Shown piece by piece: positions 1 to 64,000 of a stretch of DNA of 64,000 bases; the first letter of the stretch is position 1, and every line of letters starts with the position of its first letter. This stretch comes from Prescottella sp. R16 (GTDB lineage: Bacteria > Actinomycetota > Actinomycetes > Mycobacteriales > Mycobacteriaceae): assembly GCF_030656875.1 (NCBI RefSeq), contig NZ_CP130943.1, positions 62,001 to 126,000 on the forward strand, in the 5' to 3' direction. The translations under genes and the position numbers were made by a program. Below the pieces are notes generated by a model. The model did not search any database. It was not told where the DNA came from and saw nothing but the letters and a program-made list of their open reading frames with translations.

Positions 1-224
1 TAGGTACACGCCGTCTCGGCGACCACACCGATCGCGTGCAGGTCCCGGATGTCGACGCCGGATTCTGCCATCAGGAAGGCATTCACCGCGGTGTCGAAGT
101 ACGCGTAGTACGTGACGTTGTTGACGTGACCGTAGTGGTCGTTGTCCGCCCATCGTGTCGGGACCGGCCAGAGCACCGGGAAACTGTCCGCGGTCGGCGC
201 GGGAGTCGTGCAGGCTTCGGTCAT
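1..224 (-). CDS. Acyl-CoA thioesterase, 4HBT hotdog family (3' end outside window)
   Basis: The first 74 codons read from an ATG at 224 and run off the left edge. Residues 24-34 read [11 protein letters not shown], followed by [10 protein letters not shown]. This is the signature of the 4-hydroxybenzoyl-CoA/YbgC hotdog thioesterases, in which the Asp next to the loop is the usual catalytic residue. The start overlaps the stop of the upstream alcohol dehydrogenase by four bases (ATGA), so the two are translationally coupled. A thioesterase at the end of this operon would release a carboxylic acid from its CoA ester. The substrate cannot be told, and the C-terminal half is not visible. Confidence 0.8.
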
Positions 225-1354
225 GGGTGCACACTCTGCTGCGACTCGTGGTCGAACAGGACGACCTGGCGTATTGCCACACCCGAAGCGAGTTCGTCCA
301 TGGCCTTGTTCAGATCGCCCAATCCGATGTAGGACGAGATGAGACTCTCGACGGGCAGCCGGCCGGAACGCCACATTTCCACGAACCGCGGAATGTCACG
401 AGACGGTACCGAGGTACCCAGATAACTACCGACGATCGTCCGGGCTTCCGCTGCGAGTGTCAGTGGCGTGATGTCGACTGTGGCGGTAGGTGCGGGCAGC
501 CCCACCGTCACGGTGGTTCCACCCACCTCGGTGGCTGCGAACGCCGACGTGAACGCGCGTGTGTTACCGGCGCACTCCACGACGTAGCGAGCCTTGATCG
601 CCTTCTCGCTCAATTGCTTCGGTGTGTATGTCTCGTGTGCTCCCAGGCCGCGAGCGATCTCGAGCTTGGGGGCATGGGGGTCGACGGCAATGACCCGTCC
701 GGCTCCTTCGGCCACCGCGGTGATCAGTGCCGCCATACCTACCCCGCCCAGGCCTACGATCATGACGCTGTCGCCCGGTGTGGGCCGGACGGTGTTGATG
801 ATCGCGCCGCCGCCCGTCAGTACGGCACATCCCAGAACCGCGGCAACAGCAGGAGGCACGTCGAATCCCACCGGCACCGCGGACGAGGCATCGACGACCG
901 CGTGAGTCGCGAAGCCCGACACACCGAGATGGTGGCGGATCGCCCTGTTCCCCTGACGTATCCGGCTTCCGCCGAGAAGGAGTTCCCCGCGGCCGTTGGC
1001 GGCCGTGCCGGCGCTGCAGGGAACGCGGCCCTCGGAGGCGCAGGCATCGCAACGTTCGCAGCGTGGCTGAAACGTCATCACCACTCGCTGTCCCAGCAGG
1101 ACCGGGTCGACGTCCGCCCCGATCTCCTCGACTGTTCCGGCGGCTTCGTGCCCCAGCAGTAGCGGCATCGTGCGAGGCCGGCTGCCGTCGATCACGCTGA
1201 GGTCGGAGTGACAGACACCGGCCGCCTCCATCCGGACCAGGAGCTCGGTCGGCCCGGGTGGGGCGAGATCGAGTTCCGTCATTCGAAGAGGTTGTGTCTT
1301 ATCGAAAGGTCTACTGTGTCCGGAGCTTTCGAGAACGGCACCGATGATTCTCAT
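221..1354 (-). CDS. Zinc-dependent alcohol dehydrogenase, class III-like MDR family
   Basis: A 377-residue medium-chain dehydrogenase that oxidises an alcohol to an aldehyde or ketone with a nicotinamide cofactor. The catalytic zinc ligands are C48, H69-E70 (GHE) and C176. The structural zinc lobe is complete, with C99, C102, C105 and C113 in the C-x2-C-x2-C-x7-C spacing. The cofactor loop GLGGVG is at 201-206. The ATG at 1354 has AGGAG upstream. The ATGA overlap with the thioesterase puts both in one transcript. In the context of the monooxygenase and esterase upstream it could oxidise the hydroxy acid formed by lactone hydrolysis. That substrate is inferred. Confidence 0.88.
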
Positions 1355-1438
1355 GGGTACTCCTACTGGCCGTCATGTGAATCAGGCCCTCACACAGGGA
1401 CCCTTCGGTTCCGGAAGGTCCTGAACGGCAGATGATAA

Positions 1439-1480
1439 GTGGGTGAGGCTTCCGTCGGCACATCCGGAAGCCTCACCCAC
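1439..1480 (-). terminator. Perfect 16-bp hairpin after the second alcohol dehydrogenase
   Basis: Arms GTGGGTGAGGCTTCCG and CGGAAGCCTCACCCAC pair perfectly around a 10-nt loop, starting 46 bp past the minus-strand stop at 1526. No T-run follows, which is common in GC-rich actinobacteria. It may attenuate transcription into the class III-like dehydrogenase, so that the two dehydrogenases can be expressed at different levels. Confidence 0.7.
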
Positions 1481-1525
1481 CGTGGACGGGGAGTCGGTGA
1501 TGCTCGCCTCGAGTGACCCGAGCTC

Positions 1526-2572
1526 TCACATGGTCGACATGTCGGCGACGAAGCGATAGCGGATGTCGGATGCCAGGACTCGCTCGTAGGCGGCGTTGAT
1601 CTGATCCATGGATATCACCTCGACCTCCGCGCCGATGCCGTGATTCGCGCAGAAGTCGAGCATCTCCTCGGTGACGGGGATGCCGCCCACCATCGAACCG
1701 GCGAGGCTTCGCCGATTGTGTGTCAGGGAGAATGCCCTGACGGCCAGTGGATGCTCGGGGAGACCGAGCTCGACCAGTGTTCCGCCCCTGGTCAACAACG
1801 ACATGTAGTGATCCAGATCGAGGTTCGCGGAAACCGTGTTGAGGATCAGGTCGAACTTTCCGCGAAGATCTGCAAGTGATGTGGAATCGCGTGTGGATCG
1901 GTAATCGGTTGCGCCGAAGCGTAGTCCGTCCTCCATCTTCGACAGGGAGTGGCTCAGCACGGTGACCTCTGCTCCGAGCGCCGCTGCGATCTGAACGCCG
2001 ACGTGGCCGAGCCCGCCCATACCGATGATCGCTACGCGTGAGTCGGCCCCCACATTCCACTCTCGGAGCGGTGAGTACATCGTCACTCCCGCGCAGAGCA
2101 GCGGCGCAGCACGCTCCGACGGCAGCGTGTCCGGGATCCGGACAACGAAGTGCTCGGTGACCACGATGTGGGTCGAATAGCCGCCCTGGGTCATTCCGCC
2201 GTAACGGTCGGCAGAGCCGTACGTGTTGGTGACTCCGCGGGGGCCGGTGCAGTACTGCTCGTCGCCGTCGAGACACGAAGCGCATTCGAGGCAGGAATCG
2301 ACGAAGCATCCAACCCCGACCCGATCGCCGACGCTGTGCTTGGTCACAGCATCGCCGACTGCCACCACCGAACCGACGATCTCGTGTCCGGGAACCACCG
2401 GGTATCGGGTCACACCCCAGTCGTTGCGGGCGGTGTGGATGTCGGAATGACAGATACCGACGTGGCTGATCTCGATGAGAACGTCGAACGGACCGGGTTC
2501 TCGTCGCTCGATGGTCCGGCGGGTCAGTGGCAGGTCCGGTGCGGTCGCTGCGTAGGCGTCGACCGTGGTCAT
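1526..2572 (-). CDS. NAD(P)-dependent zinc alcohol dehydrogenase, YahK/AdhC (cinnamyl-type) family
   Basis: A 348-residue MDR enzyme of the cinnamyl-alcohol/YahK group, which usually reduces aldehydes or oxidises primary alcohols with NADP(H). The catalytic zinc motif GICHSDIH lies near residue 40 and GHE near residue 63. The structural zinc motif C-x2-C-x2-C-x7-C reads [15 protein letters not shown]. The nucleotide-binding loop is GMGGLG. The start overlaps the stop of the upstream esterase (ATGA at 2569-2572), which indicates an operon. Together with the neighbouring dehydrogenase it could take a hydroxy acid towards an aldehyde acid. No aldehyde dehydrogenase is visible nearby, and it may lie beyond the left edge. 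Confidence 0.88.
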
Positions 2573-3729
2573 GCCGGTCCCACCGCACCGAGGGCATCGT
2601 AGGTCGCGCGCAGGTATTCATTGCTTCGCGGTGACCCGATGATCCCGGACCCCATCTTGTTCATCATGTAGGTGAACGTCATTCGGCGGTCGAGGTCCAT
2701 GACGGTCATCGAACCGCCCCAGCCGCCCCAGAAGGCGGTCCGCCCCTCCGGGATCGACGGCATGGTGTCGAGGCGGGGGAGAGCGAATCCGATGCCGCGT
2801 CGGAACGGTACGCCGAGCACCAGGTCGGTGTCGTTGTTCTGCTCTGTGAAGATCAGATCGATGGTCTTGTCGGTGAGCAGACGGACGTCGTTGCTCGTGC
2901 CGCCGAGCGTGATTGCGGAGAGGATCCGTGCGAGGGATCGGGCGTTGCCGTGGCCGTTGTGTGCACCCATGTCGGCGTGCCGCCATCCGGCGGTGTTGGC
3001 TGCCGCCGCGTCGGCGATGGGACCGGTCAGCGTCTTGACGGCCGCGCTGTCGGGATCGAGTGCGGCGAGATCGATGTCCAGCGGTGGGGGAGGGACGATC
3101 TCGGCGATCCGGTCCCAGTCGGCTTCGCGGGCACCGATCTGGAAATCCGCGCCGAGAGGTTCGGCGATCTCCTTGGCGACGAACTCCTCGAGATGCAGGC
3201 CCGTGATCCGGCGAACGACCTCGCCGATGAGGTGGCCGTAGTTCTGTGCGTGGTAGCCGGCCGCGGTTCCCGGTGTCCACCACGGCGCCTGCGCCGCGAG
3301 TCGGGTGACCGCGCCTTCCCAGTCGTACATGTCCTCGAGACGGAACGGCTGCTCCCAGCCGGATACGCCGGAGGTGTGCGAAAGGATGTGCCGGACTTCG
3401 ATATCCGACTTTCCATTGGCGGCGAAATCGGGCCAGTACCGCGCCACCGGTGCGAAGACGTCGAGTTCGCCGGCATCGACGAGCAGCAGCGCGGCGAGTG
3501 CCGTCACCGACTTCGTACTGGACCAGACATTGACGAGGGTGTCCTCGGTCCACGGTGTGGTGCGGGATACGTCCCGGTGTCCTCCCCAGATGTCGACGAG
3601 GGTTTCGCCCTCGATGTCGATCACCAGTGAGGCTCCGAGTTCCTCTCCCGATGTCAGGTTCTCCTCGAAAGCGCGGCGCACGCCCTCGAACCGTTCACTG
3701 CAGAATCCGTCGACTGGTGACTGTCCCAT
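2569..3729 (-). CDS. Serine beta-lactamase-family esterase, possible lactone hydrolase
   Basis: A 386-residue class C beta-lactamase/EstB-type hydrolase. The nucleophile motif SxxK is S70-S-T-K73. A tyrosine-containing second motif (GYHAQNYGH) and a glycine-rich C-terminal strand (WGGWGGS) follow as in this family. The frame stays open upstream to 3858, but the ATG at 3729 has a GAGGAAA ribosome site and avoids running into the monooxygenase gene. It lies directly downstream of a Baeyer-Villiger monooxygenase, so hydrolysis of the resulting lactone is the likely job. In Rhodococcus ruber SC1 the cyclododecanone cluster has a lactone hydrolase next to the monooxygenase. The functional match is inference. 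Confidence 0.82.
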
Positions 3730-3820
3730 GGGTTTTCCTCGAGTTCGTCTGTGGATCGGCATGTTTCGACCCCAATGCTGATCCGGAATGGATGTGGAAG
3801 CGATCGGTGGTGTGGGGTGG

Positions 3821-5632
3821 TCAGTCGAAGGTGAGGCCGTCCATCGTTCCGGCGGCACGCCAGTCGTTCATCATCCGGAAGAAGGCCGCTGAACCCTGGG
3901 GGTAGCCGACGTTGAGCCGGTCCTTACGTTCGGCGGGCTTGCCCTCGTTGTTGTAGTAGCCGGGTGTGCACTCGGGGTTGCCCAGCGGTCGGCCGTGGTC
4001 GAGGAGGAGCTGAACCCAGGCATCCTCGGCCTCCGCGGTCGGCTCCACGGTGTGGAAACCGTTCCGCAGTGTGTGGTCGACCGCCATCTTCACCGTCTTG
4101 GCGCCTTCGACGAAGTTGTGCGGGATGTTAGACCCGAGGTTGGAGCCCTGGAGCAGTTGCTGGATGAACAGATTGGGGAAGCCACGCACGAACATGCCCT
4201 GCAGGGAGCGCATGCCGTCGGCCCAGTACTGCGACAGCGTCACGCCGTCCCGTCCCGTCACGTCGAATCCGGCACGGTCGGTGAAGTCGGTGCCTAGGAA
4301 TTCGAAACCCGAGGCGTAGACGATGCAGTCGACCTCGTACTCGACGCCGTCGACGACGACGCCCCCGGCGGTGATACGTTCGACACCCTTGCCGTTCGTG
4401 TCGACGAGATGCGTGTTGGGCCGGTTGAACGCGGGCAGGTAGTCGTCGTGGAAGCACGGCCGTTTGCACATCTGACGGAACCAGGCCTTGAGAGACTCTG
4501 CCGTATCCGTATCCGTGACGATCTCGTCGACCCGATCCCGGATCCTGCTCGTCGTCACGTCGTCGGCATCTTCGAGGGCACGCTGAACAGCCTCCAGCGA
4601 GAAATCTTCGGCAGGAACCGTTTTGACCGCAGCGCGCATTCGCTTCCCGAGGGCCGTCCAGCCGTCCTGGACGAGATCCTCGTGCTCGTTCTCCAACTCG
4701 CTCGGGTCACTCAGCACGCCGTCCCAGATCGCGGTGAAACTGTCCAGCCAGCGTTGCTGCCATCCGGGGGTGGCGATCCCGTCGAACCACTGCGGGTCGA
4801 TCGGGTGGTTGCCACGAACATCCACGGCAGACGGTGTCCGCTGGAACACGAAGAGTTCCTTGCTGTACTTGGCGAGTTCGGGCACACACTGGACGGCTGT
4901 GGCGCCGGTGCCGATGACGGCGACTCGTTTGTCGGCGAGCAGGTCCATCGGCGCACCCGTGGGATCGCCGCCGGTGTAGTTGTAGTCCCAACGACTGGTG
5001 TGGAACGCCTTGCCCCGGAAGTTCTCGATACCGGGGATACCGGGCAGCTGGGCGACGTGGAGCGGTCCGGTGCCCATACCGACGAACTGGGCTGTGAAGC
5101 GGTCTCCCCGGTCGGTGGTGATCAGCCACCTCTTCTCCTGCTCCTGCCAGGCGAGATCGGTGACCTGGGTGTGGAACAGGGCGTCGTCGTAGAGGCCGTA
5201 GTGCTTGCCGATGCGCTGGCAGTGTTCGTAGATCTCGGGCCCGTGTGCGTACTTTTCCGTAGGCATGTGGCCGGTCTCCTCGAGGAGGGGCATGTAGACC
5301 ATCGCCGCGGTATCGCACATTGCGCCCGGGTAGCGGTTCCAATACCAGACACCGCCGAAATCGCCGGCCTTGTCGATGACCCGGACGCTGTCGATCCCGG
5401 ACTCCCGCAGGCGGGCAGCGGTGAGCAGCCCGGAGAAGCCTCCGCCGATGAAGGCGAAGGTGACATGATCCGTCTTGGGTTCGCGCTCGACGACGGGTGT
5501 GTACGGGTCGCGCACGCCGTGATCCACCCGGTCCAACCGGATGTACTGCTTGCTGCCCTCCGGTCGTATCCGCTTGGCACGTTCCTCTGCATACCGTGTT
5601 CGAAGTGCTTCTCGGTCAATGCTTGTCGTCAT
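3821..5632 (-). CDS. Type I Baeyer-Villiger monooxygenase, cyclododecanone-monooxygenase-like
   Basis: A 603-residue FAD/NADPH monooxygenase that inserts oxygen next to a ketone to give an ester or lactone. The FAD motif GGGFSG is at 63-68, and the family fingerprint FRGKAFHTSRWD is at 205-216. The NADPH motif GTGATA is at 241-246. The ATG at 5632 was chosen over the open frame to 5761 because it has GAAAGG upstream. From memory, the N-terminus (MTTSIDREAL) and length closely match cyclododecanone monooxygenase of Rhodococcus ruber SC1, which prefers C11-C15 cyclic ketones. The esterase and alcohol dehydrogenases downstream fit the lactone pathway. A steroid or other bulky ketone remains possible. 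Confidence 0.9.
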   Translation of the reverse strand: MTTSIDREALRTRYAEERAKRIRPEGSKQYIRLDRVDHGVRDPYTPVVEREPKTDHVTFAFIGGGFSGLLTAARLRESGIDSVRVIDKAGDFGGVWYWNRYPGAMCDTAAMVYMPLLEETGHMPTEKYAHGPEIYEHCQRIGKHYGLYDDALFHTQVTDLAWQEQEKRWLITTDRGDRFTAQFVGMGTGPLHVAQLPGIPGIENFRGKAFHTSRWDYNYTGGDPTGAPMDLLADKRVAVIGTGATAVQCVPELAKYSKELFVFQRTPSAVDVRGNHPIDPQWFDGIATPGWQQRWLDSFTAIWDGVLSDPSELENEHEDLVQDGWTALGKRMRAAVKTVPAEDFSLEAVQRALEDADDVTTSRIRDRVDEIVTDTDTAESLKAWFRQMCKRPCFHDDYLPAFNRPNTHLVDTNGKGVERITAGGVVVDGVEYEVDCIVYASGFEFLGTDFTDRAGFDVTGRDGVTLSQYWADGMRSLQGMFVRGFPNLFIQQLLQGSNLGSNIPHNFVEGAKTVKMAVDHTLRNGFHTVEPTAEAEDAWVQLLLDHGRPLGNPECTPGYYNNEGKPAERKDRLNVGYPQGSAAFFRMMNDWRAAGTMDGLTFD

Positions 5633-5847
5633 CGGTTCGGGCCTTTCGTGAGTGTCAGTCCGTCGCGATCGCGGTTGCTGACATGTGGGTCGCCTGTCCT
5701 CGAAGAGAAGGATGATCCGCTCCGGAGTGATGTACCGGGGATACGGCCGTCGATCGGACAATCGAACGAAATGTGTAGCACAGTTTCCACTCGCATTTCT
5801 GACATGTCAATGGCCACAGCAGAATTCGTTGAAAAAGGCGAGAAGAG
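5633..5847. promoter_or_regulatory. Upstream region of the monooxygenase with a TGACATGTCA palindrome
   Basis: This 215-bp gap holds no convincing gene. A perfect 10-bp palindrome TGACATGTCA lies at 5800-5809, and its left half TGACATGT recurs at 5679-5686. Read on the minus strand it contains a TTGACA hexamer at 5810-5805, but no good -10 box follows at 16-18 bp. It could hold a separate promoter or operator for the monooxygenase-esterase-dehydrogenase segment. Confidence 0.35.
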
Positions 5848-6642
5848 TCAGTTTCCGTCGAATGAGGAGCAGGCGCGCGGTCCTTCGGTGAGGAAGCGTT
5901 GCACCGCACGCTCGAGGTCGGAGGTGGCGAAAAGGGATCCGGAGGTCGCCGGGGTAATCGAGTCGGCGTGCGCAACGCCCCCCGACCGCCACGCAGCGAT
6001 GATCTGTTTGGTCGCGGCGTGTGCGCGGGTCGGCCCGTTCCCGAGTCGGACGGCCAGGGAATGTGCGGCCTCGGCGACGTCGTCGTGGAGGCTGTTGACC
6101 ACCCCCCAATCGGCCAGTGTCTGTGCGGAGTAGAGGTCGCCGGTCATCACGAGTTCACGGGCCCGTCCCGAACCGGCACGCTCGGCGAGGCGCTGCGGGC
6201 CACCCATCGAGGGCGTCAGCCCCACCACACGCTCCACGAGCCCGAACTTCGCCTCGGGCGCAGCGAGGATGATGTCGCAGGCCAGTGCGATCTCGAACGC
6301 TGCGGTCAAGGTCAGGGCGTGAGCAGCGAAAACGGTGGGGCACGGAAGGTTCTCGACGGGGTGGATGATGTCGTCGAACAGGCGCGCCCACATCGCTTCT
6401 CCGTCCTCGACGGAGAGCGCGTCGAACACCTGGACATCGACTCCGGCCGACACCGTCTTTCCTTCGGCACGGATGAGCAGGGTCCGAGGCGGATGTGCAA
6501 CGAGAGTGGACACCGCGTCGGCGACGGTGTCGAGCATGGTGGTGCCGAACAGGTTGAGGTTTCCATCGGCGAAGGTCAGCACCGCGATGTCTGCCCCCTC
6601 GTCGGTGTGGCCGCGTGTCAGGGTGGCGGGGGGTGTACTCAT
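5848..6642 (-). CDS. Enoyl-CoA hydratase/isomerase family protein
   Basis: A 264-residue crotonase-fold protein. It shows the typical N-terminal strand region (VLTFADGNLNLFG), the oxyanion-hole stretch around SAGVDVQVF and the C-terminal segment GRARELVMTGDLYSA. These enzymes hydrate or isomerise enoyl-CoA thioesters in beta-oxidation-like pathways. The ATG at 6642 is preferred to the TTG at 6654 because the ribosome site GGAGA lies between them. It follows the nitronate-monooxygenase-like gene after 15 bp, so it is in the same operon. The usual catalytic glutamates are not obvious, so the exact reaction is open. Confidence 0.82.
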   Translation of the reverse strand: MSTPPATLTRGHTDEGADIAVLTFADGNLNLFGTTMLDTVADAVSTLVAHPPRTLLIRAEGKTVSAGVDVQVFDALSVEDGEAMWARLFDDIIHPVENLPCPTVFAAHALTLTAAFEIALACDIILAAPEAKFGLVERVVGLTPSMGGPQRLAERAGSGRARELVMTGDLYSAQTLADWGVVNSLHDDVAEAAHSLAVRLGNGPTRAHAATKQIIAAWRSGGVAHADSITPATSGSLFATSDLERAVQRFLTEGPRACSSFDGN

Positions 6643-6657
6643 GTGGTTCTCCAAAGT

Positions 6658-7996
<1,339 letters not shown>

Positions 7997-8086
7997 TTCC
8001 TTACGTGAGGGGCCCGTACCGCGTGGAGTCTGGAGCCGATGCCGCTGGTCGGTTACGCCGAGCCAGCGTCCGAAGGTGCATGTAAG

Positions 8087-8100
8087 TAAGTGTTCACTTA
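8087..8100. promoter_or_regulatory. Palindromic operator TAAGTG-TT-CACTTA
   Basis: Six-base arms TAAGTG and CACTTA flank a 2-bp centre, which is the size of a TetR- or GntR-type site. It sits in an AT-richer patch in the 850-bp gap between the minus-strand catabolic operon (first intact gene starting at 7641) and the HAD gene (8494). No regulator gene adjoins it. The rest of 8101-8410 shows no gene I can support. Confidence 0.45.
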
Positions 8101-8413
8101 TGAAGATATTGTGTCGACGGTCACACTGTCAACCCCTGTGGGGCGGGCGGCGTGGTACCGCTCGCGAATCGGGGTCGAAGGTTCACGGGCGCCGACCGTC
8201 GTCGGCCCGTGGCCGCTCGGATGCTTGTCATATGTCCGAGGGGAACGGTTGATCGTCCGATCCGGAAAGCGTAAAGGTGGAACGACTTTCACTCGAGGCG
8301 TCTCCGGACGGGCTCGCCGTCGCCGCCGTCCGGCCGTGGATGAACGTGCTCCGCGTCGCTTCGTGCGCCCGATCTGTCCGTTCCATCTCTGTCGACCCTT
8401 TCGCCCCAGTCAA

Positions 8414-8449
8414 GTCAATGTTGACGTCGGATTCAACTGCGAGTCTAAT
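8414..8449 (+). promoter_or_regulatory. Sigma-70-type promoter with overlapping operator, for the HAD gene
   Basis: TTGACG at 8421-8426 and TCTAAT at 8444-8449 are 17 bp apart, a near-consensus vegetative promoter 45 bp before the HAD start. The palindrome GTCAATGTTGAC (8414-8425) covers the -35 box. GTTGACGTCGGATTCAAC (8420-8437) carries the same CGGATTCAAC half-site as the operator at 10889-10912. Repression by a shared regulator is a reasonable inference. Confidence 0.55.
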
Positions 8450-8493
8450 GGATGAACAGCGGCGTTGTACGGTTTGAGGGAGGGATTCTTGGA

Positions 8494-9153
8494 ATGTACT
8501 CGGCAGCAGCAGATTCGGCAGTAGTGGATTCGACACGAACTGCGGTGCTGGTCGACTTCGGTGGCGTGATGACCTCGAGTGTGATCAGGGCATTCGAGGA
8601 TTTCGGTGCCGAGATCGGGGGTGATCCATCGCTGCCACTGAAGCTGCTTGCCTCCGATCCTGTCTCGCGGAGGCTGCTCTCGGATCACGAGTCCGGTCGG
8701 ATCGACGTCGACGTATTCGAGCGCGGGTTCGCCGAGCGGCTGAGCACATACGGGCCGAAGGTGAGTGCCGAGGGGCTGAGTGCGCGCATGCAGTCCGGAC
8801 TGACCAGGGACGAGGACACGATCGCGCTGGTGGCAGGGCTTCGTGATTCCGGGTATCCAGTCGCATTGGTGTCCAATGCATTCGGTCGAGATTGTTATGC
8901 CGGATTCGATCTCGACGGTCTGGCGGATCAGGTCGTGATCTCCTCGGAGGTGGGGATCCGCAAGCCGTCCCGTCGGATATACACGATCGCGTGCGAGCGG
9001 CTCGGGGTGCTGCCGGAGCAGGCCGTCATGATCGACGATCTACAGCAGAACATCGACGGGGCCGCCCGGCTCGGGATCGCCGGCGTTCTACATACCGAAG
9101 CCGGTGACACCCGGCGCCAGCTTGCCGAACGGTTCGGCATCGCGGTCAGATAG
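8494..9153 (+). CDS. HAD-superfamily (subfamily IA) hydrolase
   Basis: A 219-residue haloacid-dehalogenase-like protein. The nucleophile loop reads VDFGGVMTS (Asp-Phe-Gly), as in the phosphatases related to the epoxide-hydrolase N-domain. Motif II is LVSNAFG, motif III includes the lysine in IRKPSRRIY, and motif IV supplies the acidic pair in MIDDLQQN. The ATG at 8494 has GGGAGGG nine bases upstream; an earlier in-frame start at 8452 lies on the promoter. The second Asp of the usual DxD is Gly, so the activity may be a dehalogenase, phosphatase or phosphotransferase. The substrate is unknown. It is transcribed alone and ends at a strong shared terminator. Confidence 0.8.
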   Translation: MYSAAADSAVVDSTRTAVLVDFGGVMTSSVIRAFEDFGAEIGGDPSLPLKLLASDPVSRRLLSDHESGRIDVDVFERGFAERLSTYGPKVSAEGLSARMQSGLTRDEDTIALVAGLRDSGYPVALVSNAFGRDCYAGFDLDGLADQVVISSEVGIRKPSRRIYTIACERLGVLPEQAVMIDDLQQNIDGAARLGIAGVLHTEAGDTRRQLAERFGIAVR

Positions 9154-9162
9154 TAGCCTCGG

Positions 9163-9206
9163 CCCGAAAGTGGGCCCCGACTCGCGAGTCGGGGCCCACT
9201 TTCGGG
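9163..9206. terminator. 44-nt perfect palindrome, bidirectional terminator
   Basis: The 22-base arm starting CCCGAAAGTGGGCCCC is followed without spacer by its exact reverse complement. It fills the 56-bp gap between the plus-strand HAD gene (stop 9153) and the minus-strand oxidoreductase (stop 9210), so it can end transcription from both sides. Confidence 0.85.
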
Positions 9207-9209
9207 GAC

Positions 9210-10223
9210 TCAGCCTTCGTTCATCCGCAGCACGAGTTTTCCGGTGTTCGCTCCGTCGAAGAGCATGGTGAGGGTGCGCCCGAACGCCTCGATCCCACCC
9301 GTCTCTACTTGCTCACGAGTCACGATGAGACCGCGTCGGATCCACTCGGACATCGCGGCCATGGCTTCGGGAAAGCGCTCGAGATAATCGAAGACGATGA
9401 ACCCGGACATGGAAGCTCTGTTGACGAGCAGAGACAGGTAGCGGGACGGCCCGGGCTGGGGGTCCGTTGCGTTGTAGCCGGAGATTGCCCCACACAACAC
9501 AACCCGAGAACCCCGCCGAAGGCACGCGAGCGCCGAGTTCAGGATCTCGCCACCGACATTGTCGAAGTAGATGTCGATGCCTTCTGGAGCAGCTGCGTGC
9601 AGGGCCCGTCCAACGGACTCCGACTTGTAGTCGATTGCGATATCGAATCCGAGTTCGTCGGTGAGCCAGGAGCACTTCTCCGGTCCACCGGCGATGCCGA
9701 TGACCCGGCATCCGTTCAGCTTGGCGATCTGGCCGACCAAGCTGCCGACGGCTCCGGCTGCACCGGAGACGAGGACGGTCTCGCCCGCCTTCATCCGACC
9801 GACATCGAGGAGCCCGAAATAGGCGGTCATTCCGGGGAACCCGAGCGCGCCGAGCCACGCGGGCGCGGGCGCGAGTTCTTCGTCGACGACGAGCACATCG
9901 GTGCCATCGGAGACGGCGTAGTCGCATACTCCGAAGTGGCCGGAAACCAACTGCCCCACCGCGTACTTCTCGTTCTTCGACGCGTGAACCCGTCCGACGG
10001 CGTGCGCGCGCATCACCTCTCCGATCCCGACCGGAGGTACGTAGGACCGCACGTCGTTGAGCCAGCCACGCATCGCGGGGTCGAGTGATACGTAGTGCAC
10101 CCGCACAGTGAACTGTCCATCGCCGGGTACGGGGACGGGTTCGGTGGTGATCTCCCACGTGGAGTCGTCGGGCCTGCCCACCGGCCGCTTCGCCAGTCGG
10201 ACCTGTCGGTTCACGCTCGTCAT
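9210..10223 (-). CDS. NADP-dependent MDR oxidoreductase, prostaglandin reductase/CurA family
   Basis: A 337-residue zinc-free medium-chain reductase. It shows the leukotriene B4 12-hydroxydehydrogenase/CurA hallmarks SLDPAMRGW near residue 47 and VSGAAGAVGSLVGQIAK for NADP binding. It has no zinc cysteine cluster. These enzymes reduce alpha,beta-unsaturated ketones or aldehydes. The ATG at 10223 (MTSVNRQVRL) has GAGAGG upstream; the frame continues upstream to 10385 with low-complexity residues that are unlikely to be translated. It follows the MaoC gene on the same strand after 118 bp, so enone reduction next to enoyl hydration is plausible. Confidence 0.85.
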   Translation of the reverse strand: MTSVNRQVRLAKRPVGRPDDSTWEITTEPVPVPGDGQFTVRVHYVSLDPAMRGWLNDVRSYVPPVGIGEVMRAHAVGRVHASKNEKYAVGQLVSGHFGVCDYAVSDGTDVLVVDEELAPAPAWLGALGFPGMTAYFGLLDVGRMKAGETVLVSGAAGAVGSLVGQIAKLNGCRVIGIAGGPEKCSWLTDELGFDIAIDYKSESVGRALHAAAPEGIDIYFDNVGGEILNSALACLRRGSRVVLCGAISGYNATDPQPGPSRYLSLLVNRASMSGFIVFDYLERFPEAMAAMSEWIRRGLIVTREQVETGGIEAFGRTLTMLFDGANTGKLVLRMNEG

Positions 10224-10341
10224 GTATGCGCCTCTCGGAGTTGGGCGCGGTCGATGGACCGCTTGTGGATCTTTCGAGTCGACCTCTCCGGCTCTCGGCG
10301 CGGCCCCGCCGGCCACGATGCGGGAGGCCGGGGCCTTCGAG

Positions 10342-10821
10342 CTAGGACTGCTCGACGACCCTGGCAACCGACTCGGCGACGACAACCGGCTTGTCCGAGC
10401 CTTCGCGTTCGACGACCTGACTCATCGTGATCTGAATACCGCCGGCTAGTTGCTCGGCGGAGGTGATGGTGGCGCGCATACGAATTCGCGACCCGGACGG
10501 TACAGGGGCGGGGAACCGCACCTTGTTGTAGCCGTAGTTGAGACTGTGCGCGAATCCGTCGAGCCGTATCAGTTCCGCGGACAGCGCGGGCCCGAGCGAG
10601 AGGCTGTACAGGCCGTGCGCGATGGTGCCGCCGAGCGGGCTGGCCGCGGCACGTTCGGTGTCGATATGGATCCACTGGTGGTCGTCGGTGGCGTCGGCGA
10701 ACGCGTTGACCCGCTCTTGCGTGACGTCGTACCACTCGGTCGGGCCGAGCTCGACGCCGATCAAGTTCGTGAGCTCGGCCAGGCTCGCCGGGCGGACGGG
10801 CAGAGTGGTGGTATCGATCAT
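10342..10821 (-). CDS. MaoC-like (R)-specific enoyl-CoA hydratase
   Basis: A 159-residue single-hotdog MaoC dehydratase. The hydratase-2 motif is present as DATDDHQWIHIDTERAAAS followed by PLGGTIAHG. It contains the catalytic Asp (in DHQWIH) and His of this family. It hydrates trans-2-enoyl-CoA to the (R)-3-hydroxyacyl-CoA. The ATG at 10821 has GAGGGAA upstream. A strong palindrome (10889-10912) lies 68 bp before the start and is a likely operator. Paired with the MDR reductase downstream it could act in a side-chain or fatty-acyl degradation step, but the substrate is unknown. Confidence 0.87.
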   Translation of the reverse strand: MIDTTTLPVRPASLAELTNLIGVELGPTEWYDVTQERVNAFADATDDHQWIHIDTERAAASPLGGTIAHGLYSLSLGPALSAELIRLDGFAHSLNYGYNKVRFPAPVPSGSRIRMRATITSAEQLAGGIQITMSQVVEREGSDKPVVVAESVARVVEQS

Positions 10822-10888
10822 CGATTTCCCTCGATTCGCTGGTCAGTGAGCGTGTACATCCGGATTCGGGGCACGGGAAGAGGCGCAA

Positions 10889-10912
10889 GTTGAATCCGAA
10901 TCCGGATTCAAC
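10889..10912. promoter_or_regulatory. Operator palindrome GTTGAATCCG-N4-CGGATTCAAC
   Basis: Ten-base perfect arms around AATC lie in the divergent region between the MaoC gene (start 10821, minus) and the HSL hydrolase (start 11153, plus). Its right half CGGATTCAAC recurs at 8428-8437 over the promoter of the HAD gene, which suggests one regulator for both. Confidence 0.6.
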
Positions 10913-11008
10913 TGTACATGCCGAGACGGCGCGGGGCATGTCGGTCGAGCCGTGTTTCGGGGCGCTCCGCCGGATCGAGTGCTGCGGCCGGGTTCGGTCG
11001 GTCCGGTA

Positions 11009-11072
11009 GTTGACAACCGCCTCAACTCTTGTGAGACTCCTCTCACTCAGCCTCCGTCGTGACTCAGGTCAC
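11009..11072. promoter_or_regulatory. Cluster of inverted repeats before the organosulfate operon
   Basis: Three small inverted repeats follow each other: GTTGA-N8-TCAAC (11009-11026, with the same spacing as a pair at 8420-8437), GTGAGA-CTCC-TCTCAC (11031-11046) and GTGAC-TCAG-GTCAC (11059-11072). A TTGACA hexamer starts at 11010, but no clear -10 box follows. They lie 80-145 bp before the hydrolase that heads the operon and are the natural place for its control. Confidence 0.45.
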
Positions 11073-11152
11073 GTGCATGTCAGTGATGTGCTGGGCTGCC
11101 TCCCCATCTCTGCGCAGCGACTCCGGCGCTCACATTCCTTTGGAGGAAGACG

Positions 11153-12121
11153 ATGGTCGACTTATCCCGTGCAACGTCGAGCGCTTTGGCCGAGGTCGTC
11201 GCATTCTCTGCCGCGTGGACCGACAGATTTTCGAAAATGGTTGCCCCGCCGACACTTCAGCAGCAGCGGCAGGAGTTCGACGAGGAGCACGGCGCTGTTC
11301 CGGTGCCGGACGGCTGCGCTGTCGAGGAAATTGTCGACCCGGACGTTCGTGGCGAGCGGTTGACGCCCCGGGGTGCAAGTCGCTCGCACGCGCTGATCTA
11401 TCACCACGGGGGCGGCCACACCTTCGGAAGCGTTCGGAGTCACCGTCATCTGGTCGGACGTTTGGCAGAATCGGCCGGTGTCGTCGGGTTCGATATGAGC
11501 TACCGACTGGCGCCCGAGAACCCTTATCCGGCAGGGCTGGACGACGCGGTACGTAACTATCGCTACGTGTTGGATCAAGGATTCCTGCCGGAGAACATCG
11601 TGGTGGCAGGAGAGTCGGCGGGTGGCAACCTGACTGCCGCCCTCCTGCTCAGGCTTCAGCAGGAAAAACTACCGTTGCCGGCTGGTGGCTACCTGCTCAG
11701 CCCCTGGCTCGACATGACACAGAGCGGTGAATCACATACAGCGCGTGCACCGTTCGACCCGATGATCACCGCTGAGGGCTTGGAGCGCTGTGCGCTCGCA
11801 TACTGCGGCAACGGTACCTCGCGCACCGACCCGTTGGTCTCACCCATCGAGGGAGACTTCGGAAACTTGCCACCGTTGTTGATTCACGTGAGTTCGGACG
11901 AAGTACTGCTCAGCGATTCACTGGATTTCACTCGCCGCGCAGCGCTCGTGGGATGTGACGTCACACTGCAGGTATGGCCGGCGACAGTTCACGCGTGGCT
12001 GTTGTTCCATCCGGAGCTTCCCACCGTCGCTCACAACACGTTCACACAGGCCGGCCAGTGGATTTCCGCACGGCTACAGGCCAAGGACCGGTCACACGAG
12101 CTTCTCGACATGCGCAGTTGA
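11153..12121 (+). CDS. HSL-family alpha/beta-hydrolase (carboxylesterase)
   Basis: A 322-residue esterase of the hormone-sensitive lipase family. It has the oxyanion motif HGGG at 85-88, nucleophile S155 in GESAG, the family segment YRLAPENPYP, acid D249 and base H280. It starts at an ATG with GGAGGAAG seven bases before it. It is the first gene of a long plus-strand run that continues with an ABC importer 48 bp downstream. It could release alcohols or acids from esters of the imported compounds. No signal peptide is seen, so it acts in the cytoplasm. Confidence 0.87.
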   Translation: MVDLSRATSSALAEVVAFSAAWTDRFSKMVAPPTLQQQRQEFDEEHGAVPVPDGCAVEEIVDPDVRGERLTPRGASRSHALIYHHGGGHTFGSVRSHRHLVGRLAESAGVVGFDMSYRLAPENPYPAGLDDAVRNYRYVLDQGFLPENIVVAGESAGGNLTAALLLRLQQEKLPLPAGGYLLSPWLDMTQSGESHTARAPFDPMITAEGLERCALAYCGNGTSRTDPLVSPIEGDFGNLPPLLIHVSSDEVLLSDSLDFTRRAALVGCDVTLQVWPATVHAWLLFHPELPTVAHNTFTQAGQWISARLQAKDRSHELLDMRS

Positions 12122-12169
12122 TTCGGTCAGGACCACCCCGTCGTGTTCGTACAAACATTGGAGGGTCGA

Positions 12170-12961
12170 GTGACACACTCGGATGTCTACATCGATGTAG
12201 AACAGGTACAACGCTCGTTCATCACAGGTAGTGTCAGCCTCACGGCACTCGGCCCCGTCGACCTGAAGGTCGGTCGCGGCGAATTCGTTGCCATCGTCGG
12301 TCCGTCGGGCTGCGGTAAATCCACCCTGCTGCGCATCATCGCCGGCCTCGTCCCGCCGTCCGAAGGCCGCGTCACCATCGAACGTCGACACGTCGACGCA
12401 CCCCTGGCGGCCATGGTCTTCCAGGAATACGGCATCTTCCCCTGGAAGACGGTCCTCGCGAACGTCCGCTTCCCGCTCGACGTACGCGGAACCCCGCGCC
12501 GCGAGGCGAACCAGATCGCTCGGGACTGGATCAAACGCACCGGCGTCGACGGATTCGAGCGCGCCTACCCGGCAGCCTTGTCCGGAGGGATGCGCCAACG
12601 CGTCGCTCTCGCCCGTGCTTTCGCTGCCGACCCGGAAATGCTGTTGATGGACGAACCGTTCGCAGCCCTGGACGCGCAGTTACGTCTCGTCCTTCAACAA
12701 GAATTGCTCTCGGTCTGGGAAGCGAACCAACGCACTGTGCTGTTCGTGACCCACAGCATCGACGAGGCACTTCTCCTCGCCGACCGCATCATCGTCATGT
12801 CCGCGCGGCCCGGCAACATCATCGCGGACATCCGTGTCCCGTTCGAACGGCCCCGTCGATCGGTGCGTTCTCAGGTGGAGTTCGGCCGACTCGAGGAACA
12901 AATCTGGAACCTGCTACGTAAGGAGGTGGATGATCGTGGCACCAACAATGACGCGGCCTAG
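12170..12961 (+). CDS. ABC transporter ATPase, nitrate/sulfonate/taurine (SsuB/TauB) type
   Basis: A 263-residue ATPase. Walker A is GPSGCGKST, the Q-loop follows AAMVFQEYGIFPW, the signature is LSGGMRQR, Walker B is MLLMDEP and the switch histidine is in VTHS. The FQEYGIFPWKTV stretch is typical of the SsuB/TauB/NrtD group that imports sulfonates, sulfate esters, taurine or nitrate. The start is a GTG at 12170 with GGAGGG just upstream. The 3' end overlaps the permease gene by about 26 bp. With two arylsulfatases and an alkylsulfatase following, an organosulfate is the likely cargo. Confidence 0.9.
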   Translation: MTHSDVYIDVEQVQRSFITGSVSLTALGPVDLKVGRGEFVAIVGPSGCGKSTLLRIIAGLVPPSEGRVTIERRHVDAPLAAMVFQEYGIFPWKTVLANVRFPLDVRGTPRREANQIARDWIKRTGVDGFERAYPAALSGGMRQRVALARAFAADPEMLLMDEPFAALDAQLRLVLQQELLSVWEANQRTVLFVTHSIDEALLLADRIIVMSARPGNIIADIRVPFERPRRSVRSQVEFGRLEEQIWNLLRKEVDDRGTNNDAA

Positions 12962-13796
12962 TCCCAACCCGGTACACGTCGTCCAACGCGTTCCCGGCCG
13001 CTCCGAGAAGGACCCCGTCGGGCACGCTCGCCGCCGCCGGATCCTTCAACTCACGCTCGCCGTCGGCACCCCGGTTCTGATCTTCACCGTGTGGGAAGTC
13101 TTCGCCCGAACCGGCCTCCTCGACACCCGATTCTTCCCCGCACCCAGTACCATCTGGTCGGCCGGCGTCGAGTCTCTCCGCGATGGAGTGATGGTCCAGG
13201 CCGTCATCGACACCACCGAGAAAATGGTCCTCGGCTACGTCATCGGCGTCATCGGCGGTGTCCTGGTCGGGCTTCTGCTCGGTATGTCCTGGATCGCCCG
13301 CTCAGCTCTGGACACCACCATGGTGGCGCTGTACACATTGCCGAAATTGGCACTGTACCCCGTATTCCTGCTGATCTTCGGCCTCGGTAGCCTGCCTCAG
13401 ATCGTGCTCGTCGCGGTATCGGTCTTCTTCATCGTGGCGATGTCCACCACTGCCGCCGTCGTCGGTATCGAGCAGGGCTATCTCGACGCCGCCGACGTCT
13501 TCGGTGCGAGCAGACTGCAACGAACCCGCCACGTCGTCATCCCCGGCTCGATGCCTGCGATTGGCACTGCGTTGCGCCTCTGCGCCGGGATTGCGATCCT
13601 CGTCGTTGTCGGTATCGAAATGATCGGCGGTGGAACAGGATTGGGATATCTCATCTTCCAGCGTTCTCAGGTTTTCGACCCGGCCACCATGTACGCCGGC
13701 GTCATCATCGCCGGACTGCTCGGAGTCCTGTTCACCACCATCGTCACCGGCCTGACCCGTCTTGCGCTGCCGCACCTCCGCGCACGGCGGAGGTGA
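12936..13796 (+). CDS. ABC transporter permease, SsuC/TauC type
   Basis: A 286-residue inner-membrane permease with about six hydrophobic segments. It carries the EAA-type coupling loop near GIEQGYLDAADVFGASRLQ, which contacts the ATPase. A GTG at 12936 is nine bases from AGGAGG and is preferred. An ATG at 12930 is too close to it, and an ATG at 12948 is a further alternative. It overlaps the ATPase gene. The last 32 codons have a diverged second copy at 16423-16518. It pairs with the ATPase and the binding lipoproteins that follow to form an importer. Confidence 0.88.
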   Translation: MAPTMTRPSPNPVHVVQRVPGRSEKDPVGHARRRRILQLTLAVGTPVLIFTVWEVFARTGLLDTRFFPAPSTIWSAGVESLRDGVMVQAVIDTTEKMVLGYVIGVIGGVLVGLLLGMSWIARSALDTTMVALYTLPKLALYPVFLLIFGLGSLPQIVLVAVSVFFIVAMSTTAAVVGIEQGYLDAADVFGASRLQRTRHVVIPGSMPAIGTALRLCAGIAILVVVGIEMIGGGTGLGYLIFQRSQVFDPATMYAGVIIAGLLGVLFTTIVTGLTRLALPHLRARRR

Positions 13797-13845
13797 ACGA
13801 CACGTGTACCGAGCATCACTTGTCGGGGACGACCAGAGGAAATCC

Positions 13846-14943
13846 ATGAATCGCGCGTTTCGCCGTCACGTGGTGACCGTGGCGCTGGCTGCTGCGGCAC
13901 TCGTCACGATCACGGCCTGCAGTGCACCTGCCGAGTCCACGTCGTCGCATGAAGCGGTATCCCAGTTGCCCGACGGGCTGAGCCTTGCAGGTCCTGTCGG
14001 AACGCCTGAGGCGAAGCCGCTTTCGTCGCCGACGACGATCAAGGTCGGTCTCCCGGCCAAAAGCGAAACCATTGCGCCACTGCTACTCGCGCATGCTGCC
14101 GGTGAGTTCGAGAAGGAGAACCTGACGGTCGAGTACGTTTCCGACACCGCACCGAATCTTCTGACCTTGCTGGGGCAGAAGAAGGTCGACGTCGTGTACA
14201 GCGCTCCGACTGCCCTGGTGCTGAACGTAAGCAATCAAGGGGTGGACCTGACATGGGCGGGTGGGCTCGCCTCGTCCTGGACAGACAGTGGCCTGTTCCT
14301 CGGTGCGAAGTTCGGCAGCAACGCGGCCGAGTTCGATCCGAAGAAGCTCGAGGGCGCGACGATCGGAGTGTTTCCCGGCGGGCTCACCGCCCCCGTCTCG
14401 TATCCGATCTATCAGGCGCTGACGGACGGTGGGTTGACGGGCGACGACGTCACATTGACCACGATCAGCGACCCGACAACCATGCTGCAGGCGTTGAACA
14501 CCGGTACGATCGACGGCGCTGTCTTCGCCCCTCCGAACTCGGCCGGCGCGATGAGAAACGGCGCCTTCCTTGCGTATCCCTATCGATCTGATATCAGTAC
14601 CGGCGGGTACTTCGTCGGTAGTCGGCTCATGGTGGAGGACCGAGTTGCCGGGGTCGCATTCTTCCGTGCGATGCTGAGGACCATAAACACGCATCTGACC
14701 GGTGATTACCATGCCGACGCCGATGTTGTGGCGAATCTATCGGCAGAAATGGGCCTCGAGCCGGCGGCGATCACAGCTTCGCCCAGCCTCGAGTTCAGTC
14801 TCGATGTCCTGCCGAATTCCGTTGAGGCAATACAAGAGATGTACTCGGAGATGGCCCCCGACGCGCTGTCCTACGAGGGAGTCACCTCTCAAGGCGAGAT
14901 CGTCGACCTCTCACTGGTGATCGACGCTGCCGAGGGTAGGTAG
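13846..14943 (+). CDS. ABC transporter substrate-binding lipoprotein, SsuA/NMT1 type (copy 1)
   Basis: A 365-residue precursor with a lipoprotein signal peptide ending in the lipobox ITAC, with lipidated C25. The mature part begins with a Ser/Glu/Pro-rich linker. The NMT1/SsuA fold follows, with KVGLPAKSETIAPLLLAHAAG at its first strand and a long lobe-2 region. It captures the substrate of the importer outside the membrane. The ATG at 13846 has AGAGGA upstream. It has a close paralogue of identical length at 16568-17665, conserved along its whole length. The pair probably differ in ligand range. Confidence 0.88.
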   Translation: MNRAFRRHVVTVALAAAALVTITACSAPAESTSSHEAVSQLPDGLSLAGPVGTPEAKPLSSPTTIKVGLPAKSETIAPLLLAHAAGEFEKENLTVEYVSDTAPNLLTLLGQKKVDVVYSAPTALVLNVSNQGVDLTWAGGLASSWTDSGLFLGAKFGSNAAEFDPKKLEGATIGVFPGGLTAPVSYPIYQALTDGGLTGDDVTLTTISDPTTMLQALNTGTIDGAVFAPPNSAGAMRNGAFLAYPYRSDISTGGYFVGSRLMVEDRVAGVAFFRAMLRTINTHLTGDYHADADVVANLSAEMGLEPAAITASPSLEFSLDVLPNSVEAIQEMYSEMAPDALSYEGVTSQGEIVDLSLVIDAAEGR

Positions 14944-14994
14944 GCGCCAACATTTTTGAAAGACGTTTCTGCGCAATATGATTGGAGTAACGGA

Positions 14995-16326
14995 ATGGAC
15001 ATTCTCGAATACGCCGACAAGGTATGGCGACAGGAGGCCTCGGTTGCCTCCTATTGGTCCGGCGAACTGCGAAAAGATGAGTTGTACAAGGTTGCGGATG
15101 GCGTCCACATGTGGCCGGCGGCCGGTAACGTCTATGTTTTCGAGACCGACAACGGTCTCCTGATGTTCGATGCCGGTGGAGCCGACACCGCCATGGATCT
15201 GTTCCACGCCACCCGTAGGTTGTCGGCTGCGCCTCTACGACATGCGATCTACTCCCATGGGCATGTCGATCACATCTGGGGTACCACGGGATTCGACGAG
15301 GAGGCCGACAAGCTCGGCTGGAACCGGCCGACCGTGATCGCCCACTCCGCGGTCAAGGCCCGGTTCGACCGGTATGTATACACGAACGGCTACAACACCG
15401 CCATCAACCGTCGGCAGTTCCAGAATCCGGACCTGGAGTGGCCCAAGGACTACCGCTATCCGGATGTCACCTTCGACGATCGGATGGCCCTCTCGCAAGG
15501 TGGTCTGTCCGTTGAACTTTCCCACGGATACGGCGAAACCGATGACGCGGTCGTCGGCTGGTTCCCCGAGAAGAAGATCGTGTGTGTGGGCGACTTCTTC
15601 ATCTGGATGAGTCCGAACGCGGGCAACCCGCAGAAGGTGCAGCGGTATGCCCGACTATGGGCAGCAAAGCTTCGGGAGATCGCCGGCCTGGGCGCCGAGA
15701 TTCTGTTGCCGGGTCACGGGCTGCCCATCGTCGGACGTGACCGGATCGTGGAAGCAATGGTAACCACTGCCGAGTATCTGGAGTTCCTGCACGACACCAC
15801 CCTCGAGTATCTCAACAGTGGCGCACCGCTCGACAGTGCCATCCACGGATTCTCCATGCCGGCACGGTTTCTCGACAAACCCTACCTGCAGCCCAAGTAC
15901 GACGAACCGGAGTTCGTCGTGCGTAATGCCTGGCGACTCTACGGTGGCTGGTACGACGGTGACCCGTCCAACCTCAAGCCGGCCAAGAGGTCGGCACTCG
16001 GCAAAGCGATCACTGAACTTGCCGGCGGTACCGACAAGCTGGCGGCCAAAGCCAAGGAAGAGCTGCAGCGCGGAAACGACCGGGTTGCCGCGAAGTTGAT
16101 TCAGCATGCAGTCGACGGCAATCCCGACGACCGCAGTCTGCATGCGGTTCGTGCCGAGATCTTCGGAGCCCTGCAGGAACAAGCGACCTCCACGATGTCG
16201 CAGGGGGTGTACGCCTGGACCGTATCGGAATCGATAGCACGTATCGAGGGCAAAGACACCCTCGACTTGCTGCGGCAGAGGGCGCGTCCCATGGGCCACC
16301 AGCACCTGGAATCGCCGGTCCCGTAG
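14995..16326 (+). CDS. Metallo-beta-lactamase-fold alkylsulfatase (type III, SdsA/BDS1-like), short form
   Basis: A 443-residue hydrolase with the zinc motif HGHVDH (H88, H90, D92, H93) and further zinc ligands around GDFF and LLPGHGLP. The sequence YDEPEFVVRNAWRLYGGWYD near residue 305 starts the alkylsulfatase dimerisation domain. Known SdsA1-type enzymes are roughly 650 residues with a C-terminal SCP2-like domain, and that domain is absent here. The enzyme would hydrolyse an alkyl sulfate to an alcohol plus sulfate. The ATG at 14995 has GGAG seven bases upstream. It lies between two paralogous binding-protein genes. No signal peptide is seen. Another hydrolysis reaction is possible. Confidence 0.83.
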   Translation: MDILEYADKVWRQEASVASYWSGELRKDELYKVADGVHMWPAAGNVYVFETDNGLLMFDAGGADTAMDLFHATRRLSAAPLRHAIYSHGHVDHIWGTTGFDEEADKLGWNRPTVIAHSAVKARFDRYVYTNGYNTAINRRQFQNPDLEWPKDYRYPDVTFDDRMALSQGGLSVELSHGYGETDDAVVGWFPEKKIVCVGDFFIWMSPNAGNPQKVQRYARLWAAKLREIAGLGAEILLPGHGLPIVGRDRIVEAMVTTAEYLEFLHDTTLEYLNSGAPLDSAIHGFSMPARFLDKPYLQPKYDEPEFVVRNAWRLYGGWYDGDPSNLKPAKRSALGKAITELAGGTDKLAAKAKEELQRGNDRVAAKLIQHAVDGNPDDRSLHAVRAEIFGALQEQATSTMSQGVYAWTVSESIARIEGKDTLDLLRQRARPMGHQHLESPVP

Positions 16327-16422
16327 AGCAGGGGATCGCGCGAGCGGCGTCTCCTCGTAGACGGAAGCAATCGATACGTCGACCCGGACGGGCAGTCCGA
16401 CTACCTCACCGAGGAGACCTGC

Positions 16423-16518
16423 GTTGTCATCGTCGGACTGCTCGGAGTCCTGGTCACCACCGTCGTCACCGGCCCGACCTGTCCTGCACTGCCGCACCTT
16501 CGCGCGCGACGGCGGTGA
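16423..16518 (+). pseudogene. Duplicated remnant of the permease 3' end
   Basis: Thirty-two codons ending in TGA translate to VVIVGLLGVLVTTVVTGPTC and then PALPHLRARRR. This matches the C-terminus of the permease (VIIAGLLGVLFTTIVTGLTR, LALPHLRARRR). No start or upstream permease homology remains. Directly after it lies the second binding-protein gene, exactly as the first follows the intact permease. This records a duplication of permease end plus binding-protein gene around the sulfatase gene. The rest of 16327-16422 shows no feature. Confidence 0.85.
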
Positions 16519-16567
16519 GCAACGCCATTACCACTCCTTACTCGTCCGGAACCCTCTTGGAGAATCC

Positions 16568-17665
16568 ATGCGTCACTCATGTCACCGCCGCACGGCGACT
16601 GCAGTTCTGGCTGCTGCGGCATTGTTCGTGCTCACCGCGTGCAGTACACCCGCCGGGTCCGTGTCCTCATCCGAGGGGGTTTCCCAGCTGCCAGCCGGGC
16701 TGAGCCTCACCGGAGCAGCGGGTACCCCGGAGGCGAAACCGGTTCCGTCGCCGACGACGGTCAAGGTCGGACTCCCGGCCAAGACGGAACCCATTGCGCC
16801 ACTGCTGCTTGCACACGCAGAGGGCGAGTTCGAGAAGGAGAACCTGACGGTCGAGTACGTTTCCGACACCGCCCCGAACCTCCTGACCCTGCTGGGGCAG
16901 AACAAAATCGATGTGGTGTTCGGTGCCCCGACCGCCCTGGTACTGAACGCCGGCAAACAAGGAGTGGACTTGAAGTGGGCCGCCGGGCTTGCTTCGACCT
17001 GGCCGGACACGGGACTGTACGTCAACTCGAAATTCGGCAGCAACGCAGCCGAGTTCGATCCGAAGAAGATGAAGGGGGCGACGATCGCGGTATATCCGGG
17101 CGGGCTCACCGCCCCCGTCTCGTATCCGATCTACCAGACACTGAATGAAGGCGGTTTGACGGTCGATGACGTCACGATCACCACGATCGGCGACCCGGCA
17201 ACCATGCTGCAGGCTCTGAAAGACGGCACGGTCGATGGCGCAATCCTCACCCCACCGCAGTCGGCTGCCGCAGCGAACAACAATCCCTTCCTCGTGACGC
17301 CCTACCCCACGGATATCAGTGTCGGCGGCTACCTCGTCGGCAGCCGGCTCCTCGCCGAGGACAGGGCGGCCGGGACCGCGTTCTTCCGGGCGCTGCTGCG
17401 GACCACGAACACATACCTGACCGGCGATTACCATGCCGACACCGATGTCGTGGCGAAGCTTTCCGAAGAAATGGGCGTCAGGCCGGAAATGCTCACTGCG
17501 TCCCCCAGCTACGAGTTCAGTCTCGACGTCCTGCCGAACTCCGTCGAGGCGGTGCAGGAGATGTACAGGGAGATGGCCCCCGACGCACTGTCCTACGAGG
17601 GGGTCACCCCTCAAAGTGAGATCGTCGATCTCTCGCTGGTGATCGACGCTGCCGAGGGCAGGTAG
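16568..17665 (+). CDS. ABC transporter substrate-binding lipoprotein, SsuA/NMT1 type (copy 2)
   Basis: A 365-residue paralogue of the protein at 13846-14943, with the same length, the same lipobox position (LTAC, C25) and near-identical blocks such as NLTVEYVSDTAPNLLTLLGQ and DALSYEGVT. Differences cluster in the middle lobe (for example VFGAPTALVLNAGKQGVDLK against VYSAPTALVLNVSNQGVDLT). This may alter ligand choice. The ATG at 16568 has GGAGAA upstream. A fossil of the permease end precedes it, so it arose by duplication and has no transporter of its own; it presumably feeds the single permease. Confidence 0.88.
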   Translation: MRHSCHRRTATAVLAAAALFVLTACSTPAGSVSSSEGVSQLPAGLSLTGAAGTPEAKPVPSPTTVKVGLPAKTEPIAPLLLAHAEGEFEKENLTVEYVSDTAPNLLTLLGQNKIDVVFGAPTALVLNAGKQGVDLKWAAGLASTWPDTGLYVNSKFGSNAAEFDPKKMKGATIAVYPGGLTAPVSYPIYQTLNEGGLTVDDVTITTIGDPATMLQALKDGTVDGAILTPPQSAAAANNNPFLVTPYPTDISVGGYLVGSRLLAEDRAAGTAFFRALLRTTNTYLTGDYHADTDVVAKLSEEMGVRPEMLTASPSYEFSLDVLPNSVEAVQEMYREMAPDALSYEGVTPQSEIVDLSLVIDAAEGR

Positions 17666-17765
17666 GTCCCGATTCGGCCGAACAGCCGCGGAACCGGATC
17701 CCCGAAACATACCCGTGTCCTGACGGGCTGACCGACACACCGACAACGACGAAAGGTTTGTACCC

Positions 17766-18485
17766 ATGGCACGTCTGGACGGTAAGACAACCCTCATCTC
17801 GGGAGGCGCCCGTGGAATAGGGGCGGCACATGCCCGCAGGTTCATCGCCGAAGGCGCCTCGGTGGTGATCGGCGACGTTCTCGACGCCGAAGGCAAGGCA
17901 TTGGCGAACGAGCTCGGCGACAGGGCGCAGTACGTCCACCTCGACGTGACCCGGCCGGAGGAGTGGACTGCTGCGGTGCAGTTGGCGAGTGCGTCCGGAA
18001 AGCTCGACGTCCTGGTCAACAACGCCGGTATCGCCAATGGGGGCATGCTGGCGGATTACTCTCTGCAGGATTGGAACTCGATCATCGCGATCAATCTCAC
18101 CGGTTCCTTCCTGGGCATGCAGATCGCGGTCCCGGCGATGGGCCGAGGGTCGTCGATCATCAACACCTCATCGGTCCTGGGTCTACGTGGACAGGCTGGA
18201 CTGCACGGCTACGTCGCGTCGAAGTTCGGCGTTCGCGGTCTGACGAAGTCTGTTGCCATGGAAGTGGCCGGCCTGGGAATTCGGGTCAACTCCGTACATC
18301 CCGGTTTCGTCACCACCGCGATGACCGACGGGTCGGATCCTGAGGACTCGAACATCCCCCTCGGGATCCCCGCTTCTCCCGAACAGATCACGAGCATGGT
18401 CCTGTACCTGGCGAGTGACGAGTCTGTTCATTCGACCGGGGCCGAGTTCGTGGTGGATGGCGGGATGACGGCGTCTTTGCCTTAG
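17766..18485 (+). CDS. Short-chain dehydrogenase/reductase, hydroxysteroid-dehydrogenase-like
   Basis: A 239-residue classical SDR. The cofactor motif is SGGARGIG (residues 13-20), with NNAG near residue 84. The catalytic serine is in NTSSVLG, and YVASK supplies the Tyr and Lys. D38 after the second strand favours NAD. It resembles the 3-alpha/20-beta-hydroxysteroid dehydrogenase group, which oxidises secondary alcohols. Its place directly before the arylsulfatases suggests it oxidises the alcohol set free by desulfation. The ATG has GAAAGG upstream. The exact substrate is unknown. Confidence 0.87.
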   Translation: MARLDGKTTLISGGARGIGAAHARRFIAEGASVVIGDVLDAEGKALANELGDRAQYVHLDVTRPEEWTAAVQLASASGKLDVLVNNAGIANGGMLADYSLQDWNSIIAINLTGSFLGMQIAVPAMGRGSSIINTSSVLGLRGQAGLHGYVASKFGVRGLTKSVAMEVAGLGIRVNSVHPGFVTTAMTDGSDPEDSNIPLGIPASPEQITSMVLYLASDESVHSTGAEFVVDGGMTASLP

Positions 18486-18546
18486 TTGTACAGGTCTGCA
18501 ATCTGATTCGCTGAACGGCCAGTTGACGAACTGAGAGGTGTCTCCA

Positions 18547-20871
18547 GTGTCGAGTTTCGATCGAACTGTTCTGCCCGTCCCGGACGAGGTGTTGGGTGGC
18601 CGTGCGGGTGCGCCTGCCGGCGCCGGTGTCAATCTGTCCCGACTGCGGGCGCCGGCGGGTGCGCCGAATGTGGTGGTGGTATTGATCGACGATATGGGTT
18701 TCGCGGCATCGTCGACTTTCGGTGGACCGTGTCATATGCCGACGGCGGATCGGTTGGCGTCGGGTGGCTTGCGCTACTCCAAGTTTCATACGACGGCGTT
18801 GTGTAGTCCTACTCGTCAGGCGTTGATGACCGGGCGTAACCATCACGCGGTCAACATGGGGACGATCACCAACCTTGCCACGCCTGTGCCCGGTTACACC
18901 TCGGTGCGGCCGCAGAGTGCGGTGACGTTGGCGGAAGTATTGCGGCTCAACGGTTACAACACCGGTGCTTTCGGGAAGATGCATCAGACCCCGCCGTGGG
19001 AAGTCAGTCCTGTCGGGCCTTTCGATCGCTGGCCCACCGGGGAGGGTTTCGAGAAGTTCTACGGGATCGTGTCCGGTGAGACCAATCAGTGGGATCCGTT
19101 GCTCTTCGAGGGGACGACTCCGGTCGACTACCCGGGCGAGGGATATCACTTCAGTGAGGACATCGTGTCCAGGTCGATCGAGTGGGTGCAGAGCCAGAAG
19201 TCGCTTGCTCCCGAGGATCCGTTCTTCCTCTACCTTTCCTTCGGCGCAACTCATGCCCCGCACCATGTTCCGCAGTCGTGGATCGACAAGTACAAGGGTC
19301 GTTTCGACCACGGTTGGGACGCCGAGAGGGAACGTATCGTCGAAGTTCAGCGTCGGCTCGGGCTGGTTTCCGACGACTGCGAGCTCACGGCTCGACACGC
19401 GGAGATCCCGGCGTGGGCGGATCTGACCGACGACGAGCGCACCGTTGCGGCCCGTCTGATGGAGGCGTTCGCCGGGTTCGCCGAGCACACCGATGCACAG
19501 GTGGGGCGTTTGGTGGATGCGCTCGAAACCATGGACGCCATGGACAATACGATCTTCTTCTACATTCTCGGTGACAACGGCGCCTCGGCCGAGGGCGGGG
19601 TGTCGGGTGCGATCAACGAGATAGCAAGTCTCAACGGTGTTCACGATGAGACCGCGAACATTCTGTCGAACATCGATCTCATCGGCGGCCCGCATGCCTA
19701 CAACCATTATCCGGCGGGCTGGGCGCATGCCACCAACACGCCGTACCAGTGGACCAAGCAGGTGGCCTCGCATTGGGGTGGTACTCGTGTCGGCATGATC
19801 ACGCACTGGCCGGCCGGTATCGAGAGCCGGGGCGGGATCCGGCATCAGTGGCATCACGTCATCGACATCATGCCGACCGTTCTCGAGGCGGCGTCCCTGC
19901 CTCTGCCGGCGGTCGTCAACGGTGTCGAGCAGCAGCGCACCGACGGGCTCAGCATGATGTACACCTTCGACGACGCCGACGCCGAGGACCGTCATCGCAC
20001 GCAGTACTTCGAGATGTTCGGTAACCGCGGCATCTACCACGAGGGGTGGATGGCGTGCACGAAACATGTTACGCCCTGGGATAATTCACCTAATCAGAGG
20101 GCTTTCGCGGAAGATGTCTGGGAGCTGTATGCCCCCGATGACTGGAGTCAGGCACGTAATCTGGCCCACGAGAATCCGGAGAAATTGCGGGAGTTGCAGG
20201 AGCGCTTCGAGATCGAGGCCGAGAAGAACAATGTGTTGCCGCTGGACGATCGACGAGTGGAACGATTCAACCCTGACCTCGCGGGTCGTCCCGACCTGCT
20301 GAACGGTCGCACGAGTACGACACTGCGTCCCGGAATGAAGCGGCTACCGGAGGCGGCCGTCCCGAACGTCAAGAACAAGTCGCATGCGATCACCGCGCAG
20401 GTGGTCCTGCCCGACGAACCCACCGAGGGCGTCATCCTTTCTCAGGGAGGACGTTTCGGGGGATGGGTGCTGTACTTCGTCGACGGCGTCCTGCACTACA
20501 GCCACAACTGGCTGGGCCTGGACCGCTACGACGTGGTTGCCGGCGATCGGGTTTCCCCGGGACGCCACGAGATCCGCTACGAGTTCCTGGTCGACGAGAT
20601 CGAGGGCTACGGACGCGGTGGCGAGGGCCGACTCTATGTCGATTCCGAACTCGTCGGAGTCGGCCGGATCGACCGGACGGTGCCCTTCCACTCCGGATCC
20701 TCGGGCAGCACCGACGTCGGCTGCGACACGGCCGCACCCGTCGTCGACGACTACCGGACCCGACGGGGCGAGTTCACCGGCGACATCGCCTCGGTCACGG
20801 TCGCCATCGGTGACGAGGTCTCCGACATCCCCGCCCGGGTCAGCTTCGACATCGAAATGAGCATCCAGTGA
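18547..20871 (+). CDS. Arylsulfatase, type I formylglycine-dependent (1 of 3)
   Basis: A 774-residue sulfatase of the large mycobacterial AtsA/AtsD type. The calcium site starts with D48-D49. The modification motif is C86-S-P-T-R90, where the cysteine is converted to formylglycine. The usual GKWHLG motif is changed to GKMHQTPPWE; Lys and His are kept. Motifs DNGASAEGG and HWGGTRVGMITHWP complete the catalytic core. About 190 C-terminal residues form a beta-rich extra domain. The GTG at 18547 lies eight bases after GAGAGG. There is no signal peptide, so it acts in the cytoplasm on imported sulfate esters. The stop overlaps the next sulfatase start (GTGA). Confidence 0.92.
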   Translation: MSSFDRTVLPVPDEVLGGRAGAPAGAGVNLSRLRAPAGAPNVVVVLIDDMGFAASSTFGGPCHMPTADRLASGGLRYSKFHTTALCSPTRQALMTGRNHHAVNMGTITNLATPVPGYTSVRPQSAVTLAEVLRLNGYNTGAFGKMHQTPPWEVSPVGPFDRWPTGEGFEKFYGIVSGETNQWDPLLFEGTTPVDYPGEGYHFSEDIVSRSIEWVQSQKSLAPEDPFFLYLSFGATHAPHHVPQSWIDKYKGRFDHGWDAERERIVEVQRRLGLVSDDCELTARHAEIPAWADLTDDERTVAARLMEAFAGFAEHTDAQVGRLVDALETMDAMDNTIFFYILGDNGASAEGGVSGAINEIASLNGVHDETANILSNIDLIGGPHAYNHYPAGWAHATNTPYQWTKQVASHWGGTRVGMITHWPAGIESRGGIRHQWHHVIDIMPTVLEAASLPLPAVVNGVEQQRTDGLSMMYTFDDADAEDRHRTQYFEMFGNRGIYHEGWMACTKHVTPWDNSPNQRAFAEDVWELYAPDDWSQARNLAHENPEKLRELQERFEIEAEKNNVLPLDDRRVERFNPDLAGRPDLLNGRTSTTLRPGMKRLPEAAVPNVKNKSHAITAQVVLPDEPTEGVILSQGGRFGGWVLYFVDGVLHYSHNWLGLDRYDVVAGDRVSPGRHEIRYEFLVDEIEGYGRGGEGRLYVDSELVGVGRIDRTVPFHSGSSGSTDVGCDTAAPVVDDYRTRRGEFTGDIASVTVAIGDEVSDIPARVSFDIEMSIQ

Positions 20872-23195
20872 ACACCTTTCGCTCATACCCCGAATCACAG
20901 CCGCATCCCGGACCCATCGGCCGGACGACCGCGGACTCGGAACCGGCATGGCCTGTTGCCGCCAAAGCTCCCGCACATGCCAAGAACGTTATCGTCGTGC
21001 TGCTCGATGACGTCGGCTTCGCTCAGTTCGGGTGCTTCGGGGGCCTCGGTGGGCGACTCGAAACCCCGAACATCGACCGGCTGGCCGGCAGCGGTACGCG
21101 CTTCAACAATTTTCATACGACCCCTCTGTGCTCGCCGACCCGGGCCGCTCTGATGACAGGGAGGAACGCGCACTCGGTCGGAGTCGGAGTCATCATGGAG
21201 TACTCCACCGGGTACCCCGGCTATCACTCGAGGATCCCCAAGTCGGCGGCGATGCTGCCCGCGGTGCTCAAGGAGAACGGCTACTCCACCATGGCTCTCG
21301 GCAAGTGGCACCTGACCCCGGACTGGGAAAGCGGGCCGTGGGGACCGTTCGACCGCTGGCCGCTGGGGCAGGGCTTCGAGCGCTACTACGGATTCCTGCC
21401 GGGGGAGACGTCGCAGTGGGCTCCTGAGCTCGTCGAGGACAATCGATACCTCGAGGGTCGCCCGCTCGACAAGGAGAACTACCACCTCTCAGAGGATCTC
21501 GTCGATCACGCGATCGAATGGATTGCCTCGCAGAAGACGATCTCCCCGACGAAACCCTTCTTCACCTACCTCGCGTTCGGTGCAGCACACGCGCCGCACC
21601 ACGCACCGGCCGAGTGGATCGAGAAGTACCGGGGCTGCTTCGACGAGGGCTGGGACGTCGTCCGCAAGGAAACCCTGGCCCGCCAGATCGAACTCGGCGT
21701 CGTTCCCACGGGAACACCGCTGCCCGAACACAATCCAGGCGTACGGAACTGGGACGACATCGACGCCGCAGAGCAGCAACTGCTCGTGCGGCAGATGGAA
21801 GTCTTCGCCGGCTTCCTGGGCCACACCGATCACCAGATCGGACGCCTTGTGACGTACCTGGAAGAACACGGTCTTCTCGACGACACCGTGATCCTCGTGC
21901 ACACCGACAACGGCGCCAGTGCCGAGGGCGGAATGCACGGCATGTTCAATGAGATGAGCTTCTTCAACCGGGTCCCGGAAACCGTCGAAGACATGCGGGA
22001 ACGTATGGACGAATGGGGCTCGCCGACGAGCCATCCGCATTATGCGACCGGCTGGGCCGAGGTCGGGAACACGCCACAGCGGTGGTACAAGGTCAACACC
22101 CACGAGGGCGGAACCCGGGTGCCGATGGTGATGCACTGGCCCGGCCGCGCAGAACCCGGAAGCGTCGCATCGCCGTACGTGCACGTCGTCGATGTCGTGC
22201 CGACGCTCCTCGAAGGCTTGGGCATCGAGATGCCCGCGGTCGTGAACGGGTACGAGCAGATGCCCCTGGAGGGCCACAGTTTCCTCGGTGCCATCGACGA
22301 TCCGTCGCTCGGATCGACGAACCGGTCGCAGCATTTCGAATGTTTCGGGCACCGGGCGGTCTACCGGGACGGCTGGAAGGCCGTGACGACGCACTGGACG
22401 ACAGCGCAGGCATTCCGGGTCGGAACTCATGATCGGCCCACCCATGACGGTGACTGGAACGCCGACGAGTGGGAGCTCTACCACCTCGACGAGGACTTCA
22501 ACGAGGTCGACAACCTTGCCGATACACACCCGGAACTGCTCGGTGAACTGGTCGACGAATGGTGGAGCCTGGCCGAGAAGCACAATGTGCTTCCGCTGGA
22601 CGACACCGGCTCACCGCGGTCACTGCAGCCTCGTCCGAGCGGGTCGGAACAGTCGCCCGTCTACACCTATGACACCCCGATCATCCTGACTCGATCGACG
22701 TCCCCGGCCATGTTCCGTCAGCCGTTCGTTCTCACCGCAGACGTCACGACGGGTGTGGACACGCGCGGCGTGATCTTCTCCTTCGGCAATGCCAACGGCG
22801 GTGTGTCCTTGTTCCTGGACGAGGGACGTGTCTCCTTCGTCTCGAACTTCTTGGGACGGGAGCACTATCACGGCTCGGCGCAGGAGCCACTGCCGGCGGG
22901 ACGCCACACGATCCTGGTCGATTTCAAGCAGTCGGACGACGGATCGGCGAGCGCGGCGTGTTCCGTCGACGGGACCACCGAATTCGAGATCCGGATCGAT
23001 CGGACCAACCCGATCCTGTGGGCGGTGGCCCAGGGGCTCGAGGTCGGCACCGACACGGTGTCGCCCGTCTGGCCCGGGTATGTGAGCCCGGCTCGCTTCA
23101 CCGGCCGCGTCCATCTGGTCACGGTGCAACTACCGGCAGGCGAGGATGCTCCCGACCTGGAGGCGGAGGATCGAGTTGCCCGCGTACGGCAATGA
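20868..23195 (+). CDS. Arylsulfatase, type I formylglycine-dependent (2 of 3)
   Basis: A 775-residue sulfatase translated from a GTG that overlaps the previous stop. Metal ligands D47-D48 and the modification motif C88-S-P-T-R92 are present. Unlike its neighbours it keeps the standard GKWHLTPDWE motif. DNGASAEGG and HEGGTRVPMVMHWP form the rest of the active site. The C-terminal beta-rich domain is present. It is clearly diverged from the adjoining copy, so the tandem pair probably splits the substrate range. Cytoplasmic by absence of a signal peptide. No formylglycine-generating enzyme gene is seen in the window. Confidence 0.92.
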   Translation: MNTFRSYPESQPHPGPIGRTTADSEPAWPVAAKAPAHAKNVIVVLLDDVGFAQFGCFGGLGGRLETPNIDRLAGSGTRFNNFHTTPLCSPTRAALMTGRNAHSVGVGVIMEYSTGYPGYHSRIPKSAAMLPAVLKENGYSTMALGKWHLTPDWESGPWGPFDRWPLGQGFERYYGFLPGETSQWAPELVEDNRYLEGRPLDKENYHLSEDLVDHAIEWIASQKTISPTKPFFTYLAFGAAHAPHHAPAEWIEKYRGCFDEGWDVVRKETLARQIELGVVPTGTPLPEHNPGVRNWDDIDAAEQQLLVRQMEVFAGFLGHTDHQIGRLVTYLEEHGLLDDTVILVHTDNGASAEGGMHGMFNEMSFFNRVPETVEDMRERMDEWGSPTSHPHYATGWAEVGNTPQRWYKVNTHEGGTRVPMVMHWPGRAEPGSVASPYVHVVDVVPTLLEGLGIEMPAVVNGYEQMPLEGHSFLGAIDDPSLGSTNRSQHFECFGHRAVYRDGWKAVTTHWTTAQAFRVGTHDRPTHDGDWNADEWELYHLDEDFNEVDNLADTHPELLGELVDEWWSLAEKHNVLPLDDTGSPRSLQPRPSGSEQSPVYTYDTPIILTRSTSPAMFRQPFVLTADVTTGVDTRGVIFSFGNANGGVSLFLDEGRVSFVSNFLGREHYHGSAQEPLPAGRHTILVDFKQSDDGSASAACSVDGTTEFEIRIDRTNPILWAVAQGLEVGTDTVSPVWPGYVSPARFTGRVHLVTVQLPAGEDAPDLEAEDRVARVRQ

Positions 23196-23300
23196 TGCAG
23201 GCACCGCCGCGATCCGTCGCTCGGGAGGGATACTCGACCTCGACGCCCATTCCCGGGCGTTCGGTGCGGGATCCCGTCGATCCGGGCGGAGAGTGGGTGC

Positions 23301-23762
23301 TCAGGCCGACGGTCGCGGCCAGGGACGGCCGTCGAGGCGTTCGATGTCGATGTTGAACCGCTCGAGGTAACCGGCGAATGCGGCGACGTCGTCGACGGTC
23401 CAGTCGGCGAGGACCCTGTCGAGGCCGTCGATGGTGCCGGCGCGTTCGGCATCGAGGCGTTCCTGTCCCTCGTCGGTGACGCGGTATTTGCGGGCCATGC
23501 CACCGTCGGGATCGGGGATGCGTTCGACGAGTCCGGCGTCGAGGATCGCGGTGGTCTGCCGGTGCAGGGTCGAGGTGTCGAGGCCGAGGGCGTCGCTGAG
23601 TTGGCCGATGGACATCGGTCCTTCCATGCTCAGGCGGCTGAGCAGGATGTAGGCGCTGGTGTCGAGGTGTCCGGTGCGGCGTCGGGGTCGGGGGCTGTTG
23701 AGGCGCAGGTGGCGGCCGAGCACCATCGTCTCGAATTCGATCAGGTGCGTGGGCTTGTCCAT
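23301..23762 (-). CDS. MarR-family transcriptional regulator
   Basis: A 153-residue winged-helix protein. Helix-turn-helix residues lie around MSIGQLSDALGLDTSTLHRQ, and the wing is around RIPDPDGGMARKYRVTDEG. The start at 23762 (MDKPTHL) follows GAGAGG; the ATG at 23789 has no ribosome site. It is divergent from an MFS pump, and the 139-bp gap carries three evenly spaced palindromes. This is the standard arrangement of a MarR repressor that controls an efflux pump and itself. The ligand is unknown. Confidence 0.9.
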   Translation of the reverse strand: MDKPTHLIEFETMVLGRHLRLNSPRPRRRTGHLDTSAYILLSRLSMEGPMSIGQLSDALGLDTSTLHRQTTAILDAGLVERIPDPDGGMARKYRVTDEGQERLDAERAGTIDGLDRVLADWTVDDVAAFAGYLERFNIDIERLDGRPWPRPSA

Positions 23763-23825
23763 ACCGGTCCTCTCGTGGGTGTCCTCCATTCTGCCCGGCG
23801 GATTCCGGCAAATCGTACCCGGTTA

Positions 23826-23874
23826 TTGCACGATGCAAAGAAGTTGTACTCTGCAACGAGTTTGCATCATGCAA
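23826..23874. promoter_or_regulatory. Three phased operator copies TTGCA-N3-TGCAA
   Basis: Sites at 23826-23838 (TTGCACGATGCAA), 23844-23856 (TTGTACTCTGCAA, degenerate) and 23862-23874 (TTGCATCATGCAA) start exactly 18 bp apart. They lie between the divergent MarR and MFS genes and are the probable MarR binding sites. Cooperative binding of several dimers is likely from the even spacing. Confidence 0.8.
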
Positions 23875-23901
23875 TACCAATGATCGAGAAGGGATCCGCA
23901 C

Positions 23902-25350
23902 GTGGAACACCCCGAGCCCGAGGTCCGCTCGGGCGGCATCGTCGCCGTACTGGCGGTGGCCGGCATCGTCGCCGCACTCATGCAGACGCTGGTGGTGCCG
24001 CTGATCGGCGATCTGCCCCGCATCCTCGACACGAACGCCTCGAACGCGTCGTGGGTCATCACCGTGACCCTGCTCGTGGGCGCCGTGGCCACGCCGGTCA
24101 CCGGACGCCTCGGTGACCTGCTCGGCAAGCGCCGGATGCTGCTGTTCTGTGCGTTCCCGCTCGTCGCCGGCTCGGTGCTGTGCGCGCTCGCGTCGTCCCT
24201 CGTGCCGATGATCGTCGGTCGCGGCCTGCAGGGTCTCGGCATGGGCATGGTGCCACTGGGTATCAGTGCCCTGCGTGAGCTGGTGCCCCCGCGGAAACTC
24301 GGCTCGTCGATCGCGCTCATGAGCGCGACGATGGGTATCGGCGGCGCCCTCGGTCTGCCCATCGCCGCGGCCGTCATCGAGAACACCAGCTGGCGGGCGC
24401 TGTTCTGGGGATGCGCGGTGCTCAGTGTGCTCATCGGCCTGCTGATCTGGCGGCTGATCCCGGCCACCCCGGCGATGGCCCCCGAGGGACGATTCGACTT
24501 CGTGGGCGCGGCCGGTCTCGGTGTCGGTCTCGTGTGCCTGCTGCTCGCGGTGTCCAAGGGCGGCACCTGGGGCTGGGGCAGCAGCACCACCCTCGGGCTC
24601 TTCGCCGCCGCGGTCGTCGTGCTCGTGGCGTGGGGCTGGTGGGAGCTGCGTACTCGGGATCCGCTGGTGAACCTGCGTCTGGCGGCGGGCCGGCAGGTGC
24701 TGTTCACGAATGCGGCGTCGGTCGTCGTCGGTTTCTCGATGTACGCGCAGTCGCTGATCGTCCCGCAGTTGATGCAGTTGCCCGAGTCCACGGGTTACGG
24801 GCTGGGGCAGTCGATGCTCGCGATGGGTCTGTGGATGGCGCCCGGTGGTTTCGTGATGATGGCCGTCTCGCCGATCGGGGCGAAGCTGTCGGCGGTGCGG
24901 GGTCCCAAGGTCACACTGTTCGTCGGTGCACTGATCATCGCGCTCGGTTACGGCTCGTCGATGTTCCTGATGGGCTCGACGTGGGGTCTGATGCTGGTGG
25001 TGTGCATCTGCAGCACCGGCACCGGGTTCGCGTACGGCACCATGCCGGCCCTGATCATGAGCGCCGTGCCGCCGTCGGAGACCGGTTCGGCCAACAGCTT
25101 CAACACGCTGATGCGGTCGGTCGGTACCTCGGTCGCCGCGGCCGTCGTGGGTGTGGTGCTGGCGCAGATGAGTTTCGACGCCGGTGGCGGTCACACGCTG
25201 CCCACCGAGGCCGGTTTCCGTACGGGGCTGCTGATCGGGTGCGGTGTCGCCCTCGTCGCCGCCCTGATCGCGCTGGCGATCCCGGGTCGCTCGCCCGCGA
25301 CGATCCGGGTCGAGGAGGACGACATCGAAACCGCGCCGGCACGGGTGTGA
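23902..25350 (+). CDS. MFS drug:proton antiporter, DHA2 (14-helix) family
   Basis: A 482-residue membrane protein with about 14 hydrophobic segments. Motif A lies in the first cytoplasmic loop (GRLGDLLGKRRM), and a proline/glycine-rich motif C is in helix 5 (MGIGGALGLPIAAAV). These pumps export drugs, dyes or toxic metabolites using the proton gradient. It starts at a GTG with AGAAGGGA upstream. Control by the divergent MarR protein is inferred from the operator array between them. A hairpin about 90 bp downstream may end the transcript. Confidence 0.9.
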   Translation: MEHPEPEVRSGGIVAVLAVAGIVAALMQTLVVPLIGDLPRILDTNASNASWVITVTLLVGAVATPVTGRLGDLLGKRRMLLFCAFPLVAGSVLCALASSLVPMIVGRGLQGLGMGMVPLGISALRELVPPRKLGSSIALMSATMGIGGALGLPIAAAVIENTSWRALFWGCAVLSVLIGLLIWRLIPATPAMAPEGRFDFVGAAGLGVGLVCLLLAVSKGGTWGWGSSTTLGLFAAAVVVLVAWGWWELRTRDPLVNLRLAAGRQVLFTNAASVVVGFSMYAQSLIVPQLMQLPESTGYGLGQSMLAMGLWMAPGGFVMMAVSPIGAKLSAVRGPKVTLFVGALIIALGYGSSMFLMGSTWGLMLVVCICSTGTGFAYGTMPALIMSAVPPSETGSANSFNTLMRSVGTSVAAAVVGVVLAQMSFDAGGGHTLPTEAGFRTGLLIGCGVALVAALIALAIPGRSPATIRVEEDDIETAPARV

Positions 25351-25441
25351 CCAGGGGATTCATGTTCCGGATCGGCAGCTGTGACGAGGTTTCCGGATCC
25401 GTGTGAGTCAAACGTTCAACTGATGCTAATCTTCGTCGTGC

Positions 25442-25474
25442 ACTGGCCGCAGCTGTCCACTCGCTGCGGCCAGT
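25442..25474 (+). terminator. Hairpin downstream of the MFS gene
   Basis: Arms ACTGGCCGCAG and CTGCGGCCAGT (11 bp, perfect) enclose an 11-nt loop, 91 bp after the MFS stop. The following TAGCTATATT is only weakly T-rich. An attenuator or part of a small RNA is the alternative. Confidence 0.6.
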
Positions 25475-25928
25475 AGCTATATTCGCACCCGGTTGTGCCC
25501 GGGTTGCTGTTTCACGGGAAACCGTCCGACACCGTCGTGTCACCTCCCCGCTGCCGGACCGTCGACGGATCGTGTCGAGGTCGCAATCGCAGGCTCTCCC
25601 GTCGGAGGAATATGCCTCCTAGGCTGTGACGTGGATTGCAGTCGCTCGATCGACGTCTGTAAATCCGCAGGTCATCGGGTGGAAAGGGGAACCTTGCTTG
25701 CATTTCCGCCGGGTACGTGAATTAACCTTTTCTCAACACGGTGGACTCATCGACGTATGAAACCCCCTGAGCAACGTCGCCAGGGTGGACGTCAGTCCCG
25801 TGCCGAGGCTCAACGAGGAGCCCTTCTCGGTCGGTGCCGCACAGTGTCGTGCAGGTACATGCTCTGCAGTTGTATGACCATCAGCGCTGCTGGTCGTCGG
25901 TGCATTTACGCATACGAAGGCAGTAGGT
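25475..25928 (+). promoter_or_regulatory. Long leader region of gltB, no gene seen
   Basis: These 454 bp contain short open frames without ribosome sites or protein-like composition. An AT-richer patch (GTGAATTAACCTTTTC, near 25717-25732) about 200 bp before gltB could hold the promoter, which would leave a long untranslated leader. I see no clear riboswitch fold by eye. Nitrogen control of gltB is expected from the enzyme's role, but no known operator was recognised. Confidence 0.35.
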
Positions 25929-28900
25929 ATGAAGCATCTTCCCGGGCCCCAAGGGCTCTACCACCCGGCGAACGAGCACGATGCGTGTGGCGTCGCGTTC
26001 GTCGTCGACATGCACGGTCGTCGCAGTCGGGACATCGTCGAAAAGGCGATCACCGCGCTCGTGAACCTCGAGCACCGCGGCGCTGCGGGCTCCGAGCCCA
26101 ACACGGGTGACGGCGCCGGCATCCTGCTCCAGGTCCCGGATCGCTTCCTGCGTGCTGTCGTCGACTTCGAGCTGCCCGCGGAGGGCGCGTACGCCACGGG
26201 TATGGCGTTCCTCCCGCAGGGCGAGGCCGCCGCCGACGAGGCCGCCGCGGGTGTCGAGAAGATCGTCGCCGAGGAGGGCCTGACGGTTCTCGGCTGGCGC
26301 GCGGTCCCCACCGACGACTCGTCGCTCGGTTCGCTGGCCCGCGCCGCGATGCCGACGTTCCGTCAGGTGTTCATCGGAAGCACCGGTGCCGCCGCGGACG
26401 CGGTCACGGGCATGGACCTGGAGCGCCGCGCGTACGTCATCCGCAAGCGCGTCGAGCACGAACTCGGTACCGCCGGTGCCGGCGAGGACGGTCCGGGCCG
26501 CGAGTCGGTGTACTTCCCGAGTCTGTCCGGGCAGACGTTCGTCTACAAGGGCATGCTCACCACGCCGCAGCTCAAGGGCTTCTACCTGGACCTGCAGGAC
26601 GACCGTGTCGAGAGCGCGCTGGGCCTGGTGCACTCGCGCTTCTCCACCAACACGTTCCCGTCGTGGCCGCTGGCGCACCCGTTCCGCCGCGTCGCCCACA
26701 ACGGCGAGATCAACACCGTCAGCGGCAACGAGAACTGGATGAGGGCCCGCGAGGCGCTCATCCGCTCCGACGTGTTCGGGGAGGGGGCGCTCGAGAAGAT
26801 CTTCCCGATCTGCACCCCCGGCGCCTCGGACACCGCCCGGTTCGACGAGGTGCTCGAGTTGCTGCACCTCGGTGGCCGCAGCCTGCCGCACGCCGTGCTG
26901 ATGATGATCCCGGAGGCCTGGGAGCGGCACGAGAGCATGGACCCGGCCCGCAAGGCGTTCTACGAGTACCACTCGACGCTCATGGAGCCGTGGGACGGCC
27001 CGGCGTCGGTGTGCTTCACCGACGGCACCGTCGTCGGCGCAGTCCTCGACCGCAACGGGCTGCGTCCGTCGCGGGTGTGGGTCACCGACGACGGCCTGGT
27101 CGTGATGGCGTCCGAGGTCGGTGTCCTCGACATCGCACCGGAGAAGATCGTGCGCCGCATGCGGATGCAGCCGGGACGGATGTTCCTGGTCGACACCGCG
27201 CAGGGCCGCATCATCTCCGACGACGAGATCAAGTCGGAACTCGCTGCCGCGCAGCCGTACCAGCAGTGGATCGACGACAGTCTCGTCCACATCGACGACC
27301 TGCCCGCGCACGAGTACACGTACATGACGCACGACCGGGTCGTGTTGCGCCAGCAGATCTTCGGGTACACCAACGAAGAGGTGAACCTGCTCGTCAAGCC
27401 GATGGCGGCGACCGGTGGCGAGGCGCTCGGTTCGATGGGCACCGACACCCCGATCGCGGTGCTGTCGGCGCGTCCGCGGATGCTGTTCGACTACTTCCAG
27501 CAGCTGTTCGCGCAGGTGACGAATCCGCCGCTCGACGCGATCCGCGAGGAGATCGTCACCAGCCTCGGCGGCACTCTCGGCCCCGAGTCCGACGTGCTGA
27601 GCCCGTCGGCGCTGTCGTGCCGGCAGATCGCGCTGCCACAGCCGATCCTGCACAACGACGACCTGTCGAAGCTGATCCATCTCAACGACAACGGTGAGTT
27701 CCCGCGGTTCCGCAGTGTCGTCGTCCGCGGCGTGTACCCGGTCGCCGAGGGCGGCGAGGGATTGCGTCAGGCGCTGGACACGGTGCGGGACAAGGTGTCC
27801 GAGGCCGTCGCCGGTGGTGCGCGCCTGGTGGTGCTGTCCGACCGCGAGTCCAACGAGAAGTACGCGCCGATCCCGTCGCTGCTGCTCACCGCGGCCGTGC
27901 ACCACCATCTGGTGCGGGAGAAGACCCGCACCAAGGTGGGGCTGATCGTCGAGTCCGGTGACGCCCGCGAGGTGCACCACATGGCGGCGCTGCTCGGTTT
28001 CGGTGCGGCCGCGGTCAACCCGTACATGGCGTTCGAGACCATCGACGAGCTGATGCAGTCGGAGCAGCTGCCCGGTCTGACGCTCGACAAGGCGATCACC
28101 AACTACATCAAGGCCGCCGGCAAGGGTGTGCTGAAGGTGATGTCGAAGATGGGGATCTCGACGCTCGCGTCGTACACCGGTGCCCAGCTGTTCCAGGTGA
28201 TCGGCCTGTCGCAGGAGCTCGTCGACGAGTACTTCACCGGTCTGCACTCGAATCTGGGCGGTATCGGTCTGGACGAGATCGCGTCGGATGTTGCGGCACG
28301 CCATGCGAATGCGTACCTGGACCGTCCGGAGCTGCGGGCGCACCGCGAACTCGAGGTGGGCGGCGAGTACCAGTGGCGCCGGGAGGGCGAGTACCACCTG
28401 TTCAACCCGGACACGGTGTTCAAGCTGCAGCACGCGACCCGCACCGGTCAGTACTCGATCTTCAAGGAGTACACGACGCTGGTCGACGACCAGTCGGAGC
28501 GGTTGGCGTCGCTGCGTGGCCTGCTGAAGTTCAAATCCGGTGTGCGTCAGCCTATCTCGATCGACGAGGTCGAGCCCGCCAGCGAGATCGTCAAGCGGTT
28601 CTCGACCGGCGCGATGAGCTACGGCTCGATCTCCGCGGAGGCGCACGAGACGCTCGCGATCGCGATGAACCGCCTCGGTGCCCGCTCCAATTCCGGTGAG
28701 GGCGGAGAGGATCCGCGTCGTTTCGACGTCGAGGAGAACGGTGACTGGCGCCGGTCGGCGATCAAGCAGGTGGCGTCGGGCCGCTTCGGTGTCACCTCGC
28801 ACTATCTGACCAACTGCACCGACATCCAGATCAAGATGGCGCAGGGCGCCAAGCCCGGTGAGGGCGGCCAGCTGCCGCCGCACAAGGTGTACCCGTGGGT

Positions 28901-30524
28901 CGCGGAGGTGCGTGGCTCGACGCCAGGCGTGGGCCTGATCTCGCCGCCGCCGCACCACGACATCTACTCGATCGAGGATCTGGCGCAGCTGATCCACGAC
29001 CTGAAGAACGCGAATCCGCAGGCGCGGATCCACGTCAAGCTGGTCTCCGAGATCGGTGTGGGTACGGTCGCCGCGGGTGTGTCGAAGGCGCACGCCGACG
29101 TCGTCCTCATCTCGGGTCACGACGGTGGCACGGGTGCGTCGCCGCTGACGTCGCTCAAGCACGCCGGCGCCCCGTGGGAGCTCGGCCTGGCCGAGACCCA
29201 GCAGACGCTGCTGCTCAACGGTCTGCGTGACCGTATCGTGGTCCAGGTCGACGGCCAGATGAAGACGGGCCGCGACGTGATGGTCGCGACGCTGCTCGGT
29301 GGTGAGGAGTTCGGTTTCGCGACCGCGCCGCTGGTCGTGTCGGGCTGCATCATGATGCGCGTGTGCCACCTCGACACCTGTCCGGTGGGGGTGGCGACGC
29401 AGAATCCGGTGCTGCGCAAGCGTTTCACCGGCAAGCCCGAGTTCGTGGAGAACTTCTTCCTGTTCATCGCCGAGGAGGTGCGCGAACTGCTCGCCGAGCT
29501 GGGCTTCCGCACCCTGCAGGAGGCGGTCGGCCAGGTCGACGTCCTCGACACCACCGCGGCCGTCGAGCACTGGAAGGCGTCGAAGCTGGATCTGTCCCCG
29601 ATCCTGCACAAGGTCGAGTCCGCGTTCGCGGACCAGGACCTGTACTGCTCGGGCACGCAGGAGCACGGCCTGGAGAAGGCGCTCGACCAGCAGCTGATCG
29701 AGCTGGCGCGTCCGGCCCTCGACAAGGGGGAGCCGGTCGCGTTCGCGTCGGAGATCACCAACGTCAACCGCACGGTCGGCACCATGCTCGGTCATGAGGT
29801 GACCAAGGTGTACGGCGCGAAGGGGTTGCCGGACAACACGATCGACATCACCTTCACGGGCTCCGCCGGTAACAGCTTCGGCGCGTTCGTGCCCCAGGGC
29901 ATGACGCTGCGGCTGCACGGCGACGCCAACGACTTCGTCGGTAAGGGCCTGTCGGGTGGACGCATCGTCGTCCGGCCGCCGCTGCGCACCGCCGACGGTT
30001 TCACCGCCGAGGAGAACATCATCGGCGGCAACGTGATCCTGTTCGGTGCCACCGCGGGTGAGGTTCTCGTCCGCGGCATCGTCGGTGAGCGTTTCGCAGT
30101 CCGCAACTCCGGCGCCACCGCTGTCGTCGAGGGAGTGGGCGATCACGGTTGCGAGTACATGACCGGCGGCAAGGTGGTCGTGCTCGGCAGGACCGGACGC
30201 AACTTCGGTGCCGGCATGTCCGGTGGTGTCGCGTTCGTCTACAACCCGGACCGTGATTTCCGGACCAATCTCAACACCGAGTTGGTCGATCTCGAGGACC
30301 TCAGTGTCGCGGACTTCGAGTGGCTGAAGGGCGCGATCGAGCGCCACCGTGACGAGACCGGATCCGAGGTTGCGGCCCGGATCCTCGCCGGCTGGTCGCA
30401 CCAGAAGGCGCATTTCGCGAAGGTCATGCCGCGCGACTACAAGAAGGTCCTCGTCGCGATCGAGACCGCGAAGAAGAACGGAACGAACGTGGACGACGCA
30501 ATCATGGAGGCAGCTCGTGGGTGA
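25929..30524 (+). CDS. gltB: Glutamate synthase (NADPH) large subunit
   Basis: A 1531-residue enzyme that makes glutamate from glutamine and 2-oxoglutarate, the second half of ammonia assimilation. A 19-residue propeptide precedes C20 in HDACGVAFV, the glutaminase nucleophile exposed by cleavage. The class II amidotransferase domain covers roughly residues 20-430. The FMN synthase domain lies around 840-1200 and carries the 3Fe-4S cysteines C1140, C1146 and C1151. The C-terminal Gly-rich beta-helix ([14 protein letters not shown]) follows. Length is normal for the family. gltD starts before its stop, so the two subunits are coupled. Confidence 0.98.
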
Positions 30525-31968
30525 TCCGAACGGCTTTCTGAAGCACACGTCGCGGGAACTGCCGCTCCGTCGTCCGGTGCCGCTGCGCCTGATGGACTGG
30601 AAAGAGGTCTACGAGGATTTCTCGACGGACACCCTGCGGAAGCAGGCGAGCCGGTGCATGGACTGCGGTGTCCCGTTCTGCCACAACGGTTGCCCGTTGG
30701 GGAACCTCATCCCCGAGTGGAACGACCTGATCCACAAGGATCGGTGGCGCGACGGCATCGACCGGCTGCACGCGACCAACAACTTCCCGGAGTTCACCGG
30801 CCGGCTGTGCCCGGCACCGTGTGAGGCGTCGTGTGTCCTGGGCATCAACCAGGACCCGGTCACCATCAAGCAGGTCGAGGTCGAGATCATCGACCGCGCC
30901 TTCGACGAGGGCTGGGTGCAGGCGGTGCGCGCATCGCACATCACCGGCAAGAAGGTGGCGGTCGTCGGCTCCGGTCCGGCGGGTCTTGCTGCGGCACAGC
31001 AGCTCACACGGGCCGGCCACTCGGTGACGGTGTTCGAGCGGGCCGACCGCATCGGTGGCCTGCTGCGGTACGGCATCCCCGAGTTCAAGATGGAGAAGCG
31101 GCACATCGACCGCCGGCTGGCGCAGATGGAGGCCGAGGGCACGGTGTTCCGCACCGGCGTGAACGTCGGTGTCGACATCACCGCCGAGCAGCTGCGCGAG
31201 CAGTTCGACGCGGTCGTCCTCGCCGGCGGTGCCACCGAGGCGCGTGACCTGCCGATCCCGGGCCGCGAACTCGACGGTATCCACCAGGCGATGGAGTTCC
31301 TGCCGATCGCCAACCGCGTCCAGTTGGGCGATCTCGCGGAGCCGACGATCACGGCGCAGGGCAAGAAGGTCGTCATCATCGGCGGCGGCGACACCGGCGC
31401 CGACTGCCTCGGCACCAGCCACCGGCAGGGCGCCGAGAGCGTGCACCAGTTCGAGATCATGCCGCGCCCGCCGGAACAGCGGGCCGAGCACACCCCGTGG
31501 CCGACGTACCCGCTCATGTACCGCGTGTCGTCCGCCCACGAGGAGGGCGGCGAGCGGGTGTTCTCGGTCAACACCGAGAAATTCGTCGGACGCGACGGTC
31601 GCGTGACTGCGCTGAAGGCGCACGAGGTCACGATGGTCGACGGCCGTTTCGAGAAGGTCGAGGGCTCGGACTTCGAGATCGAGGCCGACCTCGTGTTCCT
31701 CGCGATGGGCTTCGTCGGACCCGAGAAGCCGGGACTACTCACCGACCTGGGTGTCGATCTCGATGCGCGCGGCAACGTCGCCCGCTCGTCGGACTGGGAG
31801 ACCAGCGTGCCCGGTGTCTTCGTTGCCGGTGACATGGGTCGCGGACAGTCCCTCATCGTGTGGGCCATCGCCGAGGGCCGCTCGTGCGCGGCCGCCGTCG
31901 ACACCTTCCTCGAGGGGGCGACGTCGCTGCCGTCGCCGATCCGCACCACCAGCGCACCGCAGCGTTGA
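30517..31968 (+). CDS. gltD: Glutamate synthase small subunit
   Basis: A 483-residue flavoprotein that passes electrons from NADPH to the large subunit. N-terminal cysteines [17 protein letters not shown] and CPAPCEASC bind two 4Fe-4S clusters. The FAD motif [11 protein letters not shown] lies near residue 153, and the NADPH motif [17 protein letters not shown] near residue 290. The GTG at 30517 has GGAGG six bases upstream and overlaps the gltB stop by eight bases. A strong terminator follows. Confidence 0.97.
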
Positions 31969-32008
31969 TCCCCGGCGGGGACCGACGACGTTCCCCGCCA
32001 CCCGGGCT

Positions 32009-32054
32009 CGAAGGCCCCGTTCCGTGCATCGCCTCGCACGGGACGGGGCCTTCG
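32009..32054 (+). terminator. Terminator of gltBD
   Basis: A 19-bp stem (CGAAGGCCCCGTTCCGTGC with its partner, one G-U pair) around an 8-nt loop, 40 bp after the gltD stop. The remaining sequence to 32234 holds the unmarked promoter of the next gene. Confidence 0.85.
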
Positions 32055-32234
32055 TCTGTCCCCGGCCGGTATCCGGTAGTTGCCGCAACTAGTGGATATG
32101 CCCAGGACAGGCGGTTTTTCCGAAATCGGCCCGGAAACGCGCGCTGTGGCCCATAGTGGTTCGGATCACACCTGTACGACTGTCCAACAGCAACGGTGTC
32201 GGGGGTTGCAGAGGACATCCTTCAAGGAGCATCC

Positions 32235-34061
32235 ATGGCAACTCGCGCGTCCAAGCGACTCGCAGCGCCGTTCGTGGTCCTGATCAGTGCCCTCGCACTG
32301 ATCTGGGGTATGGCCGGTGCGGCGAGCGCAGATTCACCCCCGCCCTCGTCGTCGGGGGACAAGACGGCCGACAACCTCGGTTGGAACACCGAGGTCTACG
32401 CCGTCAACGGTACTGTCGGCGCCGGCAACGTCCTCAACCCGGGAGATACGGTCACGTATCGCTCGAACATCTGGGAGAACTCCAAGGCCGGTGGCTTCCT
32501 GAACCTCGGCCGCTACATGACTGCACTGCGTCACAACGCGCCCACTGGGTTCCAATACCTCAATTCGGAGGTATCGATGGGTGCTTCTGTCACCGACGAG
32601 GGTGACGACGGCGTCAAAGCAGTCTGCAGTGGAAACGGATGCAGCTCGGTGCCGGTCATCGGCGGAGGTGGATTCTTCGTCAAGGGCAGCACCGTTCTAC
32701 GGTTCAGCGTCACATACAAGGTGCCGGACAACTTCGTTCCGGGCGATTACAACAGTGGTTTCGTGTTCGATGTCTACTCGTTCACGAATCAGCAGGGCAG
32801 CAATTCGGCCGGCGCCTGGGTCCGTGTCGTCGACAACCGCGAGACCACCACGACCACGGTGACCGCTCCCGCGACCGCGGGCCGGGGCAGCGAAGTGCCT
32901 CTGACCGCCACGATCTCACCGGCCGGTGCCACGGGCACGGTGCAGTTCTTCGAGGGCGCGAACCCGATCGGTGACCCGGTTGCAGTCAACGGCGGAACTG
33001 CCACGCTGGCGCACACTTTCACCGAGATGGGCACGTACGACATCTCCGCGAAGTTCACGGCCACGGGCCTGTTCCACGACTCCGAGGGTGCCGCAACGCA
33101 GATCGAGGTCGGCAATGTTGTCACCCAGACGGCTCTGAGTGTCCCGGCCTCCGCCGAGGCGGGTGCGAACGTGACCTTCGAAGCGAACGTCAGCCCGGCC
33201 GACGCGCAGGGCACCGTGCAGTTCGTCGTCAACGGCACCAACGTCGGCAACCCGGTGCAGGTCGATGCCGGTAAGGCCACGCTGAACCACCGTTTCGACG
33301 ATCCGGGTAACTTCGCGGTCACCGCGAACTTCGCCGGCGGCTACGGCTACGCCGACTCCGCTGCCACCGCGCAGCAGGTCGCTGTCGACTACGGCGCCTG
33401 GCAGACCACCACGGTCGTCGTCGAGCCGGTGACCGCGGAGGCCGGCAGCCCCACCAACCTGATGGCCACGGTCCGCCCGATCCCGACCGGCGGTGACGTC
33501 GTCTTCCGCGTCGACGGCACCGAGGTCGGGCGCGTCGCGGTCGGTACCGCCGACGGTGTCGCGGTTCTCGAGCACACGTTCGCCGACGCCGGCAGCTACC
33601 CGGTCGTCGCGGCTTTCGAAGGCACCGAGGGCTTCTCGGCATCGACGTCCGCGGAGTTCACCGCCACGGTCGCCCCGACCGCGCCGGTGCTCACCGCTGT
33701 CGACGCGAACCTGAACGTTCAGGGCCTCTCGGTAGTCGGGCAGACGGTCACCCTGACCGCCACCGTGAACCCGGCCGACGCGCAGGGCACCGTCCAGTTC
33801 TACCGCGGCACCGAGGCGATCGGCGCGCCGATCGCGGTCGTCGACGGCAAGGCCACCGCCACCACCACCCTCGACTTCGAGGGCACTCAGCTGCTCAGCG
33901 CCAAGTTCGTCGGCGGTGACGGCTACCGCGACACCGTCTCGAACACGGTGGTGCTCAACGTGTCCGCGGCTCCCGAGGCCCCCGAGGGTGGCGCCGGCAG
34001 CCTCGGATCGCTGCTGGAAGGCCCGCTGGCCGGGCTGTTCGCCGGATCGCTGGGGGGCTGA
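32235..34061 (+). CDS. Secreted Ig-like repeat protein (first of two)
   Basis: A 608-residue exported protein. A signal peptide of about 32 residues ends in AGAASA. A unique N-terminal domain with two cysteines (VCSGNGC) follows. Then come four Ig-like repeats of about 90 residues with the recurring pattern TTTTVTAPATAGRGSEVPLT ... GTVQFFEGANPIGDPV. The C-terminus is Gly/Leu-rich (GSLGSLLEGPLAGLF). Such repeats form beta-sandwich stalks on cell surfaces. The ATG at 32235 has AAGGAG upstream. The next gene encodes a related protein and lies 21 bp downstream, so they are co-expressed. No enzymatic motif is seen. A cell-envelope or adhesion role is inference. Confidence 0.85.
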   Translation: MATRASKRLAAPFVVLISALALIWGMAGAASADSPPPSSSGDKTADNLGWNTEVYAVNGTVGAGNVLNPGDTVTYRSNIWENSKAGGFLNLGRYMTALRHNAPTGFQYLNSEVSMGASVTDEGDDGVKAVCSGNGCSSVPVIGGGGFFVKGSTVLRFSVTYKVPDNFVPGDYNSGFVFDVYSFTNQQGSNSAGAWVRVVDNRETTTTTVTAPATAGRGSEVPLTATISPAGATGTVQFFEGANPIGDPVAVNGGTATLAHTFTEMGTYDISAKFTATGLFHDSEGAATQIEVGNVVTQTALSVPASAEAGANVTFEANVSPADAQGTVQFVVNGTNVGNPVQVDAGKATLNHRFDDPGNFAVTANFAGGYGYADSAATAQQVAVDYGAWQTTTVVVEPVTAEAGSPTNLMATVRPIPTGGDVVFRVDGTEVGRVAVGTADGVAVLEHTFADAGSYPVVAAFEGTEGFSASTSAEFTATVAPTAPVLTAVDANLNVQGLSVVGQTVTLTATVNPADAQGTVQFYRGTEAIGAPIAVVDGKATATTTLDFEGTQLLSAKFVGGDGYRDTVSNTVVLNVSAAPEAPEGGAGSLGSLLEGPLAGLFAGSLGG

Positions 34062-34082
34062 CCCATGAGTGCAGGAGGATCG

Positions 34083-35828
34083 ATGAGTTCCAAGCTGTAC
34101 CGCACCATCGCGCCGCTCGCGGTGGGGGCGATGGTCGCCTCGGGTGCGGCACTGTTCGTGGCCGCTCCCGCCTCGGCGGAGCCGACCACGACGACGTTCA
34201 AGAACGCGTGTCGCGCGTCGCCGTCGTCGAGTCTCGCCGGTGGTCCGCAGGACCAGGTGCAGGAGGCGTCGGTGACGGTCGATGCCCCGACGAGTGTGGC
34301 ACCGGGGGAGGAGTTCGACGTGTTCATCACGCCGTCCCCGATCTCGGTTCCGAACGATCCGGGATCCGGGGCCAGCATGACCAACGTGTCGCGTCTCAAG
34401 ATCGACGTCGCGATGCCGGAGAATGCGCAGTTCCTCGGCGGTGAGGTGGTGCCGAACACCAGTTCCGGGCTGTCCGGTGTGGCACCCAACGTGCTCGTCG
34501 TCAACGAGCAGGGCAACGTGGATCCGAACGGCACGATCATCCGGTTGTCGGGCGACAACCAGACCATCGGCAACGGCCCGAGTTCGTCGAAGAACTCCGA
34601 GGGCGGCATCAAGGTGAACAAGAATGGAGGGGCGAACACGATCTTCCAGCTGCCGCAGGTCAAGGCCCGGCTCAAGGCCGGGGCAACGGGTGAGATCCAC
34701 ATGAAGCTGCGGACGGCGGGGACCGCGGGCAACTTCGCCAACGACGCCAACTTCATGACTTTCCTGCCCCGGGTGAGCGCGCCCCTCGTCGGAACCGTCT
34801 GGGCGCCGACGCAGTGCACCCCGCGGGACAGCATCGGCGGTCCGCTCAACGCCGGTGCCGGCCCGCTCGCCACGGTGCAGATCCAGCGCGCCGTCGTCGA
34901 CACCGTCACCCATCTGGACGGCCCGAGTGCGGTGACCAACGGCGGCGAGTTCACCCTCAACGCGACGGTGGTGCCGACGCCGGACGACGGGCAGGTGCAG
35001 TTCACCCGTGACGGGCAGGACGTCGGTGCACCGGTCGATCTGGTGAACGGCAAGGCCTCGCTGACCGAGACGCTCGACGCCGACGGCGACTACGTCTACG
35101 AGGCGAAGTTCCTGGGCTCGGAGTTCTCGAACGCGTCGGCGGGTTCGAAGACGGTCAACGTGACGTCGCAGGACATCGCGACCACGACGTCGGTGACGGG
35201 TCCGGCACAGGATGCCTACCGGGGTGAGCCGGTGAACCTGACCGCGAAGGTCGAGCCGGGTGTCTCGGGTGGCACGGTGACGTTCGAGGTGGACGGCACG
35301 GCGGTCGGTACGGCCGAGGTGAAGGACGACGGCGCCGCGGTGCTGCCGTACACGTTCGACGCGAACGGCACGCATCGGGTGATCGCCCGCTACTCGGGTA
35401 CCGACGGTGTCTCCCCGTCGGTGTCGGCGCAGTACCCGGTGAGTGTGACCGAGGCACCGGCCGCGGACGTGGCCACCACGGTCACGGTCGATCCGGTTGC
35501 GGCGACGGCGAAGGGGCAGCAGGTGACGCTCACGGCGCGGGTGGCCCCGGGTTCGGCCCACGGCACGGTGCAGTTCAAGCTCGGTGACGCGCTGCTCGGC
35601 GGACCGGTGCGGGTGGATCAGAACGGGGTCGCGACGGTGACGACGTTCTTCCAGAACCCGGGCGAGTTCGTGGTGTCGGCACAGTTCACGGCCGACGCCG
35701 GGTTCATCGACTCGGCCGCCGATCCGGTGGACGTCACCGTGACCGGTGATCCGGACACGATCCCGACTCCCGGTGGCGGGGGCGGGCTGGGCAGTCTCGG
35801 GGACCTGTTCGGGGGCTTCGGTTCCTGA
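34083..35828 (+). CDS. Secreted Ig-like repeat protein (second of two)
   Basis: A 581-residue exported protein with a signal peptide ending APASA near residue 32. Its N-terminal domain of about 240 residues differs from the first protein's and has two Cys (ACRAS, QCTPR). Three Ig-like repeats follow, each with the GQVQFTRDGQDVGAPV type of strand. A glycine-rich tail (GGGGGLGSLGDLFGGFG) ends it. The ATG at 34083 is preceded by GGAGG; the ATG at 34065 has no ribosome site. The tail resembles that of the partner protein, which hints at a shared anchoring or export feature. Function unknown. Confidence 0.83.
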   Translation: MSSKLYRTIAPLAVGAMVASGAALFVAAPASAEPTTTTFKNACRASPSSSLAGGPQDQVQEASVTVDAPTSVAPGEEFDVFITPSPISVPNDPGSGASMTNVSRLKIDVAMPENAQFLGGEVVPNTSSGLSGVAPNVLVVNEQGNVDPNGTIIRLSGDNQTIGNGPSSSKNSEGGIKVNKNGGANTIFQLPQVKARLKAGATGEIHMKLRTAGTAGNFANDANFMTFLPRVSAPLVGTVWAPTQCTPRDSIGGPLNAGAGPLATVQIQRAVVDTVTHLDGPSAVTNGGEFTLNATVVPTPDDGQVQFTRDGQDVGAPVDLVNGKASLTETLDADGDYVYEAKFLGSEFSNASAGSKTVNVTSQDIATTTSVTGPAQDAYRGEPVNLTAKVEPGVSGGTVTFEVDGTAVGTAEVKDDGAAVLPYTFDANGTHRVIARYSGTDGVSPSVSAQYPVSVTEAPAADVATTVTVDPVAATAKGQQVTLTARVAPGSAHGTVQFKLGDALLGGPVRVDQNGVATVTTFFQNPGEFVVSAQFTADAGFIDSAADPVDVTVTGDPDTIPTPGGGGGLGSLGDLFGGFGS

Positions 35829-35860
35829 CGGGCGGTAGCTGCCGAACGCAGTGATGAACA

Positions 35861-35900
35861 CGGGCGGGGCGTCGTCGCGCATGCGGCGACGCCCCGCCCG
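35861..35900 (+). terminator. Terminator of the Ig-like repeat operon
   Basis: Arms CGGGCGGGGCGTCG and CGACGCCCCGCCCG pair over 14 bp around a 12-nt loop, 32 bp after the stop. Confidence 0.8.
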
Positions 35901-36100
35901 CGTCGTCCCCGAACGAAGGACCCCACGGCTGCGCATCGCTCCGGTAGCGTGCGTTTACCGGCCGTGCATCGAGTCGCAACGTGGACCTGTCAAGATCTAT
36001 CCGGCGCGTTCACCGGACACGAATGCGCGCTCGGGGGCGTCAGGACAGGTGGTCACGGGAGTGTGGCCATGCGGAAGTGGATGAGTGGGGTGCGGTGCCG

Positions 36101-37015
36101 ATGGGCGTGAAGAAGTCGCTGGCGGTTCTGGGCGCAAGTGCTGCAACGGTTTTCGGGTCGATTGTCGGTATGGGTACGGGAGTTGCGCAGGCCGCACCCG
36201 AATGTCCGAATCTGCAGGTCGTCGCGATCCCCGGTACGTGGGAGACCACCACCGATCCCGGCGAGACCCGTGGTCCGGGCATGCTCGCGGCGGTCACGAA
36301 CCGCCTGCCGGCGTCGGTCGGTGTCGAGTACGTGCCGTATGCGGCCACCGCGTTCCCGTGGGAGACCGAGGTGTACGGGGCGTCCAAGCGTCAGGCCGTC
36401 GACAACGCCCGCGGCGTCATCGCCGACGTGGCACAGCGTTGCGGCAACACCCGGTTCGCGCTCGTCGGCTACAGCCAGGGCGCCGACGCCGCCGGCGATC
36501 TCGCCGCCGAGATCGGTACCGGGACCAGTGTGGTGCCGCCGACCCGGCTCGCCGCGGTCGGTCTGCTGTCCGATCCGCGCCGGTCCGAGACCGACATTCT
36601 GGTCGGCCCGCCGGTCGTCGGCAACGGTGCCGGGGGTCCCCGCGTCGGCGGTTTCGGATGGGTGACGCCGCAGACGCGCACGTTCTGTGTCGTCGGCGAT
36701 CTGTACTGCTCCACACCCAAGGACGATTTCGTCACCCGGCTCGCCGGGTTCCTGGCGCAGAACTCGTCGCCGCAGGCCCAGCAGTCCGGACGCTACGTGC
36801 AGGAAGCCGTCTCGATCGTGCAGGACCTCATGGCCGCCGGCGGTATGCCGACGTTGCAGGCCGAGTCGTCCGACACGGCCACCGAGGATCGGGCGAAGAA
36901 GCTCGACGCGTTCTATCGTTCGCAGGCGCACCAGGACTACGCGAACTACGTCGTCGACCCCTACGGCAACACGGCCACGTCGTGGCTGTCGAACTGGTTG
37001 CGGTCGATGGCCTGA
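36101..37015 (+). CDS. Secreted cutinase-family hydrolase, Culp6 (Rv3802c)-like
   Basis: A 304-residue precursor with a signal peptide or anchor ending AQAA near residue 32. Cutinase hallmarks are C35 near the N-terminus, S125 in GYSQGAD, and C196-VVGDLYC203 with acid D200 or D208. The usual cutinase histidine soon after the last Cys is missing. H277 in SQAHQDYANYVVDPYG sits where the catalytic His of Rv3802c lies near its C-terminus, which supports a Culp6-type assignment. Those proteins act as envelope lipases or thioesterases linked to mycolate metabolism. The ATG at 36101 lacks a strong ribosome site, and a GTG at 36095 is possible. Confidence 0.83.
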   Translation: MGVKKSLAVLGASAATVFGSIVGMGTGVAQAAPECPNLQVVAIPGTWETTTDPGETRGPGMLAAVTNRLPASVGVEYVPYAATAFPWETEVYGASKRQAVDNARGVIADVAQRCGNTRFALVGYSQGADAAGDLAAEIGTGTSVVPPTRLAAVGLLSDPRRSETDILVGPPVVGNGAGGPRVGGFGWVTPQTRTFCVVGDLYCSTPKDDFVTRLAGFLAQNSSPQAQQSGRYVQEAVSIVQDLMAAGGMPTLQAESSDTATEDRAKKLDAFYRSQAHQDYANYVVDPYGNTATSWLSNWLRSMA

Positions 37016-37028
37016 TACGGGCAGAGTT

Positions 37029-37061
37029 CCGCCCCGGGTGCCGATGCGGCACCCGGGGCGG
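37029..37061. terminator. Bidirectional terminator between cutinase and SDR genes
   Basis: Arms CCGCCCCGGGTGCC and GGCACCCGGGGCGG pair over 14 bp around five bases. It lies between convergent stops at 37015 and 37064. Confidence 0.85.
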
Positions 37062-37063
37062 TC

Positions 37064-37864
37064 TCATCTCAGCCCGTGGAAGCGGGCCGTCATCTTCTCG
37101 GTGACGGCGCGCGGTACGAGCCTGCGGACGGTGAACACCAGCGGCGCCATGTTGCCGCGCGCGTACAGCGGTTTCGGTTTGTCCGCCTCGATCGCGGTCA
37201 CCACCAGTTCGGCCACCTTCTCTGCACTGATACCACGGCCCTCGTTGCGCGACATCGCCTTCGACACCGTCTCGTAGTCGCCCGAGTAGGGGGAGCCGGC
37301 GTCGATGTACCGGCTGCGGCGGTCGCCGATGCCGGTGGCGATGGTGCCGGGTTCGACGGTGGTGAGCCACACCCCGAACGGGCTCAGTTCCCGGCGGGCG
37401 GCGGTGGCGAACCCTTTCAGCGCACATTTGGTGGCGACGTACGACGAGCGGAATGCGAGCGGGAAACTCGCGAGCATCGACCCCACCATCACGACGCGGC
37501 CGTAGCCGCGGCTCCGCATCCCGGGCAGCAGCAGCTGCGTCAGCTGGATCGCGCCCAGGACGTTCACCTGGAACAGTCGGTCGATCGCGTCCTGCGGTAG
37601 TTCCTCGAGCGGCCCCATCTGGCTCTCCCCGGCATTGTTGACGAGTACGTCCACGTCTCCGACGGTCCGGGCACACGCCTCGATACTCGCCCGGTCCTCG
37701 AGATCGAGGGGCACGTATTCGACACCCGGAACGCGGGAATCCTCCTGCAGCGCAGACGGGGTGCGGGATGTCCCGATCACCCGGTAGCCGCGTGCGACGA
37801 GCGCCCGGGCCACCTCGCGGCCGATACCGGACGATGCGCCGGTCACGAGTGCGGTGCGGGTCAT
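37064..37864 (-). CDS. Short-chain dehydrogenase/reductase
   Basis: A 266-residue SDR with TGASSGIG at residues 8-15, NNAG near residue 79, serine in VGSMLAS and the YVATK active-site pair. The C-terminal extension includes hydrophobic and basic residues (VFTVRRLVPRAVTEKMTARF), as in the membrane-associated mycobacterial SDRs. The start overlaps the stop of the flavoprotein gene (ATGA). A hydroxy/keto conversion coupled to the neighbouring dehydrogenase is likely, on an unidentified substrate. Confidence 0.85.
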   Translation of the reverse strand: MTRTALVTGASSGIGREVARALVARGYRVIGTSRTPSALQEDSRVPGVEYVPLDLEDRASIEACARTVGDVDVLVNNAGESQMGPLEELPQDAIDRLFQVNVLGAIQLTQLLLPGMRSRGYGRVVMVGSMLASFPLAFRSSYVATKCALKGFATAARRELSPFGVWLTTVEPGTIATGIGDRRSRYIDAGSPYSGDYETVSKAMSRNEGRGISAEKVAELVVTAIEADKPKPLYARGNMAPLVFTVRRLVPRAVTEKMTARFHGLR

Positions 37865-39522
37865 CGGAGGCTCCGTCCCAGTGCCCGGCCGGCGGCGCGG
37901 CCGGAGAAGATGCAGCCGCCGAGGAACGTGCCCTCGAGCGCGTTGTACCCGTGGACGCCGCCGCCACCGAATCCGGCGACCTCACCGGCGGCGTACAGGC
38001 CGTCGAAGACGCTGCCGTCGGGGCGGATCACCTGCGAGTCCAGGTCGGTCTCGAGGCCGCCGAGGGTCTTGCGGGTGAGCAGGTTCAACCGGACCGCGAT
38101 GAGCGGCCCGTGGTCGGGGTCGAGCAGGCGATGCGGTTTGGCGACACGGATCGCCTTGTCGGGTAGGTAGGTTCGGGCGTTGCGGATCGCCATCACCTGC
38201 ATGTCCTTGGAGAAGGTGTTGTCCATTTCGCGGTCGCGGGCGATCACCTCACGCTCGACCTGCTCGTATGCGAGCGGCGCATCCGGGGTCAGGGCGTTCA
38301 TATCGTCCACCAGGTCGCGCAGGTTGTCGCGGACCACGAAGTCCACGCCCTTGCGCTTGAACGCCTCGACCGGTCCGGGTGCCCCCTTCTTCACTCGTCC
38401 GAGAAGGAGTTTCATGTCCTTGCCGGTGAGGTCGGGGTTCTGTTCGGAGCCCGACAGCGCGAACTCCTTCTCGATGATGGACTGGGTGAGGACGAACCAC
38501 GTGTGGTCGTGTCCGGTACCGAGGATGTGTTTCAGCGTGGCGAGGGTGTCGAAGCCGGGGAACAGCGGGACCGGCAGGCGCTTGCCGGTGGCGTCGAGCC
38601 ACAGCGACGACGGGCCGGGGATGATCCGGATGGCGTGGTCGGGCCAGATCGGATCCCAGTTGACGACGCCCTCGGTGTAGTGCCACATGCGGTCCCGGTT
38701 GACGATGTTGCCGCCCGCGGACTCGGTGATCTCGAGCATCCGGCCGTCGACGTGCGCGGGCACCCCGGTGATCATTCGTTCGGGGACGCGGCCGAGCCGG
38801 TCGACGGGCCAGTTCTTCTTCACCAGGTCGGGATTGCCGCCGATGCCGCCGGAGGTGACGATCACGGCCTGGGCGCGCAGCTCGAATTCGCCTGCGGGCG
38901 TGCGGGACGACTTCACGCCGCGGGGTTCGGTGGACGGCTCGAGCACGGTGCCGCGTACACCGACGGCGGCGCCGCCCTCGACGATCAGCTCGTCCACCCG
39001 GTGCCGGTGGCGGAAGGTGACCTGCCCGCGCGCTGCGGCGTCGAGCACGGGTTCCCGGAACACCCGCACCACCTCGGGGCCGGTGCCCCACGTGATGTGG
39101 AAGCGGGGCACCGAGTTGCCGTGCCCGGTGGCCAGTCCGCCGCCGCGTTCGGCCCAGCCGACGTTCGGCATCACCCGCAGACCCAGGTCGTGCAGGTAGG
39201 CGCGTTTCTCGCCGGCCGCGAAGTCGACGTAGGCCTCGGCCCACTGCCGGGGCCAGTGGTCCTCGCGATCACGGTCGAAGCCGGCGCTGCCCAGCCAGTC
39301 CTGCAGTGCGAGGTCCCGGGAATCCTTGATGCCCATGCGCCGCTGCTCGGGACTGTCGACGAGGAACAGGCCGCCGAGCGACCAGAAGGCTTGTCCGCCC
39401 AGGTTTTCCGCATTCTCCTGGTCGACGACGAGGACGCGTCGTCCGGCCTTCACGAGTTCGTGGGTCGCGACCAGACCCGCCAGTCCTGCTCCGACGACGA
39501 TGACGTCGGCTTGTTCCGTCAC
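37861..39522 (-). CDS. FAD-binding dehydrogenase, fumarate reductase/3-ketosteroid dehydrogenase-like
   Basis: A 553-residue flavoprotein with the FAD motif GAGLAGLVATHEL at residues 11-23 and the C-terminal FAD segment LYAAGEVAGFGGGGVHGYNA. Middle residues GGIGGNPDLVKKNWP are typical of the fumarate-reductase/KSTD family. It belongs to a poorly characterised sub-branch (long annotated only as FAD-binding dehydrogenase), not to true KstD. Introduction of a double bond next to a carbonyl is the expected chemistry. It starts at a GTG with AGGAG seven bases upstream. A TetR gene lies 3 bp upstream on the same strand, so it is under that regulator's promoter. Confidence 0.85.
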   Translation of the reverse strand: MTEQADVIVVGAGLAGLVATHELVKAGRRVLVVDQENAENLGGQAFWSLGGLFLVDSPEQRRMGIKDSRDLALQDWLGSAGFDRDREDHWPRQWAEAYVDFAAGEKRAYLHDLGLRVMPNVGWAERGGGLATGHGNSVPRFHITWGTGPEVVRVFREPVLDAAARGQVTFRHRHRVDELIVEGGAAVGVRGTVLEPSTEPRGVKSSRTPAGEFELRAQAVIVTSGGIGGNPDLVKKNWPVDRLGRVPERMITGVPAHVDGRMLEITESAGGNIVNRDRMWHYTEGVVNWDPIWPDHAIRIIPGPSSLWLDATGKRLPVPLFPGFDTLATLKHILGTGHDHTWFVLTQSIIEKEFALSGSEQNPDLTGKDMKLLLGRVKKGAPGPVEAFKRKGVDFVVRDNLRDLVDDMNALTPDAPLAYEQVEREVIARDREMDNTFSKDMQVMAIRNARTYLPDKAIRVAKPHRLLDPDHGPLIAVRLNLLTRKTLGGLETDLDSQVIRPDGSVFDGLYAAGEVAGFGGGGVHGYNALEGTFLGGCIFSGRAAGRALGRSLR

Positions 39523-39525
39523 AAC

Positions 39526-40140
39526 TTATCTCCTGTCCGTTGCGGCGCTGTAGTTGTCGATCACGGTGACGAACAGGCGTCGACGTGCCTGCCGGACCGT
39601 CTCGTTTCCGGGTTCGAGGAGGATCTGGACGGTGGTGCCGTCGTGGATCGCGACGAGTGCGTGGCCGAGAGCCGTGCGGTCGGTGACGCGGCGTCCGGTG
39701 GCGGCGAGGGCGTCCTCGACGATCGGCAGGATCGTGTGGAGGATCGCCTCCTCGCGTGCCGCCACGACCCGTTTGAGTGCGGGGTTGCGCAGCGCGTGCG
39801 CGGTGAATTCGGCGGTGATCCGGTACCAGGCGTCGTCGACGGGGATTGCGGCGAGGACCCGGTCGACGGCGTCCTCGACACTGGCGGGGGCCGGACCGGA
39901 CGGATCGGTGAGGGCGGTGCGGATGGCGTCGAGCATGGCGGCCGACCGCTGCTCCCACAGGGCGAGGAAGAGTTCGTCGAGCGAGGTGAAGTTCGAGTAG
40001 AACGCGCCGCGGGTGAATCCGGCACGTTCACACACCTGCTCGACGCTGGAGCGTCCGAAGCCTTCCTCGGCGAACGCCGTGCCGGCGGCGTCGAGGAGAC
40101 GACGGCGGGTCTCGGCGCGACGCGGGCTGACGGTGGGCAT
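39526..40140 (-). CDS. TetR-family transcriptional regulator
   Basis: A 204-residue regulator. The helix-turn-helix region SSVEQVCERAGFTRGAFYSN covers about residues 31-50, followed by an all-helical ligand domain. It is the first gene of the unit TetR-flavoprotein-SDR. A palindrome GATACAG-GA-CTGTATC 42 bp before its start (40182-40197) is the likely operator for autoregulation and may also govern the divergent small gene at 40328. The ligand is unknown. Confidence 0.88.
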   Translation of the reverse strand: MPTVSPRRAETRRRLLDAAGTAFAEEGFGRSSVEQVCERAGFTRGAFYSNFTSLDELFLALWEQRSAAMLDAIRTALTDPSGPAPASVEDAVDRVLAAIPVDDAWYRITAEFTAHALRNPALKRVVAAREEAILHTILPIVEDALAATGRRVTDRTALGHALVAIHDGTTVQILLEPGNETVRQARRRLFVTVIDNYSAATDRR

Positions 40141-40181
40141 CGCTGCTGGTCATCCCCTTCGTTCGGCACGCCGGTCGATTC

Positions 40182-40197
40182 GATACAGGACTGTATC
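40182..40197. promoter_or_regulatory. TetR operator GATACAG-GA-CTGTATC
   Basis: Seven-base arms with a 2-bp centre, of typical TetR site size, between the divergent TetR (start 40140) and ABM-domain (start 40328) genes. Confidence 0.65.
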
Positions 40198-40327
40198 CGA
40201 CAGGGTGGTGTCGTCGGCCCGGAACGGAGCAGATCCGGCTGCACTGCAATTACGGCATGCGGGACCGGGTCCGAGGTACCGTCGGGGTCGCCGTGCACTG
40301 TGGCGGCACTCACAGAAGAGGAAGTCG

Positions 40328-40621
40328 ATGTCGAACCTGCATGTCGTAGCCACCCTGCCGGCCAAGTCCGGTTCCGAGAACACGGTGCGCACCGCTCTCG
40401 CCGCCCTCGCCGAGGCCAGCCGCAAGGAGGACGGGTGCGTCTCCTACGACCTGTACGAATCTGCTTCGGCCCCAGGGACGTTCGTCGTCGTCGAGGTGTG
40501 GCAGGACCAGCACGCGCTCGACGCCCACATGAAATCGGATCACATGCGCGAGGCCGCCGGTGCGTTCGGATCCCACCTCGCCGCGGCCCCGGGAATCCAT
40601 CCACTGCGCCCTGTGTCCTGA
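40328..40621 (+). CDS. Antibiotic-biosynthesis-monooxygenase (ABM) domain protein
   Basis: A 97-residue dimeric alpha-beta barrel protein. The family pattern is seen in the first strand (LHVVATLPAKSGSE), CVSYDLYES and EVWQDQHALDAHMKSDHM. Members include cofactor-free quinol monooxygenases and haem-degrading proteins, but many small ones are uncharacterised. The ATG follows AGAGGAAGTCG. It is divergent from the TetR gene with a shared operator. Oxidation of an aromatic or quinone compound is possible. The role is unknown. Confidence 0.82.
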   Translation: MSNLHVVATLPAKSGSENTVRTALAALAEASRKEDGCVSYDLYESASAPGTFVVVEVWQDQHALDAHMKSDHMREAAGAFGSHLAAAPGIHPLRPVS

Positions 40622-40738
40622 TCGTCGCCCCGACACGAGAGGGGCGGTTTGTGCCGTCCCTCTCCGTTCGTCCCCTCGTCTCGTCGTCGGCCCTCGACGT
40701 CGTGGTCGAAGTGCGAGCCGGAACGCGTCGGCCGCGGG

Positions 40739-40750
40739 TAGCCTACGGTC
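40739..40750 (+). promoter_or_regulatory. Possible -10 box for a leaderless transcript
   Basis: TAGCCT ends six bases before the ATG of the ClgR-like gene, and no ribosome site is present. This fits a transcript that begins at the start codon, which is common in actinobacteria. Confidence 0.35.
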
Positions 40751-41119
40751 ATGGCCGTCCAGGTGAACTTCCGTCGGATGAACGCAGCCGTCCCAGAGAC
40801 GTCGGCGACCCCAGACGAGCCGGATCGGCTGTGGCGCGACGTCGTCGGCGAGCAGATCAGACGGATTCGTACCGATCGAGGTGAACGACTGTCCGACGTC
40901 GCCGAGCGTGCCGGGGTGTCGCCCCAGTACTTGTCGGAAATCGAACGTGGCGTGAAGGATCCGTCGTCCGAGTTGCTGGCCGCTGTCGCCGGAGCGTTGG
41001 AGACGACCGTCGGAGGTTTGGCGCGACGCGCCTACCGGATCGCGCCGGTCCGTCCGATCGCCCCGCGTCCCGTCGATGCTCGCCGGACACCGTCGGGACC
41101 TGTCTGCCTGGCTGCGTGA
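40751..41119 (+). CDS. Helix-turn-helix regulator, ClgR-like
   Basis: A 122-residue XRE-type protein. The helix-turn-helix LSDVAERAGVSPQYLSEIER followed by GVKDPSSELLAAVAGALE is very close to the ClgR pattern. ClgR activates clp protease genes in actinobacteria. It is convergent with a pair of ClpP-like genes whose nearest stop lies only seven bases downstream, which supports a Clp connection. The N-terminus has no recognisable ribosome site; an ATG at 40778 is an alternative start. It is probably a ClgR paralogue dedicated to this pair. The main clgR is not expected next to them. Confidence 0.8.
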   Translation: MAVQVNFRRMNAAVPETSATPDEPDRLWRDVVGEQIRRIRTDRGERLSDVAERAGVSPQYLSEIERGVKDPSSELLAAVAGALETTVGGLARRAYRIAPVRPIAPRPVDARRTPSGPVCLAA

Positions 41120-41126
41120 CCGAACC

Positions 41127-41726
41127 TCACACCGGAGACCGGTTCTCGACGACCGTGTCGACGATGCCGTAGTCGATCGCGGCGGCGGGTGTGAGAACCA
41201 GCTGTCGTTCCAGATCGAGGCGTACCTGTTCGGGGGCACGGCCGGTGCGGTCGGCGAGGATCTGCTCCTGCAGTCCGCGGATGCGTTCGGTCTCCTCCGC
41301 CTCGAGAACGAGGTCGGGGATGGCGGCGCGGCCGCCCTCGGTGATCGGCGGGTGGAGCACGACGCGCCCGTGGCGCAGAATCGACCGTCGGCCCGCGGTG
41401 CCGCCGGCGAGCAGCAGGGCTGCGCTGCCGACGGCCTCGCCGACACAGGTGGTCTCGATCGGGGACTGCACGAACTGCATCGCGTCGTACACGGCGAGGA
41501 CGGCCGGGACGGCACCACCCGGCGAGTTGATGTACAGCGAGATCGACCGGTCGGGGCTGTCGCTCTCCAGGTGGAGCAGTTGCGCGATGATCGCGTTCGC
41601 GACACCCTCGTCGACCGCGGTGCCGAGGTAGACGATCCGTTCGGCGAGCAGTCGGCTGTAGATGTCGACGGTGCGTTCGCCCGACGACGTCGACAGCGTC
41701 ACATAGGGAATCGTGTAGGTGCTCAC
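41127..41726 (-). CDS. ClpP-like protease subunit with altered active-site serine position
   Basis: A 199-residue ClpP-fold protein with the INSPGG strand, the histidine segment VVLHPPITEGG and the Asp in DYGIVDTVV. In active ClpP the motif reads C-x-G-Q-A-A-S-M; here it is C-V-G-E-A-V-G-S. The nucleophile position is therefore Gly and a Ser sits one place later. The subunit may be inactive, like ClpR, or use the shifted serine. Its start overlaps the stop of the other ClpP gene (ATGA), so the two should form mixed rings. It is not part of the usual clpP1P2-clpX locus. Confidence 0.88.
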   Translation of the reverse strand: MSTYTIPYVTLSTSSGERTVDIYSRLLAERIVYLGTAVDEGVANAIIAQLLHLESDSPDRSISLYINSPGGAVPAVLAVYDAMQFVQSPIETTCVGEAVGSAALLLAGGTAGRRSILRHGRVVLHPPITEGGRAAIPDLVLEAEETERIRGLQEQILADRTGRAPEQVRLDLERQLVLTPAAAIDYGIVDTVVENRSPV

Positions 41727-42346
41727 CGGGCCACCCCCAGCCCGAACGAACGGGGCAGCGGACGTGGAACGACGTCGTCGAGAGAGGTCACGACGCGATC
41801 GACGAACCCGTAGTCGAGGGCCTCGCCCGCGGTGAACCAGCGGTCCCGTACCGAGTCCCGCGTGATCTGCTCGACGGTCCGCCCGGTGTCCTCGGCGATG
41901 CAGGCGAGAACGGTGTCCCGGGTGTGCCGGATCTGGTCCGCCTGGATCGCGACGTCCGGCGCCGAACCACTGACGCCGCCGGACCCCTGGTGCAGCAGTA
42001 CTTTCGCGTGGGGAAGCGCCACCCGTTTACCTGGGGTGCCGGCGGACAGCAGGAACTGGCCTGCGCTGTACGCCATGCCGAGGTTGACGGTCGCGACGTC
42101 GTTGGGCACGGCACGCATGCAGTCGCGGATCGCCAGCATCCCGGGTACGGAACCGCCCGGCGAGTTGATCACCAGGGCGATGTCCGAGTCCGGGTCCTCG
42201 GTGGCCAGGACGAGCAGGGCCGTGCAGATGCGGTTGGTGTTGGCCTGCTCGAGGGCATCGCCCAGCAGGATCATGCGCTGCGCGAACAGGCGCTGGTTGA
42301 GGTCACGGTCCAGGACCGCGGTGGGGTCGATCGTGTTCTCGGACAT
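41723..42346 (-). CDS. ClpP-like ATP-dependent protease proteolytic subunit
   Basis: A 207-residue ClpP-fold protein with a complete-looking triad: Ser in LGMAYSAGQFLL, His in VLLHQGSGG and Asp in DYGFVDRVV. VINSPGGS supplies the oxyanion strand. It would degrade unfolded or tagged proteins together with an AAA+ partner (ClpX or ClpC) encoded elsewhere. It is the promoter-proximal member of a coupled pair whose second subunit lacks the standard serine. Such secondary ClpP pairs exist in actinobacteria beside the essential ClpP1P2. Confidence 0.9.
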   Translation of the reverse strand: MSENTIDPTAVLDRDLNQRLFAQRMILLGDALEQANTNRICTALLVLATEDPDSDIALVINSPGGSVPGMLAIRDCMRAVPNDVATVNLGMAYSAGQFLLSAGTPGKRVALPHAKVLLHQGSGGVSGSAPDVAIQADQIRHTRDTVLACIAEDTGRTVEQITRDSVRDRWFTAGEALDYGFVDRVVTSLDDVVPRPLPRSFGLGVAR

Positions 42347-42433
42347 GACCTCACCCTGTGCCGCCCGGCGTCTCCGGACAACGGCGCGCTGCTGTGAGCA
42401 GATCCGCCGACAGCGAAACGGTCCGGGTCCGGT

Positions 42434-43105
42434 TCAGGTGGAACCGGGTGCCCCGTGCACGTCCCGCCACGCCCGGCCGTCGAGGAGGGTGGCGGCGACG
42501 AGCACCATCCATCCGCTCATCGACAGCAGTTCGACGCGCTGCGCGAACCCGAGCCACGCGTGGCCGCCGGAGGTGTCGTCGACGCCGACCAGCATCCACA
42601 GGGTGCCGATCAGGAACAGCACGACGACGGCCAGGCCGCACCACCACATCGCCCGCGGTGCGCGGTGGACGACGATCGCGACGATGAACGCGACCGCCGA
42701 CACCACCGCGGCCGTCACCGACACGGTGCTCGTCAGCGCGTGCCACTGATGCGTGAGCGGAACCTGCGTCGCCTCACATGCTGCCGTCGAACACCGCAGC
42801 GGTAGACGGGAATCGGCGATCGTGCCGGCGCCGAACACGCCGAGCGAGAGCCAGCCGACGGTGGTGAGCAGCCGCCGTGGCGTGAACGCCAGTCCCAGCC
42901 CGGCCGCCGCGACCAGCACGATGCCGGTGAGCAGGTCGCCGGTGCGGTAGACGATCCCGTACTGCTGGTCGGTCGCGGCGAGCTGGCTCGCGAACCCCTC
43001 GAACGGGTTCGCGTGCGGGGTCAGCACGAACGCCAGCAGCCACGACGAGTACAGCAGTGCGCCCGCGATCAGCAGGGCGGCGACGGTGTACCGGCGTACC
43101 GGCAT
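42434..43105 (-). CDS. DUF998-family integral membrane protein
   Basis: A 223-residue protein with about six hydrophobic segments and the DUF998 pattern (start MPVRRYTVAALLIAGALLYS, then HQWHALTSTVSVTAAV). The ATG at 43105 lies one base after the lysX stop, so it is translated from the same message. Frames further upstream lie inside lysX and are not used. Function unknown; an accessory role in membrane lipid or envelope biology beside LysX is possible. Confidence 0.82.
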   Translation of the reverse strand: MPVRRYTVAALLIAGALLYSSWLLAFVLTPHANPFEGFASQLAATDQQYGIVYRTGDLLTGIVLVAAAGLGLAFTPRRLLTTVGWLSLGVFGAGTIADSRLPLRCSTAACEATQVPLTHQWHALTSTVSVTAAVVSAVAFIVAIVVHRAPRAMWWCGLAVVVLFLIGTLWMLVGVDDTSGGHAWLGFAQRVELLSMSGWMVLVAATLLDGRAWRDVHGAPGST

Positions 43106-43106
43106 G

Positions 43107-46100
43107 TCAGTTGCGCGGTTTCGCGAACGGGAACGCCAGCGATTCGCGGATGCTGCCGCCGGTGACGAGCATGACGACACGGTCCACGCCCATACCGAGA
43201 CCACCGGTGGGTGGCATGGCGTGCTCGAGGGCCTGCAGGAAGTCCTCGTCGAGTTCCATCGCCTCGGCGTCGCCGCCGGCCGCGAGCAGCGACTGCTCGG
43301 TGAGCCGCCGACGCTGGTCGATCGGATCGGTCAGTTCGCTGTACGCGGTGCCCAGTTCCATGCCCCACGCCACCAGATCCCACTTCGCGGCCACCCCGGG
43401 GATGGTGGGGTGCGGCCGGGTCAGCGGCGACATCGACGTCGGAAAGTTGGTGTAGAACGTCGGGAACTCGGTCTGCCCTTCCACGAGATGCTCGTACAGC
43501 TCCTGTGCGACCGCGCCGGCATCCCAGTTCTTCTGGTACTCGATCCCGTTGTCGTCGCACAGTTTCCGTAGTTCGCCGAGCGGTGTTTCGGGGGTCACCT
43601 CCACGTCGAGGGCCTCGGCGACCGCGCCGTGCATCGTCTTGACGGGCCACTCGCCGGAGATGTCGACGGCCACGAGTTCGCCGGCCGGACCTGGCCGCAT
43701 GATCGTCGCGGTGCCGTGCGCGGCGATCGCCGCGTTCTGGATCAGCTCCCGACACAGCACCATCATCTGCCCGTAGTCACTGTGCGCCTCGTACGCCTCG
43801 AGGATCGTGAACTCGGGGTTGTGCTTGAAGTCGACACCCTCGTTGCGGAACACCCGTCCGATCTCGAACACCTTCTCCATGCCGGCCACGCACAGCCGTT
43901 TGAGGAACAACTCCGGGGCGATCCGCAGGTACAGGTCCAGGTCGTAGGTGTTGATGTGGGTGACGAACGGGGCCGCGTTCGCACCACCGTGGACGCGCTG
44001 CAGGATCGGCGTCTCCACCTCGAGGTAGTCGCGGCCGGACAGGGTGTCGCGCAACGACTTCACGATCGCGGTGCGGGCCGCGAGGAGGCGCCGGGCCTCC
44101 GGGTCGATCGCGAGATCGACGTACCGCTGCCGCACCTTCGTCTCGGCGTCGGTGAGGCCCTTCCACTTGTCGGGCAGCGGGTGCAGGCACTTGCCGGTCA
44201 TCCGCCATTCGGCCGCCAGCAGCGACAACTCGCCCTTTCGGCTGCGGCCCACCGTGCCGGTGACCTCGATCAGGTCGCCGAGGTCGAAGTCGGCGGCGAA
44301 CTCGTCGAGCCGGTCCCCGACGGCGGCGCGGTCGATGAGGATCTGGATGTCGCCCGACCAGTCCCGCAGCACCGCGAACGCGACACCGCCGTACGTGCGG
44401 ATCCGCAGCAGCCGTCCGGCCACCCGGACCTGTGCGCCCTCCGACGCCGACGCCGCGGCCACCGTGTGCGTCGGCGGTACCGCCACCGGATAGGCGTCGA
44501 CGCCCGCGTCGGTGAGCCGGGCCAGCTTGTCCATCCGTACCCGTACCTGCTCGGGCCGCCGCGGACCACCGGACTCGACCGCCGCGGACGGAGCCGAACC
44601 GGCGGTGGGGGAGACGCCGCGGGGGGCGCTGCCGTCGTCGTGCAGGAGTCCGGTGCCGGCCACCGCGTCGGGGACGGCGGTGTGCCGTCCGGTGTGGGTG
44701 GGGGCGTTCGCGGGACGCCGGAACGACGGCAGTGTCAGGAAGCCCTCGGCGACGGCCGACGCGATACCGACGCGGGGCAGATGCCGGTTGTCGTCGAAGC
44801 ACAGGTAGCGCGGCGCCCACTCCGGCTGATACTTCACGTTGGACCGGTACAGCGCCTCGAGCTGCCACCAGCGGGAGAAGAACAGCAGCAGGCCCCGCCA
44901 CATCCGCAGCACCGGTCCGGCACCGATACGGGCACCCTCCTCGAACGTGGACCGGAACACCGCGAAGTTCAACGAGATCCGGACGACACCGACCTCGTCG
45001 GCGCGCATCGCCAGCTCGGCGACCATCAGTTCGACGATGCCGTTGGGGGCGTGCGGGTTGCGGCGCATCAGGTCGAGGGACACGCCGTTCCGGCCCCACG
45101 GCACGAACGACAGCATGCCCAGCACGTCGCCGTCCGGCCCGACCGCTTCGACGAGCAGACAGTCGCCGTCGAGTCCGTCGCCGAGCCGGCCGAGGGCCAT
45201 CGAGAATCCGCGTTCGGTCTCGGTGTCGCGCCAGCTGTCGGCGCGGGTGATCGCGTCGGCCATCTCCTGGTCGGTGAGGTCGCGGTGCCGTCGCATCCGG
45301 ACCGTCACCCCCTGCTTGCGGACCCGGTTGACGGCCTGCCGGACCTGCCGCATCTCGCGGCCGCCGAGCGTGAAGTCGTGGGTGTCGAGGATCGCCTCGT
45401 CACCGAGTTGCAGCACCGACAGTCCGGCCCGGGCGTAGGCGGTGGCACCGGTTTCGCTCGCCCCCATCACGGCGGGCGCCCACCCGTACTTCGAGCACAG
45501 CGCCAGCCAGGCGTCGATCGCGTGCGGCCACGCCTCCGGGTTGCCGATCGGGTCACCGCTGGCCAGGCACACCCCGACCTCGACGCGGTACGTCACGGCG
45601 GCCTTGCCGCTCGGCGCGAACACGACCGCCTTGTCGCGGCGGGTCGCGAAGTAGCCGAGGGAGTCGCCGGCCCCGAAGTCGTCGAGCAGGCCGCGCAGAG
45701 CGGACTCGTCGCTGCCCGTCAACGCGTTCGACGCCCGCTGCGACCGGAACAGGGTGATCACCGAGGCCAGCAGTGCGAGGGCACCGAACAGGCCCAGGAG
45801 CGTGTTGACGAACGCGTGCGGATGCCCGTCGAACTGTTCGTTCTCGATGACGACGAGGGCCGTGACCCGGTTGAGGGCCCAGAAGAAACGCTGCCCGGAC
45901 GGCAACGATCCCGGGAACAGCTCCACCAGGCCCCAACCGAGCAGCGTGCCGACCGCCAGGCCTGCGACGAGCACCCCGAGCGCCTTCCACCCGGCACCGC
46001 GCCGTACCCGGGTGTAGAACTCGCCGCGGGACGCCACCAGAATTCCCACCACCACGATGTGGACGACGAAAGCAACTGCGGCACTGGCATTTCTGTCCAC

Positions 46101-46457
46101 GATCGCCTCGACCGCATTGTCGACCGCGAAGAGGACCAGGTACAGGGTCAGCAGCCACCACGCGATCCGTTTCCGGCTCGCGAGCGCCGCCGCAACCAGC
46201 GCGAGCACCAACGCCCACGACAGGCTCGTATCCGGTGCGTCGAAATAGTAGTGCGCGACATAGATGCGTGGAGTGTGGACGAGATACCGCAGCGTCGGAG
46301 ACAGGCTCCACAACAACACCAGCACCGAGAACACACCGAGAATCAGTCCCGCAATGTGCGGAACCTCCGACAGTCGCCCGCGTTTCGCCCGTGCCGGTAC
46401 CTCGTGGGGACTGGGCTCGCCGACCGCTCCCGCCGATCTCCCGGTACTCGTGACCAT
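43107..46457 (-). CDS. lysX: Bifunctional lysyl-phosphatidylglycerol synthase/lysyl-tRNA synthetase LysX
   Basis: A 1116-residue fusion. About seven membrane helices occupy residues 30-270. A DUF2156 transferase domain follows ([20 protein letters not shown] through [18 protein letters not shown]). An OB-fold and class II lysyl-tRNA synthetase make up the last 480 residues or so, with motif 2 in [20 protein letters not shown] and motif 3 in [13 protein letters not shown]. It charges tRNA with lysine and moves the lysine to phosphatidylglycerol, which lowers surface negative charge and protects against cationic peptides. Start ATG with AAGGGA. Divergent from an S4-domain gene. Confidence 0.97.
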
Positions 46458-46534
46458 CGCCGTCCCTTCCCCGCATCCTGTGTCACCCCAGTGTGCGGCG
46501 TCCGGGCCGGATTCGGATGGAGGAAGATGACGTC

Positions 46535-46759
46535 ATGTCTGAATTCGTGGACGAAGTCCCCATCCGTGACGAGTCGATCCGACTGGGTCAGTTCCTCAAG
46601 CTCGCCAACCTCATCGAATCCGGTGCCGAGGCGAAAGAAGTCATCGCCGACGGACTGGTGACCGTCAACGGCGAAACGGACACCCGCCGAGGACGCCAAC
46701 TACGGGCCGGCGACATCGTCGAAATCGGCGGCGCGAAGGCCCGGGTGGTACAGGAATAG
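46535..46759 (+). CDS. S4-domain RNA-binding protein (YbcJ-like)
   Basis: A 74-residue protein made almost wholly of an S4 fold: IRLGQFLKLANLIESGAEAK then VNGETDTRRGRQLRAGD. Such small proteins bind structured RNA, probably ribosomal. The ATG at 46535 has GGAGGAAG eight bases upstream; an in-frame ATG at 46517 overlaps that ribosome site and is rejected. It is divergent from lysX and separated from it by 77 bp. Confidence 0.88.
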   Translation: MSEFVDEVPIRDESIRLGQFLKLANLIESGAEAKEVIADGLVTVNGETDTRRGRQLRAGDIVEIGGAKARVVQE

Positions 46760-46776
46760 GCGGCTTCGTCGCCCGC

Positions 46777-46812
46777 GCGCCTTTTCGGTGGCAACTACCA
46801 CCGAAAAGGCGC
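46777..46812. terminator. Bidirectional terminator between S4 and rraA genes
   Basis: Arms GCGCCTTTTCGGTGG and CCACCGAAAAGGCGC pair over 15 bp around six bases. The T-run and A-run give a terminator on either strand. Its GCGCCTTT start is shared with the hairpin at 47760-47799. Confidence 0.88.
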
Positions 46813-46827
46813 ACAAGCGCGAAACGT

Positions 46828-47298
46828 CTAACGCACCACGACGCCGTCGTCGTCGCTGTAGACGGTTTCGCCGGGGTTGAACGTGACACCACCGAAGGAG
46901 ACGGGCACGTTCTTCTCCCCGGACCCGGTCTGCGTGCTCTTGCGGGGGTTGGTGCCGAGCGCCTTGATACCGATGTCGAGGGTGCGCAGGATCGCGGAGT
47001 CGCGGACGGCACCGTTGACGATGACGCCGGCCCAGCCGTTGGAGACACCGCGGCCGGCGATGATGTCGCCGACGAGGGCGGTGTGCACGCTCGCGTCGCC
47101 GTCGACGACGAGGACGCCACCGTTGCCGGGCTCGCTGAGGGTCTGCTTGACCAGCAGATTGTCCTGGAAGCACTTGACGGTGGTGATCGGGCCGGAGAAT
47201 GCGGGCCGGGCGCCGAACTGGATGAACTGGGTGTCGCAGCTGCGGATGTCCGGGCCGATCTCGTCGGCCAGATCGGCGGTCGCCACGGGGTCGCTCAT
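46828..47298 (-). CDS. rraA: RraA-family protein (regulator of RNase E activity / aldolase)
   Basis: A 156-residue protein of the RraA/MenG fold. Seen are [20 protein letters not shown] and [17 protein letters not shown], the strands that form the central cavity. Length matches mycobacterial RraA (157 residues). Some members inhibit RNase E, and others with the same fold are 4-hydroxy-4-methyl-2-oxoglutarate aldolases. It is not a menaquinone methyltransferase despite old labels. ATG with AGGAGG upstream. Flanked by strong terminators, and a DUF5313 gene lies upstream on the same strand. Confidence 0.9.
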
Positions 47299-47351
47299 GA
47301 TTGCCTCCTGTCGTCGGTTAGCCCGACCACGATAGTTGACCGACGGGTAAC

Positions 47352-47732
47352 TTAGGCGCGCCCGTGGCGGCGTTCGTAGTCGTCGCGGACCCGGTCGGCC
47401 CGACGCTGCGCCTTCTCCGCGACCAGATCCGGATCGAGACCGTGACTGTGCAGTCGATGCCGGCGATACACCTGCATCAAGGCCACTGCGAAGTACACCA
47501 ACGGCAGGAACAGCAGTGCCATCATCGCCAACGGCACCCACACCGGACCGGGAATCAGCAGGAACAACAGCAACAACGGGACGACCGGGACCGTGAACCG
47601 GATCAGATACCGCACCGACGCGCCCGGCCCCACCAGGTCCCGGCGGACCCAGTCCTGCAGCGAGTCCGGCAACGTCCGGCCGAACTGGTAGCCGACGTAC
47701 TGCCCGAAGGTGGGTTTGGGGAGTTCCGACAT
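47352..47732 (-). CDS. DUF5313-type small membrane protein
   Basis: A 126-residue protein. A conserved N-terminal part ([20 protein letters not shown]) precedes two hydrophobic helices ([15 protein letters not shown] and [18 protein letters not shown]) and a highly charged C-terminus. This matches the actinobacterial DUF5313 group, whose function is unknown. Only a weak ribosome site is seen. It lies upstream of rraA with 53 bp between. Confidence 0.78.
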
Positions 47733-47759
47733 GCCGTTCAGCGTAGGCGCTCCGCACCG

Positions 47760-47799
47760 GTGCGCCTTTCCGGTAGCTGTCGTTACCGGAAAGGCGCAC
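47760..47799. terminator. Hairpin terminator between MFS and DUF5313 genes
   Basis: Arms GTGCGCCTTTCCGGTA and TACCGGAAAGGCGCAC pair over 16 bp around eight bases, 14 bp after the MFS stop on the minus strand. Confidence 0.85.
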
Positions 47800-47813
47800 G
47801 GTGGCGCAACCGT

Positions 47814-49313
47814 CTAGCGCGTCGGCACGGCCGGTGTCTCGGGGGTGTCGAATTTCTGGCCGGATGCGAGTCCGCCGGTGGCGGGGGTGCGGCCGTGTTT
47901 CATGGCGAGGGTGACGGCGATGGCGACGACGATTGCTGCGGCGCAGATGAAGTACGAGTAGTGGTAGCCCTGCATCGACGGAATCGGTTGTCCGGTGGTC
48001 GGGTTGATCATGAGTACGTAGTTGCCGATGATGACGCCGAGGAAGGCGCTCGAGAGTGCTCCGGCGACCTGTTCGGACGTGAACTTCATCGATCCCGTGA
48101 CGGCCTGGGTGTCGGCGGGGACCGCTTCGATGAGCAGGTTCTGGCTCGACGCGTAGAAGAAGCCGTTCGCGACACCCATGAAGAAGCCCAGGAGGATCGT
48201 GGCTCCGGTCGTGTCGACGAGTCCGAATGCGACGAGCAGTGATCCGATGAATGCGCCGCTCATGCCGATGAGCATCGCCAGTCGCGGTGAGTGCTGTCGT
48301 GCGACCCATCCGGCGAGCAGGCCGCAGGCGGCGGCCGCGAGTCCCTGGGGCAGTCCGAACTGCACGGCGTATCCCAGTGCGGACAGTCCCAGCCCGGATT
48401 GGTCGTTGCCGGGGATCGACGGTGCCCGCAGCATCTGGGGCAGGAGGGCGCCGTTCGCTCCGTTGAGGACGCCGTAAGCGGCGGCGATCGCGAGGGTCAT
48501 CCACACTCCCGGCCGGGCGAGCAGCGACATGGAGATCAGTGGTTGGGCGATGCGTCGTTCGGCGAGGACGAAGATCACGATCAGTGCGATGCCGGTGACG
48601 AAGGAGACGGTCCGGAGATCCTCGTTGTTCGCGCCGAGGATGAGGGCGCTGGCACCGAGGCCGAGTAGGAGCGCACCGAGGTAGTCGACGCGGTGGGCGA
48701 TGCGGACGGTCGTTTCGGGGACGAGGAGGGCGATCGCGATGATGACGGCGGCCGAGTAGGCGAACAGGAACCAGAAGGCGCTGCGGAATCCGAACGTGTC
48801 GATGAGCCATCCGCCGAGGATGGGGCCGATGAGTGCGGACGCGCCGATGCCGACACCGATACCGCCGACGCCGAGCGGCACCCAGCGTGACGGGATGAGG
48901 TCCCGGATCAGTCCGTAGCACACCACCGAAGACGCGAGACCGCACGCCTGCAGGCCGCGGCCGACGAGGAACAGCGGATACGAGGCGACGGTGGCACACA
49001 ACACCGTGCCGACGAGGAAGGTGGCGCCTGCCGACAGCAGGACCTTCTTCTTGCCGTAGACGTCGGCGAGTTTGCCGACGATGGGGACGACGACACCTCC
49101 GACGAGGAGCGGAATCGTCATCACCAGGGTGATGCGCGTGGTCTGGAAGTCGACGGCCATGTCGGTGAGGCCGGGGCTGACGAGGGTGAATTCGAAGGCG
49201 ACGATCTCGGTCATCAGCGCGACCAGCACGATGATGAGGATCGATTGTTTCTTGGACCGGTTCTCGGTATCCGAGGATTTCTGACCGGGTGTCGATGGAA
49301 TGAAACCAGCCAT
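47814..49313 (-). CDS. MFS transporter
   Basis: A 499-residue membrane protein with 12-14 hydrophobic segments and motif A ([14 protein letters not shown]). The region [21 protein letters not shown] is the motif C typical of drug:proton antiporters. The ATG at 49313 ([11 protein letters not shown]) is preferred to the open frame to 49394 because the upstream residues look non-coding. A TetR gene lies upstream on the same strand, with a 286-bp gap that holds no gene. The substrate is unknown; export of a xenobiotic or uptake of a catabolic substrate are both possible. Confidence 0.87.
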
Positions 49314-49599
49314 GTCGGAAAGGTTCCCATCTGTGCGGAGGTGTTTGCGCTGCCTGAGTGGGGGAGTCGGGTGCGGTCGTGTCGCCGCGTTCATGCATGC
49401 GACCGTGATGATGATGTCGACGAAAGATGTTGATAGACAGATGTATTGATTACCCGTGCGTCAACGTCGTGTTGGAGAAGTGGGTGTCGGGCCGATCGAT
49501 GCGAGGGAGCGTATCAATCGTTTGCTGGGTCCGGAAGGAATCTGTGGCCACGACCCACTCAGCGGGACGTCTACCTCTGACCGCTCGTGTCGCCGAAGG

Positions 49600-50220
49600 T
49601 CATTTCCGGGCGTGACCAGGCGATTCGAGTAGATCGGCAATGGCGTCGACGAGTGCGGTGACGGTCAGGTCGGCGGCGGCAGCATCGGCCTGGCCGGTTT
49701 CCAGGCGGTATTCGAGGTCGGCGAGGGTGCGGATGGTGAGTACCTGGACCATCCGTAGTCGTTCCTCGCGGGTGCCGGCATCCACATCCGTGAGCAGCTC
49801 CGACATCTGCCGCACCACTTCCCGCGACCCGCTCCCGTGTCGGTCGTCGAACGGTTCGAAATCGCGGCCCCGCCCGAGGTAGCGATCGAGGAAGCGGGCG
49901 TAGCACGACGAGCCGCCGCCGGCGACGACGGCGGCAGCCAGCGGCCGGACGTAGGCGTGTGCGAGTTCCAGGGGGCCGGGCGCGTCGAGTTCCTCGAGTA
50001 TGCGGTGCCGTTCGGCATTGAGGGGCAGTAGCCGTAGGTCGTAGAGCGCCTGGATGAGTCCGCTCTTGTTTCCGAAGTGGTACTGGACTGCCGAGTTGTT
50101 CCGCTGACCGGCACGTTCGCCGATCTGGCGCATGGACACATGCTCGACGCCACGCTCGGCGAACAGTTGTTCGGCGGCGAGCAGAATCTTCGTGCGAGCA
50201 TCCTCGGACATGTGACCCAT
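49600..50220 (-). CDS. TetR-family transcriptional regulator
   Basis: A 206-residue regulator with the helix-turn-helix VSMRQIGERAGQRNNSAVQYHF at about residues 29-50. It is divergent from the TauD-type dioxygenase with an 87-bp gap that contains the dioxygenase promoter. It probably represses that sulfur-related locus. Neither the ATG at 50220 nor that at 50211 has a clear ribosome site. The MFS gene downstream on the same strand may be a second target. Confidence 0.87.
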   Translation of the reverse strand: MGHMSEDARTKILLAAEQLFAERGVEHVSMRQIGERAGQRNNSAVQYHFGNKSGLIQALYDLRLLPLNAERHRILEELDAPGPLELAHAYVRPLAAAVVAGGGSSCYARFLDRYLGRGRDFEPFDDRHGSGSREVVRQMSELLTDVDAGTREERLRMVQVLTIRTLADLEYRLETGQADAAAADLTVTALVDAIADLLESPGHARK

Positions 50221-50243
50221 TGTGCCCGACCATGTCTCAATGC

Positions 50244-50293
50244 TTGACGAGGGCGGGGCCCGCCCCTAATCTCCGTTAAGACATTCTGCCTTA
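50244..50293 (+). promoter_or_regulatory. Promoter of the dioxygenase locus with palindromes inside
   Basis: TTGACG (50244-50249) and TAATCT (50267-50272) are 17 bp apart. The spacer is filled by GGGCGGG-G-CCCGCCC (50251-50265), a perfect palindrome. TAAG-N9-CTTA (50277-50293) lies on the probable start site. Either could be the binding site of the divergent TetR protein. Confidence 0.6.
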
Positions 50294-50307
50294 GAAGGGG
50301 GTTCGCG

Positions 50308-51123
50308 ATGTCGACATCCGAACTGCACGTGCAACGGCTGGCCCACGCGCTCGGCGCCGAAGTGGCCGGCATCGATCTGTCACGGCCGCTGGATGCCGAC
50401 GTGGTGAAAGAGATCCGAGACCTCTTCCACGAGCACCAGGTGCTCTTCTTTCGAGATCAGCACATCGACGATGTGGCGCACCGTGATTTCGCCGTACACT
50501 TCGGCCCGTTGCAACGATTCGCGTTTCTGTCGCCGGTATCCGAGTCGGTGCCGGAAGTGCATGCGATCGACATCGATCCGACCAAGCCCAAGACGGCGAA
50601 CTCGGACATCTGGCATTCCGACGCCACCTTCCTCGCCCGACCACCCCTCGGATCGATGCTGCGCGCGGTGATCCTGCCCGATGTCGGCGGTGACACGTTG
50701 TGGGCGTCGATGTACGCGGCCTACGACGCGCTCTCGTCCCGTATGCAGCGACTTCTCGACGGGATGACTGCTGTGCACGACTCGTCGAACTCGGTCTCGC
50801 ACGCACGAAATGCCGTGAACGCGGACTTCCAGCCGACTTCTCACCCCGTCGTCCGGACCCATCCGGTGACCGGTCGCAAGGCCCTGTTCGTCAACAAGAT
50901 CTTCACCACCAGGATCGAGGGCCTCACCGACCGCGAGAACGATGCGCTGCTCCCGATGCTGACCGACCACGTCCGGTCGCCGGACTTCCAGGTTCGTTTC
51001 CGGTGGGAGCCCGGTTCCATCGCCCTGTGGGACAACAGGTGTACGCAGCACTATGCGGTGGCCGACTATGCCAGTCGACGCCGGATGCACCGGGTCGTGA
51101 TCGACGGTGACGAACCGGTGTAA
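50308..51123 (+). CDS. TauD/TfdA-family Fe(II)/2-oxoglutarate dioxygenase, alkylsulfatase- or taurine-dioxygenase-like
   Basis: A 271-residue dioxygenase with iron ligands H103 and D105 (WHSDATF) and H248 (CTQHYAVADY). R259 or R262 near the end is the 2-oxoglutarate anchor. N-terminal LGAEVAGIDLSRPLD is typical of the TauD/AtsK group. These enzymes hydroxylate the carbon next to a sulfate or sulfonate, which releases sulfate or sulfite. The ATG follows AAGGGGG. It leads a plus-strand run with a binding protein and an arylsulfatase, so an organosulfur substrate is likely. Other TfdA substrates are not excluded. Confidence 0.87.
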   Translation: MSTSELHVQRLAHALGAEVAGIDLSRPLDADVVKEIRDLFHEHQVLFFRDQHIDDVAHRDFAVHFGPLQRFAFLSPVSESVPEVHAIDIDPTKPKTANSDIWHSDATFLARPPLGSMLRAVILPDVGGDTLWASMYAAYDALSSRMQRLLDGMTAVHDSSNSVSHARNAVNADFQPTSHPVVRTHPVTGRKALFVNKIFTTRIEGLTDRENDALLPMLTDHVRSPDFQVRFRWEPGSIALWDNRCTQHYAVADYASRRRMHRVVIDGDEPV

Positions 51124-51172
51124 ACCGTCCCGGTGAGAGCGTCGCAGACCGCACCTATCGAGGGGATCGACA

Positions 51173-52747
51173 GTGCACACAGTGAGACGGGCGCCGAGAC
51201 TCGGTGTCGCGGCGGGACTTTTCGGGGTCGGGCTGCTGCTCGCAGCCTGCGGTGGGGGCGGCGGTGCCTCGACCGTTCCGACTGCGTCGGGGGACATCGA
51301 CCGCACCGCCGTCCTCCGGGTCACCTCGCCGGTTCCGACAGGAAGTCTCGATCCACATCTGCAGCGAACGTTCGGCGAGACAAGCTATCTGACGCCGATA
51401 TTCGACCGGCTGACCGTGATCGACGGACAGGGCCAGCTGGCCCCCGGCCTGGCGGAGTCGTGGGAGTTCGCACCGGACGGTTCGTACCTGGAGTTGCGTC
51501 TCCGAGAGGGCGTGACGTTCCACGACGGTGCCCGGTTCGACGCCGCGGCGGTGGCCGCGAACATCCGGCGTGGACAGACACTCGACGGCAGCACGGTCGC
51601 CGGCGCGCTACAGGGCATCACTGCAGTGGATGTCGTGGACGATAATCTCGTGCGTCTGCAACTGGCCCCCGGCACCGGAGTGGAGTTGCCCGGCCTGTTC
51701 AGCGCCAACGCGGGGATGATGATATCGCCGCAGGCGATCGAGGCCGGGGCCGATCTGCGAAACGATCCGGGACGCAGTGGCTCGGGTGCCTACCTCGTGA
51801 CGAAGTACGTTCCCCAGGAATCGGTCTCACTGGTACGTGCGGAGGAAACCAACTGGGATCCGGAAGCCGGCAAACTCGCCGGCATCGAATTCACGTGGAT
51901 CCCCGATGCCACCACCCGGCTGAACGGGGTGAAGACCGGAGCAACGGATCTGAGCTGGGTGAGCTCCGCCAACGAAGTCGTCGAGGCCGAGGCCCTGTCG
52001 AGGAACGGTGCTTTCGCCGTCACCGAAGTGCCGTTCCGGAACGTGCTCGGTCTGTACATGCGACCGCAGGGTGACCTCGCGGTGCCCCAGGTCCGGCAGG
52101 CGGTGGCATCGGCGATCGACCCCGACGCGATCAGCGCGCTGTTCTCGGGAACGTGCACCCCGACCCGGCAGTTGCATCCGGTCGGCGACTGGGCATCGGA
52201 CGAGTCGTACCGGTATCCGTACCCGTTCGACCCGGAGAAGGCGAAGAGCCTGGTGCAGGCTGTCGGCGGCGCGAAGGTCACATTGACGTTCGCGGCCGGT
52301 ACCAACGCGGAGAAGCCCGCGAACGTTATCCAGTCGGCACTCTCGGAAGTGGGTATCGAGGCCGAACTCGATCCGGTTCCGAACACACAGACCGAGCCCC
52401 GCTACATCGCCGGCGACTTCCAGACGAACGTTGCGAATACGTTCGGTGCCAAAGTCGACCCGGCCGAGACCGTGAGCACCTTCGTCACCGGAGCCTACGA
52501 CCTCGCGAACGGCAGCCCCCAGATCGGGGAACTGGCCGCGAAGGCCGCGAATCCGACCCTGTCACAGGCGGAGCGGGCCCCGCTCTACACCCGGATCTGG
52601 GATCTGACGTTGCAGGAAGCGATGTTCGTTCCGATCTGCAACCAGACCAACGCGACCGTCGCGACCGTGAAGGTGATCGGTGCCGACGACATGCCGTGGA
52701 CGAATCGGGGAGTCTTCGACGTGCGTCATCTAGGAATGCTCGAGTAA
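51173..52747 (+). CDS. Family 5 ABC substrate-binding lipoprotein (oligopeptide/opine type), orphan
   Basis: A 524-residue lipoprotein with a lipobox LAAC (C26). The family 5 (DppA/OppA) landmarks are SLDPHLQRTFGETSYLTPIF and LAESWEFAPDGSYLELRLRE. It starts at a GTG with GAGGGG upstream. No permease or ATPase gene lies nearby, so it must use one encoded elsewhere. Placed between the dioxygenase and an arylsulfatase, it probably captures an organosulfate or related bulky compound rather than a peptide. That is inference. Confidence 0.86.
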   Translation: MHTVRRAPRLGVAAGLFGVGLLLAACGGGGGASTVPTASGDIDRTAVLRVTSPVPTGSLDPHLQRTFGETSYLTPIFDRLTVIDGQGQLAPGLAESWEFAPDGSYLELRLREGVTFHDGARFDAAAVAANIRRGQTLDGSTVAGALQGITAVDVVDDNLVRLQLAPGTGVELPGLFSANAGMMISPQAIEAGADLRNDPGRSGSGAYLVTKYVPQESVSLVRAEETNWDPEAGKLAGIEFTWIPDATTRLNGVKTGATDLSWVSSANEVVEAEALSRNGAFAVTEVPFRNVLGLYMRPQGDLAVPQVRQAVASAIDPDAISALFSGTCTPTRQLHPVGDWASDESYRYPYPFDPEKAKSLVQAVGGAKVTLTFAAGTNAEKPANVIQSALSEVGIEAELDPVPNTQTEPRYIAGDFQTNVANTFGAKVDPAETVSTFVTGAYDLANGSPQIGELAAKAANPTLSQAERAPLYTRIWDLTLQEAMFVPICNQTNATVATVKVIGADDMPWTNRGVFDVRHLGMLE

Positions 52748-52772
52748 CGAAATTCGCGAGAGGACTTCATAT

Positions 52773-55115
52773 ATGACAATCAACCGTCACTCGATTCCCA
52801 TCGTCTCCGAGGTTCCGCAGCCGTCGCCTGCGGTCTACATCGAAGATCAGTCGGAGAAGTTCCGTCAGGTGCCCCCGGTCCGGCCGCCGGCAGGAGCACC
52901 GAACGTTCTCCTGGTGATGCTCGACGACGTGGGCTTCGGTGCGGCATCCACATTCGGTGGACCGTGCCGGACCTCGACGGCAGACCGGCTGGCGTCGAAC
53001 GGGTTGAAGTACAGCAGGTTCCATACCACTGCACTGTGCTCGCCGACGCGTGCCGCTACGTTGACCGGCCGCAATCACCACAGCGTCGGGATGGGAAACA
53101 TCGCCGAGATCTCGACATCTTCGCCGGGCTACAACGGCATGCGCCCTGCGAGCGCGGCCACCGTCGCGCGGGTGCTACAGGGCAACGGCTATGCAACCGC
53201 TGCCTTTGGGAAGATGCACCAGACACCGCCGTGGGAGAGCACGGCGGCCGGCCCGTTCGATCACTGGCCGCTGCGTGAGGGCTTCGACAAGTTCTACGGA
53301 TTTCTGGGGGCAGAGGCGGACCAGTTTGCGCCGGTGCTCCACGACGGCTTCACCATGGTCGATCCGCCCCGGACGGCGGCCGAGGGCTACCACCTCTCCG
53401 AGGACCTGGTGGACCAGGCGATCCAGTGGATCGAGGGCGTCGACGCCATGGACCCGGACAAGCCCTGGTTCTGCTACCTGCCGTTCGGTGCGGTCCATGC
53501 ACCGCTGCAGATCCCGGATTCGTACCAGGGCAAGTACCGGGGCGAGTTCGATCAGGGTTGGGACGCGCTGCGCGAGACCACGCTGGCGCGACAGAAGGAA
53601 CTCGGCGTGGTCGGAGCCGACACGGTGTTGGCGCCGTGGACTCCCGGGATTCCGCACTGGGACGAACTGACCGACGTGCAACGAGTCGTCGCGGCGCGGT
53701 TGATGGAGACTTACGCGGCGTTCCTGGAGCACACCGACGACCAGGTCGGACGTATGATCGGCTATCTCGAGGACCGGGGCGTGCTCGACGACACACTGGT
53801 CGTCTACATGATCGGTGACAACGGTGCCTCGACGGAGGGCGGTCTCGACGGGTCGTTCAACTACCTCGCGACGCTCAGCGGATTTCCGCAGTCTCCCGAG
53901 GAGATCTTCGAGCGCCTCGACGAGATCGGTACCGAGCACAGCTACGCCCACTATCCGGCAGGCTGGGCGGTCGCTCTCGATACGCCGTACCAGTGGGCCA
54001 AGCAGGTCGCGTCGCACTACGGTGGCACGAGGAACGGACTGGTAATCCACTGGCCCAACGGGATCCAAGCCCAAGGTGAGGTTCGGAACCAGTGGCACCA
54101 CTGTGTCGACATAGCCCCGACCATCCTCGAGGCGGCGGGTATCCCCAGCCCGACGACGGTCGACGGTGTAACGCAACAACCGGTCGAGGGGGTTGCGATG
54201 AACTACTCGTTCGACGAGGCCACGGCATCGGATCGGCACGTTACCCAGTACTTCGAGATCTTCGGTAACCGTGGCATCTACGACCACGGCTGGACCGCGG
54301 TGGCGATGCATCGGCGGCCGTGGGAGCTGATGGCGCCACCGCCGGACTACGCGGACGACGTGTGGGAACTGTACGACACCTCCGTCGATTGGTCTCAGTC
54401 GCAGGACCTTTCGGCACAGTATCCGCAGAAACTGGCCGAGTTGCAGGAGAAGTTCCTGCTCGAGTGCAGTCGCTACCAGGTGTTCCCTCTGGACGATCGT
54501 ACGAGAACCCGCAATCTCGACCCGCAGACGAGGGCACCCCACGTGCTGCGTGGCCGCACCGGACTCACGCTGTATCCCCACATGGACGGGATCATCGAGA
54601 AGGCGGCCCCGCGGGTGTTCAGTAGTTCGTACACGATTACGGCGAAAGTCGAGATCGGCGACTACCTTGCGAACGGTGTACTGATGAGCATCGGTGGCCG
54701 ATTCGGCGGATTCGCGCTCTACGTTGTCGATTCGGTACCGGTGTTCTGCTACAACTGCTCCGGGCGATCCTCGACGTACGTCCGGTCGCCCCGGACACTC
54801 TCCAGCGGAGTGCAGGACGTCACCGTCGACTTCGCGTACGACGGGGGCCGGCCGGGTAGTGGCGGCGTTTTCACTCTGTCGATCGACGGTATTCCGGTTG
54901 CGAAGCAGCGGATGTCGGCGACCACGCCGTTCCAATTCAGCCTCAACGAGTGCCTCGACATCGGAGTCAGCCGGGGCACGCCTGTCACCGACGAGATCCC
55001 GGTCGGCGGATTCGCTTTCGACGGCAAGCTCCACCACGTTCGGCTGGACGTCGAGGCGACCCGGCCGAGGGAAGAGGCGGGCGAGCTCGAGAGGATCGCG
55101 CGAGCGACTCAGTAG
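52773..55115 (+). CDS. Arylsulfatase, type I formylglycine-dependent (3 of 3)
   Basis: A 780-residue sulfatase of the same large type as the pair at 18.5-23.2 kb. It has metal ligands D51-D52, modification motif C89-S-P-T-R93, altered motif GKMHQTPPWE, and DNGASTEGG and HYGGTRNGLVIHWP. It resembles copy 1 most closely, with which it shares the GKMHQ variant and the GGPC loop near residue 65. The extra C-terminal beta-rich domain is present. ATG with GAGAGGA upstream. No signal peptide, so it is cytoplasmic. It presumably handles a substrate imported by one of the flanking binding proteins. Confidence 0.92.
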   Translation: MTINRHSIPIVSEVPQPSPAVYIEDQSEKFRQVPPVRPPAGAPNVLLVMLDDVGFGAASTFGGPCRTSTADRLASNGLKYSRFHTTALCSPTRAATLTGRNHHSVGMGNIAEISTSSPGYNGMRPASAATVARVLQGNGYATAAFGKMHQTPPWESTAAGPFDHWPLREGFDKFYGFLGAEADQFAPVLHDGFTMVDPPRTAAEGYHLSEDLVDQAIQWIEGVDAMDPDKPWFCYLPFGAVHAPLQIPDSYQGKYRGEFDQGWDALRETTLARQKELGVVGADTVLAPWTPGIPHWDELTDVQRVVAARLMETYAAFLEHTDDQVGRMIGYLEDRGVLDDTLVVYMIGDNGASTEGGLDGSFNYLATLSGFPQSPEEIFERLDEIGTEHSYAHYPAGWAVALDTPYQWAKQVASHYGGTRNGLVIHWPNGIQAQGEVRNQWHHCVDIAPTILEAAGIPSPTTVDGVTQQPVEGVAMNYSFDEATASDRHVTQYFEIFGNRGIYDHGWTAVAMHRRPWELMAPPPDYADDVWELYDTSVDWSQSQDLSAQYPQKLAELQEKFLLECSRYQVFPLDDRTRTRNLDPQTRAPHVLRGRTGLTLYPHMDGIIEKAAPRVFSSSYTITAKVEIGDYLANGVLMSIGGRFGGFALYVVDSVPVFCYNCSGRSSTYVRSPRTLSSGVQDVTVDFAYDGGRPGSGGVFTLSIDGIPVAKQRMSATTPFQFSLNECLDIGVSRGTPVTDEIPVGGFAFDGKLHHVRLDVEATRPREEAGELERIARATQ

Positions 55116-55330
55116 AGCATTTTCGTTGCCGACCGCATCGATTATACCGTGCACCACAGCGGTTTTCGGCGAAATTACCATGCAGCGATTTATCCTTCTT
55201 CGTGTGGCGATAGGGCGTGCCTACGTAGGGAAACTGATCCCGATGCTTGAGGGGATTAAATACATTGCTGCACATCGACTTTCGATTCACAAACCCGTGA
55301 AAAGTGCTTACGGGGAGGGTCGGCAGACGG
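55116..55330 (+). other. AT-richer intergenic segment, no gene seen
   Basis: This stretch is visibly lower in GC than the flanking genes (for example GGGGATTAAATACATTGC). It holds no open frame with a ribosome site. It leads into the promoter and operator of the next lipoprotein gene and may contain an untranslated or regulatory segment. Confidence 0.4.
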
Positions 55331-55364
55331 TATTATTGTGATCTATCTGTACGTGTACAGATAG
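55331..55364 (+). promoter_or_regulatory. -10 box and 22-bp operator before the second orphan binding protein
   Basis: TATTAT (55331-55336) is a good -10 box. Seven bases later, on the expected start site, lies a palindrome with arms CTATCTGTAC and GTACAGATAG around GT (55343-55364). A repressor bound there would block initiation. The cognate regulator is not evident. Confidence 0.65.
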
Positions 55365-55421
55365 TGGTGCCCCGCTTCATTGTGTCGGCGGAACTTCTTT
55401 CGAAACATCAAGGTAGGCAAT

Positions 55422-57032
55422 ATGAAATTGAACAGACGACGGCGGTCCCTGCCGCTGGTTGCGGTCGGGTTGGCCGGTCTGATGACGATCGCCGGATGTG
55501 CGTCTGCGGCCTCGGAAGATGTGGGGAACACCCGAGCCGCCGATCGGGAGGTAGGTTTCCTCGGGCTCGAGGAGGCCGGCGAGCCGGTGGACGGGGGTAC
55601 GCTGACCTTCGGTTCCTACGTGTTACCGAACGCGCTGGATCCGACCAAGACCAGGGCGAACGGTGCGGTGGGCGGAACGGAACTTGCCGCCATCTACGAC
55701 ACCCTCGTCCGGTCCGACTACGAGAGCGGTGGTTTCGAGCCTCAGCTCGCGGAACGGCTGACGAACAACGACGATTACACCCAGTTCACCGTCGAACTGC
55801 GGGGCGGCGCCACGTTCAGCGACGGGACGGCGGTCGACTCGGCAGCTGTGAAGTGGAGCATGGAACGGTACCTGGCCGCGAATTTCGACCAGGCAACTAC
55901 CTTCTCGAGCGTGTTGAGCAGCATCGACACCCCGGACCCTCACACGGTCGTGTTCAACCTCGATCGGTCATGGAGCCGATTCCCTGTGCTGCTGGCGATG
56001 GGCCCGGGATACATTGTGGCGCCGAGCTCCGAATCCGGCGGCACGTTCACCCCCATCGGCGCGGGCCCGTTCACCCTGACCAAGTTCGCACCCAACGAGG
56101 AAATCGCCCTGACCGCACGGGCGGACTACTACGGGGGGAAGCCGCATCTGGACGGGCTTCGCTTCGTGCCGACCTCCGGCGCACAGCCCCAGCTCGACTC
56201 GCTCGAGAGCGGGCAACTCGACATGGCTCACATCGTCCTCGACGAGGTCGTCATCAAGAACACTCTCGATCGCGGGTATCCAGGATTCCTGGATGTTCAA
56301 GGCCTCGGCCAGATCTTGCTCATCAATCAGCGTGAGGGGCGCCCCGGGGCCGATCTACGGGTGCGCAAGGCGGTCGCGTACGGCGTCGATCCGGTTATCT
56401 TCAATGATCGTGCGCACAATGGTCTGGGCATCGTGGATTCGAACCTGCTGACGGCCAACTCCCGGTGGACCAGCACTGTCGACGGGATCGTGTACGACCC
56501 GAAGAAGGCCAAGGAATTCCTCGACGAGGCCAAAGCCGACGGTTACGACGGCAAGCTCCGTCTGCTCACGTCCACCGAGCAGTTCGCGATGCAGGCGGCG
56601 TTGGCTGTGCAGGCGTCGCTGAATGCGATCGGATTCGACGTGAGCCTGGACACCGTTGGTGCCGCGGCCGAGAACAATCGACGAGTGTTCGCCGAGCGCG
56701 ACTTCGACATAGTTCGTAGCGGCTCCGCGTTCCTCGACGACGCCCCGCTGCTCCGACTCCAGGGCAGCATGATGAGTAACTCGAGCAACAACCCGCAGGG
56801 ATATGCGGACGAGCAGATGGACGAGTTGATACGCGAAGTGCAGACTGCGTCCACCGATGAGGACAAGAACGCCGTCCTGAGCAAGGTACAGCAGCGAATG
56901 AACGAGACCATTCCCTACGTTGTGCTCGGCCCGATGTCGACGCTCACCGCCTGGGACGACAACGTCCACGGGGTCGAGCGGACGGCGGACAACATCTGGT
57001 TCTTCGACACCGCGTGGTTGTCGAAGAACTGA
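55422..57032 (+). CDS. Family 5 ABC substrate-binding lipoprotein, second orphan
   Basis: A 536-residue lipoprotein with lipobox IAGC (C26) and the family 5 pattern GTLTFGSYVLPNALDPTKTR and LAERLTNNDDYTQFTVELRG. It is only distantly related to the protein at 51173-52747. The ATG at 55422 has AAGGTAGG upstream. It has its own promoter and operator and ends at a strong hairpin, so it is separately regulated. No transporter genes lie next to it. The ligand is unknown; the position between a sulfatase and an ipd-type catabolic cluster suggests uptake of a catabolic substrate. Confidence 0.86.
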   Translation: MKLNRRRRSLPLVAVGLAGLMTIAGCASAASEDVGNTRAADREVGFLGLEEAGEPVDGGTLTFGSYVLPNALDPTKTRANGAVGGTELAAIYDTLVRSDYESGGFEPQLAERLTNNDDYTQFTVELRGGATFSDGTAVDSAAVKWSMERYLAANFDQATTFSSVLSSIDTPDPHTVVFNLDRSWSRFPVLLAMGPGYIVAPSSESGGTFTPIGAGPFTLTKFAPNEEIALTARADYYGGKPHLDGLRFVPTSGAQPQLDSLESGQLDMAHIVLDEVVIKNTLDRGYPGFLDVQGLGQILLINQREGRPGADLRVRKAVAYGVDPVIFNDRAHNGLGIVDSNLLTANSRWTSTVDGIVYDPKKAKEFLDEAKADGYDGKLRLLTSTEQFAMQAALAVQASLNAIGFDVSLDTVGAAAENNRRVFAERDFDIVRSGSAFLDDAPLLRLQGSMMSNSSNNPQGYADEQMDELIREVQTASTDEDKNAVLSKVQQRMNETIPYVVLGPMSTLTAWDDNVHGVERTADNIWFFDTAWLSKN

Positions 57033-57058
57033 TCTGCGTTTTGTCCGAGAAACAGCGT

Positions 57059-57098
57059 GAGGTGGACGTCCAGGGCCGTCGCTGTGGACGTCCACCTC
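57059..57098. terminator. Hairpin between convergent genes
   Basis: Arms GAGGTGGACGTCCA and TGGACGTCCACCTC pair over 14 bp around 12 bases, followed by TT. It lies 26 bp after the binding-protein stop and before the convergent TetR gene. Confidence 0.8.
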
Positions 57099-57221
57099 TT
57101 CGTAGACGCCTGGCCGCTCACGACCGCTGCGCGTACCGCCGGGCCTGTGCGGCAACTCATGCGGCACCGGCGCCGAGTGGACGCCGGTGCCGAGGAGGCT
57201 GCTCGTCGGAAGCCCGGCGGA

Positions 57222-57806
57222 TCAGGGGTGCGCTCGAATGCCTTCCAGGAACACCGACACCACCGAGTCGGCGAGCTGGTCGATACCGAAGTCTCGGGTG
57301 GGGGTGAACCAGCGCAGCGACAGCCACACGGCGTCGCGGATGAGGCCGTACAGCACCTCGGCGGGCAGGTCTGAGCGGAACTCGCCCGAGGCGATGCCGG
57401 ATTCGATCACCGTCATCCAGGCATCCTTCGTGGTTCGCGCAGCGTCGCGAATCTTGCGGTGCGACTTCAGCTTGCGCAGATAGGTGCCGTTGTTCTGGTA
57501 GATCTCCGACGCGTGCGGGTGCGCCTGGCTGACCCGGAACGATGCCTTCACGAGGTCGTCGAGGCGTTCTCGTGGATCGTTCGACGATACGAGGATCGCC
57601 CTGTACTCGTCGACGAGGGCGTCGAGATACCGGGTGACGATCAGTTCGGCTATCGCGTCCTTGGACGGAAAGTAGTGGTACAGACTGCCGGAGAGGATGC
57701 CCACACCGTCGGCGATGTCACGCACCTTGGTGCCGGCGATACCCTTCGTAGCGAACAGGGCTGCGGCCTGCTCCATGATCAAGGTGTGGCGCTCCGACCA
57801 CTCCAT
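57222..57806 (-). CDS. KstR2-like TetR-family regulator
   Basis: A 194-residue TetR protein. The helix-turn-helix stretch TKVRDIADGVGILSGSLYHY is nearly identical to that of mycobacterial KstR2 (TVRDIADGAGILSGSLYHHF from memory), and the C-terminal IRDAVWLSLRWF also agrees. KstR2 represses the genes for the last steroid rings and is released by a CoA thioester. The ATG has GGAGG upstream. A palindrome AGCAAACATTTGCT 69 bp before the start closely resembles the KstR2 site. The same motif occurs twice more in this cluster. It is probably a paralogue with its own ligand. Confidence 0.9.
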   Translation of the reverse strand: MEWSERHTLIMEQAAALFATKGIAGTKVRDIADGVGILSGSLYHYFPSKDAIAELIVTRYLDALVDEYRAILVSSNDPRERLDDLVKASFRVSQAHPHASEIYQNNGTYLRKLKSHRKIRDAARTTKDAWMTVIESGIASGEFRSDLPAEVLYGLIRDAVWLSLRWFTPTRDFGIDQLADSVVSVFLEGIRAHP

Positions 57807-57871
57807 ACCTACCTCCGAAATCGAGACGGCCCGGTGACCCGGGCGATCGTGTTGTCCGGGTCGACTCTATC

Positions 57872-57891
57872 GGCAGCAAACATTTGCTACC
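57872..57891. promoter_or_regulatory. KstR2-like operator, site A
   Basis: AGCAAACATTTGCT (57875-57888) is a perfect palindrome with a CA centre, within a GG...CC extension. It lies before the KstR2-like regulator gene, consistent with autoregulation. The published KstR2 consensus is AnCAAGnnCTTGnT; here the inner G and C are A and T. Confidence 0.8.
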
Positions 57892-57937
57892 GATGTGTGG
57901 GTCCGCTCCGGGGTTGCCGGACGGAACGGAGGGCTGA

Positions 57938-58972
57938 TCAGAGCCGGCTCGCGTACCGCCAGGCCTGCGCCGCCAGCCGCTCGGCCTGAGCGCCGAAGGA
58001 TTCCGGTGAGCGGTCGCTCGCGCCCATCGCGCCACGCAGCATGCGCGTGTAGACACCCTCGACGATGCACGCGATCTTCCACCAGTTGTAGGCGATGTAG
58101 AAGTCGATGTCGGGCACCGTGTCCGGCCGTACCGCGGCGAGGTACTGCTCCACCAGGTCGTCGCGCGTGGGAAATCCCGGCACGCGGGTGGGTGGGTTCT
58201 CGAGGGCGCACACCTCGTCGTCGAGCTGCGCCCAGTACGCGAGCAGTTGGCCGAGATCGGCCAGCGGGTCACCGACGGTCGTGAGCTCCCAGTCGAGGAT
58301 CCCGCCGATCGTGCCGTCGGGTGCGAAGAGGCAGTTGTCGAGCCGGAAGTCGCCGTGGACGATCCGCGCGGAGCCCTGCCGGGGCAGGCGTTCGAGCAGG
58401 CGATCGTGGGCGCGTCCGATGTCGTCGAGGACACGGACGCGGTCCTGGGCCCAGTTCGTCGACCAGCGCCGCAGCTGACGGGCGAGGTAGTCGTCGCGGT
58501 CGGCGAGGCCGCCCCAGCCGACGTCGCGCGGGTCCACGGCGTGCAGGGTGGCCAGGGCCCGGACCAGTTCGGCCGCGACGGCGGGGCGTCGATCGACGGG
58601 CACCGTGGCCGTCACCGTGTCGGGATCGCGGAGCACGACGCCGTCGAGGTGGTTCATGACGAAGAACGGCGCGCCGGTGACGGCGTCGTCGTCGCAGGTA
58701 CCGACGATCAGCGGGGTCGGCACCGGAGTGTTCCGCAGACGGTCGAGTACCTCGGCTTCACGGAGCACGTCGTGGGCGCGCGAATGTGCCATGCCCAGGG
58801 GTGGTCGTCGCAGGACCCACCGGGCGCTGGGGCCCTGTACCAGGTAGGTCAGGTTGGACCGGCCGCCGGCGATGCGCTCGAAGCGGAACGGCCCCGTCGC
58901 GTCGTCGACGTGCTCGGTGAACCACCGGGAGACCGCGTCGTCGCGGATCCCGGTGTCGGTGGTGCTGGCCAT
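57938..58972 (-). CDS. APH-fold phosphotransferase family protein
   Basis: A 344-residue aminoglycoside-phosphotransferase-fold kinase. The catalytic loop is HGDFRLDNCLF, and the metal-binding Asp follows in ILDWELTTVGDP. The N-lobe motif GGRSNLTYLV is present. Members of this branch accompany acyl-CoA dehydrogenases and are fused to them in mitochondrial ACAD10/11, where they phosphorylate 4-hydroxyacyl-CoA intermediates. The ATG at 58972 has GGAAAGG upstream. It is divergent from the TIM-barrel gene with an operator in between, so it belongs to the KstR2-like regulon. Phosphorylation of a hydroxy intermediate is the likely role. Confidence 0.85.
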   Translation of the reverse strand: MASTTDTGIRDDAVSRWFTEHVDDATGPFRFERIAGGRSNLTYLVQGPSARWVLRRPPLGMAHSRAHDVLREAEVLDRLRNTPVPTPLIVGTCDDDAVTGAPFFVMNHLDGVVLRDPDTVTATVPVDRRPAVAAELVRALATLHAVDPRDVGWGGLADRDDYLARQLRRWSTNWAQDRVRVLDDIGRAHDRLLERLPRQGSARIVHGDFRLDNCLFAPDGTIGGILDWELTTVGDPLADLGQLLAYWAQLDDEVCALENPPTRVPGFPTRDDLVEQYLAAVRPDTVPDIDFYIAYNWWKIACIVEGVYTRMLRGAMGASDRSPESFGAQAERLAAQAWRYASRL

Positions 58973-59050
58973 CGGCTGCCTTTCCGGTAGGGGCAGAGCC
59001 GGCGTTCGGCGTGTGCGAATCGCCGGTACGAGAGGGAGACTATACGGCGC

Positions 59051-59066
59051 ATCAAACATTTGCTAC
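59051..59066. promoter_or_regulatory. KstR2-like operator, site B
   Basis: ATCAAACATTTGCTAC lies between the divergent phosphotransferase and TIM-barrel genes. It is identical over 16 bases to the reverse complement of site C and differs from site A at one base. Confidence 0.82.
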
Positions 59067-59121
59067 ATTGCGTTCGCACCACGATCTCGGCATTGTCACC
59101 TGCTCTGCGACAGGAGGATTC

Positions 59122-59946
59122 GTGCACCACTCTCCCTCGATCACGGATGTGGACCACCGGTCCGCCCTCAGTGTCTGTATTGCGGCGACGGCCGACCGCC
59201 CACTCGGGGAATCGCTGGCGATGCTGCGCCGCATCGGCGTGGACCGCTTCGGGCTGTTGGCGGCGACTATGGCCGGTCAGGGCTGGAACGAGTCGATCGA
59301 GACGATCCGGGTGTCCGGCCTACAGCCCGAGTTCATCGCCGGTGGGTGCCGTGCCATGCACGACGGCGACGGATGGGAACGCGTGCTGTCCACGCTCGAG
59401 CGGGCGATCGACGCCGCGGCGGAGATCGGTGCCCCCACAGTGTGTTTCACCTCGGGTGGATCCGGCCGGCTCTCCTGGGAGGAGGCCGCCGACGCCGCGG
59501 CCGAGCGGTTCGCTCCGCTCGTCGCGTACGCGGAGGAGCGGGGGATCGGTCTCGCGCTGGAGAACACCATGTCGATCCGGTCGGCGATGAGCTTCACACA
59601 CAGTGTCGCGGACATCGCGGAACTGGCCCGCCGGCTCGGTGTCGGACTCATGGTGGATCTGTGTTCGGCGTGGCAGGAGAGGGATTTGATGCAGACGATC
59701 GGCGACAATCTGGACTCGATCCGGATCGTGCAGATCGGGGATCGTCACGTCGACGCGACGTCGGTGCCGAACCGTCGGGTCCCGGGGGAGGGGAGCATTC
59801 CCCTCGACCGGATGGTGTCCGAGGTGGGCGCACTCGGATACACCGGGCTGATCGATCTCGAGCTGCTCGGTCCGGCGATCGACGAGGAGGGCGCCGAGAG
59901 CGCGATGGGACGTGGGCTGGAGTGGATGCGGAAGTACGTGCCGTGA
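59122..59946 (+). CDS. Sugar phosphate isomerase/epimerase-like TIM-barrel protein
   Basis: A 274-residue xylose-isomerase-like barrel. Metal-site candidates are E in LALENTM, D in LMVDLCSAW, H in IGDRHVDA and E in DLELLGP. These proteins isomerise or cleave hydroxy-ketones. It starts at a GTG after AGGAGG. It is the first plus-strand gene after operator B and lies 90 bp before the ipdA-like gene. It has no counterpart I recall in the known steroid ring C/D operon, so it may define what is new about this pathway. Substrate unknown. Confidence 0.82.
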   Translation: MHHSPSITDVDHRSALSVCIAATADRPLGESLAMLRRIGVDRFGLLAATMAGQGWNESIETIRVSGLQPEFIAGGCRAMHDGDGWERVLSTLERAIDAAAEIGAPTVCFTSGGSGRLSWEEAADAAAERFAPLVAYAEERGIGLALENTMSIRSAMSFTHSVADIAELARRLGVGLMVDLCSAWQERDLMQTIGDNLDSIRIVQIGDRHVDATSVPNRRVPGEGSIPLDRMVSEVGALGYTGLIDLELLGPAIDEEGAESAMGRGLEWMRKYVP

Positions 59947-59960
59947 TCCCGCGAGAGTAT

Positions 59961-59978
59961 GTAGCAAATGTTTGATAC
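59961..59978. promoter_or_regulatory. KstR2-like operator, site C
   Basis: GTAGCAAATGTTTGATAC; its reverse complement contains ATCAAACATTTGCTAC, the same 16 bases as site B. It lies 14 bp after the TIM-barrel stop and before the ipdA-like gene. The ATG at 59968 falls inside it, which argues against that ATG as the ipdA start. Confidence 0.82.
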
Positions 59979-60036
59979 GCGCGGACCCGAAGGGACGAAG
60001 ACGCGCGGTCGGGACGTAGACGAAGGATGGATCGAA

Positions 60037-60900
60037 TTGTCGGACAAGACGATGTCGGAGAAGGAAGTGGTCAGCCGGCTGAAATCCGGTATGACCATCG
60101 GTATCGGTGGGTGGGGTTCGCGGCGCAAGCCCATGTCGCTCGTGCGGGAGATCCTGCGGTCGGACATCGACGATCTCACGGTCGTGTCGTACGGCGGGCC
60201 GGACGTGGGCCTGCTGTGCGCGGCGGGCAAGGTGCGCAAGGTCGTCTTCGGGTTCGTGTCGCTGGACTCGATCCCGCTCGACCCGCACTTCCGCGCCGCC
60301 CGGCAGGGCGGGCGCGTCGAGGTCGCCGAGTACGACGAGGGAATGCTCCAATGGGGCCTGTACGCCGCCGGTATCCGGCTGCCCTACCTGCCGACTCGTG
60401 CGGGTCTCGGCTCGGACGTCATGCGTGTCAACCCCGAGTTGCGCACGGTCACCGACCCGTACGGTGACGAGACCCTCGTCGCGATGCCTGCGATCCCGCT
60501 CGATGCGGCGCTGGTCCACATGAACCGTGCCGACGTGCACGGCAATGCCCAGTACCTGGGTCCGGACCTGTACTTCGACGATCTGTTCTGCATGGCCGCC
60601 GAACAGGTGTTCGTCTCGTGTGAGCGCATCGTTCCGACCGCGGAACTCACCGCCGCCGCTCATCCGTCGACGATTCGGATCCCGCGTCTACTGGTGTCCG
60701 GCGTGGTGCAGGCTCCGGGTGGCGCGCACTTCACGTCGTGCGTGCCGGACTACGACCGCGACGAGGCATTCCAGCGCGAATACGTCTCGGCGGCAAAGGA
60801 TCCAGAGCAATGGCAGGCGTTCGTCGACCGCTACCTGGCGGTCCCGGAGGCGGAATATCAGCGCGCGGTGCACGGCGAGCGTGAGGAGGCTTCGGCATGA
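60037..60900 (+). CDS. ipdA: IpdA-like CoA-transferase-fold hydrolase, alpha subunit
   Basis: A 287-residue subunit close to mycobacterial IpdA, which with IpdB hydrolyses the last ring (COCHEA-CoA) in steroid degradation. Shared segments are LKSGMTIGIGGWGSRRKPM, DDLTVVSYGGPDVGLLC, VFGFVSLDS, PGGAHFTSCVPDYDRDE and QAVDRYL-like ends. The usual CoA-transferase glutamate is not used by this family. The start is taken as the TTG at 60037 with GAAGGATGG upstream, because it aligns in length with IpdA. The ATG at 59968 lies in an operator. It is coupled by ATGA to the beta subunit. It may act on a ring other than that of the classical steroid pathway. Confidence 0.88.
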   Translation: MSDKTMSEKEVVSRLKSGMTIGIGGWGSRRKPMSLVREILRSDIDDLTVVSYGGPDVGLLCAAGKVRKVVFGFVSLDSIPLDPHFRAARQGGRVEVAEYDEGMLQWGLYAAGIRLPYLPTRAGLGSDVMRVNPELRTVTDPYGDETLVAMPAIPLDAALVHMNRADVHGNAQYLGPDLYFDDLFCMAAEQVFVSCERIVPTAELTAAAHPSTIRIPRLLVSGVVQAPGGAHFTSCVPDYDRDEAFQREYVSAAKDPEQWQAFVDRYLAVPEAEYQRAVHGEREEASA

Positions 60901-61655
60901 GTGCAGCGACACGGGCGGAAGTATGTGTGGTGGCGTGCGCCGAGGCGTATCGCGGTAACGGTGAGGTGATCGCGAGCGCGTTCGGGACGATCCCTGCGAT
61001 CGGGGTTCGCCTGGCCCGGCACACGTTCGAACCGGACCTGGTGATCTCGGACGGAGAGGCCAGCGCGGTCCGGGGAACGTGGGCGGTCGGTGGCCCCGCG
61101 GAGGGTGACGTCGAGGCGTGGCTGCCGTTCAACCAGATCTTCAGTCTGGTGTGGAACGGCAAGCGCCACATCACGATGATCCCGACCCAGCTCGACACGT
61201 ACGGCAACTGCAACATATCCGCGATCGGAGACCACGCGCAGCCGAAGGTGCAGTTGCTCGGTGTCCGCGGTGCGCCGAGCAACACCGTCTACCATCCCAC
61301 CAGCTACTGGGTGCCCAAGCACAGCACGCGGGTGTTCGTGCCCAAGGTCGACATGGTGTCCGGTGTCGGCTACGACAACGCACGCAAGGCCGGGCCGGCG
61401 GCGTCCCGCTACCACGAGCTACGCCGGGTCGTCACCGATCTCGCGGTCTTCGACTTCACGCCCGACACCGGCCGGCTCCGCCTCGTGTCGGTGCATCCCG
61501 GTGTCACCGTCGACGACGTCGTCGCGGCCACCGGATGCGAGTTGGTGGTCCCGGAGTCGGTGTCGGAGACCCGGATGCCGACCGCCGAGGAACTCGAACT
61601 GATCCGCACCGTGATCGACCCGAAGAACCTGCGGGACAAGGAGGTCCAAGCATGA
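60897..61655 (+). CDS. ipdB: IpdB-like CoA-transferase-fold hydrolase, beta subunit
   Basis: A 252-residue partner of the IpdA-like subunit. It shows the class I CoA-transferase beta fold (VACAEAYRGNGEVIASAFGTI, GNCNISAIGDHAQPKVQLLG) and the IpdB-type GAPSNTVYHPTSYWVPKHS. The heteromer opens a cyclic enone CoA thioester by retro-Claisen hydrolysis. Its ATG overlaps the ipdA stop, and its stop overlaps the ipdC-like start, so the three are strictly coupled. Length matches the family. Confidence 0.9.
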   Translation: MSAATRAEVCVVACAEAYRGNGEVIASAFGTIPAIGVRLARHTFEPDLVISDGEASAVRGTWAVGGPAEGDVEAWLPFNQIFSLVWNGKRHITMIPTQLDTYGNCNISAIGDHAQPKVQLLGVRGAPSNTVYHPTSYWVPKHSTRVFVPKVDMVSGVGYDNARKAGPAASRYHELRRVVTDLAVFDFTPDTGRLRLVSVHPGVTVDDVVAATGCELVVPESVSETRMPTAEELELIRTVIDPKNLRDKEVQA

Positions 61656-62749
61656 CGGCCGTGACCGACGGGAATGCGATCCATCCGGCGCTGCACACCA
61701 GGCTGTGCGATCTGTTCGGCGTGCGCTACCCGATCGTGCAGACCGGCATGGGCTACGTCTCCGACGCCCGCCTCACCGCGGCCACCGCCGCGGCGGGTGG
61801 GCTCGGGATCATCGCCGGCGGCATGCTCACCTACGACGAACTCGAGCAGGCGATCAACCACGTCAAGGACCACACCGACGCCCCGTTCGGGGTGAACGTG
61901 CGCGCCAACCAGGAGGACGTCGACCGGCGCCTCGACCTCATGATCCGGTCCGGGGTGAAGGTGGCGTCGTTCGCGCTGGCCCCCAAACGGGACCTGATCG
62001 CGAAACTCAAGGACGCCGGACTGGTGGTGGTGCCGTCGATCGGTGCCCGCCGGCACGCCGAGAAGGTCGCCGAGTGGGGCGTCGACGCCGTCGTCGTGCA
62101 GGGCGGGGAGGGTGGCGGCCATACCGGCGCCGTCCCGACCAGCCTGCTGCTGCCGCAGGTCGTCGACGCCGTCGACATCCCGGTGATCGCCGCCGGCGGC
62201 TACTTCGACGGCCGTGGGCTGGTGTCCGCGCTCGCGTACGGTGCCGACGGCATCGCGATGGGCACCCGCTTCATGCTCACCAGTGATTCGCCGGTGGCGC
62301 AGTCGGTCAAGGACGTCTACCTGTCGAAGTCGGTGAACGACACCGTCGTGACGCTCGAAATCGACGGGGTGCCGCAGCGGGTGCTGCGCGCCGGGACGAT
62401 CGATCAGCTCGAGTCCACGCGGGGGCCGCAGCGCATGCTGCGCGCCGTCCGTAACGCCGTTGCCTTCCAGAAGCTCTCGGGTGCCTCGTGGAAGGACATG
62501 ATCCGCGAGGGACTCGAGATGAAGAAGAGTCACGAACTCGGATGGCGTCAGGTCGTCATGGCCGCGAACGCCCCGATGCTGTATCGCTCCGCACTCGTCG
62601 ACGGCAACGCCGACGTCGGGGTGATGGCCACCGGCCAGGTGGTGGGGCTCATCGACGACGTCCCGAGCTGCGCCGAGCTGATCGACCGGATGGTACGGGA
62701 GGCGGAGTCCGTCCTGGGCCGGCTCACTGGCACCGACGAGCGTGTCTAG
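61652..62749 (+). CDS. ipdC: IpdC-like flavin-dependent dehydrogenase (nitronate-monooxygenase fold)
   Basis: A 365-residue FMN TIM-barrel enzyme starting near LCDLFGVRYPIVQTGMGYVS, with FMN sites VVVQGGEGGGHTGAV and [20 protein letters not shown]. In mycobacteria IpdC is encoded directly after ipdAB and acts on the CoA thioester before ring opening. The same order and the ATGA coupling to ipdB support the name. GGAGGTCC precedes the ATG. It is longer than the nitronate-monooxygenase-like protein at 6658-7641 and of a different subgroup. Confidence 0.87.
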   Translation: MTAVTDGNAIHPALHTRLCDLFGVRYPIVQTGMGYVSDARLTAATAAAGGLGIIAGGMLTYDELEQAINHVKDHTDAPFGVNVRANQEDVDRRLDLMIRSGVKVASFALAPKRDLIAKLKDAGLVVVPSIGARRHAEKVAEWGVDAVVVQGGEGGGHTGAVPTSLLLPQVVDAVDIPVIAAGGYFDGRGLVSALAYGADGIAMGTRFMLTSDSPVAQSVKDVYLSKSVNDTVVTLEIDGVPQRVLRAGTIDQLESTRGPQRMLRAVRNAVAFQKLSGASWKDMIREGLEMKKSHELGWRQVVMAANAPMLYRSALVDGNADVGVMATGQVVGLIDDVPSCAELIDRMVREAESVLGRLTGTDERV

Positions 62750-62787
62750 TGCACAACCGAACTCATACTTCTACGAGGAGACATCAG

Positions 62788-63663
62788 ATGAACCAGCTGA
62801 AGGATCGAGTGATCGTGGTGACCGGCGCCGGTCGCGGTATCGGTCGCGAGCACGCGCTGCTGGCCGCCGCCGAGGGGGCCCGGGTGGTCGTCAACGACAC
62901 CGGCGCCGGTCCGGACGGCAAGGGATCGGATCCGTCACTGGCGGCGCAGGTCGCGGACGAGATCACCGCGGCCGGAGGCATTGCGGTGGTGAACACGGCG
63001 GACGTCACGACGATCGAGGGTGCCCAGAGCCTGCTCGACACCGCACTGGGCAGCTTCGGTGAGGTGCACGGGCTCGTGAACAACGCCGGCATCCTGCGAG
63101 ATCGCATGTTCGTCAACATGAGCGAGGACGAGTGGGACGACGTCATCACCGGGCAACTGCGCGGCACATTCGCGCCGTGCCGGGTGTTCGGCGCGCACTG
63201 GCGGGACCGCTCGAAGGCGGGGGATGCGGTGAAGGCGTCGATCGTGAACGTCTCGAGCACGTCCGGGCTGCTCGGCGCCGTCGGGCAGAGCAACTACGGT
63301 GCCGCCAAGGCCGGTATCGCGTCGCTCACCGTCATTCTCGCGCAGGAGTTGGAGCGTTACGGGATTCGGGCCAACGCCATCACCCCGGTGGCCCGCACCC
63401 GCATGACCGAGAACGTGCCCGGGATCAAGGACATGGTGGCCGAGCCCGCCGACCCGAACGAGTTCGATGTCTACCACCCGGGCAACGTCTCGCCCGTCGT
63501 CGCCTACCTCCTCACCGAAGCGTGCCCGGCAAACGGGTCGGTGTTCTACGCCAAGGGTGGCGAGATCCGGCAGTTCCTCGGCTGGCAGTACGGGAAGGTC
63601 CTCGACAAGGGCGCCCGCTGGACCGTCGACGAGCTCGTCCAGGAGATGAGCGGACTCGTCTGA
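62788..63663 (+). CDS. SDR-family hydroxyacyl-CoA dehydrogenase-like protein
   Basis: A 291-residue SDR of the large type related to the dehydrogenase part of multifunctional enzyme 2 (17-beta-HSD type 4). It has TGAGRGIGREHA, VVVNDTGAG, NNAGILRDR, serine in VSSTSGLLG and YGAAKAG. It would oxidise a 3-hydroxyacyl-CoA or a ring hydroxyl. ATG with GAGGAG, 38 bp after the ipdC-like stop, so in the operon. The following MaoC-type gene fits as a hydratase partner. An IpdF-like role is possible, but IpdF is shorter. Confidence 0.86.
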   Translation: MNQLKDRVIVVTGAGRGIGREHALLAAAEGARVVVNDTGAGPDGKGSDPSLAAQVADEITAAGGIAVVNTADVTTIEGAQSLLDTALGSFGEVHGLVNNAGILRDRMFVNMSEDEWDDVITGQLRGTFAPCRVFGAHWRDRSKAGDAVKASIVNVSSTSGLLGAVGQSNYGAAKAGIASLTVILAQELERYGIRANAITPVARTRMTENVPGIKDMVAEPADPNEFDVYHPGNVSPVVAYLLTEACPANGSVFYAKGGEIRQFLGWQYGKVLDKGARWTVDELVQEMSGLV

Positions 63664-63695
63664 GCACGTCCCGAACCACGAGCGCAGGAGAAAAC

Positions 63696-64000
63696 ATGGC
63701 CAACGCAGCCGCCGTCGGTGTCGAGGGTGTTCCCTTCGATCTCGTCGTCGAACGAGGCAAGATCCGGGAGTTCGCGAAGGCGACCGGATCGTCCGATCCC
63801 GACTATCTCGAGCGGGAGGACGCGGTGTCCCCGCCGACGTTCCTCACCACGACCTTGCACTGGCAGCCCCCGGAGGGAAACCCCTGGAAGTCGGTGGAAC
63901 TCGACCAGAAGCGCGGTTTGCACGCCGAGCAGCAGTACGAGTTCTTCGGGCCGCCGCCCAAGGCCGGCACCCGGCTGCGGTGCACGTCGCGCATCGCCGA
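63696..64000 (+). CDS. MaoC/FAS1-type dehydratase, N-terminal part (3' end outside window)
   Basis: The first 101 codons encode an N-terminal hotdog dehydratase domain. The motif FAKATGSSDPDYLEREDAVS and PPTFLTTTLHWQPP match the HadA/FAS1-like MaoC domain. The ATG follows AGGAGAAAAC, 32 bp after the SDR stop. It would hydrate the enoyl-CoA made in the same pathway. The catalytic half, or a partner gene, lies beyond the edge. Confidence 0.82.
   Translation, partial: MANAAAVGVEGVPFDLVVERGKIREFAKATGSSDPDYLEREDAVSPPTFLTTTLHWQPPEGNPWKSVELDQKRGLHAEQQYEFFGPPPKAGTRLRCTSRIA

What the first reader, a model, noticed from the sequence alone, without database searches (positions are those of the whole stretch)
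57222..64000. A second ipdABC-type ring-opening module under its own KstR2-like regulator
The regulator's recognition helix is almost that of KstR2, and ipdA-ipdB-ipdC-like genes follow in the known order with ATGA coupling. The cluster also has a phosphotransferase and a xylose-isomerase-like barrel that I do not recall in the classical steroid C/D-ring regulon, and no fadD3 or acyl-CoA dehydrogenase is visible. This suggests ring opening of a different steroid-like or alicyclic CoA thioester.
Basis: partly seen in the sequence, partly recalled or inferred. Interest (0 to 1): 0.82.

Follow-up and report, generated by a model that had tools for sequence, protein, structure and literature searches.

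The report
Second ring-opening operon with kinase pair
This actinobacterium carries, besides the usual genes that break open the last two rings of steroids, a second and separately controlled set of such genes joined to a kinase-dehydrogenase pair of a kind known to strip hydroxyl groups from acids, which points to an undescribed route for a ring compound that may not be ordinary cholesterol.

Summary
The window carries ipdA-ipdB-ipdC homologues in order, with ATGA overlaps, under a KstR2-like TetR; the canonical ipdAB/kstR2 locus sits separately at C1:732-748 kb. The operon runs 9 kb past the window edge: rest of a MaoC pair, a reductase, an acyl-CoA dehydrogenase, a Liv-type importer and an acyl-CoA ligase. 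The "odd" phosphotransferase and this dehydrogenase match the two halves of ACAD11, with eight named functional residues conserved; such pairs phosphorylate and remove a 4-hydroxyl from acyl-CoA. Three operators, absent from shuffles, are KstR2 palindromes with one symmetric change (CAAAnnTTTG for CAAGnnCTTG). The 14 two-copy genomes found among 401 sampled all carry the changed form here; two relatives with only this IpdA carry the classical one. The set is not a recent duplicate (p-AU 0.00025). Related clusters occur in two species in which KshA and HsaC-type genes were not found. Best reading: an insulated, anciently diverged C/D-ring-type pathway for a hydroxylated, perhaps sulfated, alicyclic acid. 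The substrate is unproven.

The parts
57222..57806 (-). KstR2-like TetR regulator (194 aa)
   Evidence: nearest solved relatives 2ibd and KstR2 4w97/4w1u, 135-136 bits; 38% identical to own canonical KstR2; SLYHYF recognition helix
57875..57888 (.). operator 1, AGCAAACATTTGCT, upstream of the regulator
   Evidence: perfect ANCAAANNTTTGNT; 3 in window, 0 in 100 dinucleotide shuffles
57938..58972 (-). APH-type kinase, ACAD11 kinase-domain / LvaA type (start codon uncertain; 59059 also possible)
   Evidence: 8v3v ACAD11 124 bits; residues at D220, N225 and R176 kept
59051..59064 (.). operator 2, ATCAAACATTTGCT, between the divergent kinase and barrel genes
59122..59946 (+). xylose-isomerase-like TIM barrel (AP_endonuc_2)
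   Evidence: Pfam PF01261, 91.8 bits
59963..59976 (.). operator 3, AGCAAATGTTTGAT, upstream of ipdA2
60037..60900 (+). ipdA2, alpha subunit of an IpdAB-type ring hydrolase
   Evidence: 6co6_A 348 bits; the Glu that is Ala in 6coj is kept (YDEG)
60897..61655 (+). ipdB2, beta subunit
   Evidence: 6co6_B 265 bits; Gly at the Gly57 position in place of the CoA-transferase Glu
61652..62749 (+). ipdC2, FabK/NMO-like flavoenzyme
   Evidence: 60% identical to canonical IpdC; PF03060
62788..63663 (+). IpdF-like SDR
   Evidence: 53% identical to canonical IpdF; NCBIfam NF005861 above cut-off
63696..64000 (+). start of MaoC-type hydratase subunit 1 (ends at 64145, past the window); the operon goes on with maoC2 64142-64549, ADH 64546-65526, ACAD11-type dehydrogenase 65529-66728, livKHMGF 66762-71382 and fadD 71390-73051, in window numbering carried on

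Best explanation
A second, separately regulated C/D-ring-type catabolic operon, anciently diverged and probably horizontally acquired. The KstR2-like repressor is proposed to bind a KstR2 palindrome altered by one symmetric base (CAAAnnTTTG), so that it does not cross-talk with the resident KstR2 (CAAGnnCTTG). In the proposed route an acid is imported (here by the Liv-type ABC importer), activated (FadD) and shortened (MaoC pair, SDR, reductase); IpdF-like/IpdC2 make a cyclic enone CoA ester and IpdAB2 opens the six-membered ring by retro-aldol hydrolysis as with COCHEA-CoA. The APH-type kinase phosphorylates a 4-hydroxyacyl-CoA and the ACAD11-type dehydrogenase removes the phosphate to give a 2-enoyl-CoA for beta-oxidation. 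Shown: gene content, residues, operators, phylogeny. Inferred: each reaction, their order, repressor binding, and that the substrate is a hydroxylated alicyclic acid. One chemically neat but unproven place for the kinase step: IpdAB hydrolysis leaves a ketone gamma to the far carboxylate, a levulinate homologue, which after reduction is a 4-hydroxy acid.
For: Two IpdAB pairs in the genome. Concatenated IpdABC tree: the 14 two-copy family loci are one clade (100*), inside a 22-row clade (99*) with other actinobacteria; joining 10 of them with 5 canonical mycolata sets is rejected, p-AU 0.00025. Operators: 3 in the window, 0 in 100 shuffles; at least one altered-form site in 14 of 14 two-copy loci and no pure classical site there, classical form in 2 of 2 family members having only this IpdA. 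ACAD11-type dehydrogenase in 14 of 14 and kinase in 13 of 14 of those loci, and both in Actinokineospora, Micromonospora chalcea and Sphaerimonospora. ACAD11 hits 449-452 bits against 162 for the best conventional ACAD; residues at R626, R631, H634, R637, D753 and kinase D220, N225, R176 kept. KshA (55% identity or more) not found in 7 of 18 and HsaC-type not found in 3 of 11 genomes, all of them carriers of this half of the tree.
Against: No substrate or expression data. IpdABC of this half of the tree is the only copy in 12 of 20 genomes checked, where it may do ordinary HIP degradation. No echA20, thiolase or conventional ACAD in the operon, so it cannot be self-sufficient for HIP unless it borrows canonical enzymes. 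The Liv importer is in the stretch in only 2 of 14 two-copy loci and the ligase in 8 of 14, so import and activation by these genes are not conserved features. The APH/ACAD11 pair is a common accessory: three more such pairs exist in this genome. The altered operator also occurs in Streptomyces KstR2 loci (IpdA copy number there not checked), and mixed sites (one CAAA, one CAAG half) lie in 4 of the 14 two-copy loci.
Confidence: 0.52

Rival explanations
1. A redundant or variant HIP pathway: the operon degrades the same HIP/5-OH-HIP (or bile-acid 7-OH-HIP) as the canonical one, taken up from outside as a waste product of other steroid degraders, and the extra genes only broaden its range.
For: IpdABC of this half of the tree is the sole copy in 12 of 20 genomes reached, several with echA20 and a classical KstR2-type operator nearby; HIP-type genes without KshA would fit scavenging; a second ipdAB pair with predicted KstR2 control is already tabulated in Nocardioides simplex (PMC7807495, passage).
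Against: 0 of 14 two-copy loci carry echA20 within the 20-30 kb searched, and all 14 carry the ACAD11 type; a separate operator would be of little use for one shared substrate; the set is kept in five genera of the family.
Confidence: 0.28
2. A pathway for a non-steroidal alicyclic acid (terpenoid, macrocyclic or cyclohexane-type) that merely borrows the retro-aldol ring opener IpdAB.
For: Related clusters in Actinokineospora and M. chalcea, where neither KshA nor HsaC-type genes were found; own ligase and importer; no ring-D hydrolase in the window operon.
Against: The M. chalcea and Actinokineospora clusters keep echA20 at 67% identity, the ring-D hydrolase, which argues for a hydrindane; sulfatase neighbours in several loci would fit steroid sulfates as well.
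Confidence: 0.15
3. The operon is the ordinary KstR2 locus with extra neighbours.
For: Same gene order ipdA-ipdB-ipdC and a similar recognition helix.
Against: The canonical locus is elsewhere in the genome and groups with other canonical actinobacterial sets; the AU test rejects joining the two.
Confidence: 0.02

Closest known systems
KstR2 regulon / HIP (C/D-ring) pathway of Mycobacterium and Rhodococcus (PMC5380842, PMC3068626)
   Same: ipdA-ipdB-ipdC order with overlaps, IpdF-like SDR, KstR2-like repressor, 14-bp palindrome of the same frame, conserved IpdAB signature residues
   Different: operator CAAAnnTTTG; no echA20, fadA6 or conventional ACAD in the operon; added kinase/ACAD11 pair, barrel, MaoC pair, reductase and (here) a Liv importer; 38-60% identity; different branch of the IpdABC tree
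ACAD10/ACAD11 of mammals and LvaA/LvaC of Pseudomonas putida (PMC12440821, PMC11342911)
   Same: kinase and dehydrogenase in one regulon, split as in LvaA/LvaC; eight named kinase and phosphate-pocket residues conserved
   Different: motif HAMR in place of HCMR; residue R86 could not be placed; substrate presumably cyclic or derived from a ring-opened acid, not a linear 4-hydroxy fatty acid; activity untested
Second ipdAB pair of Nocardioides simplex VKM Ac-2033D (KR76_25105/25110; PMC7807495)
   Same: two ipdAB pairs in one genome, both marked as predicted KstR2 targets
   Different: only one ipdC is listed in the passage seen; a Nocardioides locus in which no ipdC was found (L078) falls in the canonical half of the tree, not with this set; that L078 is the counterpart of KR76_25105 is my inference

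Membership tests
IpdAB COCHEA-CoA hydrolase | closer to IpdAB than to CoA-transferases | tested here: met
   348 / 265 bits against 6co6 A / B, 93 / 63 against glutaconate CoA-transferase; that 6co6 is IpdAB is recalled
IpdAB COCHEA-CoA hydrolase | catalytic Glu of the alpha subunit present | tested here: met
   the only Glu changed to Ala in 6coj in the alignment (chain position 117; Glu105 by recall) is Glu in IpdA2; that it is catalytic is recalled
IpdAB COCHEA-CoA hydrolase | CoA-transferase Glu of the beta subunit replaced (Gly57 in RHA1) | tested here: met
   Gly aligned with chain position 57; statement read in PMC5380842 discussion
IpdAB COCHEA-CoA hydrolase | hydrolyses COCHEA-CoA | not testable with these tools
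   needs purified enzyme
canonical HIP / KstR2 operon | echA20, fadA6 and fadD3 in the regulon | tested here: not met
   echA20 and fadA6 homologues lie in the canonical locus L009; none in the window operon or its extension; the operon's ligase is far below the FadD3 family cut-off (210 against 657 bits)
KstR2 repressor | nearest characterised relative is KstR2 | tested here: met
KstR2 repressor | operator AnCAAGnnCTTGnT | tested here: not met
   three sites AnCAAAnnTTTGnT; consensus read in PMC3068626
KstR2 repressor | orthologous to the genome's KstR2 | tested here: not met
   38% identity; separate canonical KstR2 at C1:732955; three paralogues score higher with the window regulator than KstR2 does
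KstR2 repressor | released by HIP-CoA | not testable with these tools
   ligand recalled; not tested
ACAD10/11 - LvaA/LvaC pair | kinase catalytic Asp (D220), N225 and R176 | tested here: met
   placed by counting along 8v3v (offset 1); roles; H(G/N)DxxxxN and RQ motifs in 16 of 16 kinases found in 17 loci
ACAD10/11 - LvaA/LvaC pair | kinase R86 | tested here: inconclusive
   an Arg next to the helix Glu is kept, but by the same count it is position 84, so R86 could not be placed
ACAD10/11 - LvaA/LvaC pair | dehydrogenase R626, R631, H634, R637 and catalytic D753 | tested here: met
   (offset 1; the D753 substitution of 8v3v fits); RLGPGR(I/V)HHAMR and DGPDEV in 17 of 17 loci
ACAD10/11 - LvaA/LvaC pair | HCMR motif exactly | tested here: not met
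   HAMR in 17 of 17; 4hr3 also HAMR; two other own-genome relatives have HCMR
ACAD10/11 - LvaA/LvaC pair | turns 4-hydroxyacyl-CoA into 2-enoyl-CoA | not testable with these tools
   needs assay

The most novel reading that the evidence does not exclude
A previously undescribed actinobacterial pathway that joins IpdAB-type retro-aldol ring opening to ACAD11/LvaA-type phospho-dehydroxylation, used also by some bacteria in which no KshA or HsaC-type enzyme was found to eat hydroxylated (possibly sulfated) hydrindane or related alicyclic acids, and kept apart from the resident cholesterol regulon by a symmetric one-base change in the operator matched by a His-to-Tyr change in the recognition helix.
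Probability: 0.35. Interest if true: 0.76.

Novelty: new variant of a known kind. Interest (0 to 1): 0.6.

Why it matters
If true, it adds a route to the short list of ways bacteria break fused alicyclic rings, gives the ACAD10/11-type kinase pair a role outside fatty acids and levulinate, and offers a natural case of a repressor-operator pair rewired so that two close regulons can coexist. It also tells annotators that a second ipdAB/kstR2 hit is not by itself a sign of cholesterol degradation.

Tried and rejected
Ordinary locus with extra neighbours: rejected by the second, canonical locus and the AU test. Recent duplication inside mycolata: rejected (the 44 rows were chosen by me from 98, and the test used 10 of 14 two-copy sets and 5 of 6 canonical mycolata sets). 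Operator form as a clean mark of two-copy genomes: rejected, because Streptomyces KstR2 loci also carry CAAAnnTTTG or mixed sites, with SLYYHF or (L067) SLYHHF helices; L029 has SLYHYF with no site found; and in Sphaerimonospora, also with two IpdA, the second cluster has CAAG sites while the canonical locus has AACAAATGTTTGGT. HIL (5-hydroxy-HIP lactone) as the substrate of the kinase: disfavoured, because ACAD10-dependent phospho-intermediates formed from 4-hydroxy but not 5- or 6-hydroxyhexanoate (PMC11342911 passage). Plasmid carriage: 32 plasmid records matched IpdA2, the best at 67% identity, so no window-type copy. The genome-wide search with the loose motif ANCAARNNYTTGNT is weak evidence by itself (10 places against 8 for the reversed-pattern control); I rely on the strict motif and shuffles in the window. 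Copy counts rest on at most six scored candidates per genome. The ipdB column is unreliable (a fixed slice fails on extended reading frames) and the 87-row regex counts there (61 of 87 and 63 of 87 true) were not used. In one search a regex missed the kinase motif in two of four loci; not used. No structure prediction or fold search was run.

Papers: PMC5380842 abstract and sections 10, 11 and 14; PMC3068626, PMC12440821, PMC11342911, PMC7807495, PMC8399759 and PMC8708139 as found passages; all others as search listings only. Searches behind 'not found in print': (open-licence PMC papers only).
Full report
The claim and its check. All the named genes are there. The genome (4.57 Mb, window = C1:62001-126000) has two IpdAB-type pairs among ten CoA-transferase matches: this one and one at C1:740-742 kb. 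The other lies in a textbook neighbourhood, kstR2, fadA6, ipdC, ipdB, ipdA, echA20, ipdF, a fadA5-like thiolase and cyp125, with kshA, hsaA, hsaD and hsaC some 17-30 kb away; these gene names are mine, by recall of the families, not from an annotation. Window and canonical proteins share 38% (regulator), 55% (IpdA), 51% (IpdB), 60% (IpdC) and 53% (IpdF-like SDR) identity.

The operon is longer than the window. From base 63696 on come a pair of MaoC-type subunits, a PIG3-type reductase, an acyl-CoA dehydrogenase, a complete Liv-type ABC importer and an acyl-CoA ligase, ending at 73051 in window numbering, with repeated 4-base overlaps. The ligase is not FadD3 by NCBIfam's cut-off (210 against 657 bits).

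Ring-opening signature. IpdA2 and IpdB2 are far closer to 6co6 (IpdAB of R. jostii by recall) than to CoA-transferases. The Glu that is Ala in 6coj is kept in IpdA2, and IpdB2 has Gly where transferases have the catalytic Glu, the feature that PMC5380842 gives as one line of evidence that IpdAB is not a transferase. Hence IpdAB2 is best read as a hydrolase; its substrate was not tested.

The phosphotransferase and the dehydrogenase are one system. Against solved structures the dehydrogenase scores 449-452 bits with ACAD11 and 429 with 4hr3, then falls to 162. The kinase's matches are 9o56 (175 bits), 3dxp (165), ACAD11 (124 and 121) and 3ats (39). PMC12440821 reports that ACAD10/11 phosphorylate the 4-hydroxyl of 4-hydroxyacyl-CoA and turn the product into 2-enoyl-CoA, and names the residues. 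Counting along the alignments, R626, R631, H634, R637 and D753 of the dehydrogenase and D220, N225 and R176 of the kinase are kept; R86 could not be placed; the HCMR motif reads HAMR. In 17 cluster loci examined, the dehydrogenase motif is kept in 17 and the kinase motif in 16 of 16 kinases found, with no kinase found in L134. The genome has three other dehydrogenase/kinase pairs of this type, each less than 1 kb apart, at 59, 52 and 36% identity to this dehydrogenase, so the pair is not unique to ring opening; its steady presence in this operon is what matters.

Regulation. Three sites fit ANCAAANNTTTGNT: upstream of the regulator, between the divergent kinase and barrel genes, and upstream of ipdA2; none in 100 dinucleotide shuffles. 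The published KstR2 motif is AnCAAGnnCTTGnT (PMC3068626), so these are KstR2 sites with one symmetric change. The canonical locus has one perfect CAAG site and two with one mismatch; five canonical loci of other two-copy family genomes show the one-mismatch CAAG form. The regulator's helix has SLYHYF in 12 of 12 two-copy loci where a regulator was found, against SLYHHF in the regulators of all 14 loci that carry pure CAAG sites. In the family this is one inherited change, not repeated evidence. Results against a simple rule: Streptomyces KstR2 loci carry CAAA or mixed sites with SLYYHF, L067 with SLYHHF; L029 has SLYHYF and no site found; Sphaerimonospora has the two operator forms the other way round; and mixed sites lie in L016, L017, L018 and L133 of the two-copy set.

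Distribution. Of 401 genomes drawn from the family, 307 have an IpdA-type match and 16 have one at 73% identity or more to IpdA2; 14 of those 16 also have the canonical type, and these 14, from five genera, are the only genomes listed with two matches (at most six candidates scored per genome). In the 14 loci, within 20-30 kb stretches: dehydrogenase, reductase, both MaoC genes, SDR and IpdBC in 14; kinase and barrel in 13; regulator in 12; ligase in 8; Liv importer in 2; at least one CAAA operator in 14; echA20 in 0. The two with IpdA2 alone have echA20, no ACAD11-type gene in the stretch (one of them only 7.7 kb long) and a CAAG operator.

Phylogeny. In the IpdABC tree (98 rows, quick method; 44 rows chosen by me, careful method) the two-copy sets form one clade (100*) within a clade holding Actinokineospora, Micromonospora chalcea, Sphaerimonospora, Streptomyces triticisoli, Conexibacter and the IpdA2-only relatives; the larger half that holds them has weaker support (81). 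Canonical mycolata sets group with other canonical actinobacterial sets. Forcing the two mycolata sets together costs 300 log units, p-AU 0.00025.

Do carriers of this branch degrade whole steroids? KshA at 55% identity or more was found in 11 of 18 genomes and not in G005 (Actinokineospora), G006 (M. chalcea) or five Dactylosporangium/Phytohabitans genomes, three of which had only distant Rieske matches near 30%. HsaC-type dioxygenase at E 1e-20 was found in 8 of 11 (5 of 11 over the family's cut-off) and not in G005, G006 or G010. G005 and G006 have IpdABC, echA20, the ACAD11 type and the kinase. Thus this branch can occur where the usual ring-A/B genes were not found, which fits uptake of a preformed bicyclic acid or a non-steroidal substrate. 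Absence was judged by one search each.

Sulfatases. From, 7 of the 14 two-copy genomes have a sulfatase within 12 kb of ipdA2 (9 hits; by my arithmetic about 0.5 expected from 117 hits in about 77 Mb), from three genera; the other seven show none. In L017, L018 and L133 the sulfatase lies inside the cluster with a mixed-type site at the 5' end of its reading frame. This hints at a sulfate-ester substrate.

Mechanism. Shown: genes, residues, operators, tree. Inferred: import, CoA activation, side-chain shortening, enone formation by IpdF-like/IpdC2, retro-aldol opening by IpdAB2, and phosphorylation-elimination of a 4-hydroxyl. The retro-aldol step leaves a ketone gamma to the far carboxylate (my reading of the COCHEA to MOODA chemistry), so reduction, CoA activation at that end and the kinase pair would work as in levulinate use. 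That placement is a proposal, at about 0.3.

Known or new. Searches listed no paper that describes this operon; one paper tabulates two ipdAB pairs in N. simplex without comment in the passages seen. I rate it a new variant of a known kind.

Noticed in passing
window 18538-20871, 20868-23195, 52773-55115; also 47814-57032: Three sulfatases, a TauD-type dioxygenase, an MFS transporter and two SBP_bac_5 binding proteins lie in the window; parts of this set recur beside the operon in relatives.
   Followed up: partly
L137:7820-10161 (C1:3.78 Mb): Another KstR2-like TetR (45% to the window regulator) adjoins an acyl-CoA ligase 55% identical to the operon's ligase.
   Followed up: partly
L139:9204-12341 (C1:947-950 kb): A third KstR2-like TetR lies beside a KshA paralogue.
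   Followed up: no
C1:4202281, 4206178, 4210526: Three copies of the mixed palindrome AGCAAACGCTTGTT (either strand) within 8.3 kb, near another TetR, suggest a further KstR2-like regulon.
   Followed up: no
C1:444509, C2:25339, C2:33927: Three KshA-type matches with the same score and identity to the query, two on the small contig C2 in opposite directions, suggest recent duplication.
   Followed up: no
L146 and L147 (Sphaerimonospora thailandensis): Another two-copy genome in which the canonical locus has a CAAA operator and the ACAD11-type cluster CAAG operators, the reverse of Rhodococcus.
   Followed up: partly
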